A stretch of DNA of 64,000 nt. It comes from Oscillospiraceae bacterium. Its GTDB lineage: Bacteria > Bacillota > Clostridia > Oscillospirales > Ruminococcaceae. How positions within the stretch are numbered: the first letter of the stretch is position 1; each line of letters begins with the position of its first letter. Location: NCBI GenBank assembly GCA_031280965.1, contig JAITFZ010000030.1:1-64000 (forward strand), written 5' to 3'. The position numbers were made by a program, and so were the translations under genes. Shown here one piece after another: positions 1 to 64,000 of this stretch. The notes under the pieces were generated by a model that did not search any database, had not been told where the DNA came from, and was given only the letters and a program-made list of their open reading frames with translations.

Positions 1-247
1 CAACACAATCTGAAGCTTCCGATGATTCTAACATTTCATCGGAAGTTTCCTTTTTACTTTTATTGTCTTCAAAAACTTCTTCGTTATATTCTTGATTTTC
101 TTCATCATTCCCAATCAACCCCTCTTCTTGCCCTTTATCCACAGATTCAACAACGCCGCCCCCACCGGAATCCTCTCCCGCACACCCTGCAAGTAAAACA
201 ACAGACACAAGCGCAAGAATAAAGCACACCCAAGATTTATTTTTCAT
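1..247 (-). CDS. Lipoprotein, partial (C-terminus beyond left edge)
   Basis: This frame reads off the left edge of the window, so only the first 82 codons are seen. The N-terminus is a lysine-containing n-region, a hydrophobic stretch and a clear lipobox LLAGC, so the protein should be lipidated and anchored outside the membrane. The mature part starts with a Gly/Ser-rich stretch and is then strongly acidic (many Glu, Asp, Asn), as in a flexible tether. A GGAG ribosome site lies 9 bases before the ATG. The ATG shares one base with the stop of a possible 16-codon leader ORF. The functional domain lies outside the window, so no role can be assigned. Confidence 0.75.
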   Translation of the reverse strand, partial: MKNKSWVCFILALVSVVLLAGCAGEDSGGGGVVESVDKGQEEGLIGNDEENQEYNEEVFEDNKSKKETSDEMLESSEASDCV

Positions 248-297
248 TAAACATGTCTCCTTTTAAGTTCTTTAGATTCGAGTGAAACTTTTGCCAT
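247..297 (-). CDS. Possible 16-residue leader peptide ahead of the lipoprotein
   Basis: A short frame encodes MAKVSLESKELKRRHV. It has an AGAGGA-type ribosome site just upstream, and its TAA overlaps the lipoprotein ATG by one base (TAATG), the usual layout for translational coupling. It lies in the 5' leader made by the promoter at 330-358. The lipoprotein ribosome site lies inside this short frame. No family is recognised and chance cannot be excluded at this length. Confidence 0.3.
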   Translation of the reverse strand: MAKVSLESKELKRRHV

Positions 298-329
298 AAT
301 ATCCTCTAAAAAATAAATTTATTGACATT

Positions 330-358
330 ATTATAGCATTGTTTTCGGGCTGTTACAA
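330..358 (-). promoter_or_regulatory. Sigma-A-type promoter for the lipoprotein
   Basis: On the minus strand TTGTAA (358-353) and TATAAT (335-330) are separated by exactly 17 bases. Transcription would start near 323, giving a leader of about 75 nt that includes the 16-codon ORF. Confidence 0.6.
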
Positions 359-442
359 GACCGTTAACCCTTTCCGGCTCCCGCTTACTCCGCTTTTCCC
401 CCGTTCACTCCGTTTTTTGCAAAAAAGCTTACGTTTTTCTTA

Positions 443-1486
443 TTATCCTCCTCCTCCCCGTATTAATTTAACAAGCTCCGCCAGCATCATATTGTTCGCG
501 TGTTCATCGAATGCAAACACCAGCATAATCAACACAGGCACCGAAATAAAAAATAATCCGATTTTTTTTATGCCGTTGATTTCATTCCACGCATTTTCAA
601 TTTTATATCTTCTGATTACGGGAATTTTCATGAAAAAGGCGATAATTCCTATAATAATCAGCATCAATGCCGCGAATTGATAAATGTTTGAAAATGTGTT
701 TATAAGTTTGTTTTCCCACATCGTTATTTCTGTCAGCGAGGTCATGACAAGCAATCCCGCCGCTACCGCGTTTATAATCGCGTGAAGCACTGTTACAATA
801 AAAAGCGAGTTCGTCGCATAACGGATATAACCGAGCGCAAAACCTATTGCCGTCGTGTAAAACAGCATATACAGCGTACCGTGCATTAAACCGAACAAAA
901 CCGAGCTGATTATGATTGCAACGCCTGTACCGTACGGCTTCAGCGCATCATACATAATCCCCCTGCACAAAAATTCCTCAAACACGGGCGCAATTACAAC
1001 CAGCATGAACACCATCATTATTATATTTACTATATTATTTGACGGTTCAAGCGCGGTTGGCTGAAAAAACTCTTCCACCCCCGCCATTCTTTCCGTGAAT
1101 CTTGAAAGCAGCCAGGTCAATAACATTGTCAAAAGCGCGGTTCCGTAACCCAAACCATACACCGCCGGAAAAGTACCGAGTTTTTTAGCGAGGCGACCGG
1201 GCTTTTTGTAGAGCGCAACGATTTTATCACTGTAATAATCGAAGCTTTTAAAAAGTATGGCGGCGACAAGAAGCGGAACCATGTAAATCAGCATGACTAA
1301 AATAATGCCCTGCGATATATAAAACGCAGTTTCGCTGATTTCATCAAATAAACCGTGAATTAAACCCACGGTAAATCCGGCTGTAATCCTGCAAATATAA
1401 TACACGCACATAATGAAACCGAGCTTGGCGCAGACGGTTTTGTAAGAATGTCGTTTAGGTTTTTGGGTTATGATTAATTCATCCAT
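443..1486 (-). CDS. CPBP-family intramembrane metalloprotease
   Basis: This is a 347-residue polytopic membrane protein with the three motifs of the CPBP (CAAX protease and bacteriocin-processing, Abi) family: EEFLCR at 170-175 (EExxxR), FGLMH at 198-202, and HAIIN at 235-239 (HxxxN). These supply the glutamates and histidines of the membrane-embedded active site. At least seven hydrophobic segments are visible. Family members cleave or process peptides in the membrane or act in bacteriocin self-immunity; no bacteriocin gene is seen nearby, so the substrate is unknown. The C-terminus ends in four glycines. It is transcribed in the same direction as the methyltransferase upstream. Confidence 0.85.
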   Translation of the reverse strand: MDELIITQKPKRHSYKTVCAKLGFIMCVYYICRITAGFTVGLIHGLFDEISETAFYISQGIILVMLIYMVPLLVAAILFKSFDYYSDKIVALYKKPGRLAKKLGTFPAVYGLGYGTALLTMLLTWLLSRFTERMAGVEEFFQPTALEPSNNIVNIIMMVFMLVVIAPVFEEFLCRGIMYDALKPYGTGVAIIISSVLFGLMHGTLYMLFYTTAIGFALGYIRYATNSLFIVTVLHAIINAVAAGLLVMTSLTEITMWENKLINTFSNIYQFAALMLIIIGIIAFFMKIPVIRRYKIENAWNEINGIKKIGLFFISVPVLIMLVFAFDEHANNMMLAELVKLIRGGGG

Positions 1487-1553
1487 GTCGGAAAGTCCTT
1501 TTATGTTTTATCTTCGTGGGCAAGTACGATATTATGATTGTTATACAAACATC

Positions 1554-2285
1554 CTACATTTTAATCGCGGTGAACACTGCTTTTTCACTCAACTTACCTG
1601 CGGGTTTATCCGAAAGCCAGTCGTATATTTTTATATTCCCGAAGCCTGTCTTTTTAAGCATTTTTGTGATTTCCGTAAGTGAATACGCCGTTTCCAAAAT
1701 ATTTTCAGTATATCTTTTCCACGTTTTTCCGTCATCTGCGAAAACATCAAGCGTAATCTCAACTTTCCCTTCTTCGCAAAGCGAGTTCTGCCAGGCGCAA
1801 AAAAGGTTTTCCGACTCAATCACAAAGGTGTTTCCCGAAAGAATTTTCGTATGCTTATACAAAGTATTAACGTCAAAAACAAACATGCCGCCCTTATTCA
1901 TAAACAGTGAAACACGGGAGAACGCTTCCCGCAGGGCTTCTATGCCGGGCAGGTGATTAACTGCGTCAAGCGCGCAAATACAGCAGTCTATCGTTCCGAA
2001 GAGGTCAAGCTTTGTCATATCTTGACACAGATACTGAATCCCTCTGTGCGGCTTTTTCATAGCTTCGGACAGCATTTCGGGGGATATATCCGCGCCTATT
2101 ACATCGTAGCCGAGTTCGGCGAAATACCGCGAAAGCGATCCTGTTCCGCACGCCAAATCAAGCAGAATTCTGCTTTTTGAATCAGCGCTGTTTTTTTTCA
2201 GCAGTCTGTGGTAGAAGGCGCCGATTTCATTATAATCGGCTATCTGTAGTCTGTCATAAAAAACGGCGAGGTTGCTGTAACTCAT
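1554..2285 (-). CDS. Class I SAM-dependent methyltransferase
   Basis: The 243-residue protein has a Rossmann methyltransferase core. Motif I is LLDLACGTG at residues 41-49, followed by an acidic motif II (DVIGADIS), and CICALDAVNHL matches motif IV. It resembles the Methyltransf_25/YqeM-like group of small-molecule or tRNA methyltransferases, but the substrate cannot be read from the sequence. Its ATG overlaps the stop of the upstream YerC-like regulator gene by 4 bases, so the two are translationally coupled. Confidence 0.8.
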   Translation of the reverse strand: MSYSNLAVFYDRLQIADYNEIGAFYHRLLKKNSADSKSRILLDLACGTGSLSRYFAELGYDVIGADISPEMLSEAMKKPHRGIQYLCQDMTKLDLFGTIDCCICALDAVNHLPGIEALREAFSRVSLFMNKGGMFVFDVNTLYKHTKILSGNTFVIESENLFCAWQNSLCEEGKVEITLDVFADDGKTWKRYTENILETAYSLTEITKMLKKTGFGNIKIYDWLSDKPAGKLSEKAVFTAIKM

Positions 2286-2590
2286 TCCGGCAGTTCCGTG
2301 CCGCTCTCGGCAAGCCGACCGAATATTACCTTATAGCCGTCGTTGCCGTAATTAAGCGTACGGTTGACACGGCTGATTGTGGCGGTGCTTGCGCCGGTTT
2401 TTTCTACAATATAATTGTAAACATGCTTTTGGGTCAGCAGTTTTGCCACCTTTAACCTTTGCGCTATGGACTTGAGTTCCTGAACCGTGCATATATCCTC
2501 AAAAAAGTCGTAGCACTCTTCAAGGCTTTCAAGCTTCATAATCGCCTTGAATAAGAAATCCATGTTCCCGTCCTGCAATTTTCTGTTCAT
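2282..2590 (-). CDS. YerC/YecD-type TrpR-like DNA-binding protein
   Basis: The 102-residue all-helical protein matches the TrpR superfamily YerC/YecD group found widely in Firmicutes: an N-terminal helix pair (LFKAIMKLES, CYDFFEDICT) followed by the helix-turn-helix around QRLKVAKLL and TGASTATISRVNRTL. Family members are thought to act as transcriptional regulators, but the ligand is unknown. I chose ATG 2590 over an in-frame GTG at 2614, because the AAAGGA ribosome site lies between them. The 5' leader is about 120 nt and contains a sequence shared with the leader of the acetyltransferase gene at 30335-30889. Confidence 0.8.
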   Translation of the reverse strand: MNRKLQDGNMDFLFKAIMKLESLEECYDFFEDICTVQELKSIAQRLKVAKLLTQKHVYNYIVEKTGASTATISRVNRTLNYGNDGYKVIFGRLAESGTELPE

Positions 2591-2692
2591 ATTTTCATTA
2601 AGTCCTTTCTTCACCGACAGAGGATAGTTTCGTTTTAAAACGAAGCCAAAACGACATTTTTCCCATTTCGGTTGTATTTTATTCCAACCTTA
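2591..2692 (-). repeat. Leader element, copy A (5' UTR of yerC-like gene)
   Basis: The block 2648-2692 is 39/45 identical, without gaps, to 30929-30973. All six differences are transitions. The block just before the start codon (2591-2610) is 18/20 identical to 30892-30911. On the minus strand the element can form a GGTTG/CAACC hairpin with a 10-base AT-rich loop, then a small AAAA-TGTCG-TTTT hairpin. It lies downstream of the promoter at 2721-2749, so it would be transcribed. Confidence 0.6.
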
Positions 2693-2720
2693 ATGTCCTC
2701 CGCATAATAATTCCTCTACT

Positions 2721-2749
2721 ATATTAACACATTAAAGTAAAAAAGTCAA
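2721..2749 (-). promoter_or_regulatory. Promoter for yerC-like gene and methyltransferase
   Basis: TTGACT (2749-2744) and TAATAT (2726-2721) on the minus strand are separated by 17 bases. The -35 box is back to back with that of the tatD promoter, and together they form the 13-base palindrome GTCAACTGTTGAC (2745-2757). Confidence 0.6.
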
Positions 2750-2752
2750 CTG

Positions 2753-2781
2753 TTGACGGGGCGGCAAGTTTATGTTACAAT
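2753..2781 (+). promoter_or_regulatory. Promoter for tatD, giving a leaderless transcript
   Basis: TTGACG (2753-2758), a 17-base spacer and TACAAT (2776-2781). The base 7 nt after the -10 box is the A of the tatD ATG (2788), and no ribosome-binding sequence lies between, which points to leaderless initiation. Confidence 0.6.
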
Positions 2782-2787
2782 ATAAAT

Positions 2788-3591
2788 ATGATTAAACTTT
2801 TTGACACACACACGCATTATGACGACTCCGCTTACGAAGATGACCGCGACGAGTTAATCACCCGTCTGCTTAACGGCAATGTCGCAGGTTTTATTGCGGT
2901 TGGCTGTACTTTGGAGCGCAGTGAAAAAGCTGTTCGTCTCGCCGAAAAATACCCGCCGGCTTACGCCGCTGTCGGTATTCACCCGCAGGATGTATATAAT
3001 CTGCCGCCGAACTATCTGCAAATTCTTGAAAAATTCGCCGAATCCGAAAAAGTTGTAGCACTTGGTGAAATTGGCTTGGAGTATTTCCGGAAATATGACA
3101 AAACACAGCAAAATAAAATCTTCCGCGAACAGCTTGAACTCGCGCAAAGTTTGAATTTGCCCGTGATTATACACAGCCGCGAAGCTTTCTCTGATACGCT
3201 TGAATTTCTGCGCGAATATACTCTGAAGGGCTTAAAATTCGTTTGTCATTGCTTTTCCGAAGACAGCGAAGCGGTACTTAGCTTAGCGGAACTCGGGGTT
3301 TACGTCAGTTTTACGGGTGCGATTGCTTTTGAAAAAAACACAGAAAAGGCGGTAAACGCCTGCAAAAACGTTCCGCTTGAACTATTATTGCTCGAAACCG
3401 ACTGCCCTTATCTCGCGCCTCCGCCATTTCGCGGAAAGCGTTGTGACAGCAGCATGGCATGGTATACGGCACAGAAAATCGCGCAGATTAAAAAACGTAC
3501 AACAGACGAAATTGTGGAAATCTGCAATGATAATGCGATGAGATTTTTTATGAAAGGACATAATCATGGAACCCGACCGGCAGAAACCTAA
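2788..3591 (+). CDS. tatD: TatD-family metal-dependent hydrolase (DNase)
   Basis: The 267-residue protein has the whole TatD metal-binding set on a TIM barrel: DTHTH with H8 and H10, E94 in ALGEIGLEYF, H129 in PVIIHS, H154 in CHCFSE, and D205 in ETDCPYLAP. Family members are cytoplasmic 3'-5' DNases or RNases that act in DNA repair and RNA quality control. Length is normal. Its last 26 bases overlap the corC-like gene, so the pair is co-transcribed. The start has no visible ribosome site and coincides with the predicted transcription start. Confidence 0.92.
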   Translation: MIKLFDTHTHYDDSAYEDDRDELITRLLNGNVAGFIAVGCTLERSEKAVRLAEKYPPAYAAVGIHPQDVYNLPPNYLQILEKFAESEKVVALGEIGLEYFRKYDKTQQNKIFREQLELAQSLNLPVIIHSREAFSDTLEFLREYTLKGLKFVCHCFSEDSEAVLSLAELGVYVSFTGAIAFEKNTEKAVNACKNVPLELLLLETDCPYLAPPPFRGKRCDSSMAWYTAQKIAQIKKRTTDEIVEICNDNAMRFFMKGHNHGTRPAET

Positions 3592-4507
3592 GAAAGCGGC
3601 AAAAATATTTTTTGCGCCTTTAATCGGACTTAATTGGCTTCTCGCCGCGCTTTTAGAGAAAGCGCTCGGCGAGGATTACGGCGGCGGCGTCACCGGAGAC
3701 GACATTCTCAGGGTGGTGGATGCCGGCGAGGAAAGCGGCGCCATTGAGGAAGATTCCGCCGAGATGATAAGCAATGTTTTCGAGTTTGATGAAATGAAAG
3801 TGAGCGATGTTATGACCCACCGCGTCAACATTGTCGGTGTTGAGGCGGGGACGAAGCTTGACGACATTATCTACATCGCGCTCGACGAGGGCTTCTCGCG
3901 TATTCCTGTTTATAAGGGCAGTATTGACAAAATTATCGGTATAATTATAGTAAAAGACCTGCTTTGCCTTGTCGGCGGGGACAGACACCTTAACTTCGGC
4001 ATAAACGATTTCCTGCGTGAGGTAATCTTTATTCCCGAATCCTGCCCCTGCCGCGATGCATTCAACGAGCTGACCGCTAAGAAAACCGGTATGGCGGTGG
4101 TGGTTGACGAATACGGCGGAACTGCGGGGATTCTGACGCTTGAGGATTTAATCGAAGCCGTCATGGGCAACATTCAGGACGAGTATGACGAGGAAGAAGA
4201 CGAAATCACCGCTATCGGTAAGGAGAAGTACGAAATCGGCGGCGAAACCGACCCCGAAGATGTATTGGAGCTTTTCGGGTACGAACTGCCCGAAGACCAC
4301 GAGTATGATACAATCGCGGGCTTTGTGGCAGATTTGCTGGGTTATATTCCCGAAGAAGCGGACTTGCCGGTTACTGTGGATTATGAAGATGTGAAGTTTG
4401 TTGTGGTTGAAGCCGAGGATAATTTCATAACTAAAATAAAGGCGATTAGGCATGAGAAGCAGGAAACAGAAAAACCGCCTAAAGAGAAAGAAAAAAAGGA
4501 AAAATAG
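3566..4507 (+). CDS. CorC/HlyC-like protein: CBS pair plus CorC_HlyC domain, without DUF21
   Basis: The 313-residue protein starts with a short hydrophobic segment (about residues 15-33), then an acidic linker, a CBS-domain pair (about 70-195, with motifs DVMTHRV, SRIPVYKGS and VVVDEYGGTAGILTLEDL) and a C-terminal CorC_HlyC domain (about 215-300). The very charged tail is rich in Lys and Glu. Most Gram-positive relatives carry a four-helix DUF21/CNNM membrane domain in front; this one lacks it and resembles E. coli CorC, linked to magnesium/cobalt efflux. CBS domains probably bind adenine nucleotides. The gene overlaps tatD and ends at the terminator at 4546-4595. Confidence 0.85.
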   Translation: MEPDRQKPKKAAKIFFAPLIGLNWLLAALLEKALGEDYGGGVTGDDILRVVDAGEESGAIEEDSAEMISNVFEFDEMKVSDVMTHRVNIVGVEAGTKLDDIIYIALDEGFSRIPVYKGSIDKIIGIIIVKDLLCLVGGDRHLNFGINDFLREVIFIPESCPCRDAFNELTAKKTGMAVVVDEYGGTAGILTLEDLIEAVMGNIQDEYDEEEDEITAIGKEKYEIGGETDPEDVLELFGYELPEDHEYDTIAGFVADLLGYIPEEADLPVTVDYEDVKFVVVEAEDNFITKIKAIRHEKQETEKPPKEKEKKEK

Positions 4508-4545
4508 GAGAAAAAACAAGGACAATTAGCCGCCCTTACGTAATA

Positions 4546-4595
4546 ATTTTAAGAAAAACGGCGTAACTGTGAAGTTACGCCGTTTTTCTTAAAAT
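4546..4595. terminator. Strong bidirectional terminator
   Basis: A 22-bp perfect stem (4546-4567 with 4574-4595) closes a 6-base TGTGAA loop. Its core is GGCGTAAC/GTTACGCC flanked by A-runs on one side and T-runs on the other, so it works on both strands. It separates the converging corC-like (plus) and ThyX-like (minus) genes. Confidence 0.9.
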
Positions 4596-4614
4596 ATTAT
4601 TATGAGAACCGCTT

Positions 4615-5178
4615 TTAATCCCCGCCCGTAATTAGCTCCTTAGCATACGGCAATGTTTCCACCCACCCGCAAAACTCCTGCCATTCCGGCAATCTGTGGG
4701 TTTTGCGCTGTGAATAAACTGTCTTTAAGCACCTGTAATTCGTAGTCATTCTCGCCGTCAGCTTAAACCCGCAGGGATTACTGTAAAGCAGTCTTAGATA
4801 ATCCTCGGAATCCTTAGTTTCATTATAGCGGTTTTTAAGCTCGTGCATAATTGCGATAATCCGCTCATCAACATAGTTGCAGTACTGCTTGTCAAGGTCA
4901 AACTTGGAAATCCTGTGCATGGTTGACTGGCTTGACACAAATTCAAGAAAGCGATACCGCTCCGCTTCCGTCCAGCACTTTACGGTCAGCGTCAGGTCAA
5001 AATTAACGCGAATCCCCGTCAGGAACTGGTCGTGACCCTCGCCTTTGGGGGAGAGTGCTAATTTTTTAACTGTTTCGGTAATGTCGCCGTTGAGCATATC
5101 TATGTCGATTGACATTGGGTACTTGCTCGCTTTTATTGACTTTTCGAGGTCATAAACCTCATAATTTGAAACTACCAT
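4615..5178 (-). CDS. Conserved protein resembling ThyX but lacking its signature
   Basis: This 187-residue protein has segments that recall FAD-dependent thymidylate synthase ThyX in order and spacing: GHDQFLTGIRVNFDL (where ThyX has an HGSPFEH-like stretch), then ERYRFLEFVSSQSTMHR (where ThyX has RHRxxSxNE), then TTNYRCLKTVYSQRKTHRL and a C-terminal WVETLP. The RHRxxS triad is absent, so ThyX activity is unlikely. I believe such proteins occur in Clostridia and their phages. It has a good GGAG ribosome site. The fold assignment is tentative; structure prediction would decide it. Confidence 0.5.
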   Translation of the reverse strand: MVVSNYEVYDLEKSIKASKYPMSIDIDMLNGDITETVKKLALSPKGEGHDQFLTGIRVNFDLTLTVKCWTEAERYRFLEFVSSQSTMHRISKFDLDKQYCNYVDERIIAIMHELKNRYNETKDSEDYLRLLYSNPCGFKLTARMTTNYRCLKTVYSQRKTHRLPEWQEFCGWVETLPYAKELITGGD

Positions 5179-5235
5179 TATGTACTCCTTATAATATAGA
5201 AAGTGATTATGTTTAATGACACGCCAAAAATCAAA

Positions 5236-5538
5236 TCAATAGCTTTTTTCAATAGTAAAATAATTAACTTTGCAACTGTTATGGTTAATGAAAGAGTAAA
5301 ACTTTTCAGCCAATTCGCCTGCATTACCCGATTCAGCTTCAAAATTTTTAACATCTTCCATTGTTTCAAAAGTTAAAAAGTCCGCCCACATATCGCCGTC
5401 AGAAAGCTGTTGCCATGAAATATAACCTTTCTGCTTCGAGATGTACTCATTATTTAACTTTTCTGCCGCTTGTAAAAAATCTGATACAGATGCTCTTTTT
5501 TTAAGATTAAAAGAACAGTAAAAAACAGCATTAGACAT
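5236..5538 (-). CDS. Small dimeric alpha/beta-barrel (ABM-like) protein
   Basis: The 100-residue protein starts MSNAVFYCSFNLKKR and fits the antibiotic-biosynthesis-monooxygenase-like or stress-responsive dimeric alpha/beta-barrel pattern: beta strand, helix (SDFLQAAEKLNNEY), strands with GYISWQQLSDGDMWADFLTFETMED, helix (FYSFIN). I chose ATG 5538 because AAAGGAAA lies 11 bases upstream; a longer frame to 5643 would overlap the carboxypeptidase gene. Members include monooxygenases, heme-degrading enzymes and proteins of unknown function. The role here is unknown. Confidence 0.6.
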   Translation of the reverse strand: MSNAVFYCSFNLKKRASVSDFLQAAEKLNNEYISKQKGYISWQQLSDGDMWADFLTFETMEDVKNFEAESGNAGELAEKFYSFINHNSCKVNYFTIEKSY

Positions 5539-5570
5539 AATAAAATATTTCCTTTCAAAAACAATATAAT

Positions 5571-6713
5571 CTAAAATAAACTTCTCCGCCAAAACTGCAC
5601 AAACCCTGCCGCGAGCGTTAGCTTTTCCGTTGGTGACTCGCAAGCCTCGGCGGTAACTAAGGGTACAGTTTTAAGTAGCCTGCCGTCATAATAAAGCTCC
5701 AGCAACCCCACCTGCTCACCCTCGTTGAAACCTGCGTAAATAAAAGGTATAATCGCCGTCCTGATTTCTACGAGCCGCATTTCTTCGTCAGTCAGCGGAA
5801 GCACAGGTATTTCTGCGAGCTTTACAGCCGCTCTGTCTCTTTCGCCGCCTGCGATATTTACATAAAAATCGGACAAATCATAGTCTACGGACTGGCTTTT
5901 TACAACTGAAAAGCCGTAATCAAACATTTTTATATGGTCATTCCAGTCATCATGGGCGCTTAGTGTAACGGTGATGAGTGTTATGCCGTTTCTACGCGCC
6001 GCCGACACAAGGCATCGCCTTGCGTTGTCGGTGAAGCCTGTCTTGGTACCGATTGTACCTTCATACATGTAAAGTAATTTATTATTGTTATAAAGCCATC
6101 TCGGAAACGGCGGGTTTCCGAATTCTACCCGAAGCGCCTGCTCAGATGTCAGTGCCGCGAACTCGCTGTTCTTCATAACATAAGCCGTAAGAAGCGCAAG
6201 GTCGTATGCTGTAGAATAATGTCCGCTTGCGTCTAAACCCGAAGGATTGGCGAAGCGGGTGTCCTTCATGCCGAGTTGTTCGGCCCGCTCGTTCATAAGC
6301 TTTACGAATTCGGGTATGCTTCCGGAGACATTGACCGCCGCCGCCTGTGATGCGTCGTTGCCCGAAGGCAGAAGCATTCCTGCGGCAAGCACCCGCCTTG
6401 TGACTATATCGCCCTCCCGAAGCCCCATTGACGAGCCTTCAACGCGAATCGCCATGCTGTCAACCGTGAAACGGCGGTCAAGGTTTCCGGCTTCAAGAGT
6501 TAAAAGAGCGGACATGATTTTGGTGGTGCTTGCCATTGCGCGGCGCTCAAGCGGGTTCTTCTCAAAAACGACAGTACCTGTATCCGCGTTAATAACAATT
6601 GCGGAATGAGCGGAAACGACCGGCTGTTCTTCCTCTGCCGCCTGAACGGCACAAACCGGCGTAAAAGTTAAAATCAGAATTAAAGCAAGCATAGTTACAA
6701 CAGTCTTTCTCAC
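5571..6713 (-). CDS. D-alanyl-D-alanine carboxypeptidase (S11, DacB/DacF type)
   Basis: The exported penicillin-binding protein has an N-terminal signal peptide ending at VQA|AEEEQ. With the GTG start it is 380 residues. The S11 active site is complete: STTK at 62-65, SGN at 117-119 and KTG at 224-226. A C-terminal beta-rich PBP5_C-like region follows. It trims the terminal D-Ala from peptidoglycan stem peptides and so limits cross-linking, during growth or in the spore cortex. Its closeness to scpA/scpB, gerW and spmA/spmB recalls the Bacillus dacB region and favours a sporulation role. GTG 6713 has AAAGGA 12 bases upstream; ATG 6755 is possible but has no ribosome site. Confidence 0.88.
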   Translation of the reverse strand: MRKTVVTMLALILILTFTPVCAVQAAEEEQPVVSAHSAIVINADTGTVVFEKNPLERRAMASTTKIMSALLTLEAGNLDRRFTVDSMAIRVEGSSMGLREGDIVTRRVLAAGMLLPSGNDASQAAAVNVSGSIPEFVKLMNERAEQLGMKDTRFANPSGLDASGHYSTAYDLALLTAYVMKNSEFAALTSEQALRVEFGNPPFPRWLYNNNKLLYMYEGTIGTKTGFTDNARRCLVSAARRNGITLITVTLSAHDDWNDHIKMFDYGFSVVKSQSVDYDLSDFYVNIAGGERDRAAVKLAEIPVLPLTDEEMRLVEIRTAIIPFIYAGFNEGEQVGLLELYYDGRLLKTVPLVTAEACESPTEKLTLAAGFVQFWRRSLF

Positions 6714-6782
6714 AATTCGGGACATTCCTTTCGGATAATAAATAGTTAGTCCCATTTTATGCAGAAAGAGCCCTGTACATGT

Positions 6783-7175
6783 TTATTCTTCTCTTTCTTC
6801 TTTTTCCTCTTTGTTTTTGCCGAAAATATCCCGAACTTTGTTAATCAGGTCAGGCACTCCGGTAATCAGCCCGTCTATGAAGCTGTTATCACCGCCGACC
6901 TCAAGCAGCTTTACATCGCCGTCAGCCTTTACAACGATGAACGCCTGCGGTTTAATCGTCACACCCGCGCCCGAACCGCCCGCAAAAACTTCATTCGGTG
7001 CTTTCGCCGGAATATCCGAACCGCCCGAAACAAAGCCGAACGTTACCTTTGAAATCGGGATTATAAGCGTACCGTCGGGCGCTGTAATCGGGTCGCCGAT
7101 AATCGCGTTGACATCGACTAAGTCGCGTATTTTCTCCATCGAAGAGCTGAGAAGCCCTTTTAAATTATCCGCCAT
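6783..7175 (-). CDS. gerW: GerW/YtfJ-family spore protein
   Basis: The 130-residue protein matches the whole GerW (YtfJ) family: an N-terminal helix (LLSSSMEKIRDLVDVNAIIGDP), the beta motif TLIIPISKVTFGFVSGG, a Gly-rich loop FAGGSGAGVTIKP, and then FIVV. The tail is very charged (Lys and Glu). In Bacillus GerW is a sporulation protein needed for normal germination with some nutrients. It lies between the carboxypeptidase and DUF2953 genes in a sporulation-linked cluster. ATG 7175 has an AAAGGA site 10 bases upstream. Confidence 0.9.
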   Translation of the reverse strand: MADNLKGLLSSSMEKIRDLVDVNAIIGDPITAPDGTLIIPISKVTFGFVSGGSDIPAKAPNEVFAGGSGAGVTIKPQAFIVVKADGDVKLLEVGGDNSFIDGLITGVPDLINKVRDIFGKNKEEKEEREE

Positions 7176-7214
7176 ATTTTAATAAGTCCTTTCGTTGCCT
7201 TTATTATCATAGAT

Positions 7215-7934
7215 TTAATCCATTACAATTCTTATGCTTTTGCCGAGATTGGCTTTTTGCCGACTTGGAGTACCTGCTCCGGATTCTCCTGATTTAAGCT
7301 TCAGGAACTTAAAAAAGAACGCCAGCGCACACGCTATTACTGTACCGATTTTTATTTTCACTTTGCAATGCAGGATAAAAACCGAGTCTTCACTTAAAAA
7401 ATCGGGTTGAATGTTAACGCGCTCCACCTTCACGGTTGAAATCGCTTTAAGCCACGCAATGAGCGAATAAATCGCCGCGTTCTGCACCCCGAAGTTGAAC
7501 GCCGCCGCAGCAGCATCCGAACCGCCTGTTATACTGTCGATATAAAGTTCGGTTACTTTGATTCTCTTAATCAATTTTTTGAACGGATTTGCCACGCTGT
7601 CAATCAGCATTTTAATAAGGTTTATATCTAAGTCGGGGATATTTTTTTCGAGTTTTTTCTTTTTTGGCGGGGTTTGTGTTGATTCCGAGACTTTCTGCAT
7701 AGTTGCCTGTGTTTTTACAGGTGCTTTTGCTTTTACGGACGAACGATGTCTGTGCCTGCTTTTAATACGCTTTTTTTTGTTTTTTTTCGGCTTTTTATCT
7801 GAAAATAAATCAAAGAACAAAAGACGTACTTTTATTTCCGCTTGGTTCTGATAATCCACGATGAATACCAAAGGCAGGGACAACAGCAACACGAAAAGCA
7901 ACAGAACCGCACATATAATTATTAACGCAATCAT
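7215..7934 (-). CDS. DUF2953 domain protein (sporulation cluster)
   Basis: The 239-residue protein has an N-terminal transmembrane helix (residues 2-25), a long Lys/Arg-rich linker (about 50-85, with KKNKKKRIKSRHRHR), and a C-terminal DUF2953-like domain with ELYIDSITGGSDAAAAAFNFG and INVQPDF-type strands. DUF2953 genes commonly sit beside gerW (ytfJ) in Firmicutes, and the same pairing is seen here. It should be membrane-anchored with a basic stretch next to the membrane. Its biochemical role is unknown. Its start overlaps the scpB stop by 4 bases. Confidence 0.8.
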   Translation of the reverse strand: MIALIIICAVLLLFVLLLSLPLVFIVDYQNQAEIKVRLLFFDLFSDKKPKKNKKKRIKSRHRHRSSVKAKAPVKTQATMQKVSESTQTPPKKKKLEKNIPDLDINLIKMLIDSVANPFKKLIKRIKVTELYIDSITGGSDAAAAAFNFGVQNAAIYSLIAWLKAISTVKVERVNIQPDFLSEDSVFILHCKVKIKIGTVIACALAFFFKFLKLKSGESGAGTPSRQKANLGKSIRIVMD

Positions 7935-8488
7935 ATCCCGTATTCCTCATACTGAGCATCGAGCCGCATTTGCCCCTCCTCGTCCGGAAAAGGCGGTAAC
8001 TGACCGATTTCATTCAAGCCGAACGAACGCAGAAACGCCTGCGTTGTTCTGTAAGTCACCGGGCGCCCGGGAAGGTCTAACCGTCCCGCTTCTTCTATAA
8101 GTCCGCGCTCTGCAAGGGAATTCACGACACTGTTACTGTCCACGCCCCTGATTTGCTCGACATAAGCCTTAGTCACAGGCTGATTATAAGCAACCGCCGC
8201 GAGTACCTCCATCGCCGCCTGCGAAAGCGGCGTCTGCCTTTTTATTTCGAGCGCGGCTTTTATAAAAGGCGCGTATTCCGTGCGGGTGGTAATCTGATAG
8301 CTGTCTTCAAGCCGTACAATCCTAAGTCCGCTGTCGGAAACATTGTATTTTCTTTCAAGCTGTCCGATTAGCTTTGAAGCTGTTTCGGTGTCAATTCCGG
8401 CGGCTTCGGAAAGCCTGTTTAAGCTCACCGGCTCACCCGCCGCGAAAAGTATGGCTTCAGCTATTGCGATTCTTTCTTGTAATTCCAT
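7931..8488 (-). CDS. scpB: Segregation and condensation protein B
   Basis: The 185-residue ScpB has two winged-helix domains, with the diagnostic stretches AEAILFAAGEPVSL, TPLSQAAMEVLAAVAYNQP and EQIRGVDSNSVVNSL, and GRLDLPGRPVTYRTT near the C-terminus. With ScpA and SMC it forms the condensin-like complex that compacts and separates chromosomes. Length is normal. The ScpA stop directly abuts its ATG, so the two proteins are co-translated. Confidence 0.95.
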   Translation of the reverse strand: MELQERIAIAEAILFAAGEPVSLNRLSEAAGIDTETASKLIGQLERKYNVSDSGLRIVRLEDSYQITTRTEYAPFIKAALEIKRQTPLSQAAMEVLAAVAYNQPVTKAYVEQIRGVDSNSVVNSLAERGLIEEAGRLDLPGRPVTYRTTQAFLRSFGLNEIGQLPPFPDEEGQMRLDAQYEEYGI

Positions 8489-9175
8489 CTATTTGCTTAT
8501 AACCTCCACGATTTCCCCGTCGTCGGAGAATTTCACACGTCCGTGAGCCGATAATTCCAGCAATGCTAAGAAAACGGCAACTCTGTCGGAGCGTGACTGT
8601 CCCTTATAGAATTCCTCGAGCCTGAATTTACCGCCGTGACGGATTTGCTTTAGTATGAAAACTATTTTTGAGAAGACGCTGACGTATTTTTGCAACATGG
8701 CGGGCATGACAGGCAACGGCATAGATGAAAGCCTGTCCCTGCCTAAGACAGAAGCGAGAGCGTTTATAAGCTCGTCCGTTTCGTGAAGCCCGCGGTACTC
8801 GTTGTCAACCGGCAGTTCTTCCGGCTCCCGCGTGAAAATATCCGCGCCTTTATATAATTCTGCAAGCCGTGCCGCCGCTTTTTTGTAGAGCGCGTATTCC
8901 TCAAGCGAGTGCTGAAGCTCTTTTTTAAGTTCCTCAAGCTCGTGCTTAGGGAGCAGTGCCGCGCTTTTCATATAAATCAGCCGCGCCGCCATTTCAAGAA
9001 ACTCGCCGGCAATTTCAATATCGGCTTCACGCATTGCATCAAGGTAGAGCAGAAATTGTTCAAGCAATACCGAAATTTTTATATCGGTAATGCTGAGTTT
9101 ATGCTTTGAAATAAGCGTCAGCATAAGGTCTAACGGACCTTCATATACCTCGGTTTTAAAGCTGAATTCTGCCAT
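8489..9175 (-). CDS. scpA: Segregation and condensation protein A (kleisin)
   Basis: The 228-residue kleisin begins with the family hallmark FKTEVYEGPLDLMLTLI, then IAGEFLEMAARLIYMKSAALLP, which binds the SMC neck. The C-terminal winged helix (VAVFLALLELSAHGRVKF) binds the SMC head. It bridges the SMC dimer and ScpB. Its ATG shares one base with the stop of the upstream M50 protease gene, and its stop abuts scpB. Confidence 0.95.
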   Translation of the reverse strand: MAEFSFKTEVYEGPLDLMLTLISKHKLSITDIKISVLLEQFLLYLDAMREADIEIAGEFLEMAARLIYMKSAALLPKHELEELKKELQHSLEEYALYKKAAARLAELYKGADIFTREPEELPVDNEYRGLHETDELINALASVLGRDRLSSMPLPVMPAMLQKYVSVFSKIVFILKQIRHGGKFRLEEFYKGQSRSDRVAVFLALLELSAHGRVKFSDDGEIVEVISK

Positions 9176-9888
9176 TATCGTATAAACCCCGAAAGAAAAT
9201 CAAGCCCTCTAATTATATAAAGGCTGATAAAACCGATGAAATTCCTGATGAACGGCGTCAAAAACAATACCATGAAGAAAATCATCGTTATCATTCTTTG
9301 ATGTTCCATCATTTTATATATATAACGCGGCTTCAGGAAGAAAAACAGAATTTTCGAGCCGTCAAGCGGCGGTATGGGTATAAGGTTGAATACGGCAATG
9401 TAAACGTTTATCTGTACTATCAGCCAAAAAGCATCCGGCAAATAAGCTATGGCGGAATCCGACATAAAAACACTCACCGGGATTAGCTTAAAAATTATAA
9501 TAAAAATATAAGCGATGATTATGTTAGATGCGGGACCGGCGGCGGCGGTCAGCGCCATCGCGGTTTTGGCTTTAACCTTGTTACAGCGCGAAGGGTTTAC
9601 CGGAACAGGTTTTGCCCATCCGAGCGGGAAGAACAGCATCATAAGCGAACCCATTAAATCTATATGCACGAGCGGATTGAGCGTAAGCCTTCCTTGCCGT
9701 TCCGCCGTATCATCGCCGAGAAATTTAGCCATAAAGCCGTGAGCGTATTCATGAATCGGAAAAACCACGAATATCATAAACCCTACTGCAAAAAACGAAA
9801 TCAAAACCATGATTGCGCCTTCTTCGCTCGGGCTTGTAAGCCAATTTAAAAGGCTGAATACCGGGCGAAATCTTAACATATCTAACAT
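9175..9888 (-). CDS. Site-2 protease family (M50) membrane metalloprotease
   Basis: The 237-residue membrane protein has the zinc motif HEYAH (H46, E47, H50) in a transmembrane helix, then a second motif NLIPIPPLDGSKIL that supplies the third zinc ligand (Asp). It has about five hydrophobic segments and no PDZ domain, like the compact YwhC/SpoIVFB-like group found next to scpA/scpB in many Firmicutes. The substrate is not known. An AGGGAG site precedes the ATG, and a sigma-A-like promoter lies at 9932-9960, so this is the first gene of the M50-scpA-scpB operon. Confidence 0.88.
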   Translation of the reverse strand: MLDMLRFRPVFSLLNWLTSPSEEGAIMVLISFFAVGFMIFVVFPIHEYAHGFMAKFLGDDTAERQGRLTLNPLVHIDLMGSLMMLFFPLGWAKPVPVNPSRCNKVKAKTAMALTAAAGPASNIIIAYIFIIIFKLIPVSVFMSDSAIAYLPDAFWLIVQINVYIAVFNLIPIPPLDGSKILFFFLKPRYIYKMMEHQRMITMIFFMVLFLTPFIRNFIGFISLYIIRGLDFLSGFIR

Positions 9889-9931
9889 AAAAAATGAAAG
9901 CTCCCTTAGTAAATTTTAGGCACTTACAATA

Positions 9932-9960
9932 ATATTAACATATTTGCCCAAAATTTGCAA
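9932..9960 (-). promoter_or_regulatory. Promoter for the M50-scpA-scpB operon
   Basis: TTGCAA (9960-9955), a 17-base spacer and TAATAT (9937-9932) on the minus strand. The predicted start is about 35-40 nt before the M50 ATG. Confidence 0.55.
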
Positions 9961-9998
9961 GTATTTTTTACAAATAAAAAAATTACAGCATATATTTA

Positions 9999-10027
9999 TT
10001 GACTTGTCAATTATTTTTTGTTACAAT
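9999..10027 (+). promoter_or_regulatory. Promoter for the adenylyltransferase gene
   Basis: TTGACT (9999-10004), a 17-base spacer and TACAAT (10022-10027). The leader is short, about 37 nt, and AT-rich. Confidence 0.65.
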
Positions 10028-10070
10028 CAAATTAAATTATTATTATTTTTTTTTACAAGGTATAAGCAAA

Positions 10071-10790
10071 ATGATTAATTACAATTTGATTTTAAGGCAG
10101 GTTAAAGACAGCTATACCGAACTTCTTCAGGATAACTTAACCGGCATATATGTTCACGGCTCAATCGCTTTTAACTGCTTTAACCCGGATAAAAGCGATA
10201 TTGATTACATCGCGGTCATAAACAGCCCGCTTACGCCTGATATAAAAAGCAAGCTCATTAAGGAAACCTTGCGGATTAATAAATCCGCCCCGAAAAAAGG
10301 CTTGGAAATGAGCGTTGTGTTAAAAGAACATTGCGTGAGCTTCAAGCACCCTGCACCATTTGAACTGCATTTCTCAAACACGCACTGCGAAACAACAAGC
10401 GGCGTTGACAAAGACCTTGCCGCCCATTTCACGATAATTAAAAACGCAGGCGTTGTATTATACGGTGAGCCGATTGACAGCGTATTCGGTGAAGTCCCGA
10501 AAGCTGATTATTTTGACAGTATTAAATCAGATATTGAAAACGCGGGAGATGAAATAAGCTATAACCGGTTTGATTTAATACTGAATTTATGCAGGGTTCT
10601 CGCATATAAGCAAGACGGCTTGATTCTTTCAAAAGAAGCGGGCGGGAAATGGGGATTGGAGAATGTGGGCGAGAAATACCGCAGTGTTATAAAAACAGCG
10701 TTTGACCGATATTTATCGGCTCATGATGCAGTAATTAATCACGATTTGGCATCGGATTTTTACGATTATATGCTTAGCCGCATTTCATAA
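10071..10790 (+). CDS. Aminoglycoside adenylyltransferase-like nucleotidyltransferase (DUF4111)
   Basis: The 239-residue protein has an N-terminal polymerase-beta-type nucleotidyltransferase domain with G30-S31 and the acidic pair D43/D45 in GSIAFNCFNPDKSDIDYIAV, and a C-terminal helical DUF4111 domain (KWGLENVGEKY, AYKQDGLILSKEAGGKW). This is the layout of ANT(3'')/ANT(9) streptomycin/spectinomycin adenylyltransferases. Chromosomal members of this family are often not proven resistance enzymes, so activity on a drug is an inference. The gene has its own promoter and no mobile-element neighbours. I chose ATG 10071; an in-frame ATG at 9999 falls inside the promoter. Confidence 0.8.
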   Translation: MINYNLILRQVKDSYTELLQDNLTGIYVHGSIAFNCFNPDKSDIDYIAVINSPLTPDIKSKLIKETLRINKSAPKKGLEMSVVLKEHCVSFKHPAPFELHFSNTHCETTSGVDKDLAAHFTIIKNAGVVLYGEPIDSVFGEVPKADYFDSIKSDIENAGDEISYNRFDLILNLCRVLAYKQDGLILSKEAGGKWGLENVGEKYRSVIKTAFDRYLSAHDAVINHDLASDFYDYMLSRIS

Positions 10791-10796
10791 TATGCT

Positions 10797-11315
10797 TCAA
10801 TAAAACCAAAGCCCCACAACTAACCCGCTTAAAATCCACAGCGTTAAATCCCCCGCCAGCGCCGACGGAAGCGCGTGGCGGGTTTTCCGAACCTTGGTCG
10901 CGGCGAAGTAGACGGCGATTACATAAAAAGTCGTTTCACTGCTGCCGAGGATTACGCTCGCCACCCGTCCGGCATAGCTGTCGGGTCCTGTTTGCCCGAG
11001 TACCGATTCAAAGATTGCAACTGAACCGCTCCCGGAAAAAGGGCGCATTATAACGAGCGGCGTGACCTCCCCCGGAAAGCCGAGAAAATTCGTAACCGGC
11101 GACAACAGCGCGGATATAAGCGCCAGCCCGCCCGATGCGCGAAACATCCCAACCGACAACACCAGTGTAAACAGCGCGGGGAAAATGTCGAGTACCGTGC
11201 TTATTCCTTCTTTTACTCCGCGTGTAAACTCGGTGAAGATGTCGGTTTTCCTGCATAAACCGTAAACAAGAACAAATACAAATATTACGGGAATTGCAAA
11301 ATCGGAAACATTCAT
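10797..11315 (-). CDS. spmB: Spore maturation protein B
   Basis: The 172-residue membrane protein is a nucleoside-recognition (Gate) domain protein: FTEFTRGVKEGISTVLDIFPALF, then ITNFLGFPGEVTPLVIMRPFSGSGS-type motifs, then VILGSSETTFYVIAVYFA. In Bacillus SpmB acts with SpmA in dehydration of the spore core. Its ATG overlaps the spmA stop by 4 bases. The stop lies only 6 bases from that of the convergent adenylyltransferase gene. Confidence 0.93.
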   Translation of the reverse strand: MNVSDFAIPVIFVFVLVYGLCRKTDIFTEFTRGVKEGISTVLDIFPALFTLVLSVGMFRASGGLALISALLSPVTNFLGFPGEVTPLVIMRPFSGSGSVAIFESVLGQTGPDSYAGRVASVILGSSETTFYVIAVYFAATKVRKTRHALPSALAGDLTLWILSGLVVGLWFY

Positions 11316-11914
11316 TTAACACCTGCTTTCTTGCGCTGTTTTGATAAGATTTTCGCTGTTATGAGCGAAATTGTCACTGCGGCTAATGATGTAATCCATA
11401 CAACCGGAAGGATTTCCATTGGCGCCGCTGAGCCGTTTTTCAGGCGCAGAGCGGCGGCTGTTGTAGGGATGATTTGAAGGCTCGCCGTATTAAGCACAAC
11501 AAAAATTACCATGTTATTCGAGGCATACTCACCCGTACACTCTTCCTTCTCAAGTTCGCGCATCGCCGCAATACCGAACGGCGTTGAGGCGTTGCCGAGA
11601 CCGAGCATGTTCGCCGTTATGTTTAAAACTATAAACCCCAGCGCCTTGCCGTTCGGGTCGATACCCTTAAAAAGCTTCGTCAGTATCGGTCGGAACACCT
11701 TCGCAAGTACATCAACAAGCCCCGCTGTCTGCGCTACCCGCATTATGCCGCTCCACAGGCAAATAATCCCGCAAAGCGTCAGGCAAAGTGTAATTGCGTT
11801 CTGCACCTCCGAAAGCGCCGCGTCTGATACAGCCGCCACATCACCACCTATTATACCGAAAATTAACGAAAAAGCCACAAGCCCCGCGAAAACCCACTTC
11901 ATCATATTAAGCAC
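11312..11914 (-). CDS. spmA: Spore maturation protein A
   Basis: The 200-residue polytopic membrane protein carries the SpmA Gate-domain signature (VFRPILTKLFKGIDPNGKAL, NITANMLGLGNASTPFGI, STAAALRLKNGSAAP-like stretch). SpmA and SpmB probably form a membrane pair affecting spore-core dehydration and heat resistance. It is the first gene of the pair; the short upstream region is AT-rich with TTAAC/GTTAA repeats. The pair is commonly found near dacB and scpAB in Firmicutes, as here. Confidence 0.93.
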   Translation of the reverse strand: MLNMMKWVFAGLVAFSLIFGIIGGDVAAVSDAALSEVQNAITLCLTLCGIICLWSGIMRVAQTAGLVDVLAKVFRPILTKLFKGIDPNGKALGFIVLNITANMLGLGNASTPFGIAAMRELEKEECTGEYASNNMVIFVVLNTASLQIIPTTAAALRLKNGSAAPMEILPVVWITSLAAVTISLITAKILSKQRKKAGVK

Positions 11915-12028
11915 CTCTTGATTATTAACATATTGTTAATATCATGTTAATCATTTGGACACATATTTTCAACTCCTGTGTGCTACTATAAATATATACA
12001 AGAGTATATTAAAAGGAGAGTTGATAAT

Positions 12029-12403
12029 ATGCCGTGGAATTATGAAGTTATTGATTTAAACGATGCAATTACGAGAGCTATGGGACGTAAAGAGCTGTAT
12101 AAAGGCTGGCTTGACGCTTTTCTCAAGGATGAAAGTTTTGTCCCCGTTGCGGAAGCTTTTAAAAACAAAGACCCTGAAACCGCCCGCAACGCCCTGCACA
12201 AGCTCAAAAGCACAGCGGGCAACTTATCTGTCATGTCGGTTTTCAGGCAGGCGGAAGCGCTCGGTGTAAAAATAAAAGAAAGTGCGGACTTCGATTCGCT
12301 CGATGACGACCTGAAAGCGCTTAGCGAAAGTTTTTACAGCGCTAAGAAAATGCATGACGACAACATCAGCGAGCTGTTAAATTATGGTGAATTGAGTTTT
12401 TAA
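12029..12403 (+). CDS. Stand-alone Hpt (histidine phosphotransfer) protein
   Basis: The 124-residue helical protein has the Hpt motif with the phospho-accepting H57 in ALHKLKSTAGNLSVMS and the following helix FRQAEALGVKIKES. Such proteins pass phosphate between response regulators and hybrid kinases. No hybrid kinase or response regulator is adjacent, so the partner is unknown. AAAGGAGAG precedes ATG 12029. It is followed 39 bases later by an ABC exporter gene with which it may be co-transcribed. The N-terminal MPWNYEVIDLNDAITRAMGR segment is typical of Hpt proteins in anaerobic Firmicutes. Confidence 0.8.
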   Translation: MPWNYEVIDLNDAITRAMGRKELYKGWLDAFLKDESFVPVAEAFKNKDPETARNALHKLKSTAGNLSVMSVFRQAEALGVKIKESADFDSLDDDLKALSESFYSAKKMHDDNISELLNYGELSF

Positions 12404-12442
12404 TCTAACCTTTTAAGGTTTATTTGGAGGGTTGGTTTAATA

Positions 12443-14203
12443 TTGAAGACATTAATTAAAATTTATAAGAAAGCCGGAAATTATAAGCTCCATATCATAA
12501 TTGCGGCGATTGCCACGCTTTTAGTGACCGCCGCGAACCTTGCCGCGCCGCGGATTACCCAGCAAATGGTGAAGGTTCTGCAGGATGGCAGTTCGAGTTC
12601 AGCCGACATGCCGAGACTTATCCGCATTGCCCTGCTTCTGCTTGCCGTGTTCGTTGTGCGGGCAATCTGCCAGTTCCTGTACAGCTACGTAGGGCATGTC
12701 GCCGCGTGGAAATACGTTTCGGAACTGCACACGGAAATTTATTCTCATTTACAAAAGCTGTCCGTCGGCTACTACAGTGATAAGCAGACGGGTCAGCTTA
12801 TGTCGCGTATAATCAACGATACAAGGAACTTTGAAACACTGATTGCTCACGCTGTTCCCGAGCTTGCAGCGGGGATTATTTTATTTGTGGGTGTAAGTAT
12901 TATTTTATTTACTACGAATGTGGTATTGGCGGCGCTGACATTTATTCCGGTGCCGTTTTTGCTTTTTGTTTTCCCTGTACTCAAAAAATCCCGCGCCCGT
13001 CACAGAGAGGCGCAGGAGCATGTGGCTGAGCTAAACGCCACGCTTCAGGACAATTTCTCCGGTATAAAAGAAATACAGATTTTCTGCCGCCAGCAGGATG
13101 AATCTGCCCGTGTTTCCGCAACATCGAAAAAATACTCGAAGTCATTAATACGCGCCTTGTTTTATTCAGCGGTGATGCACCCGTTGATTGGCTTTGCGAC
13201 TTCTGCCGGAAATGTAATCGTAGTGGGTGTCGGCGGATATTTGGCTCTTAATAATCATGGTATGCAGCTTCATGAAATCGTAGCGTTTCTGCTTTACCTC
13301 GGTGTGTTTTACGGACCCGTGGGGCAGGTAGCGCGACTCGTTGAGGACATGCAGTCGGGTATCGCGGGCGGTGAACGCGTGTTTGAAATCCTTGATACCG
13401 AGCCGGATATAACGGATTTGCCGAACGCGAAAGACGTCGGTATTCTTAAAGGAAACATCGAGTTCAAAAACGTGAATTTTACTTACGCACCCCCTGACGG
13501 TACCTCCCTCAAAGAGGGAGGCTATGCCTTAAAAGACATCAGCTTTATTCAGCCCGCGAAACAAATGTACGCCGTCATAGGACCGACAGGCGTCGGAAAA
13601 ACCACCCTCGCCGCTCTGCTTCCGAGGTTTTATGATGTTACGGGCGGGGAAATATTAATTGATAATATAAATATACGGCACATGACCTTACAAAGTCTGC
13701 GCCGTAATATAAGCATGGTTTTACAGGATGTGTTCCTTTTTAACGGTACTATCGGTGAGAATATCAGCTACGGCAGCCCGCTTGCAACAAACGCCGAGGT
13801 GATTGCGGCGGCTAAAACCGCCTGTATTCACGACTTTATAAGTGAATTACCCCTTGGTTACGACACAATGGTCGGCGAGCGCGGAATGCGTCTTTCCGGC
13901 GGGCAGAAACAGCGCATTTCAATCGCCCGAAGCCTGCTTTGCAACGCGCCGATTTTAATTTTAGACGAGGCAACTTCGGCAGTTGACACCGAAACCGAAC
14001 GTGAAATTCAAGAAGCTATTCAAAAAATCGCGGGTTCAAGAACGCTGATTGTAATTGCACACCGTCTTTCCACAGTAAAGCGCGCAGACTGCATAATCGT
14101 GCTGAAAGACGGCATGGTTGCCGAAAGCGGAAGTCACAGCGGGTTAATGAAAAAAGCGGGGCTGTATAAGCATTTGGTGGAAATTCAGCGTATAAAGGAA
14201 TAG
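12443..14203 (+). CDS. ABC exporter, fused permease and ATPase
   Basis: The 586-residue half-transporter has six transmembrane helices (about 15-310) and a nucleotide-binding domain (about 335-585) with Walker A GPTGVGKTT (about 379-387), signature LSGGQKQ, Walker B ILILDEATS and H-loop IAHRLS. It should work as a homodimer exporting lipids, peptides or drugs; substrate unknown. It starts with TTG, preceded by GGAGG. The A-loop region (YAPPDG...YALKD) is about 10 residues longer than usual because a perfect DNA palindrome (13503-13521) sits there in frame. Confidence 0.92.
   Translation: MKTLIKIYKKAGNYKLHIIIAAIATLLVTAANLAAPRITQQMVKVLQDGSSSSADMPRLIRIALLLLAVFVVRAICQFLYSYVGHVAAWKYVSELHTEIYSHLQKLSVGYYSDKQTGQLMSRIINDTRNFETLIAHAVPELAAGIILFVGVSIILFTTNVVLAALTFIPVPFLLFVFPVLKKSRARHREAQEHVAELNATLQDNFSGIKEIQIFCRQQDESARVSATSKKYSKSLIRALFYSAVMHPLIGFATSAGNVIVVGVGGYLALNNHGMQLHEIVAFLLYLGVFYGPVGQVARLVEDMQSGIAGGERVFEILDTEPDITDLPNAKDVGILKGNIEFKNVNFTYAPPDGTSLKEGGYALKDISFIQPAKQMYAVIGPTGVGKTTLAALLPRFYDVTGGEILIDNINIRHMTLQSLRRNISMVLQDVFLFNGTIGENISYGSPLATNAEVIAAAKTACIHDFISELPLGYDTMVGERGMRLSGGQKQRISIARSLLCNAPILILDEATSAVDTETEREIQEAIQKIAGSRTLIVIAHRLSTVKRADCIIVLKDGMVAESGSHSGLMKKAGLYKHLVEIQRIKE
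13503..13521. repeat. In-frame palindromic element inside the ABC transporter gene
   Basis: CCTCCCTC (13503-13510), loop AAA, GAGGGAGG (13514-13521): a perfect 8-bp GC-rich hairpin. It codes for about TSLKEGG, between the aromatic A-loop stretch and the conserved ALKDISF strand, where family members have a short turn. It looks like a small mobile palindrome tolerated in a surface loop. I see no second copy in the window. Confidence 0.55.
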
Positions 14204-14247
14204 ATTCTAATCCGGTACAGCAAATCTGCCCACAAAACCTTGTCGGT

Positions 14248-14532
14248 TTAAAGCGACATCTCCTTTGCATTTGTAACCACTTCCGCATAAATCGTCGCCA
14301 CAATCTGATACAGCTCCGGCGGCACCATCGCCCCGCTGTTAAGCATAACAAGAAGCGCCGCCGTACTGTCGTCGCGGTAAATCGGTACACCGTTTTCGTC
14401 GGCGATATTGACGATTTTCTGCGCCAATTCACCCAGCCCCGAAGCAACCACCACCGGCGCAAAGTTCAGTTCGGGGTTATATTTCAATGCGACTGCGGCT
14501 TTCTGCCCGTAGTTTAATTTACGCCTTGACAT
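14248..14532 (-). CDS. FlhB C-terminal-domain-like protein (YlqH/FhlB type)
   Basis: The 94-residue protein matches the cytoplasmic C-terminal domain of FlhB/EscU without its membrane part: AAVALKYNPELNFAPVVVASG, then ADENGVPIYRDDSTAALLVM, then PPELYQIVATIYAEVV. The usual NPTH autocleavage site reads NPEL. Bacillus has the same kind of small protein (YlqH). In FlhB this domain switches the export apparatus from hook to filament substrates, so this may bind the export gate. It lies 23 bases after a FliK-like gene, which supports a flagellar-export link. Confidence 0.85.
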   Translation of the reverse strand: MSRRKLNYGQKAAVALKYNPELNFAPVVVASGLGELAQKIVNIADENGVPIYRDDSTAALLVMLNSGAMVPPELYQIVATIYAEVVTNAKEMSL

Positions 14533-14555
14533 CAGACCGAACCTCCTTATAAATT

Positions 14556-16472
14556 TTATGCCTTAACATTAAAACCTGTCCTCCTTTCAAGGATTTCAGG
14601 GAATATTTGGGTTAAATCGTGCGGTTTTACGAGCGGGCCGGTTCTTATTTCCTTAGTTGTATAACCCGCTCCGGCTATAACTCTGCCGACTTTTCCGAGA
14701 AGCGGCGCGGCTTTTTCTGCGAAGCTTTCGGGGTAGAAGAACGCGAGATTTACATCACTGCCGTCAGCGTATAAGTCAATTTCAAAACGCCCCGCTGTCT
14801 CAACTTCAAAGGTCAGAAATAAATGATACCTGCATTTCCCGCCGGAAGCACGGGCGGCGGCATTTTCTTCGTCCGCGTCCACCCACAGTTCCCCGAAAGA
14901 CTTCATGCCGCCCACATCAAGGGGGACTATATAATGAGCCAGCGGCGTAAATACGCCCGGCGCGTTAATCAAACTTTGCAAAAGGTTCGAGGCGTTGTAG
15001 TTGTTGATTGTTTTAACTGCGGCGTGGTCAATGTTTTTCTCAATGAATTCAATCAGTTGTTTAAGCGTGGATTCTTTGTTTTCAACAGGCGTTTCGGGCG
15101 CGGCAGATTGCGGCGGTTCTTTGTTTTCCGGGACAGGAAGCTCTCCTTTGTCTACCATCGCGTTAATTACATCGGTCAGATATTCGTAAAGTACCTGCCT
15201 TTCCGGTATATCGGGCATACCGCGCAGAATGTCATTGAGATAATTCACAAGCTTGCTTATATCGTCAAGTCGCGCCATCTCCGATTCGAGCGCCGCTTTC
15301 ATATCGGGATTACCGAGCAGGGGTTCAAGCATGTTCTTAATGGTTTCCATTCCGCTTTCCCTGCCGAGCAGAAAGCCCCTCACCATTGAAGTAAGCTCGT
15401 CTTCGTCAAGGTTCAGCCCGCTTAAAAAAGCTTCATTAGCCAAAACTTCGCCGAGGTAGCGGGCAACAACAGGCTGTTCGGGTTGTGCCGCCTTCGCTCC
15501 CGGTTCTTTCGGGGCGGGCGGAAGCCCTGTTTCTTTCAGCGCTTCATAAGCTTCCGCGGCTTCCTTCACACCTTCGCCGCCGAGAAGTTTCTCCGCAAGC
15601 TTACTGAAAGAGTCGGTTAATTCCTCCCGCATACGAAAACCCGAAACCTGCGACAGAAGCTGGGCGAAGTACTCGTTCATAACCGCTTTATTGGTATTAT
15701 AGCGCGAAAGATTGTGTATAATCAGCGGAATCAACACCTGAATCCGCTCGTTATTAAGCAAACTGTCGGACACGCTCTTAGTGAGGAACAGCGTTTCGTG
15801 TTTAAGTTGCTCAAAATTCTCCGGTGCGTCCGCGCCCGCAAACCTTGCGGCAAGATTCGCCAAATCCTCAGAAAGCGCCTTGTTCGGCGAGAAATACATA
15901 GAAAGAAACTTCATATTCGAGGAGAGCGCACTTAGTATTTCCTGCTGATTACGCGAATAATTAATAGCTTTCAGCATATTTCCAATCGCGTTTTTCAAAT
16001 CCTCAGCGTTGGGCTTACCCGCGCTCGTCCCCGAAAGATGCCGTAAAAGGTCATAGAATTTATCGTTCCCGAACAGCGTGGTGCTTTGCTCCTGGGAGAT
16101 AATTTCCGAAACGAGCCCTTCGGGACTAAGAAAAACCGACTTCATCAGTTCATCAAGTTCACCGTGAAGCTCGGTGTAGCCGTTAGATTTAGCCACGGCA
16201 AGCAGGTCGGAATTAAGGATTTGCTTGAGCGATTCCACTGCCATATTCGGGTCTTTGTTGAGCTTAACCAGCATGGGCAGAAAATCTTTCTGCCCGAGAA
16301 GCGCACCTTTTTTGCCGGCTTCGCGGTCAGATACCGAAGCGGCTTCAAGCGGATTCATCAGTTGAATAATATCAAACTGCTCACCGCCAACACCCGATTG
16401 CTTACCCGAAAGATTGCTCTGCGAGTAGCTTTTGTTAGTTATAGGGTTGGAAATTTGTGGAATATTCGGCAT
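14556..16472 (-). CDS. Large FliK-like protein (hook-length control-like C-terminus)
   Basis: The 638-residue, mostly helical and hydrophilic protein has a C-terminal beta-rich domain (about 520-610; LTFEVETAGRFEIDLYADG, then NLAFFYPESF) resembling the FliK C-terminal fold (a lever that contacts FlhB). The middle has a Pro/Glu-rich linker (about 450-475). It precedes the FlhB-C-like gene, as ylqG precedes ylqH in Bacillus, so the two probably interact. It is divergent from the chemotaxis operon. It is not a clear orthologue of FliK, and a role in flagellar export is an inference. Confidence 0.6.
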   Translation of the reverse strand: MPNIPQISNPITNKSYSQSNLSGKQSGVGGEQFDIIQLMNPLEAASVSDREAGKKGALLGQKDFLPMLVKLNKDPNMAVESLKQILNSDLLAVAKSNGYTELHGELDELMKSVFLSPEGLVSEIISQEQSTTLFGNDKFYDLLRHLSGTSAGKPNAEDLKNAIGNMLKAINYSRNQQEILSALSSNMKFLSMYFSPNKALSEDLANLAARFAGADAPENFEQLKHETLFLTKSVSDSLLNNERIQVLIPLIIHNLSRYNTNKAVMNEYFAQLLSQVSGFRMREELTDSFSKLAEKLLGGEGVKEAAEAYEALKETGLPPAPKEPGAKAAQPEQPVVARYLGEVLANEAFLSGLNLDEDELTSMVRGFLLGRESGMETIKNMLEPLLGNPDMKAALESEMARLDDISKLVNYLNDILRGMPDIPERQVLYEYLTDVINAMVDKGELPVPENKEPPQSAAPETPVENKESTLKQLIEFIEKNIDHAAVKTINNYNASNLLQSLINAPGVFTPLAHYIVPLDVGGMKSFGELWVDADEENAAARASGGKCRYHLFLTFEVETAGRFEIDLYADGSDVNLAFFYPESFAEKAAPLLGKVGRVIAGAGYTTKEIRTGPLVKPHDLTQIFPEILERRTGFNVKA

Positions 16473-16595
16473 AGTAAGAACTCCCCTTTAACCTTATATT
16501 AACATATTTTTTTAGATTTAGCAAACTTTTTTCTTTAAAATTACACAAAAATTTTAAGATGTTCATAATTTGTTAACAATTCCCCTGCTAATTTG

Positions 16596-16604
16596 TGTTA
16601 TAAT
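16596..16604 (+). promoter_or_regulatory. Extended -10 promoter candidate for the che operon
   Basis: TGTTATAAT (16596-16604) is an extended -10 box. No good -35 box lies 17 bases upstream. The cheA start is 60 bases downstream. Confidence 0.4.
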
Positions 16605-16663
16605 TATTTAAATGTTATTAAATCTATGATTTTAGCTTTAAACGAAAGGGTAGGGAAGAAAGA

Positions 16664-18796
16664 ATGTCTAAAGTTGAATCCGGCATGGAATCCATGATTG
16701 ACATGTATATTTTCGAGACCAACACTCTGCTTGAACAACTTGACGAAATTCTGCTTAAAACAGAGCAGGCGCAGACTTTTACGGATGACGATATAAATGA
16801 AATCTTCCGTATAATGCACACAGTCAAGGGTTCATCTGCAATGATGGGGTTCGATGAACTGCAACTTTTAGCGCATAAAGGCGAGGAGTTATTCTTTATT
16901 ATCAGAGAAAAACCCGGACAGCTTGAGGACGTGAGTTTTATTTACGACCTTGTTTTCCGCATGTCTGACTTATTCAAAGCGGAGGTCGAACTTATACAAT
17001 CCGAAGATGAGTATGAAGCGACCGACTTTTCCGATACGATTAAGGATTTGGATAAGGGTGCGGCGATGCTGACCGACGGCGCTCATTCACCGATCGATTC
17101 CGGAATCGGTACATATGCATCGGTAGAGCAGGAAAAAGCCGCCGATTGTTCCGGCGAGGGCGTAATGACCGTGCGGATTTTCTTTCAGGAAGGCTGCAAG
17201 ATGGAAAATCTGCGCTCTTTCATGCTCCTTAATAAAATACGAGAAGAAGCCGACGTCAGAAGTTTTCATCCCGCAGACCTTGAAGGCGACCCGAATGCCA
17301 GCGATGTTATAGTTGAAGAAGGCTTCACCGTGACGTTCAAGTCTGAGCATGATGATAATGAATCAATATTAAAACTTATAGAAAACGCAATCAATGTGGA
17401 ATCTTACGAGGTTATAAACAGCGGGAAAGGTTCCGCTGAAACTGTTGAAGAAGCGCCGGAACAGGCTCAAGGCGAAGCCGCTCCCGTCCCTGCGCCCGTA
17501 ATTGAAAATGTTCCTGCTGTACCGGAAAGAATCGCTGTTCAGGCAAATCCGGAAAGCACCCCTCCCGTACCCGCCACACCCACCGCCAACACCAATCAGG
17601 CGGCGCAGCTTAATGCGGGCAAGCAGAGCATAATCAGCGTAAATCTCGCTAAGTTAGACCAGCTTCATGATATAGTGGGTGAAATTATCACGACCGAATC
17701 CATGGTTATTTCAAATCCCGAGCTTGAAGGGCTCAAGCTCGAAAGCTTTTTGAAGTCGGCGCGTGAACTTAAAAAGCTTACCGACGAGCTTCAGGACACC
17801 GTAATGTCAATCCGAATGGTTCCGCTTGCCGGGCCGTTCCAGAAGATGAACAGAATTGTCCGCGATATGAAAATGAAGCTCGGAAAAGACGCAGAACTTA
17901 AAATCGAAGGCGAAAACACCGAAGTGGACAAAACCATCGTTGACAGTTTAAACGACCCGCTCATGCATCTTGTCCGCAACTGCATGGACCACGGAATAGA
18001 GAACAGTATTGAAGAACGTCTTGAAAGAGGCAAACCCGCCAAAGCTACCATTACACTTAACGCGGTCAGCTCATCGGGAGAAGTTGTAATAACAATCAGC
18101 GACGACGGCAAGGGCATAGACTGTGAAAAAGTTCTCAGAAAAGCTGAGATGAACGGACTGCTCATGAAACCCGCAAACGAATATACCGAGCGTGAAATCC
18201 AGCAAATGATTCTGATGCCGGGCTTCTCGACAAACGATGTCGTGACGGAATTCAGCGGCAGAGGTGTCGGAATGGACGTTGTGCGCGATAATATCGAAAA
18301 ATGCGGCGGCACATTAACGGTCGAAAGTAAGCAGGGCTTCGGAACTACATTCATGATAAAAATTCCGCTGACTTTAGCTATTATTCAGGGAATGGAAGTT
18401 AAGGTGGATGACACCGTGTTCGCTATTCCTATTTCCACCATCAGGCAAAGCTTCAAAGTGCAAAACAGTGAAATAATCAAAGATACTCAGCGCGGCGAAA
18501 TGATAATGATTAGAGGCGAGTGTTATCCGATTATGCGCCTGCATGAGAAGTTTGCTATTCCGAGCGAAATCACCGATTTCGAGGACGGAATCCTGCTGTT
18601 AGTCGAAACCGACGGAAAGAGCGTCTGTCTTTTCGCCGATAGACTGATTGGCGAACAGCAGGTGGTTGTCAAGCCTTTCCCGCCTTATCTCGGCAGATAC
18701 AATATTAAAGGCGCGGGGTTGTCCGGCTGTACTATTATGGGCGACGGCAGCATTTCATTAATCATAGATGTGGCTAACCTGATTGAAGCTTACTAA
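16664..18796 (+). CDS. cheA: Chemotaxis histidine kinase CheA
   Basis: The 710-residue protein has the CheA domain order: Hpt domain (P1, about 5-105) with H52 in IMHTVKGSSAMMGF; a P2-like domain (about 165-245); a Pro/Ala-rich linker (about 255-315); a dimerisation domain; the ATPase domain with N box (LMHLVRNCMDHGIE), DDGKGID and GRGVGMDVV; and a C-terminal CheW-like domain. It phosphorylates CheY (not in this window) and CheB in response to receptor signals. It heads a cheA-cheW-cheR-cheB operon. Confidence 0.95.
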   Translation: MSKVESGMESMIDMYIFETNTLLEQLDEILLKTEQAQTFTDDDINEIFRIMHTVKGSSAMMGFDELQLLAHKGEELFFIIREKPGQLEDVSFIYDLVFRMSDLFKAEVELIQSEDEYEATDFSDTIKDLDKGAAMLTDGAHSPIDSGIGTYASVEQEKAADCSGEGVMTVRIFFQEGCKMENLRSFMLLNKIREEADVRSFHPADLEGDPNASDVIVEEGFTVTFKSEHDDNESILKLIENAINVESYEVINSGKGSAETVEEAPEQAQGEAAPVPAPVIENVPAVPERIAVQANPESTPPVPATPTANTNQAAQLNAGKQSIISVNLAKLDQLHDIVGEIITTESMVISNPELEGLKLESFLKSARELKKLTDELQDTVMSIRMVPLAGPFQKMNRIVRDMKMKLGKDAELKIEGENTEVDKTIVDSLNDPLMHLVRNCMDHGIENSIEERLERGKPAKATITLNAVSSSGEVVITISDDGKGIDCEKVLRKAEMNGLLMKPANEYTEREIQQMILMPGFSTNDVVTEFSGRGVGMDVVRDNIEKCGGTLTVESKQGFGTTFMIKIPLTLAIIQGMEVKVDDTVFAIPISTIRQSFKVQNSEIIKDTQRGEMIMIRGECYPIMRLHEKFAIPSEITDFEDGILLLVETDGKSVCLFADRLIGEQQVVVKPFPPYLGRYNIKGAGLSGCTIMGDGSISLIIDVANLIEAY

Positions 18797-18819
18797 ATTT
18801 ATACGAGGAGGAAAAAAAC

Positions 18820-19353
18820 GTGGCAGGTTCAACACAAAACACAGGCTCATTATTCGCGCAGAATGTAAAACCCGGCGATAATGCGCGTCTTGAAAAAGAA
18901 GAGGAAATTACCAAGGCGTTAACCTTTGCTATAGGGCATCAGGTTTACGGGATTGAGATTCCTTATGTTGTGGAGATTCTCGGCGTACCTAAAATTACAC
19001 GGGTTCCGTGCGCGGAAGTTCCGTACTTTATTAAAGGTATTATAAATGTCCGCAGTAAGGTTGTTCCGGTGGTTAACATGCGTTCCTGCTTCGGCAAGGA
19101 AGAGATTGAATACAACGAGAAAACATGTACAATCATCGTTGCGCTCAAGGACATCACCGTTGGGTTGATTGTTGACGAGGTTTTGGAGGTTCTTTCGGTA
19201 ATGCAGAAGAACATCGCCAAAACACCGGATTTAAACAATGTCAATGAGAATAAATTCATCGAGTATATCCTTGAAATGAACGATGGAATTAAGCTTATTC
19301 TCGACATAAAGAAAATAATATTCGACCACGACCTGATGCTCAGGCTTGAGTAA
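18820..19353 (+). CDS. cheW: Chemotaxis adaptor CheW
   Basis: The 177-residue protein has a CheW/SH3-like fold, with FAIGHQVYGIEIPYVVEILG, ITRVPCAEVPYFIKGIINVRSKVVPVVNMR and VGLIVDEVLEVL. It links CheA to chemoreceptors at the cell pole. It starts with GTG, preceded by an ideal GAGGAGG site 8 bases upstream. The N-terminal 20 residues before the core are extra and probably disordered. Confidence 0.95.
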   Translation: MAGSTQNTGSLFAQNVKPGDNARLEKEEEITKALTFAIGHQVYGIEIPYVVEILGVPKITRVPCAEVPYFIKGIINVRSKVVPVVNMRSCFGKEEIEYNEKTCTIIVALKDITVGLIVDEVLEVLSVMQKNIAKTPDLNNVNENKFIEYILEMNDGIKLILDIKKIIFDHDLMLRLE

Positions 19354-19380
19354 AAATATTAAGTAAAGCAGGGAATACAT

Positions 19381-20223
19381 ATGACAACTATAAAACTATC
19401 CGATGCCGATTTTAAGCGGCTGTCAACTTTCATAATCGAAAAATACGGCATTAATTTAACACAAAAGAAAACCCTTGTCGAGGGCAGGCTCGCAAATTCA
19501 ATCAAACAGCGCGGTTTCGATGATTTCACAAGTTTTATTAACATGATTTTCGCCGACAGAACCGGCACAGAGATGATTAACCTGCTCAACAAGCTCACCA
19601 CAAATCATACATTCTTTTTAAGAGAAAAAGAACATTATGATTTCATGAAAGATATTGCGTTACCCCACTTCGAGAAAACAAAAAAAGACCACAAAATTTC
19701 CGTTTGGAGCGCGGCGTGTTCCAGCGGAGAAGAACCGTATACCAACGTAATGGCATTGTTAGAGTATTTCGGTCACAAATCATCGGCTTGGAATATTTCG
19801 GTGGACGCAACCGACATTTCAATGCGTGTGATGAACAAGGCGAAGGAAGCCATATATCACGCGGATTCAATGAAAAACCTGCCCGAAACGTGGAAGCGCA
19901 AGTATTTCATCAAACAGGAAAACGACTGCTTCAAGGTTTCGGACGAGGTTACAAAGCGCGTTACCTTTAAGACTTTCAACCTCATGGATAAAGTCCCTTA
20001 CAGAGCCTATCCTTATGACATAATCTTTTGCAGAAACGTCATGATTTATTTCGAGCATGACACAAAAATAGAGGTCGTAAAGCGGCTCTATGACGTGCTT
20101 GTTCCGGGCGGGTATTTGTTTATCGGCCACGCCGAAAGCATAACCCGGGACACAACGCAATATCAATTTATAAAACCTGCAATTTACCGCAAACCTTTAC
20201 CCGGCGAACCAACAAAAAAATAA
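19381..20223 (+). CDS. cheR: Chemoreceptor methyltransferase CheR
   Basis: The 280-residue protein has an N-terminal helical domain (about 1-80) and a SAM-binding domain with WSAACSSGEEPYTNVM, TDISMRVMNKAKEAIY, and FCRNVMIYF. It methylates glutamates on methyl-accepting chemotaxis proteins for adaptation, opposing CheB. A 26-base gap after cheW and a GCAGGG-type site are consistent with the same operon. Confidence 0.95.
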   Translation: MTTIKLSDADFKRLSTFIIEKYGINLTQKKTLVEGRLANSIKQRGFDDFTSFINMIFADRTGTEMINLLNKLTTNHTFFLREKEHYDFMKDIALPHFEKTKKDHKISVWSAACSSGEEPYTNVMALLEYFGHKSSAWNISVDATDISMRVMNKAKEAIYHADSMKNLPETWKRKYFIKQENDCFKVSDEVTKRVTFKTFNLMDKVPYRAYPYDIIFCRNVMIYFEHDTKIEVVKRLYDVLVPGGYLFIGHAESITRDTTQYQFIKPAIYRKPLPGEPTKK

Positions 20224-20273
20224 TATACAGAGCGCGCTGTTCGCTTGTATGTTAATTAACCCAAGGAGATAAA

Positions 20274-21299
20274 ATGGCAAAGAAAATAAGACTTCTTATA
20301 GTAGACGACTCCATAATTTTCAGAACCATGCTTACAAAGTCTCTGAACGCCTTTGATGAAATTGAGGTCGTCGGGACTGCGAGCGATGCGTTCGAGGCGA
20401 AGGATAAAATAATTCAGTTAAAACCCGATGTCATTACGCTTGACGTTGAGATGCCCAAGCTTAACGGCATAGATTTTTTAAAGCAGATTCTGCCCAAATA
20501 TCCTATACCGACAATCGTTGTCACTTCTTCGCCCATTAACGCTTTCGATGCTATTTCGGCGGGCGCGGTCGAGTTTATAAAGAAACCGACTCGTGCAGAA
20601 ACCGATGTTTTCATCGCAGAATTAGGCAAGAAGGTTGTCATAGCTTCTAACGCAAGGGTCAGAAGAATTTCCGCCGCCTCGCTTAAAACAGACGCGCCTA
20701 TGTCAATCGCGGCGCTTGCAAGCGGTGCCGGCTCAAAAAAAATCATCGCAATCGGCGCTTCTACCGGCGGAACCGAAGCGCTTGCGAGCGTACTCGAAAA
20801 CCTGCCTAAATCCACGCCCGGCATTATCGTTGTTCAGCACATGCCTGCCGGCTTTACCAAAATGTACGCCGACAGATTAAACCGCGTTTGCAACATGGAT
20901 GCGCGTGAAGCTGTAGACGGCGACCGCGTACAGCAGGGTTTAATTCTTGTCGCAGCGGGCGAATTTCATCTGCGCCTGCACAAAGATGCGCGGGGATATT
21001 ACATATCAAGTAAGCGCGGAGATAAAGTTTCGGGACACTGTCCATCGGTAGATGTCATGTTCGACAGTGTAGCCGAGGTTGCGAAGAATAACGCAATCGG
21101 TATTATTCTCACAGGAATGGGCGCAGACGGCGCACAGGGCTTATTGAAAATGAAAAAGGCGGGCGCATACACGATTGGACAGGATAAGGAAACCTGCGTG
21201 GTTTACGGTATGCCGATGGTGGCGTTCAATATCGGCGGGGTCATGAAACAGGCGCCGTTACAGGCGATTCCGAAGATTATGATGGACAGCTTAAAATAA
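20274..21299 (+). CDS. cheB: Chemotaxis methylesterase CheB
   Basis: The 341-residue protein has an N-terminal receiver domain with D57 in LDVEMPKLNG, a linker, and a C-terminal methylesterase domain with the catalytic Ser in GASTGGTEAL, His in VVQHMPAGFT and Asp in LTGMGADGAQGL. Phosphorylation by CheA activates removal of methyl groups from receptors. AAGGAG precedes the ATG. It is the last of the four che genes; a compact GC hairpin follows. Confidence 0.95.
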   Translation: MAKKIRLLIVDDSIIFRTMLTKSLNAFDEIEVVGTASDAFEAKDKIIQLKPDVITLDVEMPKLNGIDFLKQILPKYPIPTIVVTSSPINAFDAISAGAVEFIKKPTRAETDVFIAELGKKVVIASNARVRRISAASLKTDAPMSIAALASGAGSKKIIAIGASTGGTEALASVLENLPKSTPGIIVVQHMPAGFTKMYADRLNRVCNMDAREAVDGDRVQQGLILVAAGEFHLRLHKDARGYYISSKRGDKVSGHCPSVDVMFDSVAEVAKNNAIGIILTGMGADGAQGLLKMKKAGAYTIGQDKETCVVYGMPMVAFNIGGVMKQAPLQAIPKIMMDSLK

Positions 21300-21318
21300 A
21301 CATTGCAAATAAATACGC

Positions 21319-21341
21319 GCCGGCGGGAAACCGCCGGCTTT
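21319..21341 (+). terminator. Probable terminator after cheB
   Basis: A perfect 8-bp stem GCCGGCGG/CCGCCGGC closes a GAAA tetraloop (21319-21338), followed by a short TTTA. The stem is very stable but the T-run is short, so termination may be partial. Confidence 0.55.
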
Positions 21342-21383
21342 ACAGTTCGCTGTATTTATGTAACGTAAAAAGGAGAAATTTTA

Positions 21384-21899
21384 ATGTCAAATAAAATCAT
21401 GAAAATAATCAAACATTTGCTTTATGCTGTTATTTCAAATCTTTTATATGGGTTTGTTGTATATTTTGTATACACATTGTTAATAGGATATTCTCTTTTA
21501 TATGTGTACTTGGTAAATCTTGTATTGATTTTTCTTTTTTTTGTATGGGATGAAGCTATGGTTAAATTGTGGGAATCAAAAAAGATTTCTATACTGTTAA
21601 AAAAAGAAAAAGACACAGAGAAAAGCAGTCGTCAATTTCTATGGTTTATCGATGCCTTTGTTTCCTTTAAGACGGTGTTGTATTTGTTTTATATCATTAT
21701 TTTAATAATTGCACAAGTAATAGATTCTTACCCGACATTATTAAATGAAAATTTGGCGAATTTTATTTTGGCAAATAATTACAGTATATTGGTTTTGATA
21801 GCAGCCGACCAACTCACCGGACAGTTTTCAAAGGACAGAAGAAGAGTTAAGGAAATATCAGCAAAAATCAAGAAAGAGTTTGCCGAAAGCCGGGATTAA
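21384..21899 (+). CDS. Small integral membrane protein, unknown function
   Basis: The 171-residue protein has about four hydrophobic segments: residues 10-33 and 36-55, then a charged loop (KLWESKKISILLKKEKDTEKSS), then about 88-110 and 125-145. The C-terminus is basic (KDRRRVKEISAKIKKEF) and probably cytoplasmic. AAGGAG lies upstream of the ATG. Low GC compared with the che genes and lon suggests a different history. I do not recognise a family. Confidence 0.6.
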   Translation: MSNKIMKIIKHLLYAVISNLLYGFVVYFVYTLLIGYSLLYVYLVNLVLIFLFFVWDEAMVKLWESKKISILLKKEKDTEKSSRQFLWFIDAFVSFKTVLYLFYIIILIIAQVIDSYPTLLNENLANFILANNYSILVLIAADQLTGQFSKDRRRVKEISAKIKKEFAESRD

Positions 21900-21967
21900 T
21901 AAAACATCATAAGTATTTTCTGCACATCTTTGCATTAAATGTTAAAGCATTTTCGTTTTATTTCCGC

Positions 21968-21996
21968 TTGAAATTCACGTTTTTATGTGTTATAAT
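21968..21996 (+). promoter_or_regulatory. Promoter for lon
   Basis: TTGAAA (21968-21973), a 17-base spacer and TATAAT (21991-21996), with an extended TGT just before the -10. I see no CIRCE or CtsR-type repeat. Confidence 0.75.
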
Positions 21997-22061
21997 CTAA
22001 AATATAGACAGTGACAGCATTTTTTCGCATTCAAGTTATAAGTTGAAAGGATTTTACATAT

Positions 22062-24485
22062 ATGAAACACAGTAGTCAAACCGAAGTTATGCCCGCTCTT
22101 CCAATGCGCGGATTAGTAATTTTTCCAGGAATGGTTTTGCATTTCGATGTGGGCAGGGACAAATCGGTTCACGCGCTGAAAACCGCTGCCGCCGGAAACA
22201 GAAAGATTTTCTTAGTGGCGCAGCGAGATTCGTCGGTATCCGACCCGCTTTTCGATGAGATTTATAAAATCGGCGTCATTGCCGAAATCAGGCAGATTCT
22301 CCGTACACCCGACAACACAACGCGGGTGCTTGTAGAAGGGCTGACAAAAGCGCGGGTTCTCGCTTTCAGAGAAACCGAGCCGTTCATTGAGTGTGAAGTC
22401 GCCCCGGTTGAATCACGGCTGACTACCGTTCCCGCGGACGAAGCGACCGCGCTTCTGCGTGTTTTAACAGATGTTTTTCGTGAATACAGTTCGCTCGCAC
22501 CCAAAATGCCGCCGGAACTTTACGAAAGCATAATAACTGAAAAAAATTTAATGAACCTTTTCGATAAAATCGTTTTCAATATATATTTAAAGGTAGAGGA
22601 TAAGCAACGGCTTCTTGAAACAGGTAGCCTAAAAAGGCGTATAGAAGCGCTGATTGCGATACTTGAAAACGAAGCGGATGTGATGGAGCTTGAAATGGAT
22701 ATTCACGAGCGGGTTAGGGACGCGCTCGATAAAAACCAGCGCGAGTATTACTTGCGAGAGCAGATGCGAGTTTTATCAAAACAGCTCGGACAAGGCGACG
22801 ATTTGATTGAAGAAGCTGATGAATACATAGAAGAAATCGAAAGTCTTGCCTTTGAGCCGGAAATTGAAGAAAAGCTTATTAGAGAAGCGGAGCGTCTTTT
22901 AAAGCTGTCGGTTCACTCGCAGGAAGCGGGAGTTGTCCGCACATATCTTGATACGGTTCTCGACATGCCGTGGAAGAACCTGACGAAAGACAAAACCGAT
23001 ATAGTAAAAGCCGAAGCACAGTTGAACAGAGACCACTACGGACTAAAAAAGGTCAAGGAACGGATTTTGGAGCTTTTTGCCGTCCGTGCGCTTAACCCCG
23101 ATATAAGAGGGCAGATTATCTGTTTGGTGGGACCGCCCGGCGTGGGAAAAACCTCGGTCGGAAAGTCTATCGCGAAATCACTCGGCAGAAAATATGCGCG
23201 CATTTCTCTCGGCGGAGTGCGTGATGAGGCTGAAATCCGCGGTCACAGAAAAACTTACATAGGCTCGATGCCCGGCAGAATAGTAAGCGCGTTCAAGCAA
23301 GCCAAATCCATGAATCCGCTTATTCTGCTTGATGAAATCGACAAGCTCGGCAGTGATTATAAGGGCGACCCGTCCTCGGCTCTGCTTGAGGTTTTGGATG
23401 TGGAGCAGAACTCAAAGTTCATCGACCACTATCTTGAGATTCCGCTTGATTTAAGCCGCGCATTGTTCGTGACAACGGCAAATACCATTGACACAATTCC
23501 CTCGCCGCTTCTTGACAGAATGGAAGTGATTGAACTCGGAAGTTATACAAGGGAAGAAAAATTCAATATAGCAAGGAAGCACTTAGTACCCAAACAACTA
23601 AAGAAACACGGTGAGAAGGCTTCCATGCTGAAAATACGTGACAGCGCGATTTACGCGGTAATTGATTTTTACACCCGCGAAGCCGGCGTGCGTAAATTAG
23701 AACAGCGAATTGCGGCAATTTGCAGAAAAGCCGCGAAGAAGTTTGTTGCGGGCGAGAAGAGCGTCAGCGTAACCTCTCAGAATCTCAAAGACTTCCTCGG
23801 CGTTAAAAAACACACGCCGGACATCCTGTCAAAGCAGGATGAAGTCGGCGTTGTTAACGGGTTGGCGTGGACTTCGGTCGGTGGCGTACTTATGCCGCTC
23901 GAAGTTGCTGTTATGGAAGGCACGGGTAAAATCGAAATTACCGGTTCGCTTGGCGAGGTTATGACCGAGTCGTCAAGGCTCGCAGTAAGTCTTGTGCGGG
24001 TTTTGGCGCCGCGCTACGGAATTAATCCCGATTTCTATAAAGACAAGGACTTGCACATACATGCACCCGAAGGCGCAGTCCCGAAAGACGGTCCGTCGGC
24101 AGGTATAGCAATGGTGTCGGCGTTGGTATCGGCACTGTCGGGCATAGCTGTAAGGCGCGATGTCGCCATGACGGGTGAAGTCACCCTGCACGGAAAGGTT
24201 CTACCCATAGGCGGACTTAAAGAAAAAACTATGGCGGCGTATAAGGCGGGCATTAAAACCGTTGTAATCCCGCCCGAAAACGAGCCTGATATTGAAGAAC
24301 TTGATGATGTAGTAAGGAACAACTTGAAATTTATAATCGCCGATGATATAACTAAGGTTTTGAGTACGGCGCTCGTCAAAACTAATATCGCACCTTACGA
24401 AAAGCCGCCCGCAACACTGGAAACGGAATTGCTGCCGTTGTCAGAAATTAAGGACAAGGGCAATTCGGCAGTGAAAATAGATTAG
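22062..24485 (+). CDS. lon: ATP-dependent protease Lon (LonA)
   Basis: The 807-residue LonA protein has an N-terminal substrate-binding domain (PALPMRGLVIFPGMV, about 1-195), a coiled-coil stretch (DKNQREYYLREQMRVL), an AAA+ domain with Walker A GPPGVGKTS (from about residue 356) and LILLDEIDKLG, and a C-terminal protease domain with the Ser-Lys dyad (S679 in PKDGPSAG; Lys in the GGLKEKTMAA segment). It degrades misfolded and regulatory proteins in the cytoplasm. It has a strong promoter of its own and converges on nadA with a 4-base overlap of the ends. Confidence 0.97.
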   Translation: MKHSSQTEVMPALPMRGLVIFPGMVLHFDVGRDKSVHALKTAAAGNRKIFLVAQRDSSVSDPLFDEIYKIGVIAEIRQILRTPDNTTRVLVEGLTKARVLAFRETEPFIECEVAPVESRLTTVPADEATALLRVLTDVFREYSSLAPKMPPELYESIITEKNLMNLFDKIVFNIYLKVEDKQRLLETGSLKRRIEALIAILENEADVMELEMDIHERVRDALDKNQREYYLREQMRVLSKQLGQGDDLIEEADEYIEEIESLAFEPEIEEKLIREAERLLKLSVHSQEAGVVRTYLDTVLDMPWKNLTKDKTDIVKAEAQLNRDHYGLKKVKERILELFAVRALNPDIRGQIICLVGPPGVGKTSVGKSIAKSLGRKYARISLGGVRDEAEIRGHRKTYIGSMPGRIVSAFKQAKSMNPLILLDEIDKLGSDYKGDPSSALLEVLDVEQNSKFIDHYLEIPLDLSRALFVTTANTIDTIPSPLLDRMEVIELGSYTREEKFNIARKHLVPKQLKKHGEKASMLKIRDSAIYAVIDFYTREAGVRKLEQRIAAICRKAAKKFVAGEKSVSVTSQNLKDFLGVKKHTPDILSKQDEVGVVNGLAWTSVGGVLMPLEVAVMEGTGKIEITGSLGEVMTESSRLAVSLVRVLAPRYGINPDFYKDKDLHIHAPEGAVPKDGPSAGIAMVSALVSALSGIAVRRDVAMTGEVTLHGKVLPIGGLKEKTMAAYKAGIKTVVIPPENEPDIEELDDVVRNNLKFIIADDITKVLSTALVKTNIAPYEKPPATLETELLPLSEIKDKGNSAVKID

Positions 24486-25456
24486 GAGCTTTGTAAAATT
24501 TCCCGTTCCCCGAAATTTCCTTGGCGCGCTGATAATTCAATCATATTTTCAATACACCGCCCCGCCTGTTCCATTTCTTCATCGCTCATAATAATTTCGC
24601 AAGCCCCGCCATCATCTTTCTCAATAGATTCAAGCGTTTTCAACAGGTCGGGCAAGGTTGTCAGCTTCATATCCGGGCAGAGGATTTTCCCCGACAACGG
24701 GTAAAAATTCTTGCCCGGGCAATCGTACTGCAAATGTTCGGCAATACTTATTTCAGTACCTATAATAAATTCATGTTTATCTGAATTTTTCGCGTACTCC
24801 ATAATCCCGGTCGTTGAGCCCACATAATCCGCAAGCTCCAACACCTCGGGTTTACATTCGGGGTGAACGAGGACGGGCGCGCCGGGATATTTGGCTTGGG
24901 CGGTTTTCACATCGTCGGCTGTAACGGCGTCATGTACAGGGCAACCTCCCTCAATAAGCTTTATATCTTTTTCCGGAACCTGTTTTTTTATGTAATCGCC
25001 TAAGTTGCAATCGGGAATAAACAAAATTTTCTCCTCTTTCATGTTCCGCACAATCTGAACAGCGGCAGAACTCGTCACACAAACATCGCAAAGCTTTTTT
25101 AGCTCGGCAGTTGTGTTGATGTAAGCCACGACTGCTCTGTCGGGCTCGGCGTTTTTCAACTCGATAAGCGCTTCGGGCGAAAGTAGCTCTGCCATCGGAC
25201 AGCCGGTCTGCGGATTTGCGAGAAATACCCGCTTATCCCTGCTTAGAATCTTCGCGGTTTCCGCCATGAATTTAACGCCGCACAGGACTAAATTACGATG
25301 CTTCAAATCTCTTGCATTTACGCTTAATTGGAACGAATCGCCCTTTATATCCGCGGCTTCAATAATTTCCCGTGCCTGATACGAATGTGCTAAAACCACC
25401 GTATCAGTTTTTTCTTTTAATTCGCGTATTTTACTTTGCATTTCTGTGATTGTCAT
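24482..25456 (-). CDS. nadA: Quinolinate synthase NadA
   Basis: The 324-residue protein has three pseudo-symmetric NadA domains. The iron-sulfur ligands are C59 in LCGVKFMAE, the Cys in HPECKPEV and the Cys in LCPDMKLT; SSAAV, PDCNLGDYI and GSTTGIMEYA are also present. It condenses iminoaspartate and dihydroxyacetone phosphate to quinolinate in NAD synthesis. nadB and nadC are not adjacent, although these usually form an operon in Firmicutes. The gene is followed convergently by lon. Confidence 0.95.
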   Translation of the reverse strand: MTITEMQSKIRELKEKTDTVVLAHSYQAREIIEAADIKGDSFQLSVNARDLKHRNLVLCGVKFMAETAKILSRDKRVFLANPQTGCPMAELLSPEALIELKNAEPDRAVVAYINTTAELKKLCDVCVTSSAAVQIVRNMKEEKILFIPDCNLGDYIKKQVPEKDIKLIEGGCPVHDAVTADDVKTAQAKYPGAPVLVHPECKPEVLELADYVGSTTGIMEYAKNSDKHEFIIGTEISIAEHLQYDCPGKNFYPLSGKILCPDMKLTTLPDLLKTLESIEKDDGGACEIIMSDEEMEQAGRCIENMIELSARQGNFGEREILQSS

Positions 25457-25469
25457 TATGATGTCCTTT

Positions 25470-26990
25470 CTAAACTAATGGTGCCAATATTCTGCAAACG
25501 CGCCTTACACCACGCTTAAACGCTCCTGTCTTACGGTGCGCTTCAAGCGTGACTTCGCGGCTGTTCTTTTGCGTTTTAACGAAATCGCGTTTTATATCGG
25601 CAATAATTTTACTGCCGTAAAGGCAGATTCCGCACTCATGATGCATATAAAGTGCGCGATAATCAAAGTTTACGGTACTGATTGCCGCCCGGCTGTCGTC
25701 GGCAACAATATTCTTTGAATGAATGAACCCGGGCGGATACTCGAAAATCCGCACACCCGCTTCAAGCAGCGGCAAATAATTTGATTTAGTTACAGCGCTT
25801 ACTATGAACTTATCGGGAATAAAAGGCAACATCAAACGCACATCAGTACCTGCTCCCGCCGCCGCACAAAGTGCCGAAATAATCTCCTCGCTCGGCGCGA
25901 GATAAGGTGTCATTATATAGATATAATCATCGGCACGGTTAATAAAATTCAGGAAAATACGCTCCGAAACACTTTCGCAATCAAGCGGCAAATCATGCCA
26001 GACGGATGCCGTTTCCATGTATCGGTTCTCTGTCATTAAGTCGGTTGAATTCGGAATATAAGAGTTGTAATCCTCGCTTTTCCGTGTCAGAAATTCCCAC
26101 ATTGAGAGAAACGACAATGCAAAGTTCCACGCCGCACCGCCCTTAACCATAACCGCACTGTCTTTCCAGTGTCCCGTCTTAACGGCAGGTTTGGCATTTA
26201 TATAATTATCAGCGAGATTTAAGCCGCCGCAGAACGCCGTATGCCCGTCAATAACAGCGATTTTACGGTGATTGCGGGTGTTGAGCCGAAACGAAAGCAA
26301 GGAGCGGAGCGGATTATAAACAACGCATTCAATTCCCATTTCGCGCATATTTTTATAATATTTGCGCGGAAGTGTGTAAAGCGTAGCCAACCCGTCAAAC
26401 ATCAGCCGCACTTCTACGCCCTCGTTACGCTTCCGTACAAGCACGGAGAGAATCTTATCCCACATCTTCCCGCGCTCAACAAGGAAGAATTCAATGAAAA
26501 TGTATCTTTCGGCGCACGCGAGTTCTTCTAAAAAGCGATTATAAAAATCTTCGCCCTGCGCGAAATATTCGGCGTCTTTATATGAAGCGGGCGGTGTGCC
26601 CGTTGTTTTCTCAATATAACGGGCAAGGCGCTTGTTGTTAGGATTCCCGGGGGTTAAAACTGTGCCGCGGTCAATATAGTTTAATGCGTTTTTCCGCGCT
26701 GTCAGCATATCCGCCTCGATTTTACGTCCGGTAACACGCCTGTTATAGAACAAATACACCATTCCCATAACAGCGGGGAAAAGCAGAATAGGTACGCACC
26801 AGCTTAATCTGTAGACTGCCGCATCCCGCCCGCTTACTATAAAAAACACACAGAAAATACCGAGCGCAGTCATTATAAAGTGAATGGACGGCGATAAATT
26901 CACTAATGTGTAAACAAGCGCAACAAAGTACAATGCCTGCAAAACAACGCTAAAAATTACTAAATTAACAAATCGAAAAATATACTTCAT
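25470..26990 (-). CDS. cls: Cardiolipin synthase (phospholipase D family)
   Basis: The protein of about 506 residues has two N-terminal transmembrane helices and two phospholipase D HKD motifs: NHRKIAVIDG and IHSKNIVADD. It transfers a phosphatidyl group from one phosphatidylglycerol to another at the membrane. I chose ATG 26990; an upstream TTG at 27017 would overlap the start region of the divergent gene and has no ribosome site. Only 38 bases separate the two divergent starts. Confidence 0.92.
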   Translation of the reverse strand: MKYIFRFVNLVIFSVVLQALYFVALVYTLVNLSPSIHFIMTALGIFCVFFIVSGRDAAVYRLSWCVPILLFPAVMGMVYLFYNRRVTGRKIEADMLTARKNALNYIDRGTVLTPGNPNNKRLARYIEKTTGTPPASYKDAEYFAQGEDFYNRFLEELACAERYIFIEFFLVERGKMWDKILSVLVRKRNEGVEVRLMFDGLATLYTLPRKYYKNMREMGIECVVYNPLRSLLSFRLNTRNHRKIAVIDGHTAFCGGLNLADNYINAKPAVKTGHWKDSAVMVKGGAAWNFALSFLSMWEFLTRKSEDYNSYIPNSTDLMTENRYMETASVWHDLPLDCESVSERIFLNFINRADDYIYIMTPYLAPSEEIISALCAAAGAGTDVRLMLPFIPDKFIVSAVTKSNYLPLLEAGVRIFEYPPGFIHSKNIVADDSRAAISTVNFDYRALYMHHECGICLYGSKIIADIKRDFVKTQKNSREVTLEAHRKTGAFKRGVRRVCRILAPLV

Positions 26991-27028
26991 GCTTGTATAT
27001 TTGCCCGAAAAACGCAAATTATTTAAGT

Positions 27029-27838
27029 ATGAAGAACATGAAAAATATTCTTATTTTATTATCGGTTTATGCTTTTTTAGCAATACTGCGCGGACGAAAG
27101 CTGTCCGTAGTAAGGCACAAAATCTACACCGGTAAAATTGAAGGTAAGCTAAGGCTTGCTCTGCTTTCCGACCTGCACAGCTTCAGCCACGGGAAAAAGC
27201 AGGAAAAATTAGTCCGTGCAATCGACGACAGCAACCCCGATATAATCCTTATGGCGGGCGATATTGCCGACCATGTGATTCCGCACGGCAATACCAAGAT
27301 TTTGCTCCGCCGGCTCGGAAAATACCCCGTCTTTTATGTTTCGGGCAATCATGAATATAAAAGCGGCGAAATCCGCGAAATCAAGCGGTTTTTCCGCGAA
27401 CTCGGCGCTGACGTCCTTGAAGGCGTTAACAGAAAAATCAGCATCGGCAATAACATGCTAAACATCTCCGGTGTAGACGACGCAATCATCGGCGCACAGC
27501 GCTTCAAAAAGCAACTGCTTAACTGCGCCGCGCAAGCCGACATGCGGCTTTTTACAATCCTTCTCACTCACCGCCCCGAAAAAGCTAATCTGTACAAAAA
27601 GCTGAAGTTCGACCTTGTGCTGACCGGCCATACTCATGGCGGTCAGGTTATAATCCCGCGCTATTTTAATGGTATTTATGCCGTTAATCAGGGTTTTCTG
27701 CCGAAGTATGCGGGTGGGCATTATGATATGGGATGCGGGGATATGATAGTCAGCCGTGGGCTTTCCAAAAGTTCAAGGGGACTGCCGAGGGTGTTTAACC
27801 GACCCGAATTGGTAATTGTTGATGTTTGCGGGACGTAG
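27029..27838 (+). CDS. Metallophosphoesterase, membrane-anchored (YkuE-like)
   Basis: The 269-residue protein has an N-terminal membrane helix and the calcineurin-like metal motifs: LLSDLHS, MAGDIADH, SGNHEYK, LLTHRPEK and LTGHTHGGQ. Relatives include YkuE/YaeI-type phosphodiesterases acting on lipids or UDP-diacylglucosamine, but the substrate here is unknown. I chose ATG 27029; an in-frame TTG at 26993 is unlikely. Its stop is 1 base from the stop of the convergent MFS gene. Confidence 0.88.
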   Translation: MKNMKNILILLSVYAFLAILRGRKLSVVRHKIYTGKIEGKLRLALLSDLHSFSHGKKQEKLVRAIDDSNPDIILMAGDIADHVIPHGNTKILLRRLGKYPVFYVSGNHEYKSGEIREIKRFFRELGADVLEGVNRKISIGNNMLNISGVDDAIIGAQRFKKQLLNCAAQADMRLFTILLTHRPEKANLYKKLKFDLVLTGHTHGGQVIIPRYFNGIYAVNQGFLPKYAGGHYDMGCGDMIVSRGLSKSSRGLPRVFNRPELVIVDVCGT

Positions 27839-27839
27839 T

Positions 27840-29102
27840 TCACACCTCACCCCTGCATTTTGTATTCAAGATTTTTAATATTACCACCAACGCCGCGCCG
27901 ATTATAGCCAAAACACCAAGCACCGCGAATTTTAAAATCCGGTCTTCGATACTGTTAACCGCAATTGGGAACAGCATTGACGACAGCATAAATCCGACCA
28001 TTACCGCGCCGTAATTCGCGCCGAAGTTCTTCATGCCGAAGTTCTCGGAGGTAAATACCGCGTACATGCCGGGGAAACCGCCAAAACCGAAAGCCACAGC
28101 CGCAATCGTTATAATAAGCACAGGTCCGCGCGCAAAGCATAACCCGAACGCGCCGAGCGCAGTAATCGCGAGGATTATTCCGCCGACAGATTCTCTGCCG
28201 ATTTTATCGGACAGGAGTGGTACAATCAGCCGTCCGACAGCATTGAATATACCCGTGAACATTACAAGATAAATTGCAAAGTCTGCCAGACCTCTTTCTG
28301 TTGCCAGGTCTTTCAGGGACGGATTAATTATAAAAAATACCGATGTCCCGAACATAAGCGACAGCGTAATTAAGTAATAGCGCGGGTTTTTCAGCATTTC
28401 GAGAGTTGTGTACTGTCTGCCTTTAAGCGGCGGCGGTGTAGCGCCCGCGACCTGCTCCGGTGTTTTTATGAAGCTGAAAAAAGCAAGTGTAGCTACTGTG
28501 AAAATCACTGCAAGAATTATAAATACAATGCTCATATTATTATCAAATCTGCGAATCAGCATTTCGCAAAGCGGCGCGAAAATCACGGTTGAAGCCCCGA
28601 AAGTGCAAACCACAACGCCTGTAGCAAAACCTCTGTTTTTCGGGAACCATTTCTGTGCGGCGGTACCGATGGCGTTGTACGCCATACCGACGCCGAACCC
28701 GCCTATTATGCCGTAAAAAAAATATATTAAAAATATGGAGGTATTTGGAAGACTCGACCAAACCTCACCGATAACACCATCAGGATAGTCTGAATGTACT
28801 GACATTCCCATAGGTATAAACGATGTCGCGAACATTCCTGCCGCAACAAAAAGCCCGCCAATAAGAGTATTCAGACGCACTCCGGTTTTCGGCTGCAACT
28901 TTCCGCCGATAAGTATGCCGATTACGAAAAAGCAGAGCATAAAATTCGCCGTCAGCTTAACATCTGCCGCTTCCCAGCCGTAGTGAAGACTGACGGGAGC
29001 GACAAATACGCTCCAAACGTAGATGATTCCGAGAAAAAGTTGTAAAAACGCACCTGCAATCAGTACTTTAAGACCTTGCTTATTTTGAGTAATCGAACTC
29101 AT
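27840..29102 (-). CDS. MFS transporter, OFA (oxalate/formate antiporter) family
   Basis: The 420-residue protein has 12 hydrophobic segments and the OFA-type N-terminus GIIYVWSVFVAPVSLHYGWE, with YGIIGGFGVGMAYNA and KWFPKNRGFATGVVV typical of OFA members. The second half has VPLLSDKIGRESVGG. It probably exchanges small organic anions. It lies just downstream of nspC, on the same strand and 27 bases away, so it could be co-transcribed with the polyamine genes; a polyamine-linked substrate would be speculation. Confidence 0.88.
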   Translation of the reverse strand: MSSITQNKQGLKVLIAGAFLQLFLGIIYVWSVFVAPVSLHYGWEAADVKLTANFMLCFFVIGILIGGKLQPKTGVRLNTLIGGLFVAAGMFATSFIPMGMSVHSDYPDGVIGEVWSSLPNTSIFLIYFFYGIIGGFGVGMAYNAIGTAAQKWFPKNRGFATGVVVCTFGASTVIFAPLCEMLIRRFDNNMSIVFIILAVIFTVATLAFFSFIKTPEQVAGATPPPLKGRQYTTLEMLKNPRYYLITLSLMFGTSVFFIINPSLKDLATERGLADFAIYLVMFTGIFNAVGRLIVPLLSDKIGRESVGGIILAITALGAFGLCFARGPVLIITIAAVAFGFGGFPGMYAVFTSENFGMKNFGANYGAVMVGFMLSSMLFPIAVNSIEDRILKFAVLGVLAIIGAALVVILKILNTKCRGEV

Positions 29103-29129
29103 GATTATGACCTTTCCTTCTTAATTAAA

Positions 29130-30275
29130 CTATGATAATCTGCCCTTAAAATCCCCGTATCCGAATTCCCTTATGATTTCAAGTTCGCCGTTCTTACGTA
29201 AAACCGCGATTGACGGCAGCGGCATACCGTTGAATGTATTGTTTTTCACCATCGAATATATTGCCATATCGCAGAAAAGCAGTTTGTCGCCCGTTTTTAG
29301 TTCATAGTCAAAACTATAATCTCCAATTACGTCTCCGGCAAGGCAAGTATTTCCTGCCAGCCGATAAATGTGCTTTTTTTCTCCCGCTTCTCCTGCTCCG
29401 ACGATTTGCGGGCGGTACGGCATTTCAAGTACATCGGGCATATGACACGCCGCCGAAACATCTAAAATCGCAAGAGCCATGCCGTTATGGACGACATCAA
29501 GCACACTTGCGGCAAGCCAACCGGCGTTCAGCGCGACGGCTTCCCCGGGTTCAATATAAACTTCAAGCCCGTAAGCTTTCATGCGTTCGATACACTTTAC
29601 AAGCCGCTCAATGTCATAACCGGCTCGCGTTATATGATGCCCGCCGCCGAGATTCACCCACTTGAGTTGCGAAAATAAATATGAGAATTTCCGCTCGAAT
29701 TCATCAAGCGTTACTTCTAATGCGTCCGAATCCTGTTCGCAAAGTGTATGAAAGTGCAAACCCTCTATTCCTGTTAAATCCTTTTCCTGTATGCTTTCAA
29801 GAGTCGCACCGAGCCGTGAAAAAGGCGCGCAAGGGTCGTAAATTGCATGGTTTTGCGTGGATATTTCGGGATTGACGCGAAGTCCCGCGGAAATGTTTTT
29901 CGGGATTTGCGTTTTGAATTTCTCCCACTGCCCGCAGGAATTAAAAACAATGCAGTCGCAGATTTTAACAAGTTCCGCGAAATCTTCATCTGTATAAGCG
30001 GGGGAAAAAACATGGACTTCTCTGTCCCGCATTTCTTCATAACCGAGCCGCGCCTCGTAAAGCCCGCTTGCTGTTGTGCCGCTTATATACTGCCCGATTA
30101 ACGGGTACAGCGCGAACATCGAAAAAGCCTTTTGTGCGAGCAGAACCTTACAGCCCGTGCGCTTTTCTAAGGCACGCAGAATTTCTAAGTTTTTGATTAA
30201 CACCGCTTCATCAATGACGTAGCAGGGGGTTTTCAGCGGGAAGCCCGCCTCAGTATTTTTAAGCCGGTCAAACAT
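29130..30275 (-). CDS. nspC: Carboxynorspermidine/carboxyspermidine decarboxylase
   Basis: The 381-residue protein is a fold-III PLP decarboxylase of the NspC group: TPCYVIDEAVLIKNLEIL, Schiff-base K49 in LLAQKAFSM, ISGTTASGLYEARLG, VNLGGGHHITRAGYD, and EPGEAVALNAG. It removes the carboxyl group from carboxynorspermidine, carboxyspermidine or a related adduct. It completes the aspartate-semialdehyde route with the dehydrogenase at 31553-33577. An AAAGGT site precedes the ATG. Confidence 0.93.
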   Translation of the reverse strand: MFDRLKNTEAGFPLKTPCYVIDEAVLIKNLEILRALEKRTGCKVLLAQKAFSMFALYPLIGQYISGTTASGLYEARLGYEEMRDREVHVFSPAYTDEDFAELVKICDCIVFNSCGQWEKFKTQIPKNISAGLRVNPEISTQNHAIYDPCAPFSRLGATLESIQEKDLTGIEGLHFHTLCEQDSDALEVTLDEFERKFSYLFSQLKWVNLGGGHHITRAGYDIERLVKCIERMKAYGLEVYIEPGEAVALNAGWLAASVLDVVHNGMALAILDVSAACHMPDVLEMPYRPQIVGAGEAGEKKHIYRLAGNTCLAGDVIGDYSFDYELKTGDKLLFCDMAIYSMVKNNTFNGMPLPSIAVLRKNGELEIIREFGYGDFKGRLS

Positions 30276-30334
30276 ATTTATTACCTTTTATTATAGTTAA
30301 GATAATGCTTATTAGGTGAAGCCGGGTAAGACAA

Positions 30335-30889
30335 TCAAAATGCTTGCTTTGAACGCAAGAAATAATGCTTACTACCATGAATATCGCCTGCATGAAAACC
30401 TATCTCATGTAAAACATCAACACGATTAACTGCTTGTGGTATTGCTTTTGTTGCAATAACGCTAACTCCAAACAAATCGTAAAAATTTTCAACGCATACA
30501 ATTAGTATTTCTTCAAAATAGTATTTGTTTTCATAGTCAGACGCAATATCAATCCTTAAAATGCCCGGGTCTGTCTTATATTTACCAATCATACCAAACA
30601 TCTCTATTGTTCCAATAGCTTTGTTTGTTGATTTATCGACAATACAAAACCTTACATAGGCTTCTTGCGAGAATTCCATAAGCCAAAATTCAATATATTT
30701 TTTCATTTCATCTATGGTATAGATACGGCAATCTGTCGGGAAATTATCTGTATTAAAAAGTTTTTGCGCTTTCGGGTCAGAATAACAGGCAAGCAAATCT
30801 TCAGAATCTTCTATCTCTACAAGCCGAAAAACGAAATGCTCAGTTGTCAAGACGGGGCATTGATGATATGGGTTTATTGTTTTTGACAT
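30335..30889 (-). CDS. GNAT-family N-acetyltransferase (RimJ/RimL-like)
   Basis: The 184-residue protein fits Acetyltransf_3: TTEHFVFRLVEIEDSEDLL at the start, then VRFCIVDKSTNKAIGTIEMFGM, LRIDIASDYENK and a C-terminal domain with FGVSVIATKAIPQAVNRVDVLHEIGF. The acceptor is unknown. It sits inside the polyamine gene region, so a polyamine acceptor is possible but not shown. Its 5' leader contains the element also found before the yerC-like gene. Confidence 0.75.
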   Translation of the reverse strand: MSKTINPYHQCPVLTTEHFVFRLVEIEDSEDLLACYSDPKAQKLFNTDNFPTDCRIYTIDEMKKYIEFWLMEFSQEAYVRFCIVDKSTNKAIGTIEMFGMIGKYKTDPGILRIDIASDYENKYYFEEILIVCVENFYDLFGVSVIATKAIPQAVNRVDVLHEIGFHAGDIHGSKHYFLRSKQAF

Positions 30890-30891
30890 TT

Positions 30892-30973
30892 TATTCTCAT
30901 AAAGTCCTTTCTCTGCCAGCGAGGAATGAAAACGACATTTTCCCCGCTTCAGTTGTATTTTGTTTCAACCTTA
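30892..30973 (-). repeat. Leader element, copy B (5' UTR of acetyltransferase gene)
   Basis: The block 30929-30973 matches 2648-2692 at 39 of 45 positions, without gaps. The ribosome-site block 30892-30911 matches 2591-2610 at 18 of 20. On the minus strand GTTG/CAAC and GAAAA-TGTCG-TTTTC hairpins are possible. A TATAAT (30988-30983) lies just upstream without a clear -35 box. Confidence 0.6.
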
Positions 30974-31016
30974 CACCTACCAATTATATAAAGCTTCTCT
31001 GAAACTCCGCTAATGG

Positions 31017-31517
31017 TTATAGTGTTCGGTTATCTATTGTAACGATATGCTCTATGTTTTCAGATAAGTTTGTGAGTTTTTCTGTAAAGAATGTAGGATA
31101 AGCCTTTAATTTTTCTAAATCACTTATAGGAATCCAATTCATAAATTCCCTGCCGTCAATACAATAACTTTTACAGTTTATTTCCTGCGTTCCTCTTGGT
31201 TTCATCAAGAAAAAAAGCGTTATTTCATGGCAATCAAGCCCTTTAAGTGAAGCGATACTTTCGGAAAAGAAATTTTCGTGAATAAAAGCCAATCTGTCAA
31301 TTTTATATTTCACGCCTGTTTCTTCAAAAACTTCTCTTATAACAGCTTGCTCTGCTGTTTCACCATGCTTAACCCCTCCGCCTACTGAGTAGAAATAATC
31401 TACACTTTCGTTATTCGCAAACAGAACGCAATTATTTTCAATAATTATTGCCGCCGCACGATACCGAAACCATTTTTCGTCACTTGTAAAGCAACAATCT
31501 ATTTGTTCTTCTATCAT
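31017..31517 (-). CDS. NUDIX hydrolase
   Basis: The 166-residue protein has a complete Nudix box, GGVKHGETAEQAVIREVFEETGV, given here only as G-x5-E-x7-REVxEETGV in form. A substrate-binding beta sheet surrounds it. It hydrolyses a nucleoside diphosphate linked to another group; the substrate is unknown. ATG 31517 follows GGGAGG by 8 bases; an in-frame start at 31544 is less likely. It lies between the dehydrogenase fusion gene and the acetyltransferase, so it interrupts the polyamine genes. Confidence 0.85.
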   Translation of the reverse strand: MIEEQIDCCFTSDEKWFRYRAAAIIIENNCVLFANNESVDYFYSVGGGVKHGETAEQAVIREVFEETGVKYKIDRLAFIHENFFSESIASLKGLDCHEITLFFLMKPRGTQEINCKSYCIDGREFMNWIPISDLEKLKAYPTFFTEKLTNLSENIEHIVTIDNRTL

Positions 31518-31552
31518 TTCTGACCTCCCATTATAAAATACCATATGTTATT

Positions 31553-33577
31553 TTATTCCACCAACACCGGCTCGAAACACTCCTTCCACGGCAACCCCCA
31601 TTTATTGAGCGCGTCCATGAACGGGTCGGGGTCGAACTCCTCGGTGTTGAACACGCCCGGTTTCTGCCATTCGCCGTTCATCACAAGCATTGCGCCTATC
31701 ATCGCGGGAACGCCTGTCGTGTATGAAATTGCCTGCGTCCCGACTTCCGCGTAACACTCTTCATGGTCGCAAATGTTATAAACGTAGTAATTGAGCGGCT
31801 TGCCGTCCTTTACACCCTGCATAATACAGCCGATGTTAGTTTTGCCTTTGGTTCGCGGACCGAGTGAAGCGGGGTCGGGCAATACAGCTTTCAAAAATTG
31901 TATCGGCACGATTTGTCTGCCTTCGTATTCAATCGGCTTAATTGAGGTCATGCCTACGTTTTCAAGACATTGCAGGTGCGTAAGGTAGCTCTGCCCGAAT
32001 GTCATGAAGAAGCGAATTCGCTTTAAGCCTTTAATGTTCTTCGCAAGCGATTCAAGCTCCTCGTGATAGAGCAGATACATATCCTTTTTGCCGACTTCCT
32101 TGAAGTCATACTCGCGCTTGATTTCCATAGGTTTGGTTTCAATCCAGTCCGAGCCCGACCCGTTGTTTTTTTCCCAATAACGCCCGTTTGCGCTGACTTC
32201 ACGGATATTTATTTCGGGGTTGAAATTGGTCGCGAAAGGGTAGCCGTGGTCGCCGCCGTTGCAGTCTAAGATGTCTATATAATGGATTTCATCGAAATAA
32301 TGCTTCATGGCATAAGCGCAGAAAACACCCGTTACACCCGGGTCGAAGCCGCTGCCGAGCAATGCGGTAATCCCGGCTTCCTTGTAGCGTTCCTTATAAT
32401 CCCACTGCCATTTATACTCGAACTTCGCAGTGTCAAGCGGCTCATAATTCGCAGTGTCTATATAATGCGTTTTGGTCGCAAGACAGGCGTCCATAATCGT
32501 TAAATCCTGATAAGGAAGCGCAAGGTTAAGCACCGCATCGGGTTTAAATTTTTCTATAAGCGTGATTAATTCCTCGGTGTTATCCGCGTCAACCTGCTCG
32601 GTAAAAAGCTTTGCGTCGGTTTTGCTTTCCCACTTTGCCACGAGCGCGTCACACTTAGATTTAGTGCGGCTGGCGAGCATGATTTCCCTGAAAACTTTAC
32701 TGTTCTGACAGCACTTGGCAAATGCCGCGCTTGCTACGCCGCCCGCGCCTATAATTAATAATCTGCCGTTCATATTCTTCCTGTTCCCTTTCATTTTGTA
32801 TTTCAGTTTTATTGTTCTGTCAGTTAATTTTGCGCCCCGGTAAAAGCACAATGCAATACCGCAGATGAAAACCGAATTAACCGCATAAAAAGCTATTTTC
32901 AATCTCTCGCCAAAACGAAGAAGCTCGAAAAAATCATCCATGTTCCCGGCAATAAAGTTGTAGTTTTCCAAACGGTAAATCCAGTTAACGGATACTGTTA
33001 CATAAACACCTATTGCAATAAAACAGGCGATGAAAAATATTACGCTTGTTGGTTTGAGCAGTGAGTTTTTTATGAATATACCGGTCTTTTTCAGATTAAC
33101 GAGAAATATAAGCGCGACAATTATACCTATTGGTATAATGTAAACAAAAAGCGGCTCGAAAACCCTTACAACTGACATGTACAAAGTACCGCGCTCAATG
33201 CCGCCGGGCTTGTAAATAACCACCATCAAAAGCCTCGACACCACTACCGCGAACAGCGTTGTACCGCTGATTGCCAAAGTTTTAAGAAGCCGCTCACCGC
33301 CTCGGAAATGCAAGCCGATAATTATAACCGCCAATAATTCAATCAACAGAAAATCGGCAATGCCCAAATCATAGAACACTACCATTAAAAGTTCGCTGAA
33401 GTCTGCCGGGTCGGTAATTCGCAACAGCGTGAAATTCCCGAATGAAAGCTCGTACTCTTCCATGCCGGCGAGCGCGTTCATCACGCCGTCAATCAACATG
33501 AAAAAAGCCACGCGAACAAAAAGCATAGTTGAAATAAGCGTATAATATTCACCGTTTTTAATTCTTTTTCTTGTCAT
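31553..33577 (-). CDS. Carboxynorspermidine dehydrogenase fused to an N-terminal membrane domain
   Basis: One uninterrupted frame of 674 codons. Residues 1 to about 262 form a membrane domain with six or seven hydrophobic segments and no family I recognise. Residues 269-674 are a complete saccharopine-dehydrogenase-like carboxynorspermidine (carboxyspermidine) dehydrogenase with the Rossmann motif LLIIGAGGVAS and TALLGSGFDPGVTGVFCAY. The enzyme reductively condenses aspartate semialdehyde with a polyamine. An internal ATG at 32773 lies 6-9 bases after an AGGAAGAA-like site, so a free 406-residue enzyme could also be made. It lies between nudix and speB in the polyamine operon. Confidence 0.85.
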   Translation of the reverse strand: MTRKRIKNGEYYTLISTMLFVRVAFFMLIDGVMNALAGMEEYELSFGNFTLLRITDPADFSELLMVVFYDLGIADFLLIELLAVIIIGLHFRGGERLLKTLAISGTTLFAVVVSRLLMVVIYKPGGIERGTLYMSVVRVFEPLFVYIIPIGIIVALIFLVNLKKTGIFIKNSLLKPTSVIFFIACFIAIGVYVTVSVNWIYRLENYNFIAGNMDDFFELLRFGERLKIAFYAVNSVFICGIALCFYRGAKLTDRTIKLKYKMKGNRKNMNGRLLIIGAGGVASAAFAKCCQNSKVFREIMLASRTKSKCDALVAKWESKTDAKLFTEQVDADNTEELITLIEKFKPDAVLNLALPYQDLTIMDACLATKTHYIDTANYEPLDTAKFEYKWQWDYKERYKEAGITALLGSGFDPGVTGVFCAYAMKHYFDEIHYIDILDCNGGDHGYPFATNFNPEINIREVSANGRYWEKNNGSGSDWIETKPMEIKREYDFKEVGKKDMYLLYHEELESLAKNIKGLKRIRFFMTFGQSYLTHLQCLENVGMTSIKPIEYEGRQIVPIQFLKAVLPDPASLGPRTKGKTNIGCIMQGVKDGKPLNYYVYNICDHEECYAEVGTQAISYTTGVPAMIGAMLVMNGEWQKPGVFNTEEFDPDPFMDALNKWGLPWKECFEPVLVE

Positions 33578-33597
33578 TCTGTTTTTAAAAAATTCTC

Positions 33598-34461
33598 CTA
33601 TGCGTTAAGGTTTAAAAGCAACTCACGCAGAATTTTACAAGCTGTAGCGGTTGAAGCTCCGGTGCTGTCATAAGGCGGCGACAGCTCGGTTAAATCACAG
33701 CCGACTATATTTAGTTCGCACACCTTACTAATTCCCGTGATAAGTTCGGTAAAGCCGATTCCGCCGGCTTCCGGTGTGCCTGTCGCCGGGAAAACAGAAG
33801 TGTCGAGTACGTCAAGGTCGATTGTAAAGTACACCGGTTTCTTTTTTAATTTACGCACAATTTCGTCAAGTGCGTCTAAATTAAATTTATGAGTATAGAC
33901 GTGGTCTTTTGCCCACGCGAACTCATCTCTGTCGCCGGAGCGCACACCAAACTGGAAAATCCGGTTATCGCCCGTTAATTCCCAACAGCGTCTCATAACG
34001 CAGGCATGGGATAATTTCTGCCCCAAATACTCATCGCGCAGGTCAACATGCGCGTCAAACTGGATGATTGCCAAGTCCGGATATTTCTCGACTATAGCGC
34101 GAACCGCCCCAAGCGTTACCAAATGCTCGCCGCCGAGCATTATGGGCAGTTTTTCGTCTGTGATTACCTGCTTTGTGTAATTGTAGATTGACTTCAAAAC
34201 AGGTACGGGGGCTCCGTACGACAGCTCAAGCTCGCCGCCGTCATAAACCTTTATTTCAGATAAATCGTGGTCGAGGTAAGGGCTGTACGTCTCGATTCCG
34301 AACGATTCACGCCTGATTGCCGCGCCGCCGAAGCGCGCACCCGGACGATTTGAGGTTGTGCCGTCATACGGCGCGCCGAAGAGAACCACATCAGCTTCTT
34401 CATAGCTGTGGTTGCAACCGATAAAGGTTTCAATATTCTGCGTTTTTTTGATTTTCGACAT
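33598..34461 (-). CDS. speB: Agmatinase/ureohydrolase SpeB
   Basis: The 287-residue ureohydrolase has the manganese motifs GGEHLVTLG, DAHVDLRDEYLG with SHACVMRR, and DLDVLDTSVFPATGTPEAGG. It hydrolyses agmatine, or an N-substituted agmatine, to a polyamine and urea. The gene order speA-speE-speB and the overlap of 32 bases with speE show tight coupling; GAGGAG before the ATG lies in the end of speE. The choice between agmatine and aminopropylagmatine cannot be made from sequence alone. Confidence 0.93.
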   Translation of the reverse strand: MSKIKKTQNIETFIGCNHSYEEADVVLFGAPYDGTTSNRPGARFGGAAIRRESFGIETYSPYLDHDLSEIKVYDGGELELSYGAPVPVLKSIYNYTKQVITDEKLPIMLGGEHLVTLGAVRAIVEKYPDLAIIQFDAHVDLRDEYLGQKLSHACVMRRCWELTGDNRIFQFGVRSGDRDEFAWAKDHVYTHKFNLDALDEIVRKLKKKPVYFTIDLDVLDTSVFPATGTPEAGGIGFTELITGISKVCELNIVGCDLTELSPPYDSTGASTATACKILRELLLNLNA

Positions 34462-35302
34462 CTCGTAACATCTCCTCTACATAAGTTGGTAAAGCAAAAC
34501 AGCCGTAATGAAGTTGCGTGTTGTAATACCGCGTGTCAATTCCTAAGCTGTTCCACTTTGCGGGGTTTAGGTCGCCTGTCGGGTGCAGTTTTTTAGATGC
34601 GAACCCGAAAAGCCAATGACCGGACGGATAGGTTGGAATGTGCGCCTGGTAAACTTTACTAAGCGGAAAAGTTTCCGCGATTCGCTTATGTGCCCGCTGC
34701 ATTGCGTTGGCATCGCTCTTGTAAAACGGGCTTTCGTGCTGATTAACCATAATCCCGTTTTCAGTCAGCGCCTTGAAGCAGTTGCCGTAGAACTCTTTTG
34801 TAAATAAATCCTCACCGGGTCCGAACGGGTCAGTGGAATCAACGATGATTAAATCGTAACATTCGTGACATTTCCTGATAAACTTCAATCCGTCCTGATA
34901 AAAGATTTCAAGGCGCTTATCATGGAACGAACAGGCGGTAGCCGGTAAATACTTTTTGCTGATTTCAACGACAAGCTCATCAATTTCAACCAAGTCTATT
35001 TTCTCTATATAATCGTATCTGCAAAGCTCCCGAACAGCGCCGCCATCGCCCGCGCCGACAACTAAAACCCTGCGAATATCGGGATTTACCGCCATAGGAA
35101 CATGCACTATCATGTCGTGGTAGATGAATTCATCGCGCTCGGTCAGCATCATGTACCCGTCAAGCGTCAGGAAACGCCCGAATTCCTTCGACTGGAAGAC
35201 GTCGATTTGCTGGAAATCGCTGTGACCCGAATATAGTTGTTTGCTTACTTTGATTGAAAACCGTACGCTTTCGGTGTGGTATTCGCTGAACCATAAGTCC
35301 AT
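34430..35302 (-). CDS. speE: Polyamine aminopropyltransferase SpeE
   Basis: The 290-residue enzyme has a short N-terminal beta domain and the catalytic core: YHDMIVHVPMAVN, VVGAGDGGAVRELCRY, the acidic IDLVEIDELVV, and VDSTDPFGPGEDLF. It transfers an aminopropyl group from decarboxylated SAM to putrescine or agmatine. No SAM decarboxylase (speD) lies in the window, so the donor must come from elsewhere or the enzyme may have changed function. Confidence 0.93.
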   Translation of the reverse strand: MDLWFSEYHTESVRFSIKVSKQLYSGHSDFQQIDVFQSKEFGRFLTLDGYMMLTERDEFIYHDMIVHVPMAVNPDIRRVLVVGAGDGGAVRELCRYDYIEKIDLVEIDELVVEISKKYLPATACSFHDKRLEIFYQDGLKFIRKCHECYDLIIVDSTDPFGPGEDLFTKEFYGNCFKALTENGIMVNQHESPFYKSDANAMQRAHKRIAETFPLSKVYQAHIPTYPSGHWLFGFASKKLHPTGDLNPAKWNSLGIDTRYYNTQLHYGCFALPTYVEEMLRDVENQKNAEY

Positions 35303-35337
35303 AATTTACCCCTTGTTTCTCTTAATCGCTTTTCTGA

Positions 35338-36801
35338 TTAATTAAGTATAACTGCTCCTTGCGTAATCACATTAACCCTCTCAATTTCCTTATCCTCCGC
35401 GCCCGTCATAAAACAGCCTTTTTCCTTAGCGTACCTAATATATTCCGCAATACCGGCGGTTATTCGCTCGCCCGGCGCAAGAATAGGAATCCCGGGGGGA
35501 TAACACATTACGAACTCGCTTGACACCCGCCCCACAGCTTCTTTTAAGGGCAGCGAAACTTTTGGCGCGTAAAACGCTTCCTGCGGACTCATTTCGACAA
35601 TCGGGCTGATGTATTCCTGCGTCAACATTCCTGTTCTGCCGCGCTTAAAACGACGGCGGATTTCCGACAGCGCACCGACAAGCCGCTCTAAATCCCGCTC
35701 TCTGTCGCCCACCGAAATGTACGCCAGGATATTCCCGATGTCGCCGAATTCCACTTGAATGTCGTAATCATCGCGCAATAAATCATAAACCTCAATTCCG
35801 GCAAGCCCGATTTCGAGCGTGTTAACCGAGAGCTTTGTTATATCAAAATCAAAAATTGTATCGTTGTTTATTATTTCCTTTGAATAGGCATAATAATCGC
35901 CGATTAGATTAATTTCCCACCGTGCGTATTCGGCAAGCTCGGTAACTTTCCTGAAAATTTCCCTGCCGTTTAAGGCTAAGTTCTTGCGGGAAATATCAAG
36001 GCTGCTCATTAAAAGATAGCTTCCCGATGTAGTCTGCGTAAGATTAATCACCTGACGGATATAACCTTCGCTTACGTTTTCGCCGATTAGTAAAAACGAG
36101 CTTTGTGTCAGTGAGCCGCCGGATTTATGCATACTTACGGAAGCATAGTCAGCGCCCGCGCTCATTGCACCCGGCGGCAGATTATCCCCGAAGTAAAAGT
36201 GCGTTCCGTGGGCTTCGTCAGCGAGTACAAGCATACCGCTCCTGTGCGCTAATTTGCAGATTTCCTTTAGGTTCGAGCAAATTCCGTAATAGGTCGGGTT
36301 ATTAACCAAAACCGCTTTCGCGTCGGGATTTTTCTCAATTGCATTACGCATGTCTTCAAGAGACATTCCCAAAGAAATACCGAGGGTTTTGTTGACTTTA
36401 GGGTTTACGTAAACAGGCACGGCACCGTTAAGAACAAGGGCATTAATGACGCTTCTGTGGACATTACGCGGGAGAATAAGCTTATCGCCGCGCTTCGTTG
36501 CCGCAAAAACCATCGCCTGTACCGAAGATGTTGTCCCGCCAACCATAAAAAACGCATGGCTTGCCCCGAATGCCTCTGCCGCAAGAATTTCGGCTTCCGC
36601 TATTACGGAAACAGGATGGCAGATATTATCGAGAGGCTTCATGGAATTAACGTCTATGTGCATACAGGACTTACCGAGAAAGTCGGTGAGTTCAGCGGCT
36701 CCGCGCCCGCGCTTATGCCCCGGTACATCGAAAGGGACAACACGCCGGGATTTGAATTCTTCAAGAGCTTCTTTTATAGGGGCGCGGGATTGGTTAAGCA
36801 T
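35338..36801 (-). CDS. speA: Arginine/lysine/ornithine decarboxylase, SpeA-like (fold I)
   Basis: The 487-residue PLP enzyme matches the Bacillus SpeA/YaaO-type decarboxylases: FDVPGHKRG near residue 25, SHAFFMVGGTTSSVQAM, ADEAHGTHFYF, and Schiff-base K226 in SVSMHKSGGSLTQ. The C-terminal domain has SPIVEMSPQEAFY and YPPGIPILAPGE. It probably makes agmatine from arginine, since an agmatinase is co-transcribed. It follows the aldo/keto reductase by 19 bases and has an AGAGGA-type site. Confidence 0.92.
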   Translation of the reverse strand: MLNQSRAPIKEALEEFKSRRVVPFDVPGHKRGRGAAELTDFLGKSCMHIDVNSMKPLDNICHPVSVIAEAEILAAEAFGASHAFFMVGGTTSSVQAMVFAATKRGDKLILPRNVHRSVINALVLNGAVPVYVNPKVNKTLGISLGMSLEDMRNAIEKNPDAKAVLVNNPTYYGICSNLKEICKLAHRSGMLVLADEAHGTHFYFGDNLPPGAMSAGADYASVSMHKSGGSLTQSSFLLIGENVSEGYIRQVINLTQTTSGSYLLMSSLDISRKNLALNGREIFRKVTELAEYARWEINLIGDYYAYSKEIINNDTIFDFDITKLSVNTLEIGLAGIEVYDLLRDDYDIQVEFGDIGNILAYISVGDRERDLERLVGALSEIRRRFKRGRTGMLTQEYISPIVEMSPQEAFYAPKVSLPLKEAVGRVSSEFVMCYPPGIPILAPGERITAGIAEYIRYAKEKGCFMTGAEDKEIERVNVITQGAVILN

Positions 36802-36820
36802 ACTTAGTATTCCTCTCGTT

Positions 36821-37975
36821 TCAGAGTTTTCCGCCTATTGTTTCATGCGTATCCCTCAACTGCTCCGTAATTTTCAGTTTCTGCGGACATTTTTCCTCGC
36901 AGATTCCGCACTCGGCGCATTGCCCCGCATCAACCCCCCAGCCTATTTCCCAGCTTGCCTTACGGTTCTCCAGCGGGATATAAAGTTTTTGATACTCCGC
37001 TTTTGAAAAATCGGTCAGTTCATAAACCTTGTGGTAATTCATCAGCGAGAAAATATGCGGTATATTAATCTTTTTAGGGCAGGGCAGACAGTAATTGCAC
37101 CCTGTGCAATACAGTTGAGCGAGCTTTTTATTCTCTGCCATCATCGCGTTTATCTGCTCAATTTCAGCATTAGTAAGCGCGCCTTCAATCGCCGCAATTT
37201 TCGCGTTTTCCTCAAGCTGATGTAAATCCTGCATTCCCGAAAGCGCGACATCAATGTTCGGGTTGGAAATAACGAAACGCATCGCCATTTCGGCAGAACT
37301 TTTAACGTCCCTGCTCAGCAGACTTTTTATTACATCGGACGGCGCGCCGAGCCGCCCGCCGCCTACCGGCCCCATTATAACCGTGCCGAGACCTTTTTCC
37401 TTTGCGTATTGAATGGCGTCTTCAAGTGTGCGGTCAAGCAGATTGTACTGACACAACACAGATTCAAATATACCGGTGTCGATAATTTTGAACATATTCT
37501 CGGCTTTATCGTGGAAAGAGAAGGAGATATGCCTGATTAAACCTTCTTCATTTGCTTTCCGCGCCGAGTCAAGCACGCCGCCTTTAACATCAATTCTCGG
37601 CATTGTACCTATGTTTATACCCCACATATGATAAAAGTCTATGTAATTGGTGTCGAGTCTTGTCAGCGATTTTTCAAGCCAGCTTCTCATATCATCGCCG
37701 GAAGCGTTCTCTGTCGGGTATTTGGTCGAAAGATATATTTTATCGCGCCAGCCCTTGAGCGCCTTTCCGACTGCTGCTTCACTGTCGGAATCGCAGTAAA
37801 ACGGCGCGGTGTCAATATAATTAACACCCAGCTCAAACGCCCGTTGCATCAGCGGGGTGGCAAGCTCATAATTGACAATTTTCGCACCGTCCTTTTCAAC
37901 CATAGGCAGACGCATCGCTCCGAAGCCGAGTGACGACATTTTTATGCCGGTTTTCCCGAAATTTCTATAAATCAT
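36821..37975 (-). CDS. Aldo/keto reductase with C-terminal 4Fe-4S ferredoxin domain
   Basis: The 384-residue protein has an aldo/keto reductase barrel (1 to about 275; FGFGAMRLPMVEKDG-type N-terminus, YIDTAPFY, IYLSTKYPT, YIDFYHMWGIN) and two Cys clusters at the C-terminus: CTGCNYCLPCPKKI and CAECGICEEKCPQK. These suit two 4Fe-4S centres. Such fusion proteins are common in Clostridia; their substrates are mostly unknown. It is the first gene after the promoter at 38007-38035 and sits 19 bases before speA, so it heads the polyamine operon. Confidence 0.88.
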   Translation of the reverse strand: MIYRNFGKTGIKMSSLGFGAMRLPMVEKDGAKIVNYELATPLMQRAFELGVNYIDTAPFYCDSDSEAAVGKALKGWRDKIYLSTKYPTENASGDDMRSWLEKSLTRLDTNYIDFYHMWGINIGTMPRIDVKGGVLDSARKANEEGLIRHISFSFHDKAENMFKIIDTGIFESVLCQYNLLDRTLEDAIQYAKEKGLGTVIMGPVGGGRLGAPSDVIKSLLSRDVKSSAEMAMRFVISNPNIDVALSGMQDLHQLEENAKIAAIEGALTNAEIEQINAMMAENKKLAQLYCTGCNYCLPCPKKINIPHIFSLMNYHKVYELTDFSKAEYQKLYIPLENRKASWEIGWGVDAGQCAECGICEEKCPQKLKITEQLRDTHETIGGKL

Positions 37976-38006
37976 GGTTTAAACCTCCCAAATTTTTCCT
38001 GTTTTT

Positions 38007-38035
38007 ATTCTACCATAAATTTTCTGTCCCGTCAA
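38007..38035 (-). promoter_or_regulatory. Promoter for the aldo/keto reductase-polyamine operon
   Basis: TTGACG (38035-38030), a 17-base spacer and TAGAAT (38012-38007) on the minus strand. It is divergent from the cotH-like gene promoter 40 bases away. Confidence 0.7.
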
Positions 38036-38073
38036 TAAGAAATAACCCGGTTATAAAAAATCGGGTGTTCTTA

Positions 38074-38102
38074 TTGACTTTTCCTCGCGTCTCCTGTATA
38101 CT
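38074..38102 (+). promoter_or_regulatory. Promoter for the CotH-family gene
   Basis: TTGACT (38074-38079), a 17-base spacer and TATACT (38097-38102). This is a vegetative sigma-A form; no sigma-K or sigma-E consensus is obvious, which is unusual for a spore-coat gene. Confidence 0.75.
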
Positions 38103-38130
38103 GTAAGTAGTATCAGGAGGGTATAAATTT

Positions 38131-40506
38131 ATGATTAGATATATAATACTCGCAGTTATAATAGTCCTCGGCGTTATAGGCGTTATTACTATGAACATCG
38201 ATGCGGAGAAAGCTGCCGAAGCCGCCGCAAACGCACCGCCTGCCGAATCGGTACAGGACGATGACGAAATTGACGAACTTCTGATAGAAGAATCGCCGAT
38301 AACTTTCTCACATACCGCTGTTTTCTACGACAGCGATATAAGCGTAGAGCTTATTAGCGGCGACCCCGGCGCTAATATTTATTACACACTTGACGGTTCA
38401 CCGCCGGGTGCAAGCTCACAGCATTATACCGAGCCGATTCAAATACGCGCCGGTAGCCGCGTCAGAGCCACCACCATAAAAGCCGTTGCCGTTAACGGCA
38501 TGGAAGCCTCCCCCGTAATCACGAGAAGTTATATTACAGGCACGGGCGTATGGGAGCGCTTCACGCCTGAAACTTTTGTCTTTGTGCTTTCTGCCGACCC
38601 TCACGACCTTTACGATTATTATGACGGGATTGCGGTCGAGGGTTTTCTGCGTGATGATTACATAAAAAACGAATGGAACGGCGGCGCTATTAACCCGCCG
38701 GCTCCCGCTAACTTCAACATCAGGGGACGCGAAAGCGAACGCCCCGTATACATAGAGGTTTATGATTTCTTAGGAAATACGCTGATTCACCAAGCCGCAG
38801 GGATAAGGGTCGCGGGCGGTTGGTCACGCGCTAATTTTCAAAAATCATGGCGTATTATTGCGCGAAGGGAATACGGCAGAGGTAAGTTCAATTTTCCTTT
38901 CTTTGAAGACGTGCCGGATTTAGACGGACGGCTTATTACCCGTTTTGACCGTCTTACGCTTCGTAACGGCGGAAACGACCGCACGGAAGCGGCGCTCCGC
39001 GATGAACTTATATCAAAGCTTGCAAGGCAGGCGGGGTTTCGCGATACTTACTCCGCCGCGCCCGCCGCAGTTTTCCTTAACGGTGAGTATTATGGTTTTG
39101 CGTGGCTGAAAGAAGCCTTGAATGTAGGCTTTCTTGAACAAATCTACGGCGGAAACAGGGATAATTATCAAATTATACAGCGCAACGAAAGGGGTAACGG
39201 CTGGAATAACGAGCCTTTTGCCGAGGACGACTGGAAATATGTTTACGGTCTTGCGGAAAAAGGTTTTGAAAGCGGCGGCGGGTTTAACGACGACGCGCTT
39301 TTTGAGGAATTCTGCTCGCTCGTGGACATAGAGAGTTTAATGCTTTACTACGCGATTCAGATTTTCGTAGACAACAGGGACTGGCCGCACAACAACTTCA
39401 GGACATGGCGTTATTATCCGGACGAAGATGAAATAACCGCCAATCGGTTTCTTGACGGCAGGTGGAGATTTCTTATGTACGATACCGAGTTCGGTTACGG
39501 ACTTTACGGCAGCAGGGGTTTTAACACTAACACACTCAGAGATATGCTCAGAGTAACCGAGATTCCGGTAAGGAACGAGCGTTCGCTGCTTTTGTGGGCG
39601 GTGCTTCAGCGTGCGGATATGCGGGAAAGGTTCGCGAATACCATGTGCGATTTAATCGACGGCGCCTTCGCTCACGATAACGTTCTTGAGGTGCTTGAAG
39701 AGTTGGGCGATATGATAGAACACGAACTTAACTACGCAATAAACGCCCACACTACATGGCAGTTTGACTATGAATACAAAAGACGGCAGATTATACAATT
39801 TTCAACGGGCCGCGGGAACGCCGTGACGACGGCAATGGGTACGGTCTTTGAACATGCCGATGATACATGGATGTACAGGGCAACACTAACAGGCGCCGAC
39901 GGCGCGCAGGCATGGCTGAATACCCGCCGCGTTATCGGTGCGGGCGAATCGGTCAGAACTAATTACTTCTCATGTTATGAAGTGGACTTGAAAGCCGCGC
40001 CTTACCTCGGGTTTGAATTCGTAAGCTGGGAAATAAACGGTACGCACTATTACGAGCCCGATATAAGAGTTAGCGCGTCAATGGCAAACAACAACGGGAA
40101 TATCAGTATACAGCTTCACGTCAGAGAAATGACGGAAGGTCTGCCGTTTTTCATAAGCGAGCTTGATATAGGCAACGGCGCTGACCGTATTATACTTTAC
40201 AATCCGAACCTTACTTCGCTTTCAACGCGGAATCTCTATCTTTCGGATAACATCGAAAACTTACAAAAGTGGAGCATTTCCACGATTATAGTACAGCCGC
40301 AGGAATCGCTCGTTATCGTCATGAGTAACAACAGGTCAACCGACGCGCTTATGCGACCGCAGACGAATTTTAATCTTCGCGCAGGTGAAACGCTGTACCT
40401 TTCGGATGCATACGGGGAGATTATTGCACGTGTTCGGGTTCCCGTAACGCAGGAAGGCGAAATTATCAGACGGGCACTGAACGGAACTTATTATGTAGCC
40501 GATTAA
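38131..40506 (+). CDS. CotH kinase-family protein, exported and membrane-anchored
   Basis: The 791-residue protein has an N-terminal membrane anchor (residues 1-22), a chitobiase/hexosaminidase C-terminal-like repeat (about 50-135; GANIYYTLDGSPP), a CotH kinase domain (about 180-520; RLTLRNGGND, LRDELISKLARQAG, AVFLNGEYYGFAWLKE, MYDTEFGYG with the metal-binding Asp) and a lamin-tail-like domain (about 670-790; ISELDIGNGADRIILYNP). CotH proteins phosphorylate spore-coat or secreted proteins. An ideal CAGGAGG site precedes the ATG. Confidence 0.88.
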   Translation: MIRYIILAVIIVLGVIGVITMNIDAEKAAEAAANAPPAESVQDDDEIDELLIEESPITFSHTAVFYDSDISVELISGDPGANIYYTLDGSPPGASSQHYTEPIQIRAGSRVRATTIKAVAVNGMEASPVITRSYITGTGVWERFTPETFVFVLSADPHDLYDYYDGIAVEGFLRDDYIKNEWNGGAINPPAPANFNIRGRESERPVYIEVYDFLGNTLIHQAAGIRVAGGWSRANFQKSWRIIARREYGRGKFNFPFFEDVPDLDGRLITRFDRLTLRNGGNDRTEAALRDELISKLARQAGFRDTYSAAPAAVFLNGEYYGFAWLKEALNVGFLEQIYGGNRDNYQIIQRNERGNGWNNEPFAEDDWKYVYGLAEKGFESGGGFNDDALFEEFCSLVDIESLMLYYAIQIFVDNRDWPHNNFRTWRYYPDEDEITANRFLDGRWRFLMYDTEFGYGLYGSRGFNTNTLRDMLRVTEIPVRNERSLLLWAVLQRADMRERFANTMCDLIDGAFAHDNVLEVLEELGDMIEHELNYAINAHTTWQFDYEYKRRQIIQFSTGRGNAVTTAMGTVFEHADDTWMYRATLTGADGAQAWLNTRRVIGAGESVRTNYFSCYEVDLKAAPYLGFEFVSWEINGTHYYEPDIRVSASMANNNGNISIQLHVREMTEGLPFFISELDIGNGADRIILYNPNLTSLSTRNLYLSDNIENLQKWSISTIIVQPQESLVIVMSNNRSTDALMRPQTNFNLRAGETLYLSDAYGEIIARVRVPVTQEGEIIRRALNGTYYVAD

Positions 40507-40555
40507 ACGCTTTCAATTAGCCGCGACTATAATAGAAAGTAAGATTTGGAACTGT

Positions 40556-40584
40556 TTGTAATTTAAGGCGTTCTGTGCTAAAAT
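40556..40584 (+). promoter_or_regulatory. Promoter for the O-antigen ligase-like gene
   Basis: TTGTAA (40556-40561), a 17-base spacer and TAAAAT (40579-40584). A 6-codon ORF (MGIDFL) with an AGAGGA site lies downstream at 40603-40623, and its TGA is followed directly by the ATG at 40624. Confidence 0.5.
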
Positions 40585-40638
40585 GTAGTGAAGAGAGGAA
40601 AAATGGGCATTGATTTTTTGTGAATGGGAGTAATAAAC

Positions 40639-42240
40639 ATGACGAGTTTACGCAGTGCGTTCAAACAGAAAAGTATAAAATCATGGCAAGACAGAATAGC
40701 TGAAGCAACAGTAATTTTGATGCTGTGTGTTCAACCGCTGTACTTTAATCAGGAGGGCTACAGAGGGCTCACAGGGCATAAATATAATTTTTTCACCCTC
40801 TGCATGTCTATTATATTGATAGCGGTTATACTTGTTTTTCTTATAAAGTTAATCGGCGGACATAAACTTGTTTCTTTGAAAAATTTATCAATTGCCGATT
40901 GGGCAGTGTTCAGCTTTGCGATTGTGACGCTCGTATCCGCTCTGCTTTCACCGTTTCGCGATGCGGTTGATGTTTGGAACGGAATTCCCGAGCGACACGA
41001 TGGTGCAATTACACAGTTATTTTATGTCTTGATTTTTTTAATAGTCGCGCATTGGTACAAACCAAGAATACGGGACTTTGGAATCTTCGGAATATCGGCG
41101 ATTTGCATAGGTTTAATCGGTGTATTTCAATTTTACGGTATGGATTTTTTCCAGCTTTGGCCCAATGAAGAGTTTCTGTCTGACGGGATAACGCCCAATA
41201 TATATCACGTAGAAAATTTTTTTAACATTTATTTTCGCTCCACACTCGGCAACATCAACATGGTAGCGACCTATGTTTGCATTGCAATTCTGTTGTGCGG
41301 ATTCTTGTTTATAAAAATGAACCCGACGTGGCGGGTTTGGCGTTATATCTGGCTCGGCGGGAGTGCATCCTGTTTTTGGTTAATGATTATCGGCGGCTCG
41401 GAATCGGGTATGGCAGGAGTTTTGGTGACTGTGGTTTTGGCGATACCTTTTATTGTTCAGAAGCGCGAGCGTATCGGCAGGTTTTTGATTCTCGGAGCGT
41501 CTTGGCTCGGGGTTTACACGTTGCAAAAACTACTTTACGATGTACGAATTTTGGAAGCAGAAACAAGAATTGGCTTATATATGGCTATAACTGCGGTGTT
41601 GCTGGCAGGCGGATTGGCGTTGACACTGCTGAAGAAAAAAATCGATGAAGTTGAAATTCAAAAGCTCGCAAAGTGGAAGCTCGGCGTGGTTTTGATGGTG
41701 GCTGTGATTGCGACGGGGTTTGCCGGGGTTGAGGTGCTGGGAAATCAACTTAGGGAAACAGGGATTCAAAAAAGAAATTCGATATCTGAAGCAAGAGAAA
41801 TCTTACATGGAAGAATAGAAGATAGTTTCGGAAATCACAGAGTTTACATTTGGCGCAACGCTCTTAAGGCGTTCCCGAGCGACAATCCCGTAATTGGCAG
41901 TGGGCCGGACACGTTTTGGCAGGTGTTCCCGAATCAAGCAGAAACGATTGAGCTGTACGCTATAAGATTCGATAAAGCGCATAATGAATATCTGCAAATA
42001 TTAATTTGTCAAGGGATTTTTGGGCTTTTGTTTTATTTGGTGTTTTTGGGTTACTTGTTTATAATGACAATTCCGAAAGCGTTTAAAAACCCGTTATTAA
42101 TGGCGGTACTGGCGGGATTTACGGGATATTCCGTGCAGGCATTTTTTAATATTAGTCTGCCTATTGCGAGCCAAATACTGTGGGTTATGGCGGGGATGTT
42201 GGCGTGTTTTATGAGGCTTGATAAAACGAGAAAAACGTGA
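40639..42240 (+). CDS. O-antigen ligase/polymerase-like membrane protein (Wzy_C)
   Basis: The 533-residue protein has about 12 hydrophobic segments and the Wzy_C features: a long external loop with HRVYIWRNALKAFPSDNPVIGSGPDTF (residues near 395-420) and FDKAHNEYLQILICQGIFGLL. It should polymerise or ligate lipid-linked glycans on the outer face of the membrane. ATG 40639 follows GGGAG by 8 bases; the ATG at 40624 is less likely. It converges with the large glycan operon that follows. Confidence 0.88.
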   Translation: MTSLRSAFKQKSIKSWQDRIAEATVILMLCVQPLYFNQEGYRGLTGHKYNFFTLCMSIILIAVILVFLIKLIGGHKLVSLKNLSIADWAVFSFAIVTLVSALLSPFRDAVDVWNGIPERHDGAITQLFYVLIFLIVAHWYKPRIRDFGIFGISAICIGLIGVFQFYGMDFFQLWPNEEFLSDGITPNIYHVENFFNIYFRSTLGNINMVATYVCIAILLCGFLFIKMNPTWRVWRYIWLGGSASCFWLMIIGGSESGMAGVLVTVVLAIPFIVQKRERIGRFLILGASWLGVYTLQKLLYDVRILEAETRIGLYMAITAVLLAGGLALTLLKKKIDEVEIQKLAKWKLGVVLMVAVIATGFAGVEVLGNQLRETGIQKRNSISEAREILHGRIEDSFGNHRVYIWRNALKAFPSDNPVIGSGPDTFWQVFPNQAETIELYAIRFDKAHNEYLQILICQGIFGLLFYLVFLGYLFIMTIPKAFKNPLLMAVLAGFTGYSVQAFFNISLPIASQILWVMAGMLACFMRLDKTRKT

Positions 42241-42340
42241 TAGAATATTGGTCGTGTACGACGAAGGCAGAATTTAACCCTTGCCACACATGACATGATT
42301 TCCGTAAACACGACAACTTTCTTTCGAAACTTTAAAGAAA

Positions 42341-43858
42341 TTATTGCACTTTCTTTCCAAGTTCGATAAAATCCTCATCATCCGGCATAAGTTCAAGCCA
42401 TTCGATTAATTCGGCGGCTGCAACATCTTTTTGTCCCGAATCAATGAAAAGCGAAACTTGCAATTTCTTGAAAAAGATAAAATCATTCATTAACTCTGTT
42501 TTCGCGGATAAATTCAAGCCGAGAGTAACAAGCGGTATGCTTGACCCTGCCGGAACTTCCCGCTCTTCTTCGATGCATGATAATATTAATTTAACGGCAT
42601 TTTCAAAGTTTTTGTTTAATATTTCTATGATAATATTCGAGAAAAATACAAAAAAATCTGCATTAAAACCGTTAAGCAAAGGCTGTCGATGAGCGATTTC
42701 AACTATTTGCAATTCTAACTTGCTGCTTAATTCAACAACTTTTGATTTTACTCTTGTTTTCACTAATAAAGCGAATATTTCCGAATTACTCCAACCATTG
42801 AAATTGGCAGGAATCACCTTGATTACCGTAAAAACATCAGAAGCTGTTTCAAAACCATAATCACTTCGTGTTTCTTTTTTAGATAAAATCCATTCCGTAA
42901 TCTCTTTGAACAGGACGATTTTTTCATGATTAAGCTGCAAATAAAAAAGAAAACTCAAATCTGCTAATTCACGAGTTTGTGAGCTTGTGAAAATATCACT
43001 TAATCCTGTGAGTTTTTCAAATACGGAAATTTTTGCATTAAGCAGAACATTCAAGGTGTCTTTTATTGCGTTGAAATATACCCAAAAAAGAAATTCTCTG
43101 TTCTGAGGGCTGATAAAACCTACTTTATCAATAAGGAAATTTTTAGCGGTATCGTGTAGGATTCTATCGGATTCAATACGCTTGTCATCCCATTTATATG
43201 AGGCGGATTTAGGATTGACATAGTATTTGTAAAATGAATCGGCGTATATTCCGACACGGGAGGCGTTGCGGAAGTTTTCCATTGACCAAATTGTATCATA
43301 GCCATACATTACATTTGGACAATGTTTAAAATTATATTTTCTCATTACAGAGAGTTTAATTAATTTTCCCCACCACGTTCTTACGAATTGATAATATAAA
43401 GGAAAGTGTAAGCCAAATCCCTCTCTTTCCAAAATTAAATCATCAAACAATTTGCGTGCGCTGATTAATTGATTCGTCTTAAAATCTATAAAGTCATTAC
43501 CCCCGACAGCTATGTCAAGATTATTTTTTTCAATAAAAGGGAGTATTTTTTCTAAGAAATCCGGCTTATATTCATCATCAGCGTCAATCCAACAAAAATA
43601 ATCGCCTTCTTCGGTATTCCACATGATTTGCCACCAATCATTACCTTTTTCAAAAACTTTGTTCTCTTTATTTACAAGTATGGTTATCCGTGAATCCTTC
43701 GCGGAATACTCTCGAATGATGCTGCCTGTACAATCTGTTGAGCCATTATCGAGGCAATAATATATCCAATCATGGTGAGTTTGAACGATAATACTTTCTA
43801 TTGTTCGTGCTATTGTTTTTTCAGCGTTATAGGCATATGTATAGAATATTACTTTCAT
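42341..43858 (-). CDS. Glycosyltransferase family 2 with a long C-terminal extension
   Basis: The 505-residue protein has a GT-A domain (1 to about 230): AYNAEKTIARTIESIIVQT, CLDNGSTDCTG, and the metal-binding DADDEYKP. The C-terminal 250 residues are mostly helical with no clear family; a TPR-like role is possible. It is the last gene of the operon. The donor and acceptor sugars cannot be inferred. An AAGGTGAAAAA site precedes the ATG. Confidence 0.88.
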   Translation of the reverse strand: MKVIFYTYAYNAEKTIARTIESIIVQTHHDWIYYCLDNGSTDCTGSIIREYSAKDSRITILVNKENKVFEKGNDWWQIMWNTEEGDYFCWIDADDEYKPDFLEKILPFIEKNNLDIAVGGNDFIDFKTNQLISARKLFDDLILEREGFGLHFPLYYQFVRTWWGKLIKLSVMRKYNFKHCPNVMYGYDTIWSMENFRNASRVGIYADSFYKYYVNPKSASYKWDDKRIESDRILHDTAKNFLIDKVGFISPQNREFLFWVYFNAIKDTLNVLLNAKISVFEKLTGLSDIFTSSQTRELADLSFLFYLQLNHEKIVLFKEITEWILSKKETRSDYGFETASDVFTVIKVIPANFNGWSNSEIFALLVKTRVKSKVVELSSKLELQIVEIAHRQPLLNGFNADFFVFFSNIIIEILNKNFENAVKLILSCIEEEREVPAGSSIPLVTLGLNLSAKTELMNDFIFFKKLQVSLFIDSGQKDVAAAELIEWLELMPDDEDFIELGKKVQ

Positions 43859-43882
43859 TTTTTCACCTTGCCATTAAATATT

Positions 43883-45181
43883 TTAATTGTTAAAAAGCTC
43901 TTTGATTGCCTCTATATACTCTGATGTTTCCCACATAGTATATGGAGTTATCATAATATTTATTTTAGAAAGTTTAGATTTCAATCGCTTAGCTTGAGAT
44001 TTTGTGTATTCTGTTATTTTATTAACAGAATAATAATCAAGCGATAAGATAACGAAAATACCTCCTGTTTCTTGAACGAAATCAACGAACCCATCAATAT
44101 CTTCTTCGTTATCATTTACGCCGGGAACGAAAGTGTACTTCAAGGCTATAAATCCTATTTTTGCATTTGAATATCGCATAAGATTACTTTTTACCTTTTC
44201 AAATGCATTTACGCCTTTAACTCTCTCAAATGTTTCTTTCGTTCCGGAGTCGATACTTACAGTAAAAAATATACGTTTTCGATTCATCATTTCAAATATA
44301 TGCTCGTTAAAAATTGAACCATTAGTGTTTATACAAAACTCATATCCGTCAAACTCATCAACAAATTTTGACAACTTAGGATGTAAAAATGGTTCACCGG
44401 CTGTTGATAACACAATACTATGTGCTTCATTTATACTATCAGCTTTACGAAACTCTGATAAAATCTCTGTTAGAGGGCGTAGCCCCTCGCTGTTTCCGGT
44501 ATCATTTACTGTGCTATATTTTGATTTTTTGTTTGAATTAATCAAAGTGCAATAGGAACATTTAAAATTACATTTAGATTTACAAAAAAAATTTATACAC
44601 CAAGGAGAAGGTTCAACAGCATAGTGTTTTTCACAAATTTGCAAACAATTCTCACAGTCTGTTCCTTGTTCGTTGCTTACTTCAATTTTTTTCAGCAATT
44701 CGTTTTTAGTTTTAACAACATTTTCAATATCCAACTTTTCTTCACTGCTGTAGATACGCGGACCTTGTTTTCGCCAACAAAAACGTATGGCATCATCTCT
44801 ATCATAAATCACACATTTTTGCAAAAAATTGCAACTTCTCACTTTCTTTACAGGAACATAATTGATAATCCTCTCCGGAGAAACTTTAAGTTTATCTGTA
44901 AGATATGCAAAAATCTCGTATCTATAATCAAGAGTTGTAACATATATTTCAGAATTTTCTATTTTTACAGCTTCGGAAGGTGACATTACAAAAAGCCCTT
45001 CCAATCCTTTGAAAGCTATACCTTGTTTTTTTATATCACCATCACAAACCGCAGTCGGCAATAGATTAAAGCGGACTTTTAACTCTTTTATATGAAGAAA
45101 CATTCCGCTGCCCAACGCATAAAATATAATCGGGATTCCTGCATTTATCTTATCCGCAATAATTTTAACATAATCTTTCAT
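43883..45181 (-). CDS. Radical SAM protein with an N-terminal Rossmann-like domain
   Basis: The 432-residue protein has an N-terminal Rossmann-like segment (about 1-110; YALGSGMFLHIKEL, then PTAVCDGDIKKQG) and a radical SAM core with CKSKCNFKCSYC (CxxxCxxC ligands CNFKCSYC) at about 196-207, and LSTAGEPFLHPKL. Two more Cys pairs lie before the core (DCENCLQIC). It probably makes a modification on a glycan precursor or peptide. Its start overlaps the upstream glycosyltransferase stop by 17 bases. Confidence 0.82.
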   Translation of the reverse strand: MKDYVKIIADKINAGIPIIFYALGSGMFLHIKELKVRFNLLPTAVCDGDIKKQGIAFKGLEGLFVMSPSEAVKIENSEIYVTTLDYRYEIFAYLTDKLKVSPERIINYVPVKKVRSCNFLQKCVIYDRDDAIRFCWRKQGPRIYSSEEKLDIENVVKTKNELLKKIEVSNEQGTDCENCLQICEKHYAVEPSPWCINFFCKSKCNFKCSYCTLINSNKKSKYSTVNDTGNSEGLRPLTEILSEFRKADSINEAHSIVLSTAGEPFLHPKLSKFVDEFDGYEFCINTNGSIFNEHIFEMMNRKRIFFTVSIDSGTKETFERVKGVNAFEKVKSNLMRYSNAKIGFIALKYTFVPGVNDNEEDIDGFVDFVQETGGIFVILSLDYYSVNKITEYTKSQAKRLKSKLSKINIMITPYTMWETSEYIEAIKELFNN

Positions 45182-46271
45182 TCTTTAATCCTTTCAATAA
45201 ATTAACAATTTCATTAACTTCTTTGGTTTGCCCGAATTCAAGAAGTATTTTTTTGATGTTTTCTTCAAGAAATTTATTTCGTGCCGCAAGATTTTTAAAT
45301 TCGGGGTCGAATATACCGCTAAACAATAACGGCGTCTCATCTCTTGAAAAAATCCACTTAATCAACTCAAGCCTTTCTTCCGGCGATACATCTTTTCGCT
45401 CAAAAATAAATCTCATACTGTCATCAATAGTGGAAAGATATATCGCATAAAGATAATCGCAGTTAAATTTACTGACCTTTCCGTAAGATTCAAGATATCT
45501 GCGGGTTGTAAGATATAATTCGTAATACTCAGATACTTTCTCTTTTAGAGAAACCCGGCTTGAAATTTGTTGCTGTGACTGATAATATTTATAAACAGAT
45601 TTGCCTAAAACCCCTATTCGTCTTGCTTTCCTAAAAAGGAATAAATTATATATTGAATCCGAACTATATTTATATTCATTATAATTTAATACTGATTTCG
45701 AGCAAAGATTATATTCATCAAGAATATAATCTGATAATAAAATTTGTGAGTTTCTATATAATTTCCCCCATGTAAAAGGTGTAAAGGGGCGATATTTGAT
45801 AAAATCGGATTGAAATTGTTTGCCGCTTACTGTGAACGTATCTTCAGGTATTCGGGTTTTAATAATACTACCGGTTTGTTCATCTATCACATCGTATCCG
45901 CAAGTAACTATATCGAGTTTGTTTTCGTCCATGAATCTGCTCGACACTTCAAAGAAATCATGAACATATTCGTCATCGGCATCAATCGTGAAGTGATATT
46001 TCGCACTTGATTCTGTTCTTAATGCTTTTGATAAATTTATAGCGTTAACTATATTATTAACAGGAAGGTAAAGCATTTTTACGCGCTTATCTTTTTTATT
46101 GTATTTTTTGATAATTTCATCTGTTTTATCAGTGCTTCCATTGTTTAATATCCAAAAAGTAAAGTCACTCCGTGTTTGGTTTAATACACTTTTAATAGCT
46201 CTTGCGATTGTTTTTTCACCATTCCAGGCACACATAAAAACAAGAGCCCGATTTTGTCTGTGATAGTTCAT
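45165..46271 (-). CDS. Glycosyltransferase family 2
   Basis: The 368-residue protein has a GT-A domain with WNGEKTIARAIKSVLNQT, ILNNGSTDKTDEI and DADDEYVHDF, and a shorter helical C-terminus. It resembles the enzyme at 42341-43858 and is probably a paralogue. It probably transfers a sugar in assembling the same surface glycan. The start has an AGGGGG site. Confidence 0.9.
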   Translation of the reverse strand: MNYHRQNRALVFMCAWNGEKTIARAIKSVLNQTRSDFTFWILNNGSTDKTDEIIKKYNKKDKRVKMLYLPVNNIVNAINLSKALRTESSAKYHFTIDADDEYVHDFFEVSSRFMDENKLDIVTCGYDVIDEQTGSIIKTRIPEDTFTVSGKQFQSDFIKYRPFTPFTWGKLYRNSQILLSDYILDEYNLCSKSVLNYNEYKYSSDSIYNLFLFRKARRIGVLGKSVYKYYQSQQQISSRVSLKEKVSEYYELYLTTRRYLESYGKVSKFNCDYLYAIYLSTIDDSMRFIFERKDVSPEERLELIKWIFSRDETPLLFSGIFDPEFKNLAARNKFLEENIKKILLEFGQTKEVNEIVNLLKGLKNERLC

Positions 46272-46289
46272 GTGTAAAGACCCCCTACA

Positions 46290-47366
46290 TTATAAAGATT
46301 TAAATTCCACTTCATTTTTCTTACAATAATCTATAAAATTATCATATGTTTCAGCAAAATATTCATTAAATTCAGTATAATCTGCGAGTTCATAATAATA
46401 TTCAATCGGTTTAGAGGTGTCAAAATCTTTCTCGTGAATATATGGAAATTTATAATAATTGCAGAGTTCAAGCATACGTGTATCATGCACTATAAATAAA
46501 GCGGGTACACCTGCTAAAATGGCTGCGACATTTCCATGGAATTTATTACCTATAGAAAAATCACAATATTCAATTCCATTTATCCAATCATCTACATTGA
46601 AAAATAATCTTCCGGTGTCGCATAAAAAATTTGAATATGGTTTATTTGTTATTAAAAAACGAGAAAAGTCTTGAATTGTAAAATTAATATTTATCTCTTT
46701 TCGTTTTTGCCAAATATTTATTGCGTAACCAAACAGTCTGTCTTGCTTAGTATTAAGATTTATATTTATACTTGTTAATCTATCAGTAGTTTTAAAAATT
46801 TTGAGTTCTCTGTCTAAGTTATAGTATAATGACGGACAACCAATAACTCTGCTTTTTATTCCATTTTTCTTTAAAATTTCAGTAGATAATTCACCGCGTG
46901 TTCCAATTTCACCGAGTTCTGTCATGCGTTTAAGCATTTTATGAAAATCGTCAGGAAAAAAATCATTCTCCCAATCCTCGTGCCTGGCACCAAATGATAT
47001 TGGTACAATTCTTATTCCCAAATCTAAAATTCGATTAAAACTCGGTGTTGCGCGAACACCAAAATTAGGTTGTACATTGCCATAACCTTTATTTCCCACA
47101 ACATAGTGTAAATTGTTTGTTATAACGCTTTTATAAAGCGTTGGATTATTGCTGTCGAAATGATTTCCTCTAATATGGTCAGCATCAAATATTTTATAGT
47201 AAGTATCCGTCATCAAAAATTCCCCGAAATTTCTGTAAAAATTCGGATAATTAAAAATGTAATCACCACATTCATATAATGGGCTATTGTATAATTCATT
47301 GAATGTTAATGGTTTCTGTTTTTTATAATCACCATTATGAAATAAAGCAGTTTTTTTCGTACACAT
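46290..47366 (-). CDS. Polysaccharide pyruvyltransferase-family protein
   Basis: The 358-residue protein has the PS_pyruv_trans (GT-B-like) pattern: NFYRNFGEFLMTD at the start, IVPISFGARHEDWEND in the middle, and the signature FSIGNKFHGNVAAILAGVPALFIVHDTRMLELC near the C-terminus (given here as separate motifs FSIGNKFHGN and AGVPALFIVHD). Members add pyruvate ketals or act as sugar transferases. The ATG 47366 has AAAGGTGAT 7 bases before it; a GTG at 47378 lies in frame. AT-rich relative to its neighbours. Confidence 0.82.
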   Translation of the reverse strand: MCTKKTALFHNGDYKKQKPLTFNELYNSPLYECGDYIFNYPNFYRNFGEFLMTDTYYKIFDADHIRGNHFDSNNPTLYKSVITNNLHYVVGNKGYGNVQPNFGVRATPSFNRILDLGIRIVPISFGARHEDWENDFFPDDFHKMLKRMTELGEIGTRGELSTEILKKNGIKSRVIGCPSLYYNLDRELKIFKTTDRLTSININLNTKQDRLFGYAINIWQKRKEININFTIQDFSRFLITNKPYSNFLCDTGRLFFNVDDWINGIEYCDFSIGNKFHGNVAAILAGVPALFIVHDTRMLELCNYYKFPYIHEKDFDTSKPIEYYYELADYTEFNEYFAETYDNFIDYCKKNEVEFKSL

Positions 47367-47398
47367 TAATAATATCACCTTTATATATTATGAATATT

Positions 47399-48520
47399 TT
47401 ATGGAATTGCAAACAAAACAGTTTCAACTAATGTGTCGGTATATTGTCTTAAATAAAACTTATAACCCGGATTAACCGACCATAAAAAATCAGGTATTTC
47501 AAAAATGTCTTCTTCTTTGTGATAAACACAAATAGCTAATTTAGGTTTTTGTTCGCGAATTATTGTTTCCGCGCCTTTTAACGCAGATAACTCCGCACCC
47601 TCAATATCCATTTTTATAAATGTAACAGTTTCTCCTGCAAGCTCACTATCCAATGTTGTAAGATTTACTGAAAATACCCCCTCCGAATCACACAATTTTG
47701 AGGCAACTCCTTGACTCATAAACATAGCCTCACCAATGCTGTCAGATACAGCCGCTTCTATAAGTGTTAAATTATTAATATCCTTTAAATTTTGCTTTGA
47801 AATTTGATAACAATTCGGGTCGGGTTCAAACGCAAAAATCTTCTTATACTCACCTGACCAAGAAATAAAATCTTTTATAGTTTCGCCATCATACACACCG
47901 CAATCAACAAATATTTCATCCTTTGAATGAGGTAATTCTTTTAATGAGAAATATGTTGGTTTCCCGCTTAATTCCCATAAACGAGAAGCCGTCGGAGAAA
48001 ATGTAGAGAACCAGAACGGAAACTCAAGCTTAAAACATAAGTAATTTTTTATATTGTTTTTCTCTACAAAAGGCGTGATTTTTTCGGGATTTGCAACTGC
48101 AATTATTAGAGTTGCATCTGAAAACTGCTGAATATATTGCTCTATGTTTAATATAGGCTTTTCAAAGTAGGTACCGGTCTTAAATGAATCCACAAAAGCC
48201 ATAACCATTGAATTTTTATATAAAGATTCAATAATCGACTTGCAAAAAAAGCCAGTGATGCCCGCTCCGTATATTACAACTTTTGGGGGAACATCATGGA
48301 TTAAACCGTTTTTATCAGTAAGACTGAAAATTTGATGTTTTTTAAAAGACTCTTGACCGAACTCTGTCTGAAAAAAAGAACTTAACTTTCCCCCATGTAA
48401 GTTTTCGATAAAATCAAGTTGTTTCGTACACAAAAAGCGCAGACAATCCAAACTTAATACGTCACCGCGTTCTTTGAAGTGAACACCCAGCTTATAAATA
48501 ATCTCATCCCTTGATTTCAT
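47399..48520 (-). CDS. FkbM-family methyltransferase with an N-terminal Rossmann-like domain
   Basis: The 373-residue protein has an N-terminal segment (about 1-180) with VVIYGAGITGFFCKSI and AFVDSFKTGTYFEKPIL, then an FkbM methyltransferase domain with VDCGVYDGETIKDF, FAFEPDPNCYQI, and FIKMDIEGAELSALKGA. It probably O-methylates a sugar. It is very similar throughout to the gene at 51915-53033, so the two come from a duplication. GGAGGAAG precedes the ATG. Confidence 0.88.
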   Translation of the reverse strand: MKSRDEIIYKLGVHFKERGDVLSLDCLRFLCTKQLDFIENLHGGKLSSFFQTEFGQESFKKHQIFSLTDKNGLIHDVPPKVVIYGAGITGFFCKSIIESLYKNSMVMAFVDSFKTGTYFEKPILNIEQYIQQFSDATLIIAVANPEKITPFVEKNNIKNYLCFKLEFPFWFSTFSPTASRLWELSGKPTYFSLKELPHSKDEIFVDCGVYDGETIKDFISWSGEYKKIFAFEPDPNCYQISKQNLKDINNLTLIEAAVSDSIGEAMFMSQGVASKLCDSEGVFSVNLTTLDSELAGETVTFIKMDIEGAELSALKGAETIIREQKPKLAICVYHKEEDIFEIPDFLWSVNPGYKFYLRQYTDTLVETVLFAIP

Positions 48521-48532
48521 TTTTCTTCCTCC

Positions 48533-50032
48533 TCAAAATACCCACGGAACATCCGTATCACGGTGCAATTTTATTATTTTTATTCCTGTTTCTTCATGAT
48601 GCTTTAAACCCTCATATATTGCCTTATCATGCCTATATGTCGGTATTATAATTACATCAGGTTTCAATTTGTTTATATCCTCCGGCGAATGTATGGGCAA
48701 CCCTCCCATTTTCTCACCCCACATTTTAGGGTCGCTGTTAAATTGCAACCATTCAAATTCAGGTTCACCCCAATAACGATTATATAAATCTACAACCATA
48801 TTCGCGAATCCGCCGTTAGGATAAAGACCGACTTTTTTGTATCCCTTATCCGCAAGCAATTCTCCCACCCGCTCCTTACGGGATTCAAGCGTGTAGCAAA
48901 CCTTTCCCGCTCTGTCATACATATCGTCAATCGCATCTATTATGTTTAATTTTTGAGTACAAATTTTCTCACATTTTCCGCAACGATTGCAAGGATTGTT
49001 CGGTGAATCGGGAAACCATTCGGCAGTACCGAGATGAGAGTGTGAATAGAAAAGACTGATGTTTCTTAGCAATTCAGGGGCGATTCGGTTATATCTTTCC
49101 GTCGGAGCAAATAGCAAGGTGTTTCTTTTATTCATAAGTTCTGCTACAGGAATACCTTTGGGGCAATTCTCGCAGTAATTACAATTAACACAGAAATTGT
49201 CTATTCCCTTGATTTCTTTCATAACCCGTACTGTTCGCTCATCGTTGGATTCTTTGGCTTTTTCCGTAAATGCGATTAAATTTTCGTTTAATTCGCTTTC
49301 GTTACTTAACCCCGATAAGAGAATTTTCACAGCCGGATGTGCTTTGGCAAAACGTAGAGCTGCTATTACAGTATTTTCATTTTCGCCGGCGGCAAATGAG
49401 AAAAAGTTTAAATTTTGAGCGATTATTCCGCCCCCTAAAGGGTTCATAACCGCCACGTCAACGTTATGCTCCAATGCCGCATCAAGAACAGGAGTGATTT
49501 GCATAGCATTCAAAAGTGAATAAGAAATTGTAACTCCCTTAAACGCATCGCTTTTTATTATTTTAATCGAATCTTCCACGGAAGCGTGCAAAGAACAGCA
49601 GATATGTTCAATCAACCCCTCATTTTTAAGTTTAAGCGCGCCGTCATAAACGCCGTCTTTACGCATTATATCCTGAAAAGCCTCATAGGTCGGAATAGTC
49701 CAGCATACAAAAAATTTAGCTTTCTCTAAACCCAAAGATGTAATCTGCATTTCCGCGCGTTTTCTTGCTTCGTCGGCAGTCTTGTCCATATCGTGCATAA
49801 CTTTTACTGTTACATCGGCAGTCTTTTTGGTTCCGGAAAATGCTAATTTCAACGCAGCATTAGACATACCTGCAGAATATGCATAGGCTGTATCAATATA
49901 GTTAACACCTGCCTCAAGGGCTTTAATAGTTAATTGCGCGGATTTCTCAACACCTTCAGAGTCATCAGGACCGATTATAGGAAATCGTCCGGTGCCTAAA
50001 CCCATAGGGAAGTAATTGTCAAATACGCCCAT
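48533..50032 (-). CDS. Aldo/keto reductase with ferredoxin domain and C-terminal Rossmann-like extension
   Basis: The 499-residue protein has an aldo/keto reductase barrel (YIDTAYAYSAGMS, KVMHDMDKT), a cysteine-rich part with CVNCNYCENCPKGI and CNRCGKCEKICTQKL (two 4Fe-4S sites), and a unique C-terminal 100 residues (KKVGLYPNGGFANMVVDL, then KPDVIIIPTYRHDKA). It resembles the reductase at 36821-37975 but with this extra domain. ATG 50032 follows AAAGGTG; GTG 50041 is an alternative. It may reduce a sugar keto group. Confidence 0.82.
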   Translation of the reverse strand: MGVFDNYFPMGLGTGRFPIIGPDDSEGVEKSAQLTIKALEAGVNYIDTAYAYSAGMSNAALKLAFSGTKKTADVTVKVMHDMDKTADEARKRAEMQITSLGLEKAKFFVCWTIPTYEAFQDIMRKDGVYDGALKLKNEGLIEHICCSLHASVEDSIKIIKSDAFKGVTISYSLLNAMQITPVLDAALEHNVDVAVMNPLGGGIIAQNLNFFSFAAGENENTVIAALRFAKAHPAVKILLSGLSNESELNENLIAFTEKAKESNDERTVRVMKEIKGIDNFCVNCNYCENCPKGIPVAELMNKRNTLLFAPTERYNRIAPELLRNISLFYSHSHLGTAEWFPDSPNNPCNRCGKCEKICTQKLNIIDAIDDMYDRAGKVCYTLESRKERVGELLADKGYKKVGLYPNGGFANMVVDLYNRYWGEPEFEWLQFNSDPKMWGEKMGGLPIHSPEDINKLKPDVIIIPTYRHDKAIYEGLKHHEETGIKIIKLHRDTDVPWVF

Positions 50033-50164
50033 TTCATTCACCTTTCACTTTTAACTGACAAATATAAGAAGATAGATTTTTATAAGTTTCTACATTAAAA
50101 AACTCCGTTGTTAATCTATAATTTAATTTGTTATTGTAACAGAATTCATAGAAACCACCTTATA

Positions 50165-51001
50165 TTACATCTGCTCTGCCGCAGGGAATCTTGGCAAAAC
50201 AGCCATGTATTTTTGCTTGCAATAACGGCATGACTGCCGCGCATAATCATAAAATTCGTTTAAAATTTCTCGCTTCTCTTCCCTTGAAATTAAATTATCC
50301 CGTAAATTTACAAAATCACGTTCTTTCGGCAAAAACAGTCCCATCTCTAACATAAAACATGAGTTTGAACATCTGTGCAGTTTTCCGTCATAAACGTGCA
50401 TGTTTTTAATTCTGTTCTGCGGGCAATTTTTTGAGTTGACCTCTAATACATCACCCGGTTCTTTAAGGTCACGGGGAATTGTATTATCAATCCAACCATT
50501 ATAATACTGGTCTTTGCCATGATATTTTTTCAAAGAATAACCTATGTTATTTTCACTGAGAAATTTAATAAACATTTCACGTTCATAAGAATTATCTCCG
50601 TAATTGCTGATGAAAACAAACAATTTCTCGCCATATGCAAGCATTGCTGCTTGCTCATCGGCGTTCGGCGCGATAGTCGCGTTAGTTTCTATCACAAGTT
50701 TATTAAAGCGGTTGTTATACTTTTCTACATAGCGGATTAATTTCGCGAAATCGCTGTAAATATATACCTCTCCGCCGACGAACTGCAACCACTCCACATG
50801 GTCAAATAAATCAAAGCAAGCATCAATGTCGCGGCAGACATCTTCAAAGGGAATATCACGGCGTTCCACACCACCGCCTGTAAACAGAAAATCACCGCAG
50901 AGCCTGCAGTTGAGAGTGCAGTTTGTAGTAGGTACTACCGCTAAACGACGGGCTATAAGCGGTTTTTCTTCTATTGCGAGGATAGTTTTATTATTACTCA
51001 T
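50165..51001 (-). CDS. Radical SAM protein
   Basis: The 278-residue protein has the radical SAM motif CTLNCRLC (C27, C31 and C34 or close to that) after VVPTTN, then FVGGEVYIYSDF. A C-terminal Cys-rich part with NSKNCPQNR, RCSNSCFM and SCRYCKQK is SPASM-like and may bind extra clusters. The substrate is unknown; the gene context suggests a glycan or a carrier. AGGGGAT precedes the ATG. It lacks the N-terminal Rossmann-like segment of its operon relative. Confidence 0.82.
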   Translation of the reverse strand: MSNNKTILAIEEKPLIARRLAVVPTTNCTLNCRLCGDFLFTGGGVERRDIPFEDVCRDIDACFDLFDHVEWLQFVGGEVYIYSDFAKLIRYVEKYNNRFNKLVIETNATIAPNADEQAAMLAYGEKLFVFISNYGDNSYEREMFIKFLSENNIGYSLKKYHGKDQYYNGWIDNTIPRDLKEPGDVLEVNSKNCPQNRIKNMHVYDGKLHRCSNSCFMLEMGLFLPKERDFVNLRDNLISREEKREILNEFYDYARQSCRYCKQKYMAVLPRFPAAEQM

Positions 51002-51012
51002 TGTAATATCCC

Positions 51013-51882
51013 CTAATTCTTTATAATAGCAATACTCTTATAATCTCCAATCGGTATTGCTGCGATTCCATATTTTTTTACAAATTCATCCACTGCGACC
51101 GAAACCCCATGAAGCATAGAGTAATAATCATGAATAAGAATTACCCCACCAAAAGACATACGGGGATAAAATATTTCCAATCCATCTTTTATCGGTTGAT
51201 ATAAATCTGTATCAAGATTTACAAAAATAAATTTTTCTTTATTCAAATCAAACGTATCCGGAAAAAAGCCTTGTTTAATGATTGCATTTTGCGGATATGG
51301 TAATACTTCCATAACCTTATCAACAGACGTTTCAGTGAAATTCAAATATCCCTTTTCTAAGTGATTATCAACTGTAAATGAGTAGTCATTTTCTTGACGT
51401 TCTACAATTAAATCCCGTTTATCAAAACCCGAAAAAGTATCGAATAAATACAGCTTTTTATCTGAAAATACCCTGTTTATCTCTCGAGCAAATGCCCCTC
51501 TGTAAACTCCCACTTCGGCACAATCGCCATCTAATTTATGATAGTAACAATACTCCGCAAAATCTTCCAAAAAACGAATACGCGATGCAATGTGCAGAGG
51601 TTCATGATGCGATTCGCTCCATACTCTGTTAATTTTTTCTTTCGGAATTCTAAAATCATATAAAAGCTGTGAATATATGTCTTCAAGTCCGCTCGCGCTT
51701 GCTATATAAATTTTATCAAAATCTGTAGTCTTTAATACCGTTGGCGACAAAAGCGGTAACGGTAAATCTGTGTTATTTTCAACTTTATTATCCACAAAAA
51801 ATAAAATTTCAAAACATTGTTTATACTTTTCATATAAGTATAAACCTAAATCCCCTACGCCGAATATTATTATTTTTTTCAT
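51013..51882 (-). CDS. TylF/MycF-type methyltransferase with an N-terminal Rossmann-like domain
   Basis: The 289-residue protein has a 75-residue N-terminal segment (IIIFGVGDLGLYLYEKY and ILFFVDNKVEN) joined to a TylF domain: FLEDFAEYCYYHKLDGDCAEVGVYRG, LYLFDTFSGFDKRD, FIFVNLDTDLYQP and GGVILIHDYYS. TylF methylates macrolide sugars, so the substrate here is likely a sugar hydroxyl. GGAGG precedes the ATG. Confidence 0.88.
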   Translation of the reverse strand: MKKIIIFGVGDLGLYLYEKYKQCFEILFFVDNKVENNTDLPLPLLSPTVLKTTDFDKIYIASASGLEDIYSQLLYDFRIPKEKINRVWSESHHEPLHIASRIRFLEDFAEYCYYHKLDGDCAEVGVYRGAFAREINRVFSDKKLYLFDTFSGFDKRDLIVERQENDYSFTVDNHLEKGYLNFTETSVDKVMEVLPYPQNAIIKQGFFPDTFDLNKEKFIFVNLDTDLYQPIKDGLEIFYPRMSFGGVILIHDYYSMLHGVSVAVDEFVKKYGIAAIPIGDYKSIAIIKN

Positions 51883-51914
51883 ATATACACCTCCACCTAA
51901 TCATATAAGAACAC

Positions 51915-53033
51915 TCAAATATTTACTGCATAAAGAACAGTTTCGCACCAAGAATCGGAATAATGTCGCAAGTAGAATTTATAATTAGGATTAATTGACC
52001 ATATATAATTTGGTATTTGCCATAAATCTTCAAGTTCATGATAAACACATATCGCCAGTTTGGGCTTACATCTGCGGATAATTTCTTCTCCTCCTTTCAA
52101 CGCTGACAATTCCGCACCCTCTATATCCATTTTTATAAATGAAACAGTCTCATCCGCAAACTCACTATCTAAAGTAGTAAGTTCTGTCTCGTGTGTTCCA
52201 TGAATTTCATTTAACACAGAAGAAGCTCCGGGGTTGTCTTTCGAGAGATTTTGAATCATTAACATTCCTTTACCTATTTTATCAGTAATAGCAGCTTTTT
52301 TGATGTATAATTTTTTTACATCGCATAAATTTTGTTTTGAAGCATCAAAACAAATGGGATCAGGTTCAAACGCAAAAATCTTTTTATAACCTTTTTCACC
52401 GGCCCATAAAATAAAATCCTTAATATTTTGTCCATCATATGTGCCGCAATCAACAAAAACCTCTTCGTCTGAATGATTTAATTCTTTGAGCGAAAAATAT
52501 TGTGGTTTTCCACTTACGTCTAATAAACGTTTTGCTTCTGTAAATTTTACATATGTCCAAAAAGCTGTTGTGAGTTCTGAATGAAAATAATCATCCACGC
52601 CGGCTTCTCTAAGTGAATATTCAATTTTTTGAGGATTTGCGACAGAAACAACAAGCGGGACATCAGCGTAGTCTTCTTTTCTTTTATATTCATGTATTGT
52701 TATTATCGGTTTATTATAATAATTTCCGGTTTTATTTGAATCAATGAAAGCCACAACTTCAGATTTATATACCGTTTCAATCAATTGTTTTATTAAAAAG
52801 CCATACACACCCGCACCATATAAAATAACTTTATTCGGAACTTCTTTTTCGCAACCATTTTTATCAATTATTCGGAGCGGCGAACGTTCAAATGAACGAG
52901 GTTTAAATTTATTAATTTCCTCTACCATCGTAATGCCGCGAGATAGTTGAAAGCGCAAACAATCCAAGGATATTTGGTCTCCTCGTTCGTTAAAATGAAC
53001 CGCTAACTTTGTGATTATTTCTTGTGGTTTCAT
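51915..53033 (-). CDS. FkbM-family methyltransferase (paralogue)
   Basis: The 372-residue protein is similar along its length to the one at 47399-48520. The N-terminal part has the same LAVHFNERGDQISLDCLRF pattern and VILYGAGVYGFLIKQL; the FkbM domain has VDCGTYDGQNIKDF, FAFEPDPICFD and FIKMDIEGAELSALKGG. Its GAGGAGAG ribosome site lies in the last codons of the preceding glycosyltransferase gene, so translation is coupled. Confidence 0.88.
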   Translation of the reverse strand: MKPQEIITKLAVHFNERGDQISLDCLRFQLSRGITMVEEINKFKPRSFERSPLRIIDKNGCEKEVPNKVILYGAGVYGFLIKQLIETVYKSEVVAFIDSNKTGNYYNKPIITIHEYKRKEDYADVPLVVSVANPQKIEYSLREAGVDDYFHSELTTAFWTYVKFTEAKRLLDVSGKPQYFSLKELNHSDEEVFVDCGTYDGQNIKDFILWAGEKGYKKIFAFEPDPICFDASKQNLCDVKKLYIKKAAITDKIGKGMLMIQNLSKDNPGASSVLNEIHGTHETELTTLDSEFADETVSFIKMDIEGAELSALKGGEEIIRRCKPKLAICVYHELEDLWQIPNYIWSINPNYKFYLRHYSDSWCETVLYAVNI

Positions 53034-53036
53034 TTA

Positions 53037-53960
53037 TTATAATCTCTCCTCTTCTATGTATTTTCCCACCCACTCCCTCTCAAACTCCAGAATAAACTCA
53101 CTTTGAGTAAATTCATCGCGCTTCTCCCGTAACTCGCTTATCATAGCCGTCAATTGCCCCTCGCAGTCCTCAATCCCAAGCCGATTAATTTTCTCAACCA
53201 TGCTAATCATGAAACTCCACTCAAAGTATTGCCACGTATGCACGTTGCTCGGAAATAACCCTGACAACCACTCTGTCCGCTCGCGGTATGTTTTTAAATA
53301 TTCATCAAGCGTTTTCGCATCAAGCAAATTATGATTGGTTGTCCATGCAGAATTATTAGTTTCATGCCTGTAAAACGAATATTTGGGAAGTCCGTGATAG
53401 GCAACACAGTTCGCAAACGCAAGCAATTTGTGCATTTGAGAAATATCGTCATATACTTCATCTTCGGGAAAACGGATTTTTACCGCTAATTCTTTTTTAA
53501 ACATCTTTGTCGGAAAAGCTACATTATAATATTTGCGCCAAAACAAAGTAATTAACGCATCTTCTGCGGTCATAACGCGCTTTTCATCGTAGTTTTTATC
53601 TTCCGCGCCGCAAATCGAAACATCGGCATTGCTTTCAGTTGCAAGATTATACAAAAATTCAAGAAAATCAGGCTCACACCAGTCATCATCGTCAATGAAC
53701 GCTATGTAATCGCCTTGCACCGCGTCAAGTCCGGTATTCCGTCCGCTCCCGATATTTCCGCGCTCACGATGAATTACGCGAACTCTGCTGTCTTTTTCGG
53801 CGTATTCATCTGCAATTTTTCCGCTTCTGTCACTTGAGCCGTTGTTTACAATGATATATTCGAAATCCGTGAATGTCTGCGTCAAGATGCTTTCAATCGC
53901 ACGGCTTACAAGATTTTCACGATTATAAGTCAGCATTATGACCGAAATCTTTGGATTCAT
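53037..53960 (-). CDS. Glycosyltransferase family 2
   Basis: The 307-residue protein is a compact GT-A enzyme: VIMLTYNRENLVSRAIESILTQT, IVNNGSSDRSG, GSGRNTGLDAVQGDYIAFIDDDDW. It resembles bacterial surface-glycan glycosyltransferases. I chose ATG 53960 (AGGTGTGG upstream) over GTG 53981. Its start overlaps the truncated Rpn frame by 38 bases, which puts it under the same leader. Confidence 0.9.
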   Translation of the reverse strand: MNPKISVIMLTYNRENLVSRAIESILTQTFTDFEYIIVNNGSSDRSGKIADEYAEKDSRVRVIHRERGNIGSGRNTGLDAVQGDYIAFIDDDDWCEPDFLEFLYNLATESNADVSICGAEDKNYDEKRVMTAEDALITLFWRKYYNVAFPTKMFKKELAVKIRFPEDEVYDDISQMHKLLAFANCVAYHGLPKYSFYRHETNNSAWTTNHNLLDAKTLDEYLKTYRERTEWLSGLFPSNVHTWQYFEWSFMISMVEKINRLGIEDCEGQLTAMISELREKRDEFTQSEFILEFEREWVGKYIEEERL

Positions 53961-54165
53961 TAATTTTTCCACACCTTCCACTTAGCTTTAACACACGCCC
54001 ATTCTTCTTCAAACGCATTATAGTTTTAGATAATTTGAAATCCTCAATACTCTCAAAGGTAATTCTAAGAAGCCGTGCTACAAATCGTTTTAGCAAACGC
54101 GGATATTTTACGAATACCATTTTACAGAGTATATCTTCTTTTAAGGTATGTTTGAGTTTAGTCAT
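53923..54165 (-). pseudogene. Truncated Rpn-family nuclease/transposase (N-terminal remnant)
   Basis: An 80-codon frame begins MTKLKHTLKEDILCKMVFVK, followed by YPRLLKRFVARLLRITFESIEDFKL. This is the N-terminal pattern of the Rpn (PD-(D/E)XK) recombination-promoting nuclease/transposase family, normally about 300 residues. The rest of the family sequence, with the catalytic residues, is missing and the frame runs into the glycosyltransferase gene. The promoter and an AAAGGAG site are intact, so the remnant now serves as the leader of the glycan operon. Confidence 0.65.
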
Positions 54166-54192
54166 ATGATATGATTGCTCCTTTATGTTTCT

Positions 54193-54221
54193 ATTTTATC
54201 ACGATTTTATTTAAAAGTCAA
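54193..54221 (-). promoter_or_regulatory. Promoter at the head of the glycan operon
   Basis: TTGACT (54221-54216), a 17-base spacer and TAAAAT (54198-54193) on the minus strand. Transcription would begin just before the Rpn remnant and run on into ten tightly spaced genes to 42341. No terminator is seen between them. Confidence 0.65.
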
Positions 54222-54354
54222 TCAAAACTTTATCAGCAATTATAAAAAATCAATGAACAGATTTCGTTGTTAATTTCTGTCAGATTCTGTTTTTGACTTT
54301 GAAAGGACTTTTTTTCTTGCCAAGTACGGTAAAATCATAATTAGTGATAAGGAC

Positions 54355-54909
54355 TTAACTTCTTGTGATTATTTCATAAGCAACGCTTTCGTTTTTTGTA
54401 CGCTCTAAGTCTCTGCCCGGTACAAATTCACTGTTAATCACATAAATGTGAAGTTCAGGCGAAAAAACATCATCACTTCCGTACATTGCGAATACGCAAG
54501 TAAAATAACCAATATCCGGTTTATCGCCCGGAGTTATCGTCACTTTTGGTTGAGAGTCGGATGGTTTTGGGGCATAGACGGAATTATCAAGGTGCGACCT
54601 AATCGCCATAGTCACCATATAGTCAGTAGGAGAGCCGTTTATTACTTTGATATACCCTGAACAACCGATTGCCCCGAATGTTCTTCGGTTTCCCCAAAAG
54701 GCGTATATCTGGTAATTGTCAAGCCGATTCATTATACCGCTATCGGGGAACAGTTCTTTTTTCATGACTTCCGCAAGCAGCTTTGATGCTGTCTTCGTTT
54801 CTTCAGGCGTTGTCGGAGTTAAATCATCTTTAGGAATACCTGATATTTCACAAAGAGCATATACAGCAAAACAATTATAACACAAAAATATTAACAAGTC
54901 AACAAGCAA
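54355..54909 (-). CDS. Hypothetical protein, start uncertain (possible fragment)
   Basis: The open frame has 184 codons. The body (from about residue 25; GIPKDDLTPTTPEETK, ELFPDSGIMNRLDNYQIYAFWG, then IGCSGYIKVINGSPTDYMV and YGSDDVFSPELHIYV) looks like a folded beta-rich domain of unknown family. The first 20 codons coincide with a perfect promoter at 54874-54902, so they are probably not translated. Downstream of it no in-frame ATG appears until residue 49. The gene may start at a non-standard codon or be a fragment. Confidence 0.4.
   Translation of the reverse strand: MLVDLLIFLCYNCFAVYALCEISGIPKDDLTPTTPEETKTASKLLAEVMKKELFPDSGIMNRLDNYQIYAFWGNRRTFGAIGCSGYIKVINGSPTDYMVTMAIRSHLDNSVYAPKPSDSQPKVTITPGDKPDIGYFTCVFAMYGSDDVFSPELHIYVINSEFVPGRDLERTKNESVAYEIITRS
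54874..54902 (-). promoter_or_regulatory. Promoter inside the 5' end of the 54355-54909 frame
   Basis: TTGACT (54902-54897), a 17-base spacer and TATAAT (54879-54874) on the minus strand, a near-consensus promoter. It argues that translation of this gene starts further downstream. Confidence 0.55.
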
Positions 54910-55007
54910 CCTAATAATTAGCGGAGTTGCTGCCGCTTAGAAAGTTTAGCAGCTACCCGCTTTATAAGGGTACAGTTTATAAAGGGTTGAAATATCCAGA
55001 ATGGTTT

Positions 55008-55736
55008 CTATATTTCTTTTCGATATAAAACGCAATACGCCTTTCCGCTGAAAACCGAAACAACATCAATCGTAAATCCGTCGTTTTCACTTGTTAATTG
55101 CTCCGGTGTATACCGCTTATATCCGAATTTTGTATGAGAGAAACGCGACAGAGTTTCATTGGTAAAAAGGGAGTTAATGAAAAGCCCGCCCGGCTTCAGT
55201 ACACGCCTGATTTCTTCCATTGTGTCATTGAGATTTTTCCAAAAGTATACCGTGTTAATCGTATATATTTTATCGAAAGTACAGTCGCTGAATGGCGTTT
55301 TGTTCATGTCTTGACGTATAAAGTTCATTCGCCCGCTTTTTATGAACTTGCGATTGCGCTTTGAAGCAAACTTAATGGCACTCGGAGAAATATCTATACC
55401 TGTAAGTGTGCAATCAAAGCGGTTCGCAAACATATTCAGCACATATCCGTTCCCGCAGCCGATATCTAAAACGCTGTCGGTATCCGAGGGTGATAACAGT
55501 CGAATCGTTTCTTCATATAACGGGCGATTTTGTCGGCTCATAACAGAAGAAACAGCTCTGCCGCCAAGTCCTGACGGGTTGCTGAGCTGTCTTGCTATAA
55601 ACCTGTTTAAACCGGAAGAGCGGCTCTCGCTTTCATTTATTTCAAAGCGTTCCACAAAGAAAAGCTCGGTGTTGCAATATCTGCAAAACCTTGTGGTGTC
55701 GTGGTCATATTTCATGCAGCGCGGACACTTTTTCAT
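55008..55736 (-). CDS. Class I methyltransferase with N-terminal zinc ribbon
   Basis: The 242-residue protein starts with a zinc ribbon (CPRC at 4-7 and CRYC at 17-20) and has a methyltransferase core: SVLDIGCGNGYVLNMFANRF, GIDISPSAIKFA, IYTINTVYFWKN, RRVLKPGGLF. It is like SAM-dependent ubiquinone/menaquinone-type methyltransferases. The zinc ribbon is unusual and may help bind a substrate or partner. There is no operon partner beyond the ambiguous 54355 frame. Confidence 0.8.
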   Translation of the reverse strand: MKKCPRCMKYDHDTTRFCRYCNTELFFVERFEINESESRSSGLNRFIARQLSNPSGLGGRAVSSVMSRQNRPLYEETIRLLSPSDTDSVLDIGCGNGYVLNMFANRFDCTLTGIDISPSAIKFASKRNRKFIKSGRMNFIRQDMNKTPFSDCTFDKIYTINTVYFWKNLNDTMEEIRRVLKPGGLFINSLFTNETLSRFSHTKFGYKRYTPEQLTSENDGFTIDVVSVFSGKAYCVLYRKEI

Positions 55737-55889
55737 AATTTACCTCTTATAGTTACTGCGTAGTTACATGTTTATCCGGAAGCGTTGTGAAAAAATCGCT
55801 TTCATCTTGTAATAACTCACTTTCAAAAATACCTCAATTAAAATAATTATTCAAATTATGAACTATTGAGGGTTTTCTTTTGTCAAAAT

Positions 55890-55914
55890 ATGTTATATTA
55901 TAGTTATATAACAT
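55890..55914 (+). promoter_or_regulatory. Candidate operator: 9-bp inverted repeat before the XRE gene
   Basis: ATGTTATAT (55890-55898), 7-base spacer TATAGTT, ATATAACAT (55906-55914): a perfect inverted repeat 17 bases before the XRE-regulator ATG. A TTGTCA (55880-55885) lies just upstream as a possible -35 box. This fits autoregulation by the XRE protein. Confidence 0.55.
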
Positions 55915-55931
55915 CATGACGAACCGACAAA

Positions 55932-56171
55932 ATGAGTGAACAAATGAGAAGTTTTAATAAACCGTTTTACATTGCTATAGGCAAAAGAGTAAAACAGCAA
56001 CGGGTCAGTAAAGGCTTTTCGAGGGAGAAATTAGCTCAAGAAGGAGATATTTCCGATAAGTTTCTGTATGACATCGAGGTGGGAAACAAGGGAATGTCCG
56101 CCGATACTTTATTCCGCATAAGTATCGCGCTTGATGTTTCGGCAGATTGGCTACTTAGAGGGGAGGTATAA
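55932..56171 (+). CDS. XRE-family transcriptional regulator
   Basis: The 79-residue protein is a single helix-turn-helix domain: IGKRVKQQRVSKGFSREKLA, then GDISDKFLYDIEVGNKGMS with the recognition helix, then DTLFRISIALDVSADWLL. It is a small phage-type repressor-like regulator with no ligand-binding domain. It heads the seven-gene set running to 59928. There is no strong ribosome site; ATG 55944 is a possible second start. Confidence 0.88.
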   Translation: MSEQMRSFNKPFYIAIGKRVKQQRVSKGFSREKLAQEGDISDKFLYDIEVGNKGMSADTLFRISIALDVSADWLLRGEV

Positions 56172-56177
56172 ATATAA

Positions 56178-56786
56178 ATGTGGGATATGGGATTTCCTGG
56201 CGTTATAACGGAAAAACGGGAACTCAGAGCGCCTAAATGGCATAAAGATTATGATATGTCATGTGATGATGCATTGGAAGATATTATTAAAGAATTTGAT
56301 ACTCGCGAGAGTTGGAAATCCGGTTTTTCAAATATTTTATGGGGAAATAAGTTTAAAACAAATAATATAGCACTCGACATACATAGTAAAATAATTATTA
56401 AGGAAAAATATGGGAAAGTTGAATATGCATTTAATTCTACTACCGGTAAAAATGAGATAACGTATAACGGCGCATGGGATATCGGACATAAACAAGGTTT
56501 AGAATGGTGGAGAATTAAAGTAGCTGTAAAAAAATACATAGAAAAACATTCTGTATTTGATACAAACATGATGCAAACGACCGTTTCGTCAAAATACATC
56601 AATACTGCTAAAGAAGCGATTAGGACTATCCACAATACAGTTGAATTCTTTGAACCTGAAAATTGCAAGGATAACAGAGACCGAAAAGGTGAACACCCTT
56701 ACATAACACCTCCGGTAGGACATTTTATGCATATTTATGAGCGTAATGTACAAACACATTTGGACGTGGTTTTCCCTTGCAGTTAA
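56178..56786 (+). CDS. Predicted HNH/EndoVII (GH-E-like) nuclease-domain protein
   Basis: The 202-residue protein has a C-terminal half with ITYNGAWDIGHKQGLEWWRIK followed by IHNTVEFFEPENCKDNRDRKGEH, here noted as GHKQGLEWW and EPENCKDNR. The Gly-His, Glu and Asn spacing resembles GH-E toxin nucleases of the HNH/Endonuclease VII group. The N-terminal half has no secretion signal. It is AT-rich compared with the DUF2589 genes after it. The first codon lies 6 bases after the XRE stop and has GGGGAGG upstream, so the two are coupled. The nuclease call is a motif-level inference. Confidence 0.5.
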   Translation: MWDMGFPGVITEKRELRAPKWHKDYDMSCDDALEDIIKEFDTRESWKSGFSNILWGNKFKTNNIALDIHSKIIIKEKYGKVEYAFNSTTGKNEITYNGAWDIGHKQGLEWWRIKVAVKKYIEKHSVFDTNMMQTTVSSKYINTAKEAIRTIHNTVEFFEPENCKDNRDRKGEHPYITPPVGHFMHIYERNVQTHLDVVFPCS

Positions 56787-56813
56787 TCATGGTGCAAAAA
56801 TAAAGAGGTAATC

Positions 56814-57368
56814 ATGAAATTTTGGAGAAAAAAAGACTCAGGAAAGAAAAACGAGGGCGGTATTACGCTTGCGGACATTATCCGCGGGCTTCAATATTGC
56901 GTCAATTCCAGCCGGCAAATGGCGATGCGTCAGCATATTGTGGAGTTTGCGGAGTTTATAGATGAAGACAACAAGCCTCATTCCAGAATAATAAAAATCA
57001 ATGAACAAGCCGCGATGGAAGTTCCTCTTATTTGCATGATTAATCATAATTCGCTCGCTCTTGATGAGATGGACGTTAATATGAAACTCGTTGTCAGGAA
57101 TATGGATTTGAAAATTCCCCAAGAAAATCCGGAACCTTCCGAAGCGAACGAATTAGATGAAATTATCGCACCCGAATATTTATCGCGCACTTCGTTTTCT
57201 GTTGACCTTGACAGCGCGAAGGTTGACCGCAGAAACACCCGCCTGAAACTCAATCTCAAGTTCAAGTCGGGCGCACCGCCCGAAGCAGTAAGCAGGGTAA
57301 TCGAGAAATTAAACGGACAGCTTATGGCATACTCTCTTAAAAAACCGGACGAGGAGTCCGAAGAATAA
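56814..57368 (+). CDS. DUF2589-like protein (paralogue 1)
   Basis: The 184-residue protein begins with a basic segment (MKFWRKKDSGKK) and then GGITLADIIRGLQYCVNSSRQMAMRQHIVEFAEF, an amphipathic helix, followed by beta-rich sequence with DEMDVNMKLVVRNM. The C-terminus RLKLNLKFKSGAPPEAVSRVIEKLNG parallels the C-terminus of the next gene (FNVSARKQAPPEAFMRIIDAI), so the two are divergent paralogues. It ends with an acidic tail. The function of DUF2589 proteins is unknown. AGAGGT precedes the ATG. Confidence 0.6.
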   Translation: MKFWRKKDSGKKNEGGITLADIIRGLQYCVNSSRQMAMRQHIVEFAEFIDEDNKPHSRIIKINEQAAMEVPLICMINHNSLALDEMDVNMKLVVRNMDLKIPQENPEPSEANELDEIIAPEYLSRTSFSVDLDSAKVDRRNTRLKLNLKFKSGAPPEAVSRVIEKLNGQLMAYSLKKPDEESEE

Positions 57369-57392
57369 TAAAATCATAAAGGAGAATTTAAC

Positions 57393-58049
57393 ATGAATCA
57401 CGATGTGGTAAGCGGCATAGTCAATAATTTACCGATTGAAAAAATGGTTGCGGCTCCGCTTATGGCTGCAATTAAGGCGCAAAGCGAAATGAGCATGCAA
57501 ATGGCGAGGTTTATCGACAATGTCGGCGTTGATACAGACGGCAATATCCGAATGGTTACATTCAAGTATCAGGAAAACGTAACCACTCCCGCCGTGTATA
57601 AAGAAGACGGTTCATTAGAAACCCCGGCAGAAACTAAATTGAGCGACCGCTACATACAGGCGCCTTTCCTCGCTTTGACGGGGATTCCGAACCTTGCTGT
57701 AGAGCATGTGAACATTTCATTTGAGATTGAGGTGAACACTGCCGAGGACACCAAGTCGAAAACTGATACAAGTCTTTCAAACGAAACAAGCGCGGAATAT
57801 AAGTCGTGGTGGTCTCCCGTAAAAGCTTCTACGAAATTCACGGGTTCTGTCACGCATTCAAACGAGCAAACGCGGCACACCGATACTCGTGCGAAGTATA
57901 CATTCAATGTCAGCGCGAGAAAGCAGGCACCGCCGGAGGCGTTCATGCGTATAATCGACGCGATTACTAACGGCGTTGCAAATCCGACGGCAGCAGAACT
58001 CACGGATAATCTCAGCACAGACGGACACGGAGTGAAAAAAGCAAGCTAA
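57393..58049 (+). CDS. DUF2589 domain protein (paralogue 2)
   Basis: The 218-residue protein matches DUF2589: MVAAPLMAAIKAQSEMSMQMARFIDNVGV at the start (an amphipathic helix), then LPFLALTGIPNLAVEHVNISFEIEV-type strands and a C-terminal strand-helix with QAPPEAFMRIIDA. A lysine/Ser/Trp-rich central segment (KSWWSPVKASTKFTG) is unusual. GGAG precedes the ATG 24 bases after the previous stop. A stable hairpin follows. Confidence 0.7.
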   Translation: MNHDVVSGIVNNLPIEKMVAAPLMAAIKAQSEMSMQMARFIDNVGVDTDGNIRMVTFKYQENVTTPAVYKEDGSLETPAETKLSDRYIQAPFLALTGIPNLAVEHVNISFEIEVNTAEDTKSKTDTSLSNETSAEYKSWWSPVKASTKFTGSVTHSNEQTRHTDTRAKYTFNVSARKQAPPEAFMRIIDAITNGVANPTAAELTDNLSTDGHGVKKAS

Positions 58050-58064
58050 TTTGTAAATATTGCT

Positions 58065-58094
58065 TCCCTGCGGAAAAACGAGTTTCCGCAGGGA
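58065..58094 (+). other. 12-bp perfect hairpin between the DUF2589 and HNH genes
   Basis: TCCCTGCGGAAA (58065-58076), loop AACGAG, TTTCCGCAGGGA (58083-58094). No T-run follows, so it may be an mRNA-stability or processing element that sets expression of the genes on either side, rather than a terminator. Confidence 0.55.
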
Positions 58095-58121
58095 GGTAAT
58101 TGACGGAAAGGACACACGTTT

Positions 58122-58943
58122 ATGCTTACGCCGGAACAAAAAGAATCTATTAATCGATTTTTAAATGACATTGGAAACAGACCTATGGCAAGAAGCTTTA
58201 ATCTTGCAATAAGTAATTATAGGATAGTCAAATTAAGTAAAATAGTCAAGACTAAAAAGATATGTAGACAAATAGGTATGATTGAGTACTTGCAAAATAT
58301 GGTAGTCATGAATATTTGTACGAGTATTGCCGAATTTGAGTCTTCTGTCGATGATGCATTTAATGGAATAATAGAAAAATATAACATAGCAGAAGATAAT
58401 CCGATAATGCTTATGGCAAATCATTTTGAGAGAGATTTTCGCCAAAAATTGAAAAAAGCTATAAATCATTTTGAGAGAGATTTTCGCCAAAAGTTGGAAA
58501 AAGTTATAAACCCTTTAAGGATGGAAGAATTTTTAATAAGACAAGGTTTTACGCAAGCTCAATTAGATATGGATGAGGATTTCGATGACGGAAGCGGTGA
58601 TTATCATGTAGAAGGAAGAAGACAAGCATATCCGTTTAGTTTCAGCACTCAAACAGAAAATTTTTTTATAAACGTTATTAATTGTCAAATGCCAAATTGT
58701 TTAATCCCCGAAATCCCATTAAAACGTAATGCAAATAAAAATGACGATACTTCTCTTAACTTAGACCATGAACCGGACTTATCAATAAGGTTCAACTTCG
58801 GAGAATATCGCCTCACTGTGGACGAACGCAGAATGTCGTACAATGATGTAACCAGATTACGTGCTGTACATCGAATTTGCAATTTAAGAAAAGGGCGTGT
58901 GCCTTATAACCGCAATTTATTAATCAAAATGAACCGAAACTAA
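58122..58943 (+). CDS. Predicted HNH-like nuclease protein with internal duplication
   Basis: The 273-residue protein has a C-terminal part with LNLDHEPDLSIRF and later RLRAVHRICNLRKGR, the DH...HxxCNxxKG form of HNH nucleases; the segment NCQMPNC may replace the usual Cys pair. Residues 100-129 contain two tandem copies of NHFERDFRQKLxKxI, encoded by a 45-base direct repeat (58419-58508). It has no export signal. It is AT-rich. The nuclease call is an inference; metal-ligand completeness should be checked by structure prediction. Confidence 0.5.
   Translation: MLTPEQKESINRFLNDIGNRPMARSFNLAISNYRIVKLSKIVKTKKICRQIGMIEYLQNMVVMNICTSIAEFESSVDDAFNGIIEKYNIAEDNPIMLMANHFERDFRQKLKKAINHFERDFRQKLEKVINPLRMEEFLIRQGFTQAQLDMDEDFDDGSGDYHVEGRRQAYPFSFSTQTENFFINVINCQMPNCLIPEIPLKRNANKNDDTSLNLDHEPDLSIRFNFGEYRLTVDERRMSYNDVTRLRAVHRICNLRKGRVPYNRNLLIKMNRN
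58419..58508 (+). repeat. Two tandem 45-bp repeats inside the HNH-like gene
   Basis: Unit 1 is 58419-58463, unit 2 is 58464-58508, differing at a few bases. Each codes for NHFERDFRQKLxKxI. In frame, so it lengthens a helix by 15 residues and looks recent. Confidence 0.85.
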
Positions 58944-58984
58944 CAACTTATAAAAAATCAAATAAATTACAGGAGGAAAAAATC

Positions 58985-59263
58985 ATGGCAATCAGCGTAA
59001 AAAACACCGGCTCACAACCTTGTGAGGTATCAGTCAACCAATGGGGAGCAGGAGAACAGACAGGCTTTTTCACATTAAAAGGCGGCGATAAAGGCTCATG
59101 GAACCGCACCGACAAGCGGGGATTTGTGATGAGCATTAAACGCGGCAATTTGACTTATCCGTTTTTCGTTACGGCGAATTCCGAAGTCGATATTAACGAA
59201 AGAAGAATACTGATTGATAATCAAGAAGCCCATCCGGTTTATGAACCGATTCCCGTAACTTAG
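58985..59263 (+). CDS. Small beta-rich protein, unknown function
   Basis: The 92-residue protein has an alternating pattern that suggests a beta sandwich: AISVKNTGSQPCEVSVNQWGAG, then GFFTLKGGDKGSWNRTDKRG, then FVMSIKRGNLTYPFFVTANSEVDI. It has no signal peptide. It resembles carbohydrate- or lipid-binding small beta folds in general character, but I do not recognise a family. AGGAGG precedes the ATG. It is part of the XRE-controlled set. Confidence 0.6.
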   Translation: MAISVKNTGSQPCEVSVNQWGAGEQTGFFTLKGGDKGSWNRTDKRGFVMSIKRGNLTYPFFVTANSEVDINERRILIDNQEAHPVYEPIPVT

Positions 59264-59316
59264 AGTCTGTTTAACATAATATTTACAAGTTAAAATTACA
59301 TGAGGAGAATTAACCT

Positions 59317-59928
59317 ATGTCAACTTTCCTAACCCCCGACAAAACAATCACAATAAACGGCGTAACCGTCAATCAAAAAATTGTTCCTGCGGCTTTCAAA
59401 GCACCGAAGGATGTATCCTCATGGGTCAAAAAAGGACAGAACATCAAACCCAATCGCAAACTAAACGACGGAACAGGCAAACCGCGCGGAGTTTGCATCC
59501 ACAATACAGAAGCAATAAAGATTCCGGCGGGAACTACAATGGCGGAGCAATATATCCGCTCAACTTATAACGGTAACATGGTGGGAGTAATTGTTACTTA
59601 TTACGTTGACGATAAATGCGCGTGGCAGTTGTTGGAAGATAACGAGCAGGGCTGGCATGCCGCAGACGGAATTTCCCGTAAAGCGACCGCTCGTCCCGTT
59701 AAAACCATCGGCGGAAACCTTGATTGTATTTCTTTTGAAATCATCGGGGACTGCGCCAAAGCGAATGATAACGCCGCACGGATTGCAGGATATTTGCTGA
59801 AAAAATATACCCTTGCTGTTGATGATGTTTACGGACATATATTTTTCAGCGGTAAAAATTGTCCGATGTATATTCTAAAAAATAACGGATGGGATAAATT
59901 TAAGAATTTAATTCGTGGGTATATTTGA
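59317..59928 (+). CDS. N-acetylmuramoyl-L-alanine amidase (Amidase_2)
   Basis: The 203-residue protein is a T7-lysozyme-like zinc amidase. The ligands are His in VCIHNTE, His in GWHAADG (or the C-terminal H in YGHIFF), and Cys in GKNCPMYIL. The catalytic middle has CISFEIIGD. It cleaves the bond between muramic acid and L-alanine. It lacks a signal peptide and cell-wall-binding repeats, as in phage endolysins that need a holin. No holin gene is next to it. It is the last gene of the XRE-controlled set; GAGGAG precedes the ATG. Confidence 0.85.
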   Translation: MSTFLTPDKTITINGVTVNQKIVPAAFKAPKDVSSWVKKGQNIKPNRKLNDGTGKPRGVCIHNTEAIKIPAGTTMAEQYIRSTYNGNMVGVIVTYYVDDKCAWQLLEDNEQGWHAADGISRKATARPVKTIGGNLDCISFEIIGDCAKANDNAARIAGYLLKKYTLAVDDVYGHIFFSGKNCPMYILKNNGWDKFKNLIRGYI

Positions 59929-59932
59929 GATA

Positions 59933-59975
59933 AAATTGAAAATATCAGTATACTTATAAAACAAGTTCAATTTTT
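59933..59975. terminator. Weak terminator candidate between amidase and mnmE
   Basis: AAATTGAA (59933-59940) can pair with TTCAATTT (59966-59973), with a 25-base loop, followed by T-runs. The stem is short and AT-rich, so confidence is low. Confidence 0.3.
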
Positions 59976-61352
59976 TCACTTCCCCACGCAAAACCGCCTG
60001 AACACCTCATCAATCACAGTTTCGCTCACGCTCTTCCCCGAAAGCTCGTAAAGACTTTCAAGCGCGCTTTCAAGCGTAACGCCGAGCATATCAAGCGCGT
60101 AACCTGCTAAAATGCCGTCGATTGCCCTTTCAAGCGCGCTTTCGGCAATAGCGGCACATTCGCGCTGACGCTCGTTCGCGATGAAACCCGCCGACATATC
60201 CACACGACCGAGTTGCAGTGTTTTGCAGATTACCGAGGTTAGCGGCTCAAACGAAGCCTCGTCTTTCGCCGTAATTTCAACCACACTTCCAAACTGCGTG
60301 GCAAGATAGGTTAAATCAAGCCGGTTTTCCAAATCGGCTTTGTTTATTACGCAAATAACAGTCTTGCCTTTCAGTTTTTCGATTAATGTGTAATCTTCTT
60401 TTTCGAGCGGGCGGGAATTATCAAAAACAGCTAATGCAAGCTCGCACTGTTCAAGCCGATTCAGCATGTTATTGATGCCGATTTCCTCAACCTCACGGAC
60501 AGTCCGCTCCAAATCCTCCGTATCGCGCAGACCCGCGCAGTCACAAAGGCGCAGAATAATTTCACCGATATTCACACTTTCTTCAATAATATCGCGTGTG
60601 GTTCCGGCTATATCGGTGACAATACTGCGGTTGCTTTTAGTGAGCTGGTTCATGAGCGTGGATTTCCCCGCGTTTGGCTTGCCGACGATTGCCGTCAGCA
60701 CACCCTCCCGCATAATCCTGCCGACCTCAAAGCTTTCAAGCAAAAGCTGTAACTTGGTTCTGCAATCGGCAAGCTGCCCGAGGAACGAGCTTGTTTCAAA
60801 ACTGTCAAGGCTCTCGTCAGGATAGTCAATCCAGGCGGCGATTTGTACGGTTATGTCGAGTATAATGCTTGAAATTTCTTCGGTTTTGCGGAAAAGCGCA
60901 CCTTCTCTTTGCGCTAAACTGCACGTTAAATACTGTTTGCTATGCGAGTTAATTATATCTATGACAGATTCGGCTTGTGTAAGTGAAAGCTTGCCGTTAA
61001 GGAGTGCGCGTTTTGTAAACTCTCCGGCTCCCGCAAGCCGCGCACCGGCATTAAGACATGCGCGCAAAACCCGCTCGGTAACATAAATTCCGCCGTGACA
61101 GGAAATCTCGGCGACATTCTCTCCGGTGTAACTGTTTGGCGCAAAAAAAATCGTCAGCATACCGTCGTCGATTTTTTCTTCACTGTCAAAAATGTTTCCG
61201 TAAACGGCGGTGTGCGATTTTAACTCCATAACCTCCCCGCTCACGGGCATGAAAACTTTCCGCGCCACATTAACAGCGCTTTCGCCGGACACACGGATTA
61301 TTGAAAGCCCGCCGACTGCCCGCGGGGTTGCTATAGCGGCGATTGTATCCAT
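59976..61352 (-). CDS. mnmE: tRNA modification GTPase MnmE
   Basis: The 458-residue protein has the MnmE order: an N-terminal tetrahydrofolate-binding domain, a helical domain and a GTPase with GKPNAGKS (G1), IAGTTRD (G3) and NKAD (G4), and the C-terminal CVGK motif (CxGK). With MnmG it modifies uridine-34 of some tRNAs. I chose ATG 61352 (MDTIAAIATP start, GGGGGAGG upstream); the family begins this way. Its first base is the last base of the SecA2-like gene stop. Confidence 0.96.
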   Translation of the reverse strand: MDTIAAIATPRAVGGLSIIRVSGESAVNVARKVFMPVSGEVMELKSHTAVYGNIFDSEEKIDDGMLTIFFAPNSYTGENVAEISCHGGIYVTERVLRACLNAGARLAGAGEFTKRALLNGKLSLTQAESVIDIINSHSKQYLTCSLAQREGALFRKTEEISSIILDITVQIAAWIDYPDESLDSFETSSFLGQLADCRTKLQLLLESFEVGRIMREGVLTAIVGKPNAGKSTLMNQLTKSNRSIVTDIAGTTRDIIEESVNIGEIILRLCDCAGLRDTEDLERTVREVEEIGINNMLNRLEQCELALAVFDNSRPLEKEDYTLIEKLKGKTVICVINKADLENRLDLTYLATQFGSVVEITAKDEASFEPLTSVICKTLQLGRVDMSAGFIANERQRECAAIAESALERAIDGILAGYALDMLGVTLESALESLYELSGKSVSETVIDEVFRRFCVGK

Positions 61353-63643
61353 TATGAGAACAACCTCCCCCAAAACCCCTTGTTTTCGGGGGATTCTTCT
61401 TTTTCTTCGTCCTCCTCGTCTTCGAGAAGCTTTGCGCCTTCAACCGCCTGAATCATAAGCGGCTTTTTAACAAGCTCGTCCGCGCTTTCGTTTTGCAGGT
61501 AGGTGTAGACGCTTTCAGGTTTGCTTATAACAAAATCCGATATATTTTCCGACTCAAGCAGGCGCTCCAAGCCTTCAGCCATATCTTCGCGAACCTGCTC
61601 CTCCATTGTTTCGTAATAACGCTGGCTGGTTATATTGAATTCCTCAACAGGATTTTTCCCGCCCACGCTCGTAAGGTGAATCCCCTCGCGCAGTGAAGAT
61701 GTGTAGATTAAATAATCGCTCCATGCCTCGTTAATCACGCTGAGAATTAATTCACGCTGTAAATTATTTACCGCTTTCCCGCCAAATTTCTCCGTTGCCA
61801 CGGCATATTTATCGTCAGCTATAAGCGCCGAGTTATCCGACTGCCAGAATTCCGGCTCGTTTTCACCCGTGACGAATTTTTTGCGCGCATTGAAAATCGC
61901 TTCCCTGTGCTTCTCTGAAATCATAGAGAATTTAAGCAACCGCTTACGTTCGGCAAGCCTGTCCCCTTCTGAAATCCGTTGAATCCGTTCAACTTCTTTC
62001 ACGACATTTTTATCCGTAATTGCCTCCTCGGTGTACTTAGGGTAACGAAAACGTCCAAGCAATTTTTTAAGCTCGTACTTCACCATTAGTAAATCGTCAA
62101 GCGCGGTGAACGCTTTGCTTTCTCCCACGTCGCCCTGCCTGCCTGTTCTGCCGCGAAGCTGACGGTTAATCCTCGAACTCTCACGCATAGAGGTGCAGAT
62201 TACATACAGCCCGCCCGCGCCGGCGGCTTCTTCCCTACTGCTCTGGTCATAACCGCCGAGCAGAATATCAACCCCGCGCCCCGCCATGCTTGTAGAAATA
62301 GTTACGGTTTTGAAAGCTCCCGCGTTTTTGATGATTTCGGCTTCGGCTTCATCGTTCTTGGCGTTGAGGACGGCGGCTTCTATGCCGGCTGACTTCAACT
62401 CGGCTGTAAGCAACTCACTCTCCTCGATACTTTCTGCGCCGACTAACACCGGCTGTCCTTTTTCATGAGCGCGGATAATTTCGCGCTTTATGGCGGCAAG
62501 TTTAAGCTCGTAGTTATAATAAATTTCCATAGGGCGGTCAACTCTGCGCGACGGAACGTGCGGCGGGATTTTCGCGGGTTTTAAGTCATACAGCAGCTCG
62601 AATTCCTCCTCGGACGGAAAAACAGTCCCCGTCATTCCTGACAAATGCTCATACTGTCGAAAAAAATATTGAAGCGGGACAGTTCCCATCACTACACCGC
62701 GCAGTTCCGCTTTAATCCCGTGCTTTAATTCAACAGCACCCTGCAACGCTCCGGGATAGCGGCGGTTCTTCGCCGCCCTTCCGGTGAATTCGTCAATTAT
62801 AAGAATTGCACCGTCTTTAACGATATAATCCACGTCTTCTGTAAGAACAAAATTCGCTTTTAAGCAGTCGTTCAAATCCGACAGTATCGGCTGACTCCTG
62901 TCCTCATACAAGTCAACACCGAAATATTCTTCCGCTTTTTCAATTCCGCTGTCCGTTAGATACGCAGTTTCGTCCTCTTCAGAAAGCCCGTAGTTTTTCT
63001 CTGTCAGTGTTTTTATGAAAGCAAATGCGTTTTCAAGCTCTGCGTCTGTTTTTGCCGGTACGCTCCCCGCAATCACGAGAGGAATACGCGCTTCATCAAT
63101 TAATATGCTGTCAGCTTCATCAACGATAGCGACATCAAATTTTTTGTGCAGAATATCCTCGGGCTTGTCTGCCACAAAGTCCCGCAGAAAATCAAAGCCG
63201 CATTCTTTTGCGGTGTTGTAGACAACATCGCATGTATATACGCTTTTCCGCTCATTTTTGGGCGTGACTTCGGTAATGAATCCGACACTGACGCCCAAAA
63301 GGTCGTAAATCGGCTTCATCCAGTGAAAATCACGCTTTACAAGATAATCGTTGTAGGTGAGAATGTGAACGCCGCGGTCGTCTAAAGTATGCAAAAATGC
63401 CGCAAAAACCGCTGAAATTGTCTTTCCCTCACCGGTTTTCATTTCAATCACCCTGCCGTTATAAAGCTCCCACGCCGCCTCGATTTGTTCGTCATACGGC
63501 GCAAGCCCCAAACCATTTTGGCAGGCGTTACAACACGCCGCGAAAGCGCTGTTAACCTCGCTTTTCGCAGTTTTTAACAGTTCCGTGAGCGGCTCTTTGG
63601 CAAGCTCGCGGATTTTTTCAATTGAGTAAGTTAAATTCTTCAT
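61352..63643 (-). CDS. secA2: SecA2-like accessory preprotein translocase ATPase
   Basis: The 763-residue protein has the SecA core: MKTGEGKT (Walker A), TYNDYLVKRDF, VDEADSILIDEARIP, VDEFTGR-like IIDEFTGR, and SMAGRGVDILLGG with RQLRGRTGRQGDVG. It lacks the long N-terminal leader and the C-terminal zinc-binding tail of housekeeping SecA, and the last 30 residues are acidic. This fits an accessory SecA (SecA2-like) that exports a subset of proteins. I chose ATG 63643 because it is 7 bases after a -10 box (leaderless); ATG 63649 is an alternative. Confidence 0.85.
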   Translation of the reverse strand: MKNLTYSIEKIRELAKEPLTELLKTAKSEVNSAFAACCNACQNGLGLAPYDEQIEAAWELYNGRVIEMKTGEGKTISAVFAAFLHTLDDRGVHILTYNDYLVKRDFHWMKPIYDLLGVSVGFITEVTPKNERKSVYTCDVVYNTAKECGFDFLRDFVADKPEDILHKKFDVAIVDEADSILIDEARIPLVIAGSVPAKTDAELENAFAFIKTLTEKNYGLSEEDETAYLTDSGIEKAEEYFGVDLYEDRSQPILSDLNDCLKANFVLTEDVDYIVKDGAILIIDEFTGRAAKNRRYPGALQGAVELKHGIKAELRGVVMGTVPLQYFFRQYEHLSGMTGTVFPSEEEFELLYDLKPAKIPPHVPSRRVDRPMEIYYNYELKLAAIKREIIRAHEKGQPVLVGAESIEESELLTAELKSAGIEAAVLNAKNDEAEAEIIKNAGAFKTVTISTSMAGRGVDILLGGYDQSSREEAAGAGGLYVICTSMRESSRINRQLRGRTGRQGDVGESKAFTALDDLLMVKYELKKLLGRFRYPKYTEEAITDKNVVKEVERIQRISEGDRLAERKRLLKFSMISEKHREAIFNARKKFVTGENEPEFWQSDNSALIADDKYAVATEKFGGKAVNNLQRELILSVINEAWSDYLIYTSSLREGIHLTSVGGKNPVEEFNITSQRYYETMEEQVREDMAEGLERLLESENISDFVISKPESVYTYLQNESADELVKKPLMIQAVEGAKLLEDEEDEEKEESPENKGFWGRLFS

Positions 63644-63649
63644 AAACAT

Positions 63650-63679
63650 AGTATAACATATAAGATAAGGGTAAAGCAA
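63650..63679 (-). promoter_or_regulatory. Promoter for secA2, giving a leaderless transcript
   Basis: TTGCTT (63679-63674), an 18-base spacer and TATACT (63655-63650) on the minus strand. The seventh base after the -10 box is the A of ATG 63643, as in tatD, and no ribosome site is present. Confidence 0.5.
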
Positions 63680-63745
63680 GACTAAAAACGAAATCGACAA
63701 CAAAAATTTTTGAGGGTATTGAACTAAAACACTCTCGAAAGACGA

Positions 63746-63775
63746 TTGACTTTTCTTGTGTTTCTGTGCTATAAT
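63746..63775 (+). promoter_or_regulatory. Promoter for the response regulator
   Basis: TTGACT (63746-63751), an 18-base spacer and TATAAT (63770-63775). The leader of about 85 nt contains the hairpin at 63818-63837. Confidence 0.65.
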
Positions 63776-63817
63776 AATACTTAAATTCAATAAATTTGTT
63801 TATTGGATTTTAGAGAT

Positions 63818-63837
63818 GGCGCTGTTGCGACGGCGCC
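63818..63837 (+). other. GC-rich hairpin in the response-regulator leader
   Basis: GGCGCTG (63818-63824) pairs with CGGCGCC (63831-63837), including one G-T wobble, around a TTGCGA loop. It ends 11 bases before the GGGAG ribosome site. It stands out from the AT-rich surroundings. Confidence 0.4.
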
Positions 63838-63865
63838 CTATAATCTTTCGGGAGATATAAATTAT

Positions 63866-64000
63866 ATGGAAAAAATTCTAATCGTTGAAGATGATATACA
63901 CATAAATAATATGCTCTGCGAATTGCTTAGGCTAAATAATTATACGCCTCATGCCGCTTTTTCCGGTACGGAGGCTATTCTGCTTTTATCCGGGGAGCAG
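63866..64000 (+). CDS. Response regulator, receiver domain (partial)
   Basis: The first 45 codons are seen before the right edge. MEKILIVEDDIHINNMLCEL is the typical start of an OmpR/PhoB-type receiver with the acidic D-D pair, followed by a helix and the second strand (YTPHAAFSGTEAI). The phosphorylated Asp lies beyond the window, so the output domain is not known. GGGAG precedes the ATG by about 12 bases and a promoter lies at 63746-63775. Confidence 0.85.
   Translation, partial: MEKILIVEDDIHINNMLCELLRLNNYTPHAAFSGTEAILLLSGEQ

Follow-up and report, generated by a model that had tools for sequence, protein, structure and literature searches.

The operon at positions 55932–59928 on the + strand of the window (the whole 64,000-nt stretch of DNA that was analysed) may represent an undescribed module for antagonism between bacteria, a reading to which we assign a probability of about one half. 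It builds on what was observed directly, namely the gene content of the operon, the co-occurrence of its gene families, the turnover of cargo among close relatives and the layout of a switch ahead of related operons; from these we infer that the enzymes are toxic, that they are exported and that the DUF2589 proteins take part. As described in an earlier note on this DNA, seven open reading frames lie on one strand, in the order XRE, GH-E-like, DUF2589-A, DUF2589-B, HNH-like, 92-aa beta-rich and amidase (Table 1). The same note had called the genes mostly coupled, which is a loose description: neighbouring genes never overlap, they are 6–72 bases apart, and the DUF2589-B/HNH interval contains an 18-bp hairpin. 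All seven products are separate chains of 79–273 aa, and none is a long trafficking-domain protein that ends in a toxin domain.

Table 1. Features of the operon, in window coordinates
Feature	Position	Strand	Basis or remark
Inverted repeat ATGTTATAT-N7-ATATAACAT	55890..55914	.	candidate operator, 17 bases 5' of XRE start
XRE-type regulator, 79 aa	55932..56171	+	HTH_19 1.2e-10, HTH_3 2.1e-9, above Pfam cut-off
GH-E-like HNH/EndoVII-type nuclease, 202 aa, candidate toxin	56178..56786	+	PF14410 below cut-off
DUF2589-A, 184 aa	56814..57368	+	PF11655 3.7e-11
DUF2589-B, 218 aa	57393..58049	+	PF11655 8.1e-29
18-bp RNA hairpin, DUF2589-B/HNH intergenic	58059..58100	+	no U tract
HNH-like nuclease, 273 aa, candidate toxin	58122..58943	+	via homologue in L062
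92-aa beta-rich protein, possible role in immunity or binding	58985..59263	+	AF2 all-beta
Phage-type N-acetylmuramoyl-L-alanine amidase, 203 aa	59317..59928	+	Amidase_2 2.4e-11

The XRE regulator and the inverted-repeat site attributed to it are both present, and the repeat is a plausible operator; the surrounding fold (55880–55935) shows a moderate excess over shuffles (z −2.75, with 4 of 200 equally good). Folding of the hairpin region (58045–58115) gave −32.8 kcal/mol (z −6.9; 0 of 200 shuffles equally good), and we regard the hairpin as a candidate stability or attenuation element. The claimed GH-E-like nuclease was recovered at 22.3 bits, below the 25-bit cut-off of PF14410 (E=2e-4), and its motifs IGHK-GLE and FEPE..NRD..GE are retained in a homologue with 30% identity, encoded 5' of DUF2589-A in a locus of the same genus (L102); this homologue itself scores 13.7 bits against the GH-E profile. 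The second nuclease is called HNH-like because a homologue adjoining DUF2589 (L062:6979-7404; 31% identical over 104 aa, 2e-11) matches Pfam HNH at 4.8e-7; the 273-aa protein itself matched no nuclease family in the Pfam scan, and was not found in any other genome among 60 of the genus. Neither nuclease-like protein has a relative in plasmid records.

The 92-aa protein is all-beta, as had been suggested, in a weak single-sequence AF2 model (mean pLDDT 69.8; the other four models score 38.6–55.9), and is possibly an immunity or binding protein. It has no Pfam, PHROG or PADLOC match, two weak matches in plasmid records and, across 197 genomes of the order, one marginal match outside its own genome (E=0.009); neither it nor the GH-E protein has a relative in viral contigs. 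No immunity gene was recognised in the window. Weak Pfam matches of window proteins to ASFV_360, Desmo_N and Gryzun were dismissed as chance.

Both DUF2589 proteins match PF11655 above the cut-off and their profiles are homologous (hhalign 98.5%), in agreement with their description as paralogues. In the AF2 model of DUF2589-B, of middling confidence (mean pLDDT 67.8; below 50 for residues 116–163), helices at 15–45 and 182–195 enclose a mostly beta middle. Three solved structures resembling DUF2589 by sequence came up at E 0.3–4.9 and were set aside as chance. The membrane role once proposed for the pair is not borne out, as the hydropathy script places no membrane segment in either protein of the window; across the family, 12 of 65 loci contain some DUF2589 frame that exceeds a rough cut-off for hydropathy. 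DUF2589 genes stand as tandem pairs in 63 of 73 loci, with A preceding B in 51 of the 73, and in many other bacteria they are accompanied by a third protein of ~90 aa that is missing in the window. In the literature searched, the family is nearly unwritten about: of 5.39 million papers one mentions DUF2589 by name, and none contains PF11655 or IPR024510.

Do DUF2589 genes keep similar company elsewhere? In a survey of these 73 loci, which was not blind because its seeds were drawn from the loci themselves, a wall hydrolase of one of ten types lies within 2.6 kb of DUF2589 in 34 loci and farther out in five; one of the latter, at 2783 bp in L114, is part of an operon of this same type. Nuclease- or toxin-type enzymes were found near DUF2589 in 14 of the 73 and farther away in one. 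Such partners accompany a large part of the family, the opposite of the outcome that the earlier note had named as refuting. In 32 loci neither kind of cargo was seen within 2.6 kb; almost every multi-copy cluster from Bacteroidota, Nostoc and SAR324 is among them. A Pfam scan of 150 adjacent genes agrees with the presence of such partners, with families that included Amidase_2 (7), CHAP (6), Phage_lysozyme (5), TcdA_TcdB (4) and Glucosaminidase, GH108 and GH19 (2 each). For 148 distant control genes, none of these ranks among the 25 commonest families; as the Pfam summaries stop at those 25, the control may still contain some hydrolases. Cargo nucleases comprise WHH, HNH, GH-E-like, GIY-YIG-like and EEP types, and other cargo an ADP-ribosyltransferase and TcdA_TcdB-family glycosyltransferases; the WHH protein of L013 also matches Colicin-DNase weakly (0.011). 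At one locus, L041, a SUKH-1 immunity-family gene (1.6e-19) lies 3' of DUF2589-B. Two-TM DUF4231 proteins occur near some loci (5 of 150 adjacent genes).

Locus counts are not independent, because the six CHAP loci come from related Clostridia and the five MltF loci from Vibrio or Aliivibrio (four with MltF on the opposite strand). The labels MltF, GH108 (L053, L061) and GH25 (L014) were assigned by reading. Peptidase_C70 was scored as toxin-type though it carries wall-binding domains, and the match to it in L046 probably runs through the wall-binding domain; deaminase and GIY-YIG matches were below cut-off. Excluded from the 73 loci were L010 (the L061 record), L012 (a Streptomyces plasmid with two DUF2589 annotations), L122 (found later) and, from G267 and G340, fragmentary class hits whose frames contain stops. 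The Pfam scan took 149 of 159 adjacent genes, from 65 loci; ten, mostly apparent spurious frames, were dropped by eye (L040:9200-9553, L045:10925-11212, L054:10494-11594, L056:173-448, L057:5822-6772, L079:5989-7104, L088:1410-2414, L009:7168-7692, L009:11921-14203 and L015:6018-6443). One WHH gene missed by the rule (L013:1678-2154) was added by hand, which tilts the survey toward antagonism by one protein. For the control, 149 genes were drawn from 263 and all but L011:388-1917 were used, giving 148; L011:388-1917 overlaps a gene whose annotation reads TcdA/TcdB catalytic glycosyltransferase domain protein, and would have added a toxin-type enzyme to the control.

Among close relatives, the core stays while cargo is exchanged. 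Between L102 and the window, DUF2589-A is 87%, the amidase 85% and the GH-E protein 30% identical, and L102 has no HNH gene and, among the frames listed, no 92-aa gene. Another locus of the genus, with a 63% identical DUF2589-B, carries an ADP-ribosyltransferase (5.4e-18) and GH25 (3e-28) instead, and further loci carry WHH (3.5e-7) and M23 (7.9e-21) as cargo. GH25 and CHAP-SH3 occupy one position in the same operon type; in L100, the N-terminus of the GH25 protein is signal-like, and this GH25 may be independent. This variation of toxin-type enzymes beside a similar core argues against a scenario whereby DUF2589 proteins have a general structural role, in the cell envelope or inside the cell, for which the wall must be remodelled, and nucleases and toxins are occasional passengers, as does the sporadic occurrence of the family (7 of 60 genus and 6 of 247 family genomes). 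Such a scenario would accord with the predominance of hydrolases over toxin-type enzymes, with multi-copy clusters lacking recognised cargo in Bacteroidota and others, and with the induction on lactate of DUF2589-related genes in A. fulgidus, reported in the only published note found, which does not suggest warfare. On balance we consider it fairly unlikely.

In several relatives, the DUF2589 operon lies behind a tyrosine recombinase and an inverted repeat, which flanks a segment of ~100–160 bp with an outward-pointing promoter inside. This is a probable phase switch, in which the segment would invert. An invertible promoter was looked for ahead of the window's own operon and not found, and a literature search on invertible promoters returned nothing. 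Switchable expression in relatives would suit a costly or lethal product. Together with the XRE regulator, and with a single gene run that encodes two nuclease-like proteins and an endolysin-type amidase, it might indicate self-directed lysis or abortive infection: phage attack would free XRE repression, the nucleases would destroy DNA and the amidase would lyse the cell. However, PADLOC (E 0.01, seven proteins) matched no known defence family beyond the regulator, no sensor was seen, no holin-like segment was found that would let the amidase reach the wall from inside, and the ADP-ribosyltransferase, TcdA_TcdB-family and SUKH neighbours point to outside targets. Self-directed lysis or abortive infection is distinctly unlikely. 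Of the roles entertained in the earlier note, antagonism fits the cargo enzymes and SUKH-1, whereas abortive defence goes without support.

The amidase, assigned to Amidase_2 above the Pfam cut-off as expected, matches a PHROG endolysin (5e-35) and shares 44% identity with the endolysin of a Faecalibacterium phage, as might be anticipated of a domesticated phage lysis cassette or remnant next to which DUF2589 and nucleases lie by chance. To that reading we give a slim chance: no relative of DUF2589-B turned up among 50,697 phage records or in viral contigs (pattern scan), and a phage origin of DUF2589 was rejected; neither DUF2589 protein has a PHROG match at E<0.1; and the pairing with hydrolases recurs across the ten types. 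In line with the earlier account, PHROGs gave no head, tail or integrase match for the seven proteins, and no structural, packaging or integrase gene was seen among them or, by reading, in the flanking frames; the hydropathy script found membrane segments in 0 of the 7, and no holin or export system is present at the locus. A maintenance unit of toxin-antitoxin type, in which the XRE or 92-aa protein would neutralise the nucleases, would fit the XRE gene 6 bases from a small nuclease-like gene and the 92-aa gene directly 3' of the HNH gene, but merits next to no weight, as it leaves DUF2589 and the amidase unexplained and the sister locus L102 keeps GH-E, A and amidase but has neither an HNH nor a 92-aa gene among its listed frames.

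How might a module for antagonism work? We envision that a soluble DUF2589-A/B pair, elsewhere often joined by the ~90-aa protein, forms a conserved core, flanked by a wall hydrolase and exchangeable enzymes that would attack nucleic acid, protein or wall. A local switch (XRE in the window; in several relatives, a recombinase acting with a promoter that is probably invertible) would hold the operon, and a minority of cells may express it. In these, DUF2589-A/B might bind or assemble with effectors, and the hydrolase might open the wall of producer or target, upon which the effector would leave and reach neighbours. Shared secretion machinery for DUF2589 was considered and rejected: a contractile sheath occurs in 5 and YukC in 0 of 12 DUF2589 genomes, and neither sheath nor YukC/EssB has a match in the window's genome. 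Conceivably, though we hold this as tentative and rather doubtful, DUF2589-A/B and the third protein form the centre of a phase-switched device for effector release or delivery, both widespread and undescribed, which would travel with any available hydrolase type and move unrelated enzymes out of or into cells without a known secretion system.

DUF2589 is a cross-phylum family whose neighbourhoods suggest that, under the control of a switch, it serves as a core linking wall hydrolases to exchangeable effectors. If so, it would represent a type of interbacterial weapon not described before, present in gut Bacillota and in many Pseudomonadota, offer a source of new nuclease effectors and account for the recurrence of the pair beside endolysin-like genes outside prophages. 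Recombinase-switched promoters of gut bacteria likewise consist of a tyrosine recombinase and an inverted repeat around a promoter segment; here they precede the operons of relatives, not the window's own. Colicin-type nuclease bacteriocins also use small nuclease effectors, but no receptor or translocation domain was seen here, and a DUF2589 pair and amidase are present. With polymorphic toxin systems (PMC3482391), the loci share an effector repertoire (GH-E, WHH, HNH, ADP-ribosyltransferase), the exchange of effectors beside a conserved part and, at a single locus with no counterpart recognised in the window, a SUKH immunity-family gene; these toxin-superfamily domains were found in related loci, and in the window GH-E is sub-cut-off and HNH assigned via a homologue. 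In contrast to polymorphic toxins, the effectors are separate small proteins rather than C-terminal domains of a long carrier, the constant part is the DUF2589 pair and its commonest recognised partner is a wall hydrolase. Type 10 secretion and holin/endolysin release (PMC9527704, PMC10847048, PMC6200909) share a phage-type hydrolase beside effector-like genes and perhaps expression in a subset of cells; the window's seven proteins differ in lacking a holin-like segment, and it is DUF2589 that forms the constant part.

The content of the seven-gene operon, the association of DUF2589 with wall hydrolases and toxin-type enzymes elsewhere, the turnover of this cargo and the layout of the switches in relatives are directly observed, and we favour the reading that the operon is an antagonism module, in which the effectors would be toxic and exported and DUF2589 would serve as their carrier. 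In this favoured reading, a switch would turn on the soluble DUF2589 pair, the effectors and the wall hydrolase together, and the opened wall would then let the effectors pass out or in.

All seven genes described in an earlier note were found in the window. The identities proposed there held for the XRE regulator, both DUF2589 paralogues (A and B) and the amidase, each above the Pfam cut-off; the GH-E match falls short of it (22.3 of 25 bits), and the 273-aa protein has no nuclease match of its own, its one Pfam match being at chance level and to an unrelated family. The 92-aa protein has no Pfam match. The GH-E-like protein nevertheless has a homologue (30% identity) upstream of DUF2589-A in the same-genus locus L102, with W(D/E)IGHK-GLE and FEPE..NRD..GE motifs in common, and the 273-aa protein shares 31% identity over 104 residues, DH and CN..KG blocks among them, with a 142-aa protein (Pfam HNH, 4.8e-7) encoded immediately upstream of DUF2589-A in L062, a locus from a Lachnospiraceae genome. 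Judged by sequence, both are candidate nucleases; catalysis by the HNH-like protein is less sure, because the middle asparagine of its motif is, by reading, not clearly retained. The amidase groups with phage endolysins (PHROGs, 5e-35), its best relatives among the phage-record matches listed being those of Faecalibacterium and Ruminococcus phages (38-44% identity), and it retains H62, H174 and C182 (positions read from the alignment), which we take to be the pattern expected of zinc ligands in this family. The hairpin preceding the HNH-like gene (Table) may set the core-to-cargo mRNA ratio. The operon is flanked on the right by mnmE- and secA-like genes on the opposite strand (named by reading), and on the left by a methyltransferase (Pfam) and a stretch, low in GC, whose genes are glycan-related (named by reading).

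How closely is DUF2589 tied to such cargo? The earlier note had asked whether DUF2589 genes elsewhere adjoin nucleases or amidases, and an association was indeed recovered: in a phmmer map seeded from these same loci (found, as for all neighbourhood, cargo and switch counts, via DUF2589 itself), wall hydrolases lie within 2.6 kb in 34/73 loci and farther off in 5, and toxin-type enzymes within that distance in 14/73 and farther off in 1, the outer stretch searched being the longer (560,754 versus 342,072 bases, window excluded). The hydrolases fall under ten labels: Amidase_2 (9), CHAP (8), MltF (5), GH108, Glucosaminidase, GH25, GH19 and Phage_lysozyme (2 each), M23 (1) and Pesticin (1); MltF, the GH25 of L014 and the GH108 of L053 and L061 were named by reading, which places the last closer to N-acetylmuramidase. 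Pfam, in which several families may fall in one protein, gave among 150 neighbouring genes Amidase_2 7, CHAP 6, Phage_lysozyme 5, Glucosaminidase 2, GH108 2 and GH19 2, together with TcdA_TcdB 4, DUF6765 5, DUF4231 5 and Phage_integrase 9. The control was 148 genes of these loci lying more than 4 kb off; no wall hydrolase is among its 25 most frequent families, which this comparison covers, and rarer ones could still hold some. A structural or envelope role for the DUF2589 family, with toxins as occasional companions, we consider less likely and yet retain, since toxin-type genes are fewer than hydrolases and neither is present in many loci (32/73).

The DUF2589 genes form a tandem pair within 700 bp in 63/73 loci, ordered A then B in 51, and 41/65 loci encode a third, roughly 90-aa protein, which is absent from the window and had no Pfam match in the two examples tested. 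In L049, L050, L052, L058 and L059, DUF6765 proteins and two-TM DUF4231 proteins, candidate holin-like proteins, recur around the pair with CHAP adjoining. On a Vibrio plasmid (L011), the pair, the third protein and an MltF-like gene lie close to an HlyD/ABC exporter and a TcdA_TcdB-family gene.

Profile comparison shows A and B to be homologous (hhalign 98.5%). The membrane role that the earlier note suggested for the pair finds no counterpart in the window's two proteins, in which a hydropathy script detected no membrane segment; at least one DUF2589 frame passed its threshold, once, in 12/65 loci (three frames in L087), and DUF2589 or an operon neighbour matched in 31/65. An AF2 model of B (47 sequences) runs from a helix of about 30 residues through strands to a final helix, with high confidence at residues 41-90 and poor confidence at 116-163; by sequence, DUF2589 matched no solved structure. 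One published account naming DUF2589 describes Archaeoglobus fulgidus AF0414-AF0417, a region of short DUF2589-related genes, as up-regulated on lactate.

A tyrosine recombinase lies at most 600 bp upstream of DUF2589 in 8/73 loci (L014, L060, L072, L077, L089, L112, L113, L114), and 18/73 have a 16-mer inverted repeat (at most 2 mismatches; first two repeats per locus taken) within 1.6 kb upstream. The left arm's inner side carries TTTGTCAA in 8/18 (L060, L062, L077, L089, L111, L112, L113, L114) and lacks it in 10. Six of the eight recombinase loci have the TTTGTCAA repeat; by reading, a comparable but more mismatched site is present in L014, and the right arm alone in L072. Base shuffles of five repeat regions gave such repeats in 0/200 each. 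Read on the reverse strand, the motif contains TTGACA, 17 bases from TATTAT (11/12, L112) or TATTTT (10/12, L077); by these consensus matches, the promoter-like site faces away from the operon, because its boxes lie on that strand. The enclosed segment spans roughly 100-160 bp, its promoter-like site pointing outward, and all copies read are in the off state. Of 396 family genomes, 5 contain the right-arm site, always ahead of a DUF2589 operon (backward control 0), and one of these operons, L122, was newly found by way of it. Such an invertible-promoter layout suggests that these elements are probably phase switches; the window has none.

The cargo itself varies between relatives. The window carries GH-E, HNH and amidase genes, the HNH protein occurring in no other of 60 genus genomes. 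L102 has DUF2589-A (87% identical), the amidase (85%) and the GH-E-like protein, with B cut short and neither an HNH nor a 92-aa gene among its listed frames. In L100, with B 63% identical, an ADPrib_exo_Tox gene (5.4e-18) adjoins A on the opposite strand, and a GH25 lysozyme (3e-28) with a signal-like N-terminus lies about 0.8 kb off. Other loci of the genus carry M23 (7.9e-21) with an SH3 match under cut-off (L099), WHH (3.5e-7, L013), a GH25-like gene at 2.5 kb (L014) or a 187-aa protein without assignment (L101). One operon type of the wider family has CHAP in L112 (3.6e-12), L113 (4.8e-11) and, by likeness, L122, and at the corresponding position GH25 in L114 (2.2e-34) and, by likeness, L014. 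Further loci gave EEP (5.9e-13), GIY-YIG (7.9e-4, under cut-off), a weak hit to a deaminase (0.003), Peptidase_C70 joined to a wall-binding domain (3.1e-7) and a Pesticin-like match (2.9e-5, slightly under cut-off). A SUKH-1 family gene immediately follows DUF2589-B in Vibrio neptunius (L041). An ALPEFFW protein (no Pfam match in L112 and L114) and a partner of about 185 aa recur in one DUF2589 operon type.

Coordinates of features in the window and in DUF2589 loci of other genomes
Record	Position	Strand	Feature
Window	42341-54000		GC ~0.31-0.39; glycosyltransferase-, radical-SAM- and FkbM-like genes (by reading)
Window	58059-58100		Highly stable 18-bp hairpin separating DUF2589-B from HNH gene, z -6.9, no U tract
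Window	58419-58508		Near-exact 45-base tandem repeat inside HNH-like gene (NHFERDFRQKL...; by reading)
L112	6522-6704		Inverted repeats between tyrosine recombinase and DUF2589 operon
L113	6989-7139		Same
L114	1499-1691		Same
L060	3489-3677		Same
L089	7187-7336		Same
L077			Same
L122			Same
L112	9084-10055		324-374 aa protein, ALPEFFW motif kept
L113	9912-10919		Same
L114	4485-5477		Same
L122	5766-6887		Same
L014	7066-8943	-	eCIS_core protein (1.6e-12) close to DUF2589 locus
G067:C24	33965-34483		Contractile sheath, same contig as the L014 DUF2589 locus, ~29 kb away

PF11655 is sporadic, occurring in 4/197 order, 11/391 class, 7/60 genus and 6/247 family genomes (own genome included each time), in five plasmid records and, in a genome-contig scan, at 51 loci in taxa as varied as Vibrio, Sphingomonas, Lachnospiraceae, Nostoc and Bacteroidales. 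Abortive defence is a weaker explanation of the operon than antagonism, as PADLOC matched the XRE regulator alone among the seven window proteins. Weaker still is a phage remnant, since DUF2589 was found neither in phage records nor, by pattern scan, in viral contigs, and PHROGs gave no head, tail or integrase among the seven.

Within the paper library searched for DUF2589, PF11655 and IPR024510, no account of such an antagonism module was found. Polymorphic toxin systems are defined by a C-terminal toxin domain on a carrier, and endolysin-type release by a holin; neither feature was found in the window, and we therefore file the DUF2589 module under neither family. In its proposed action, it would work like the two joined.
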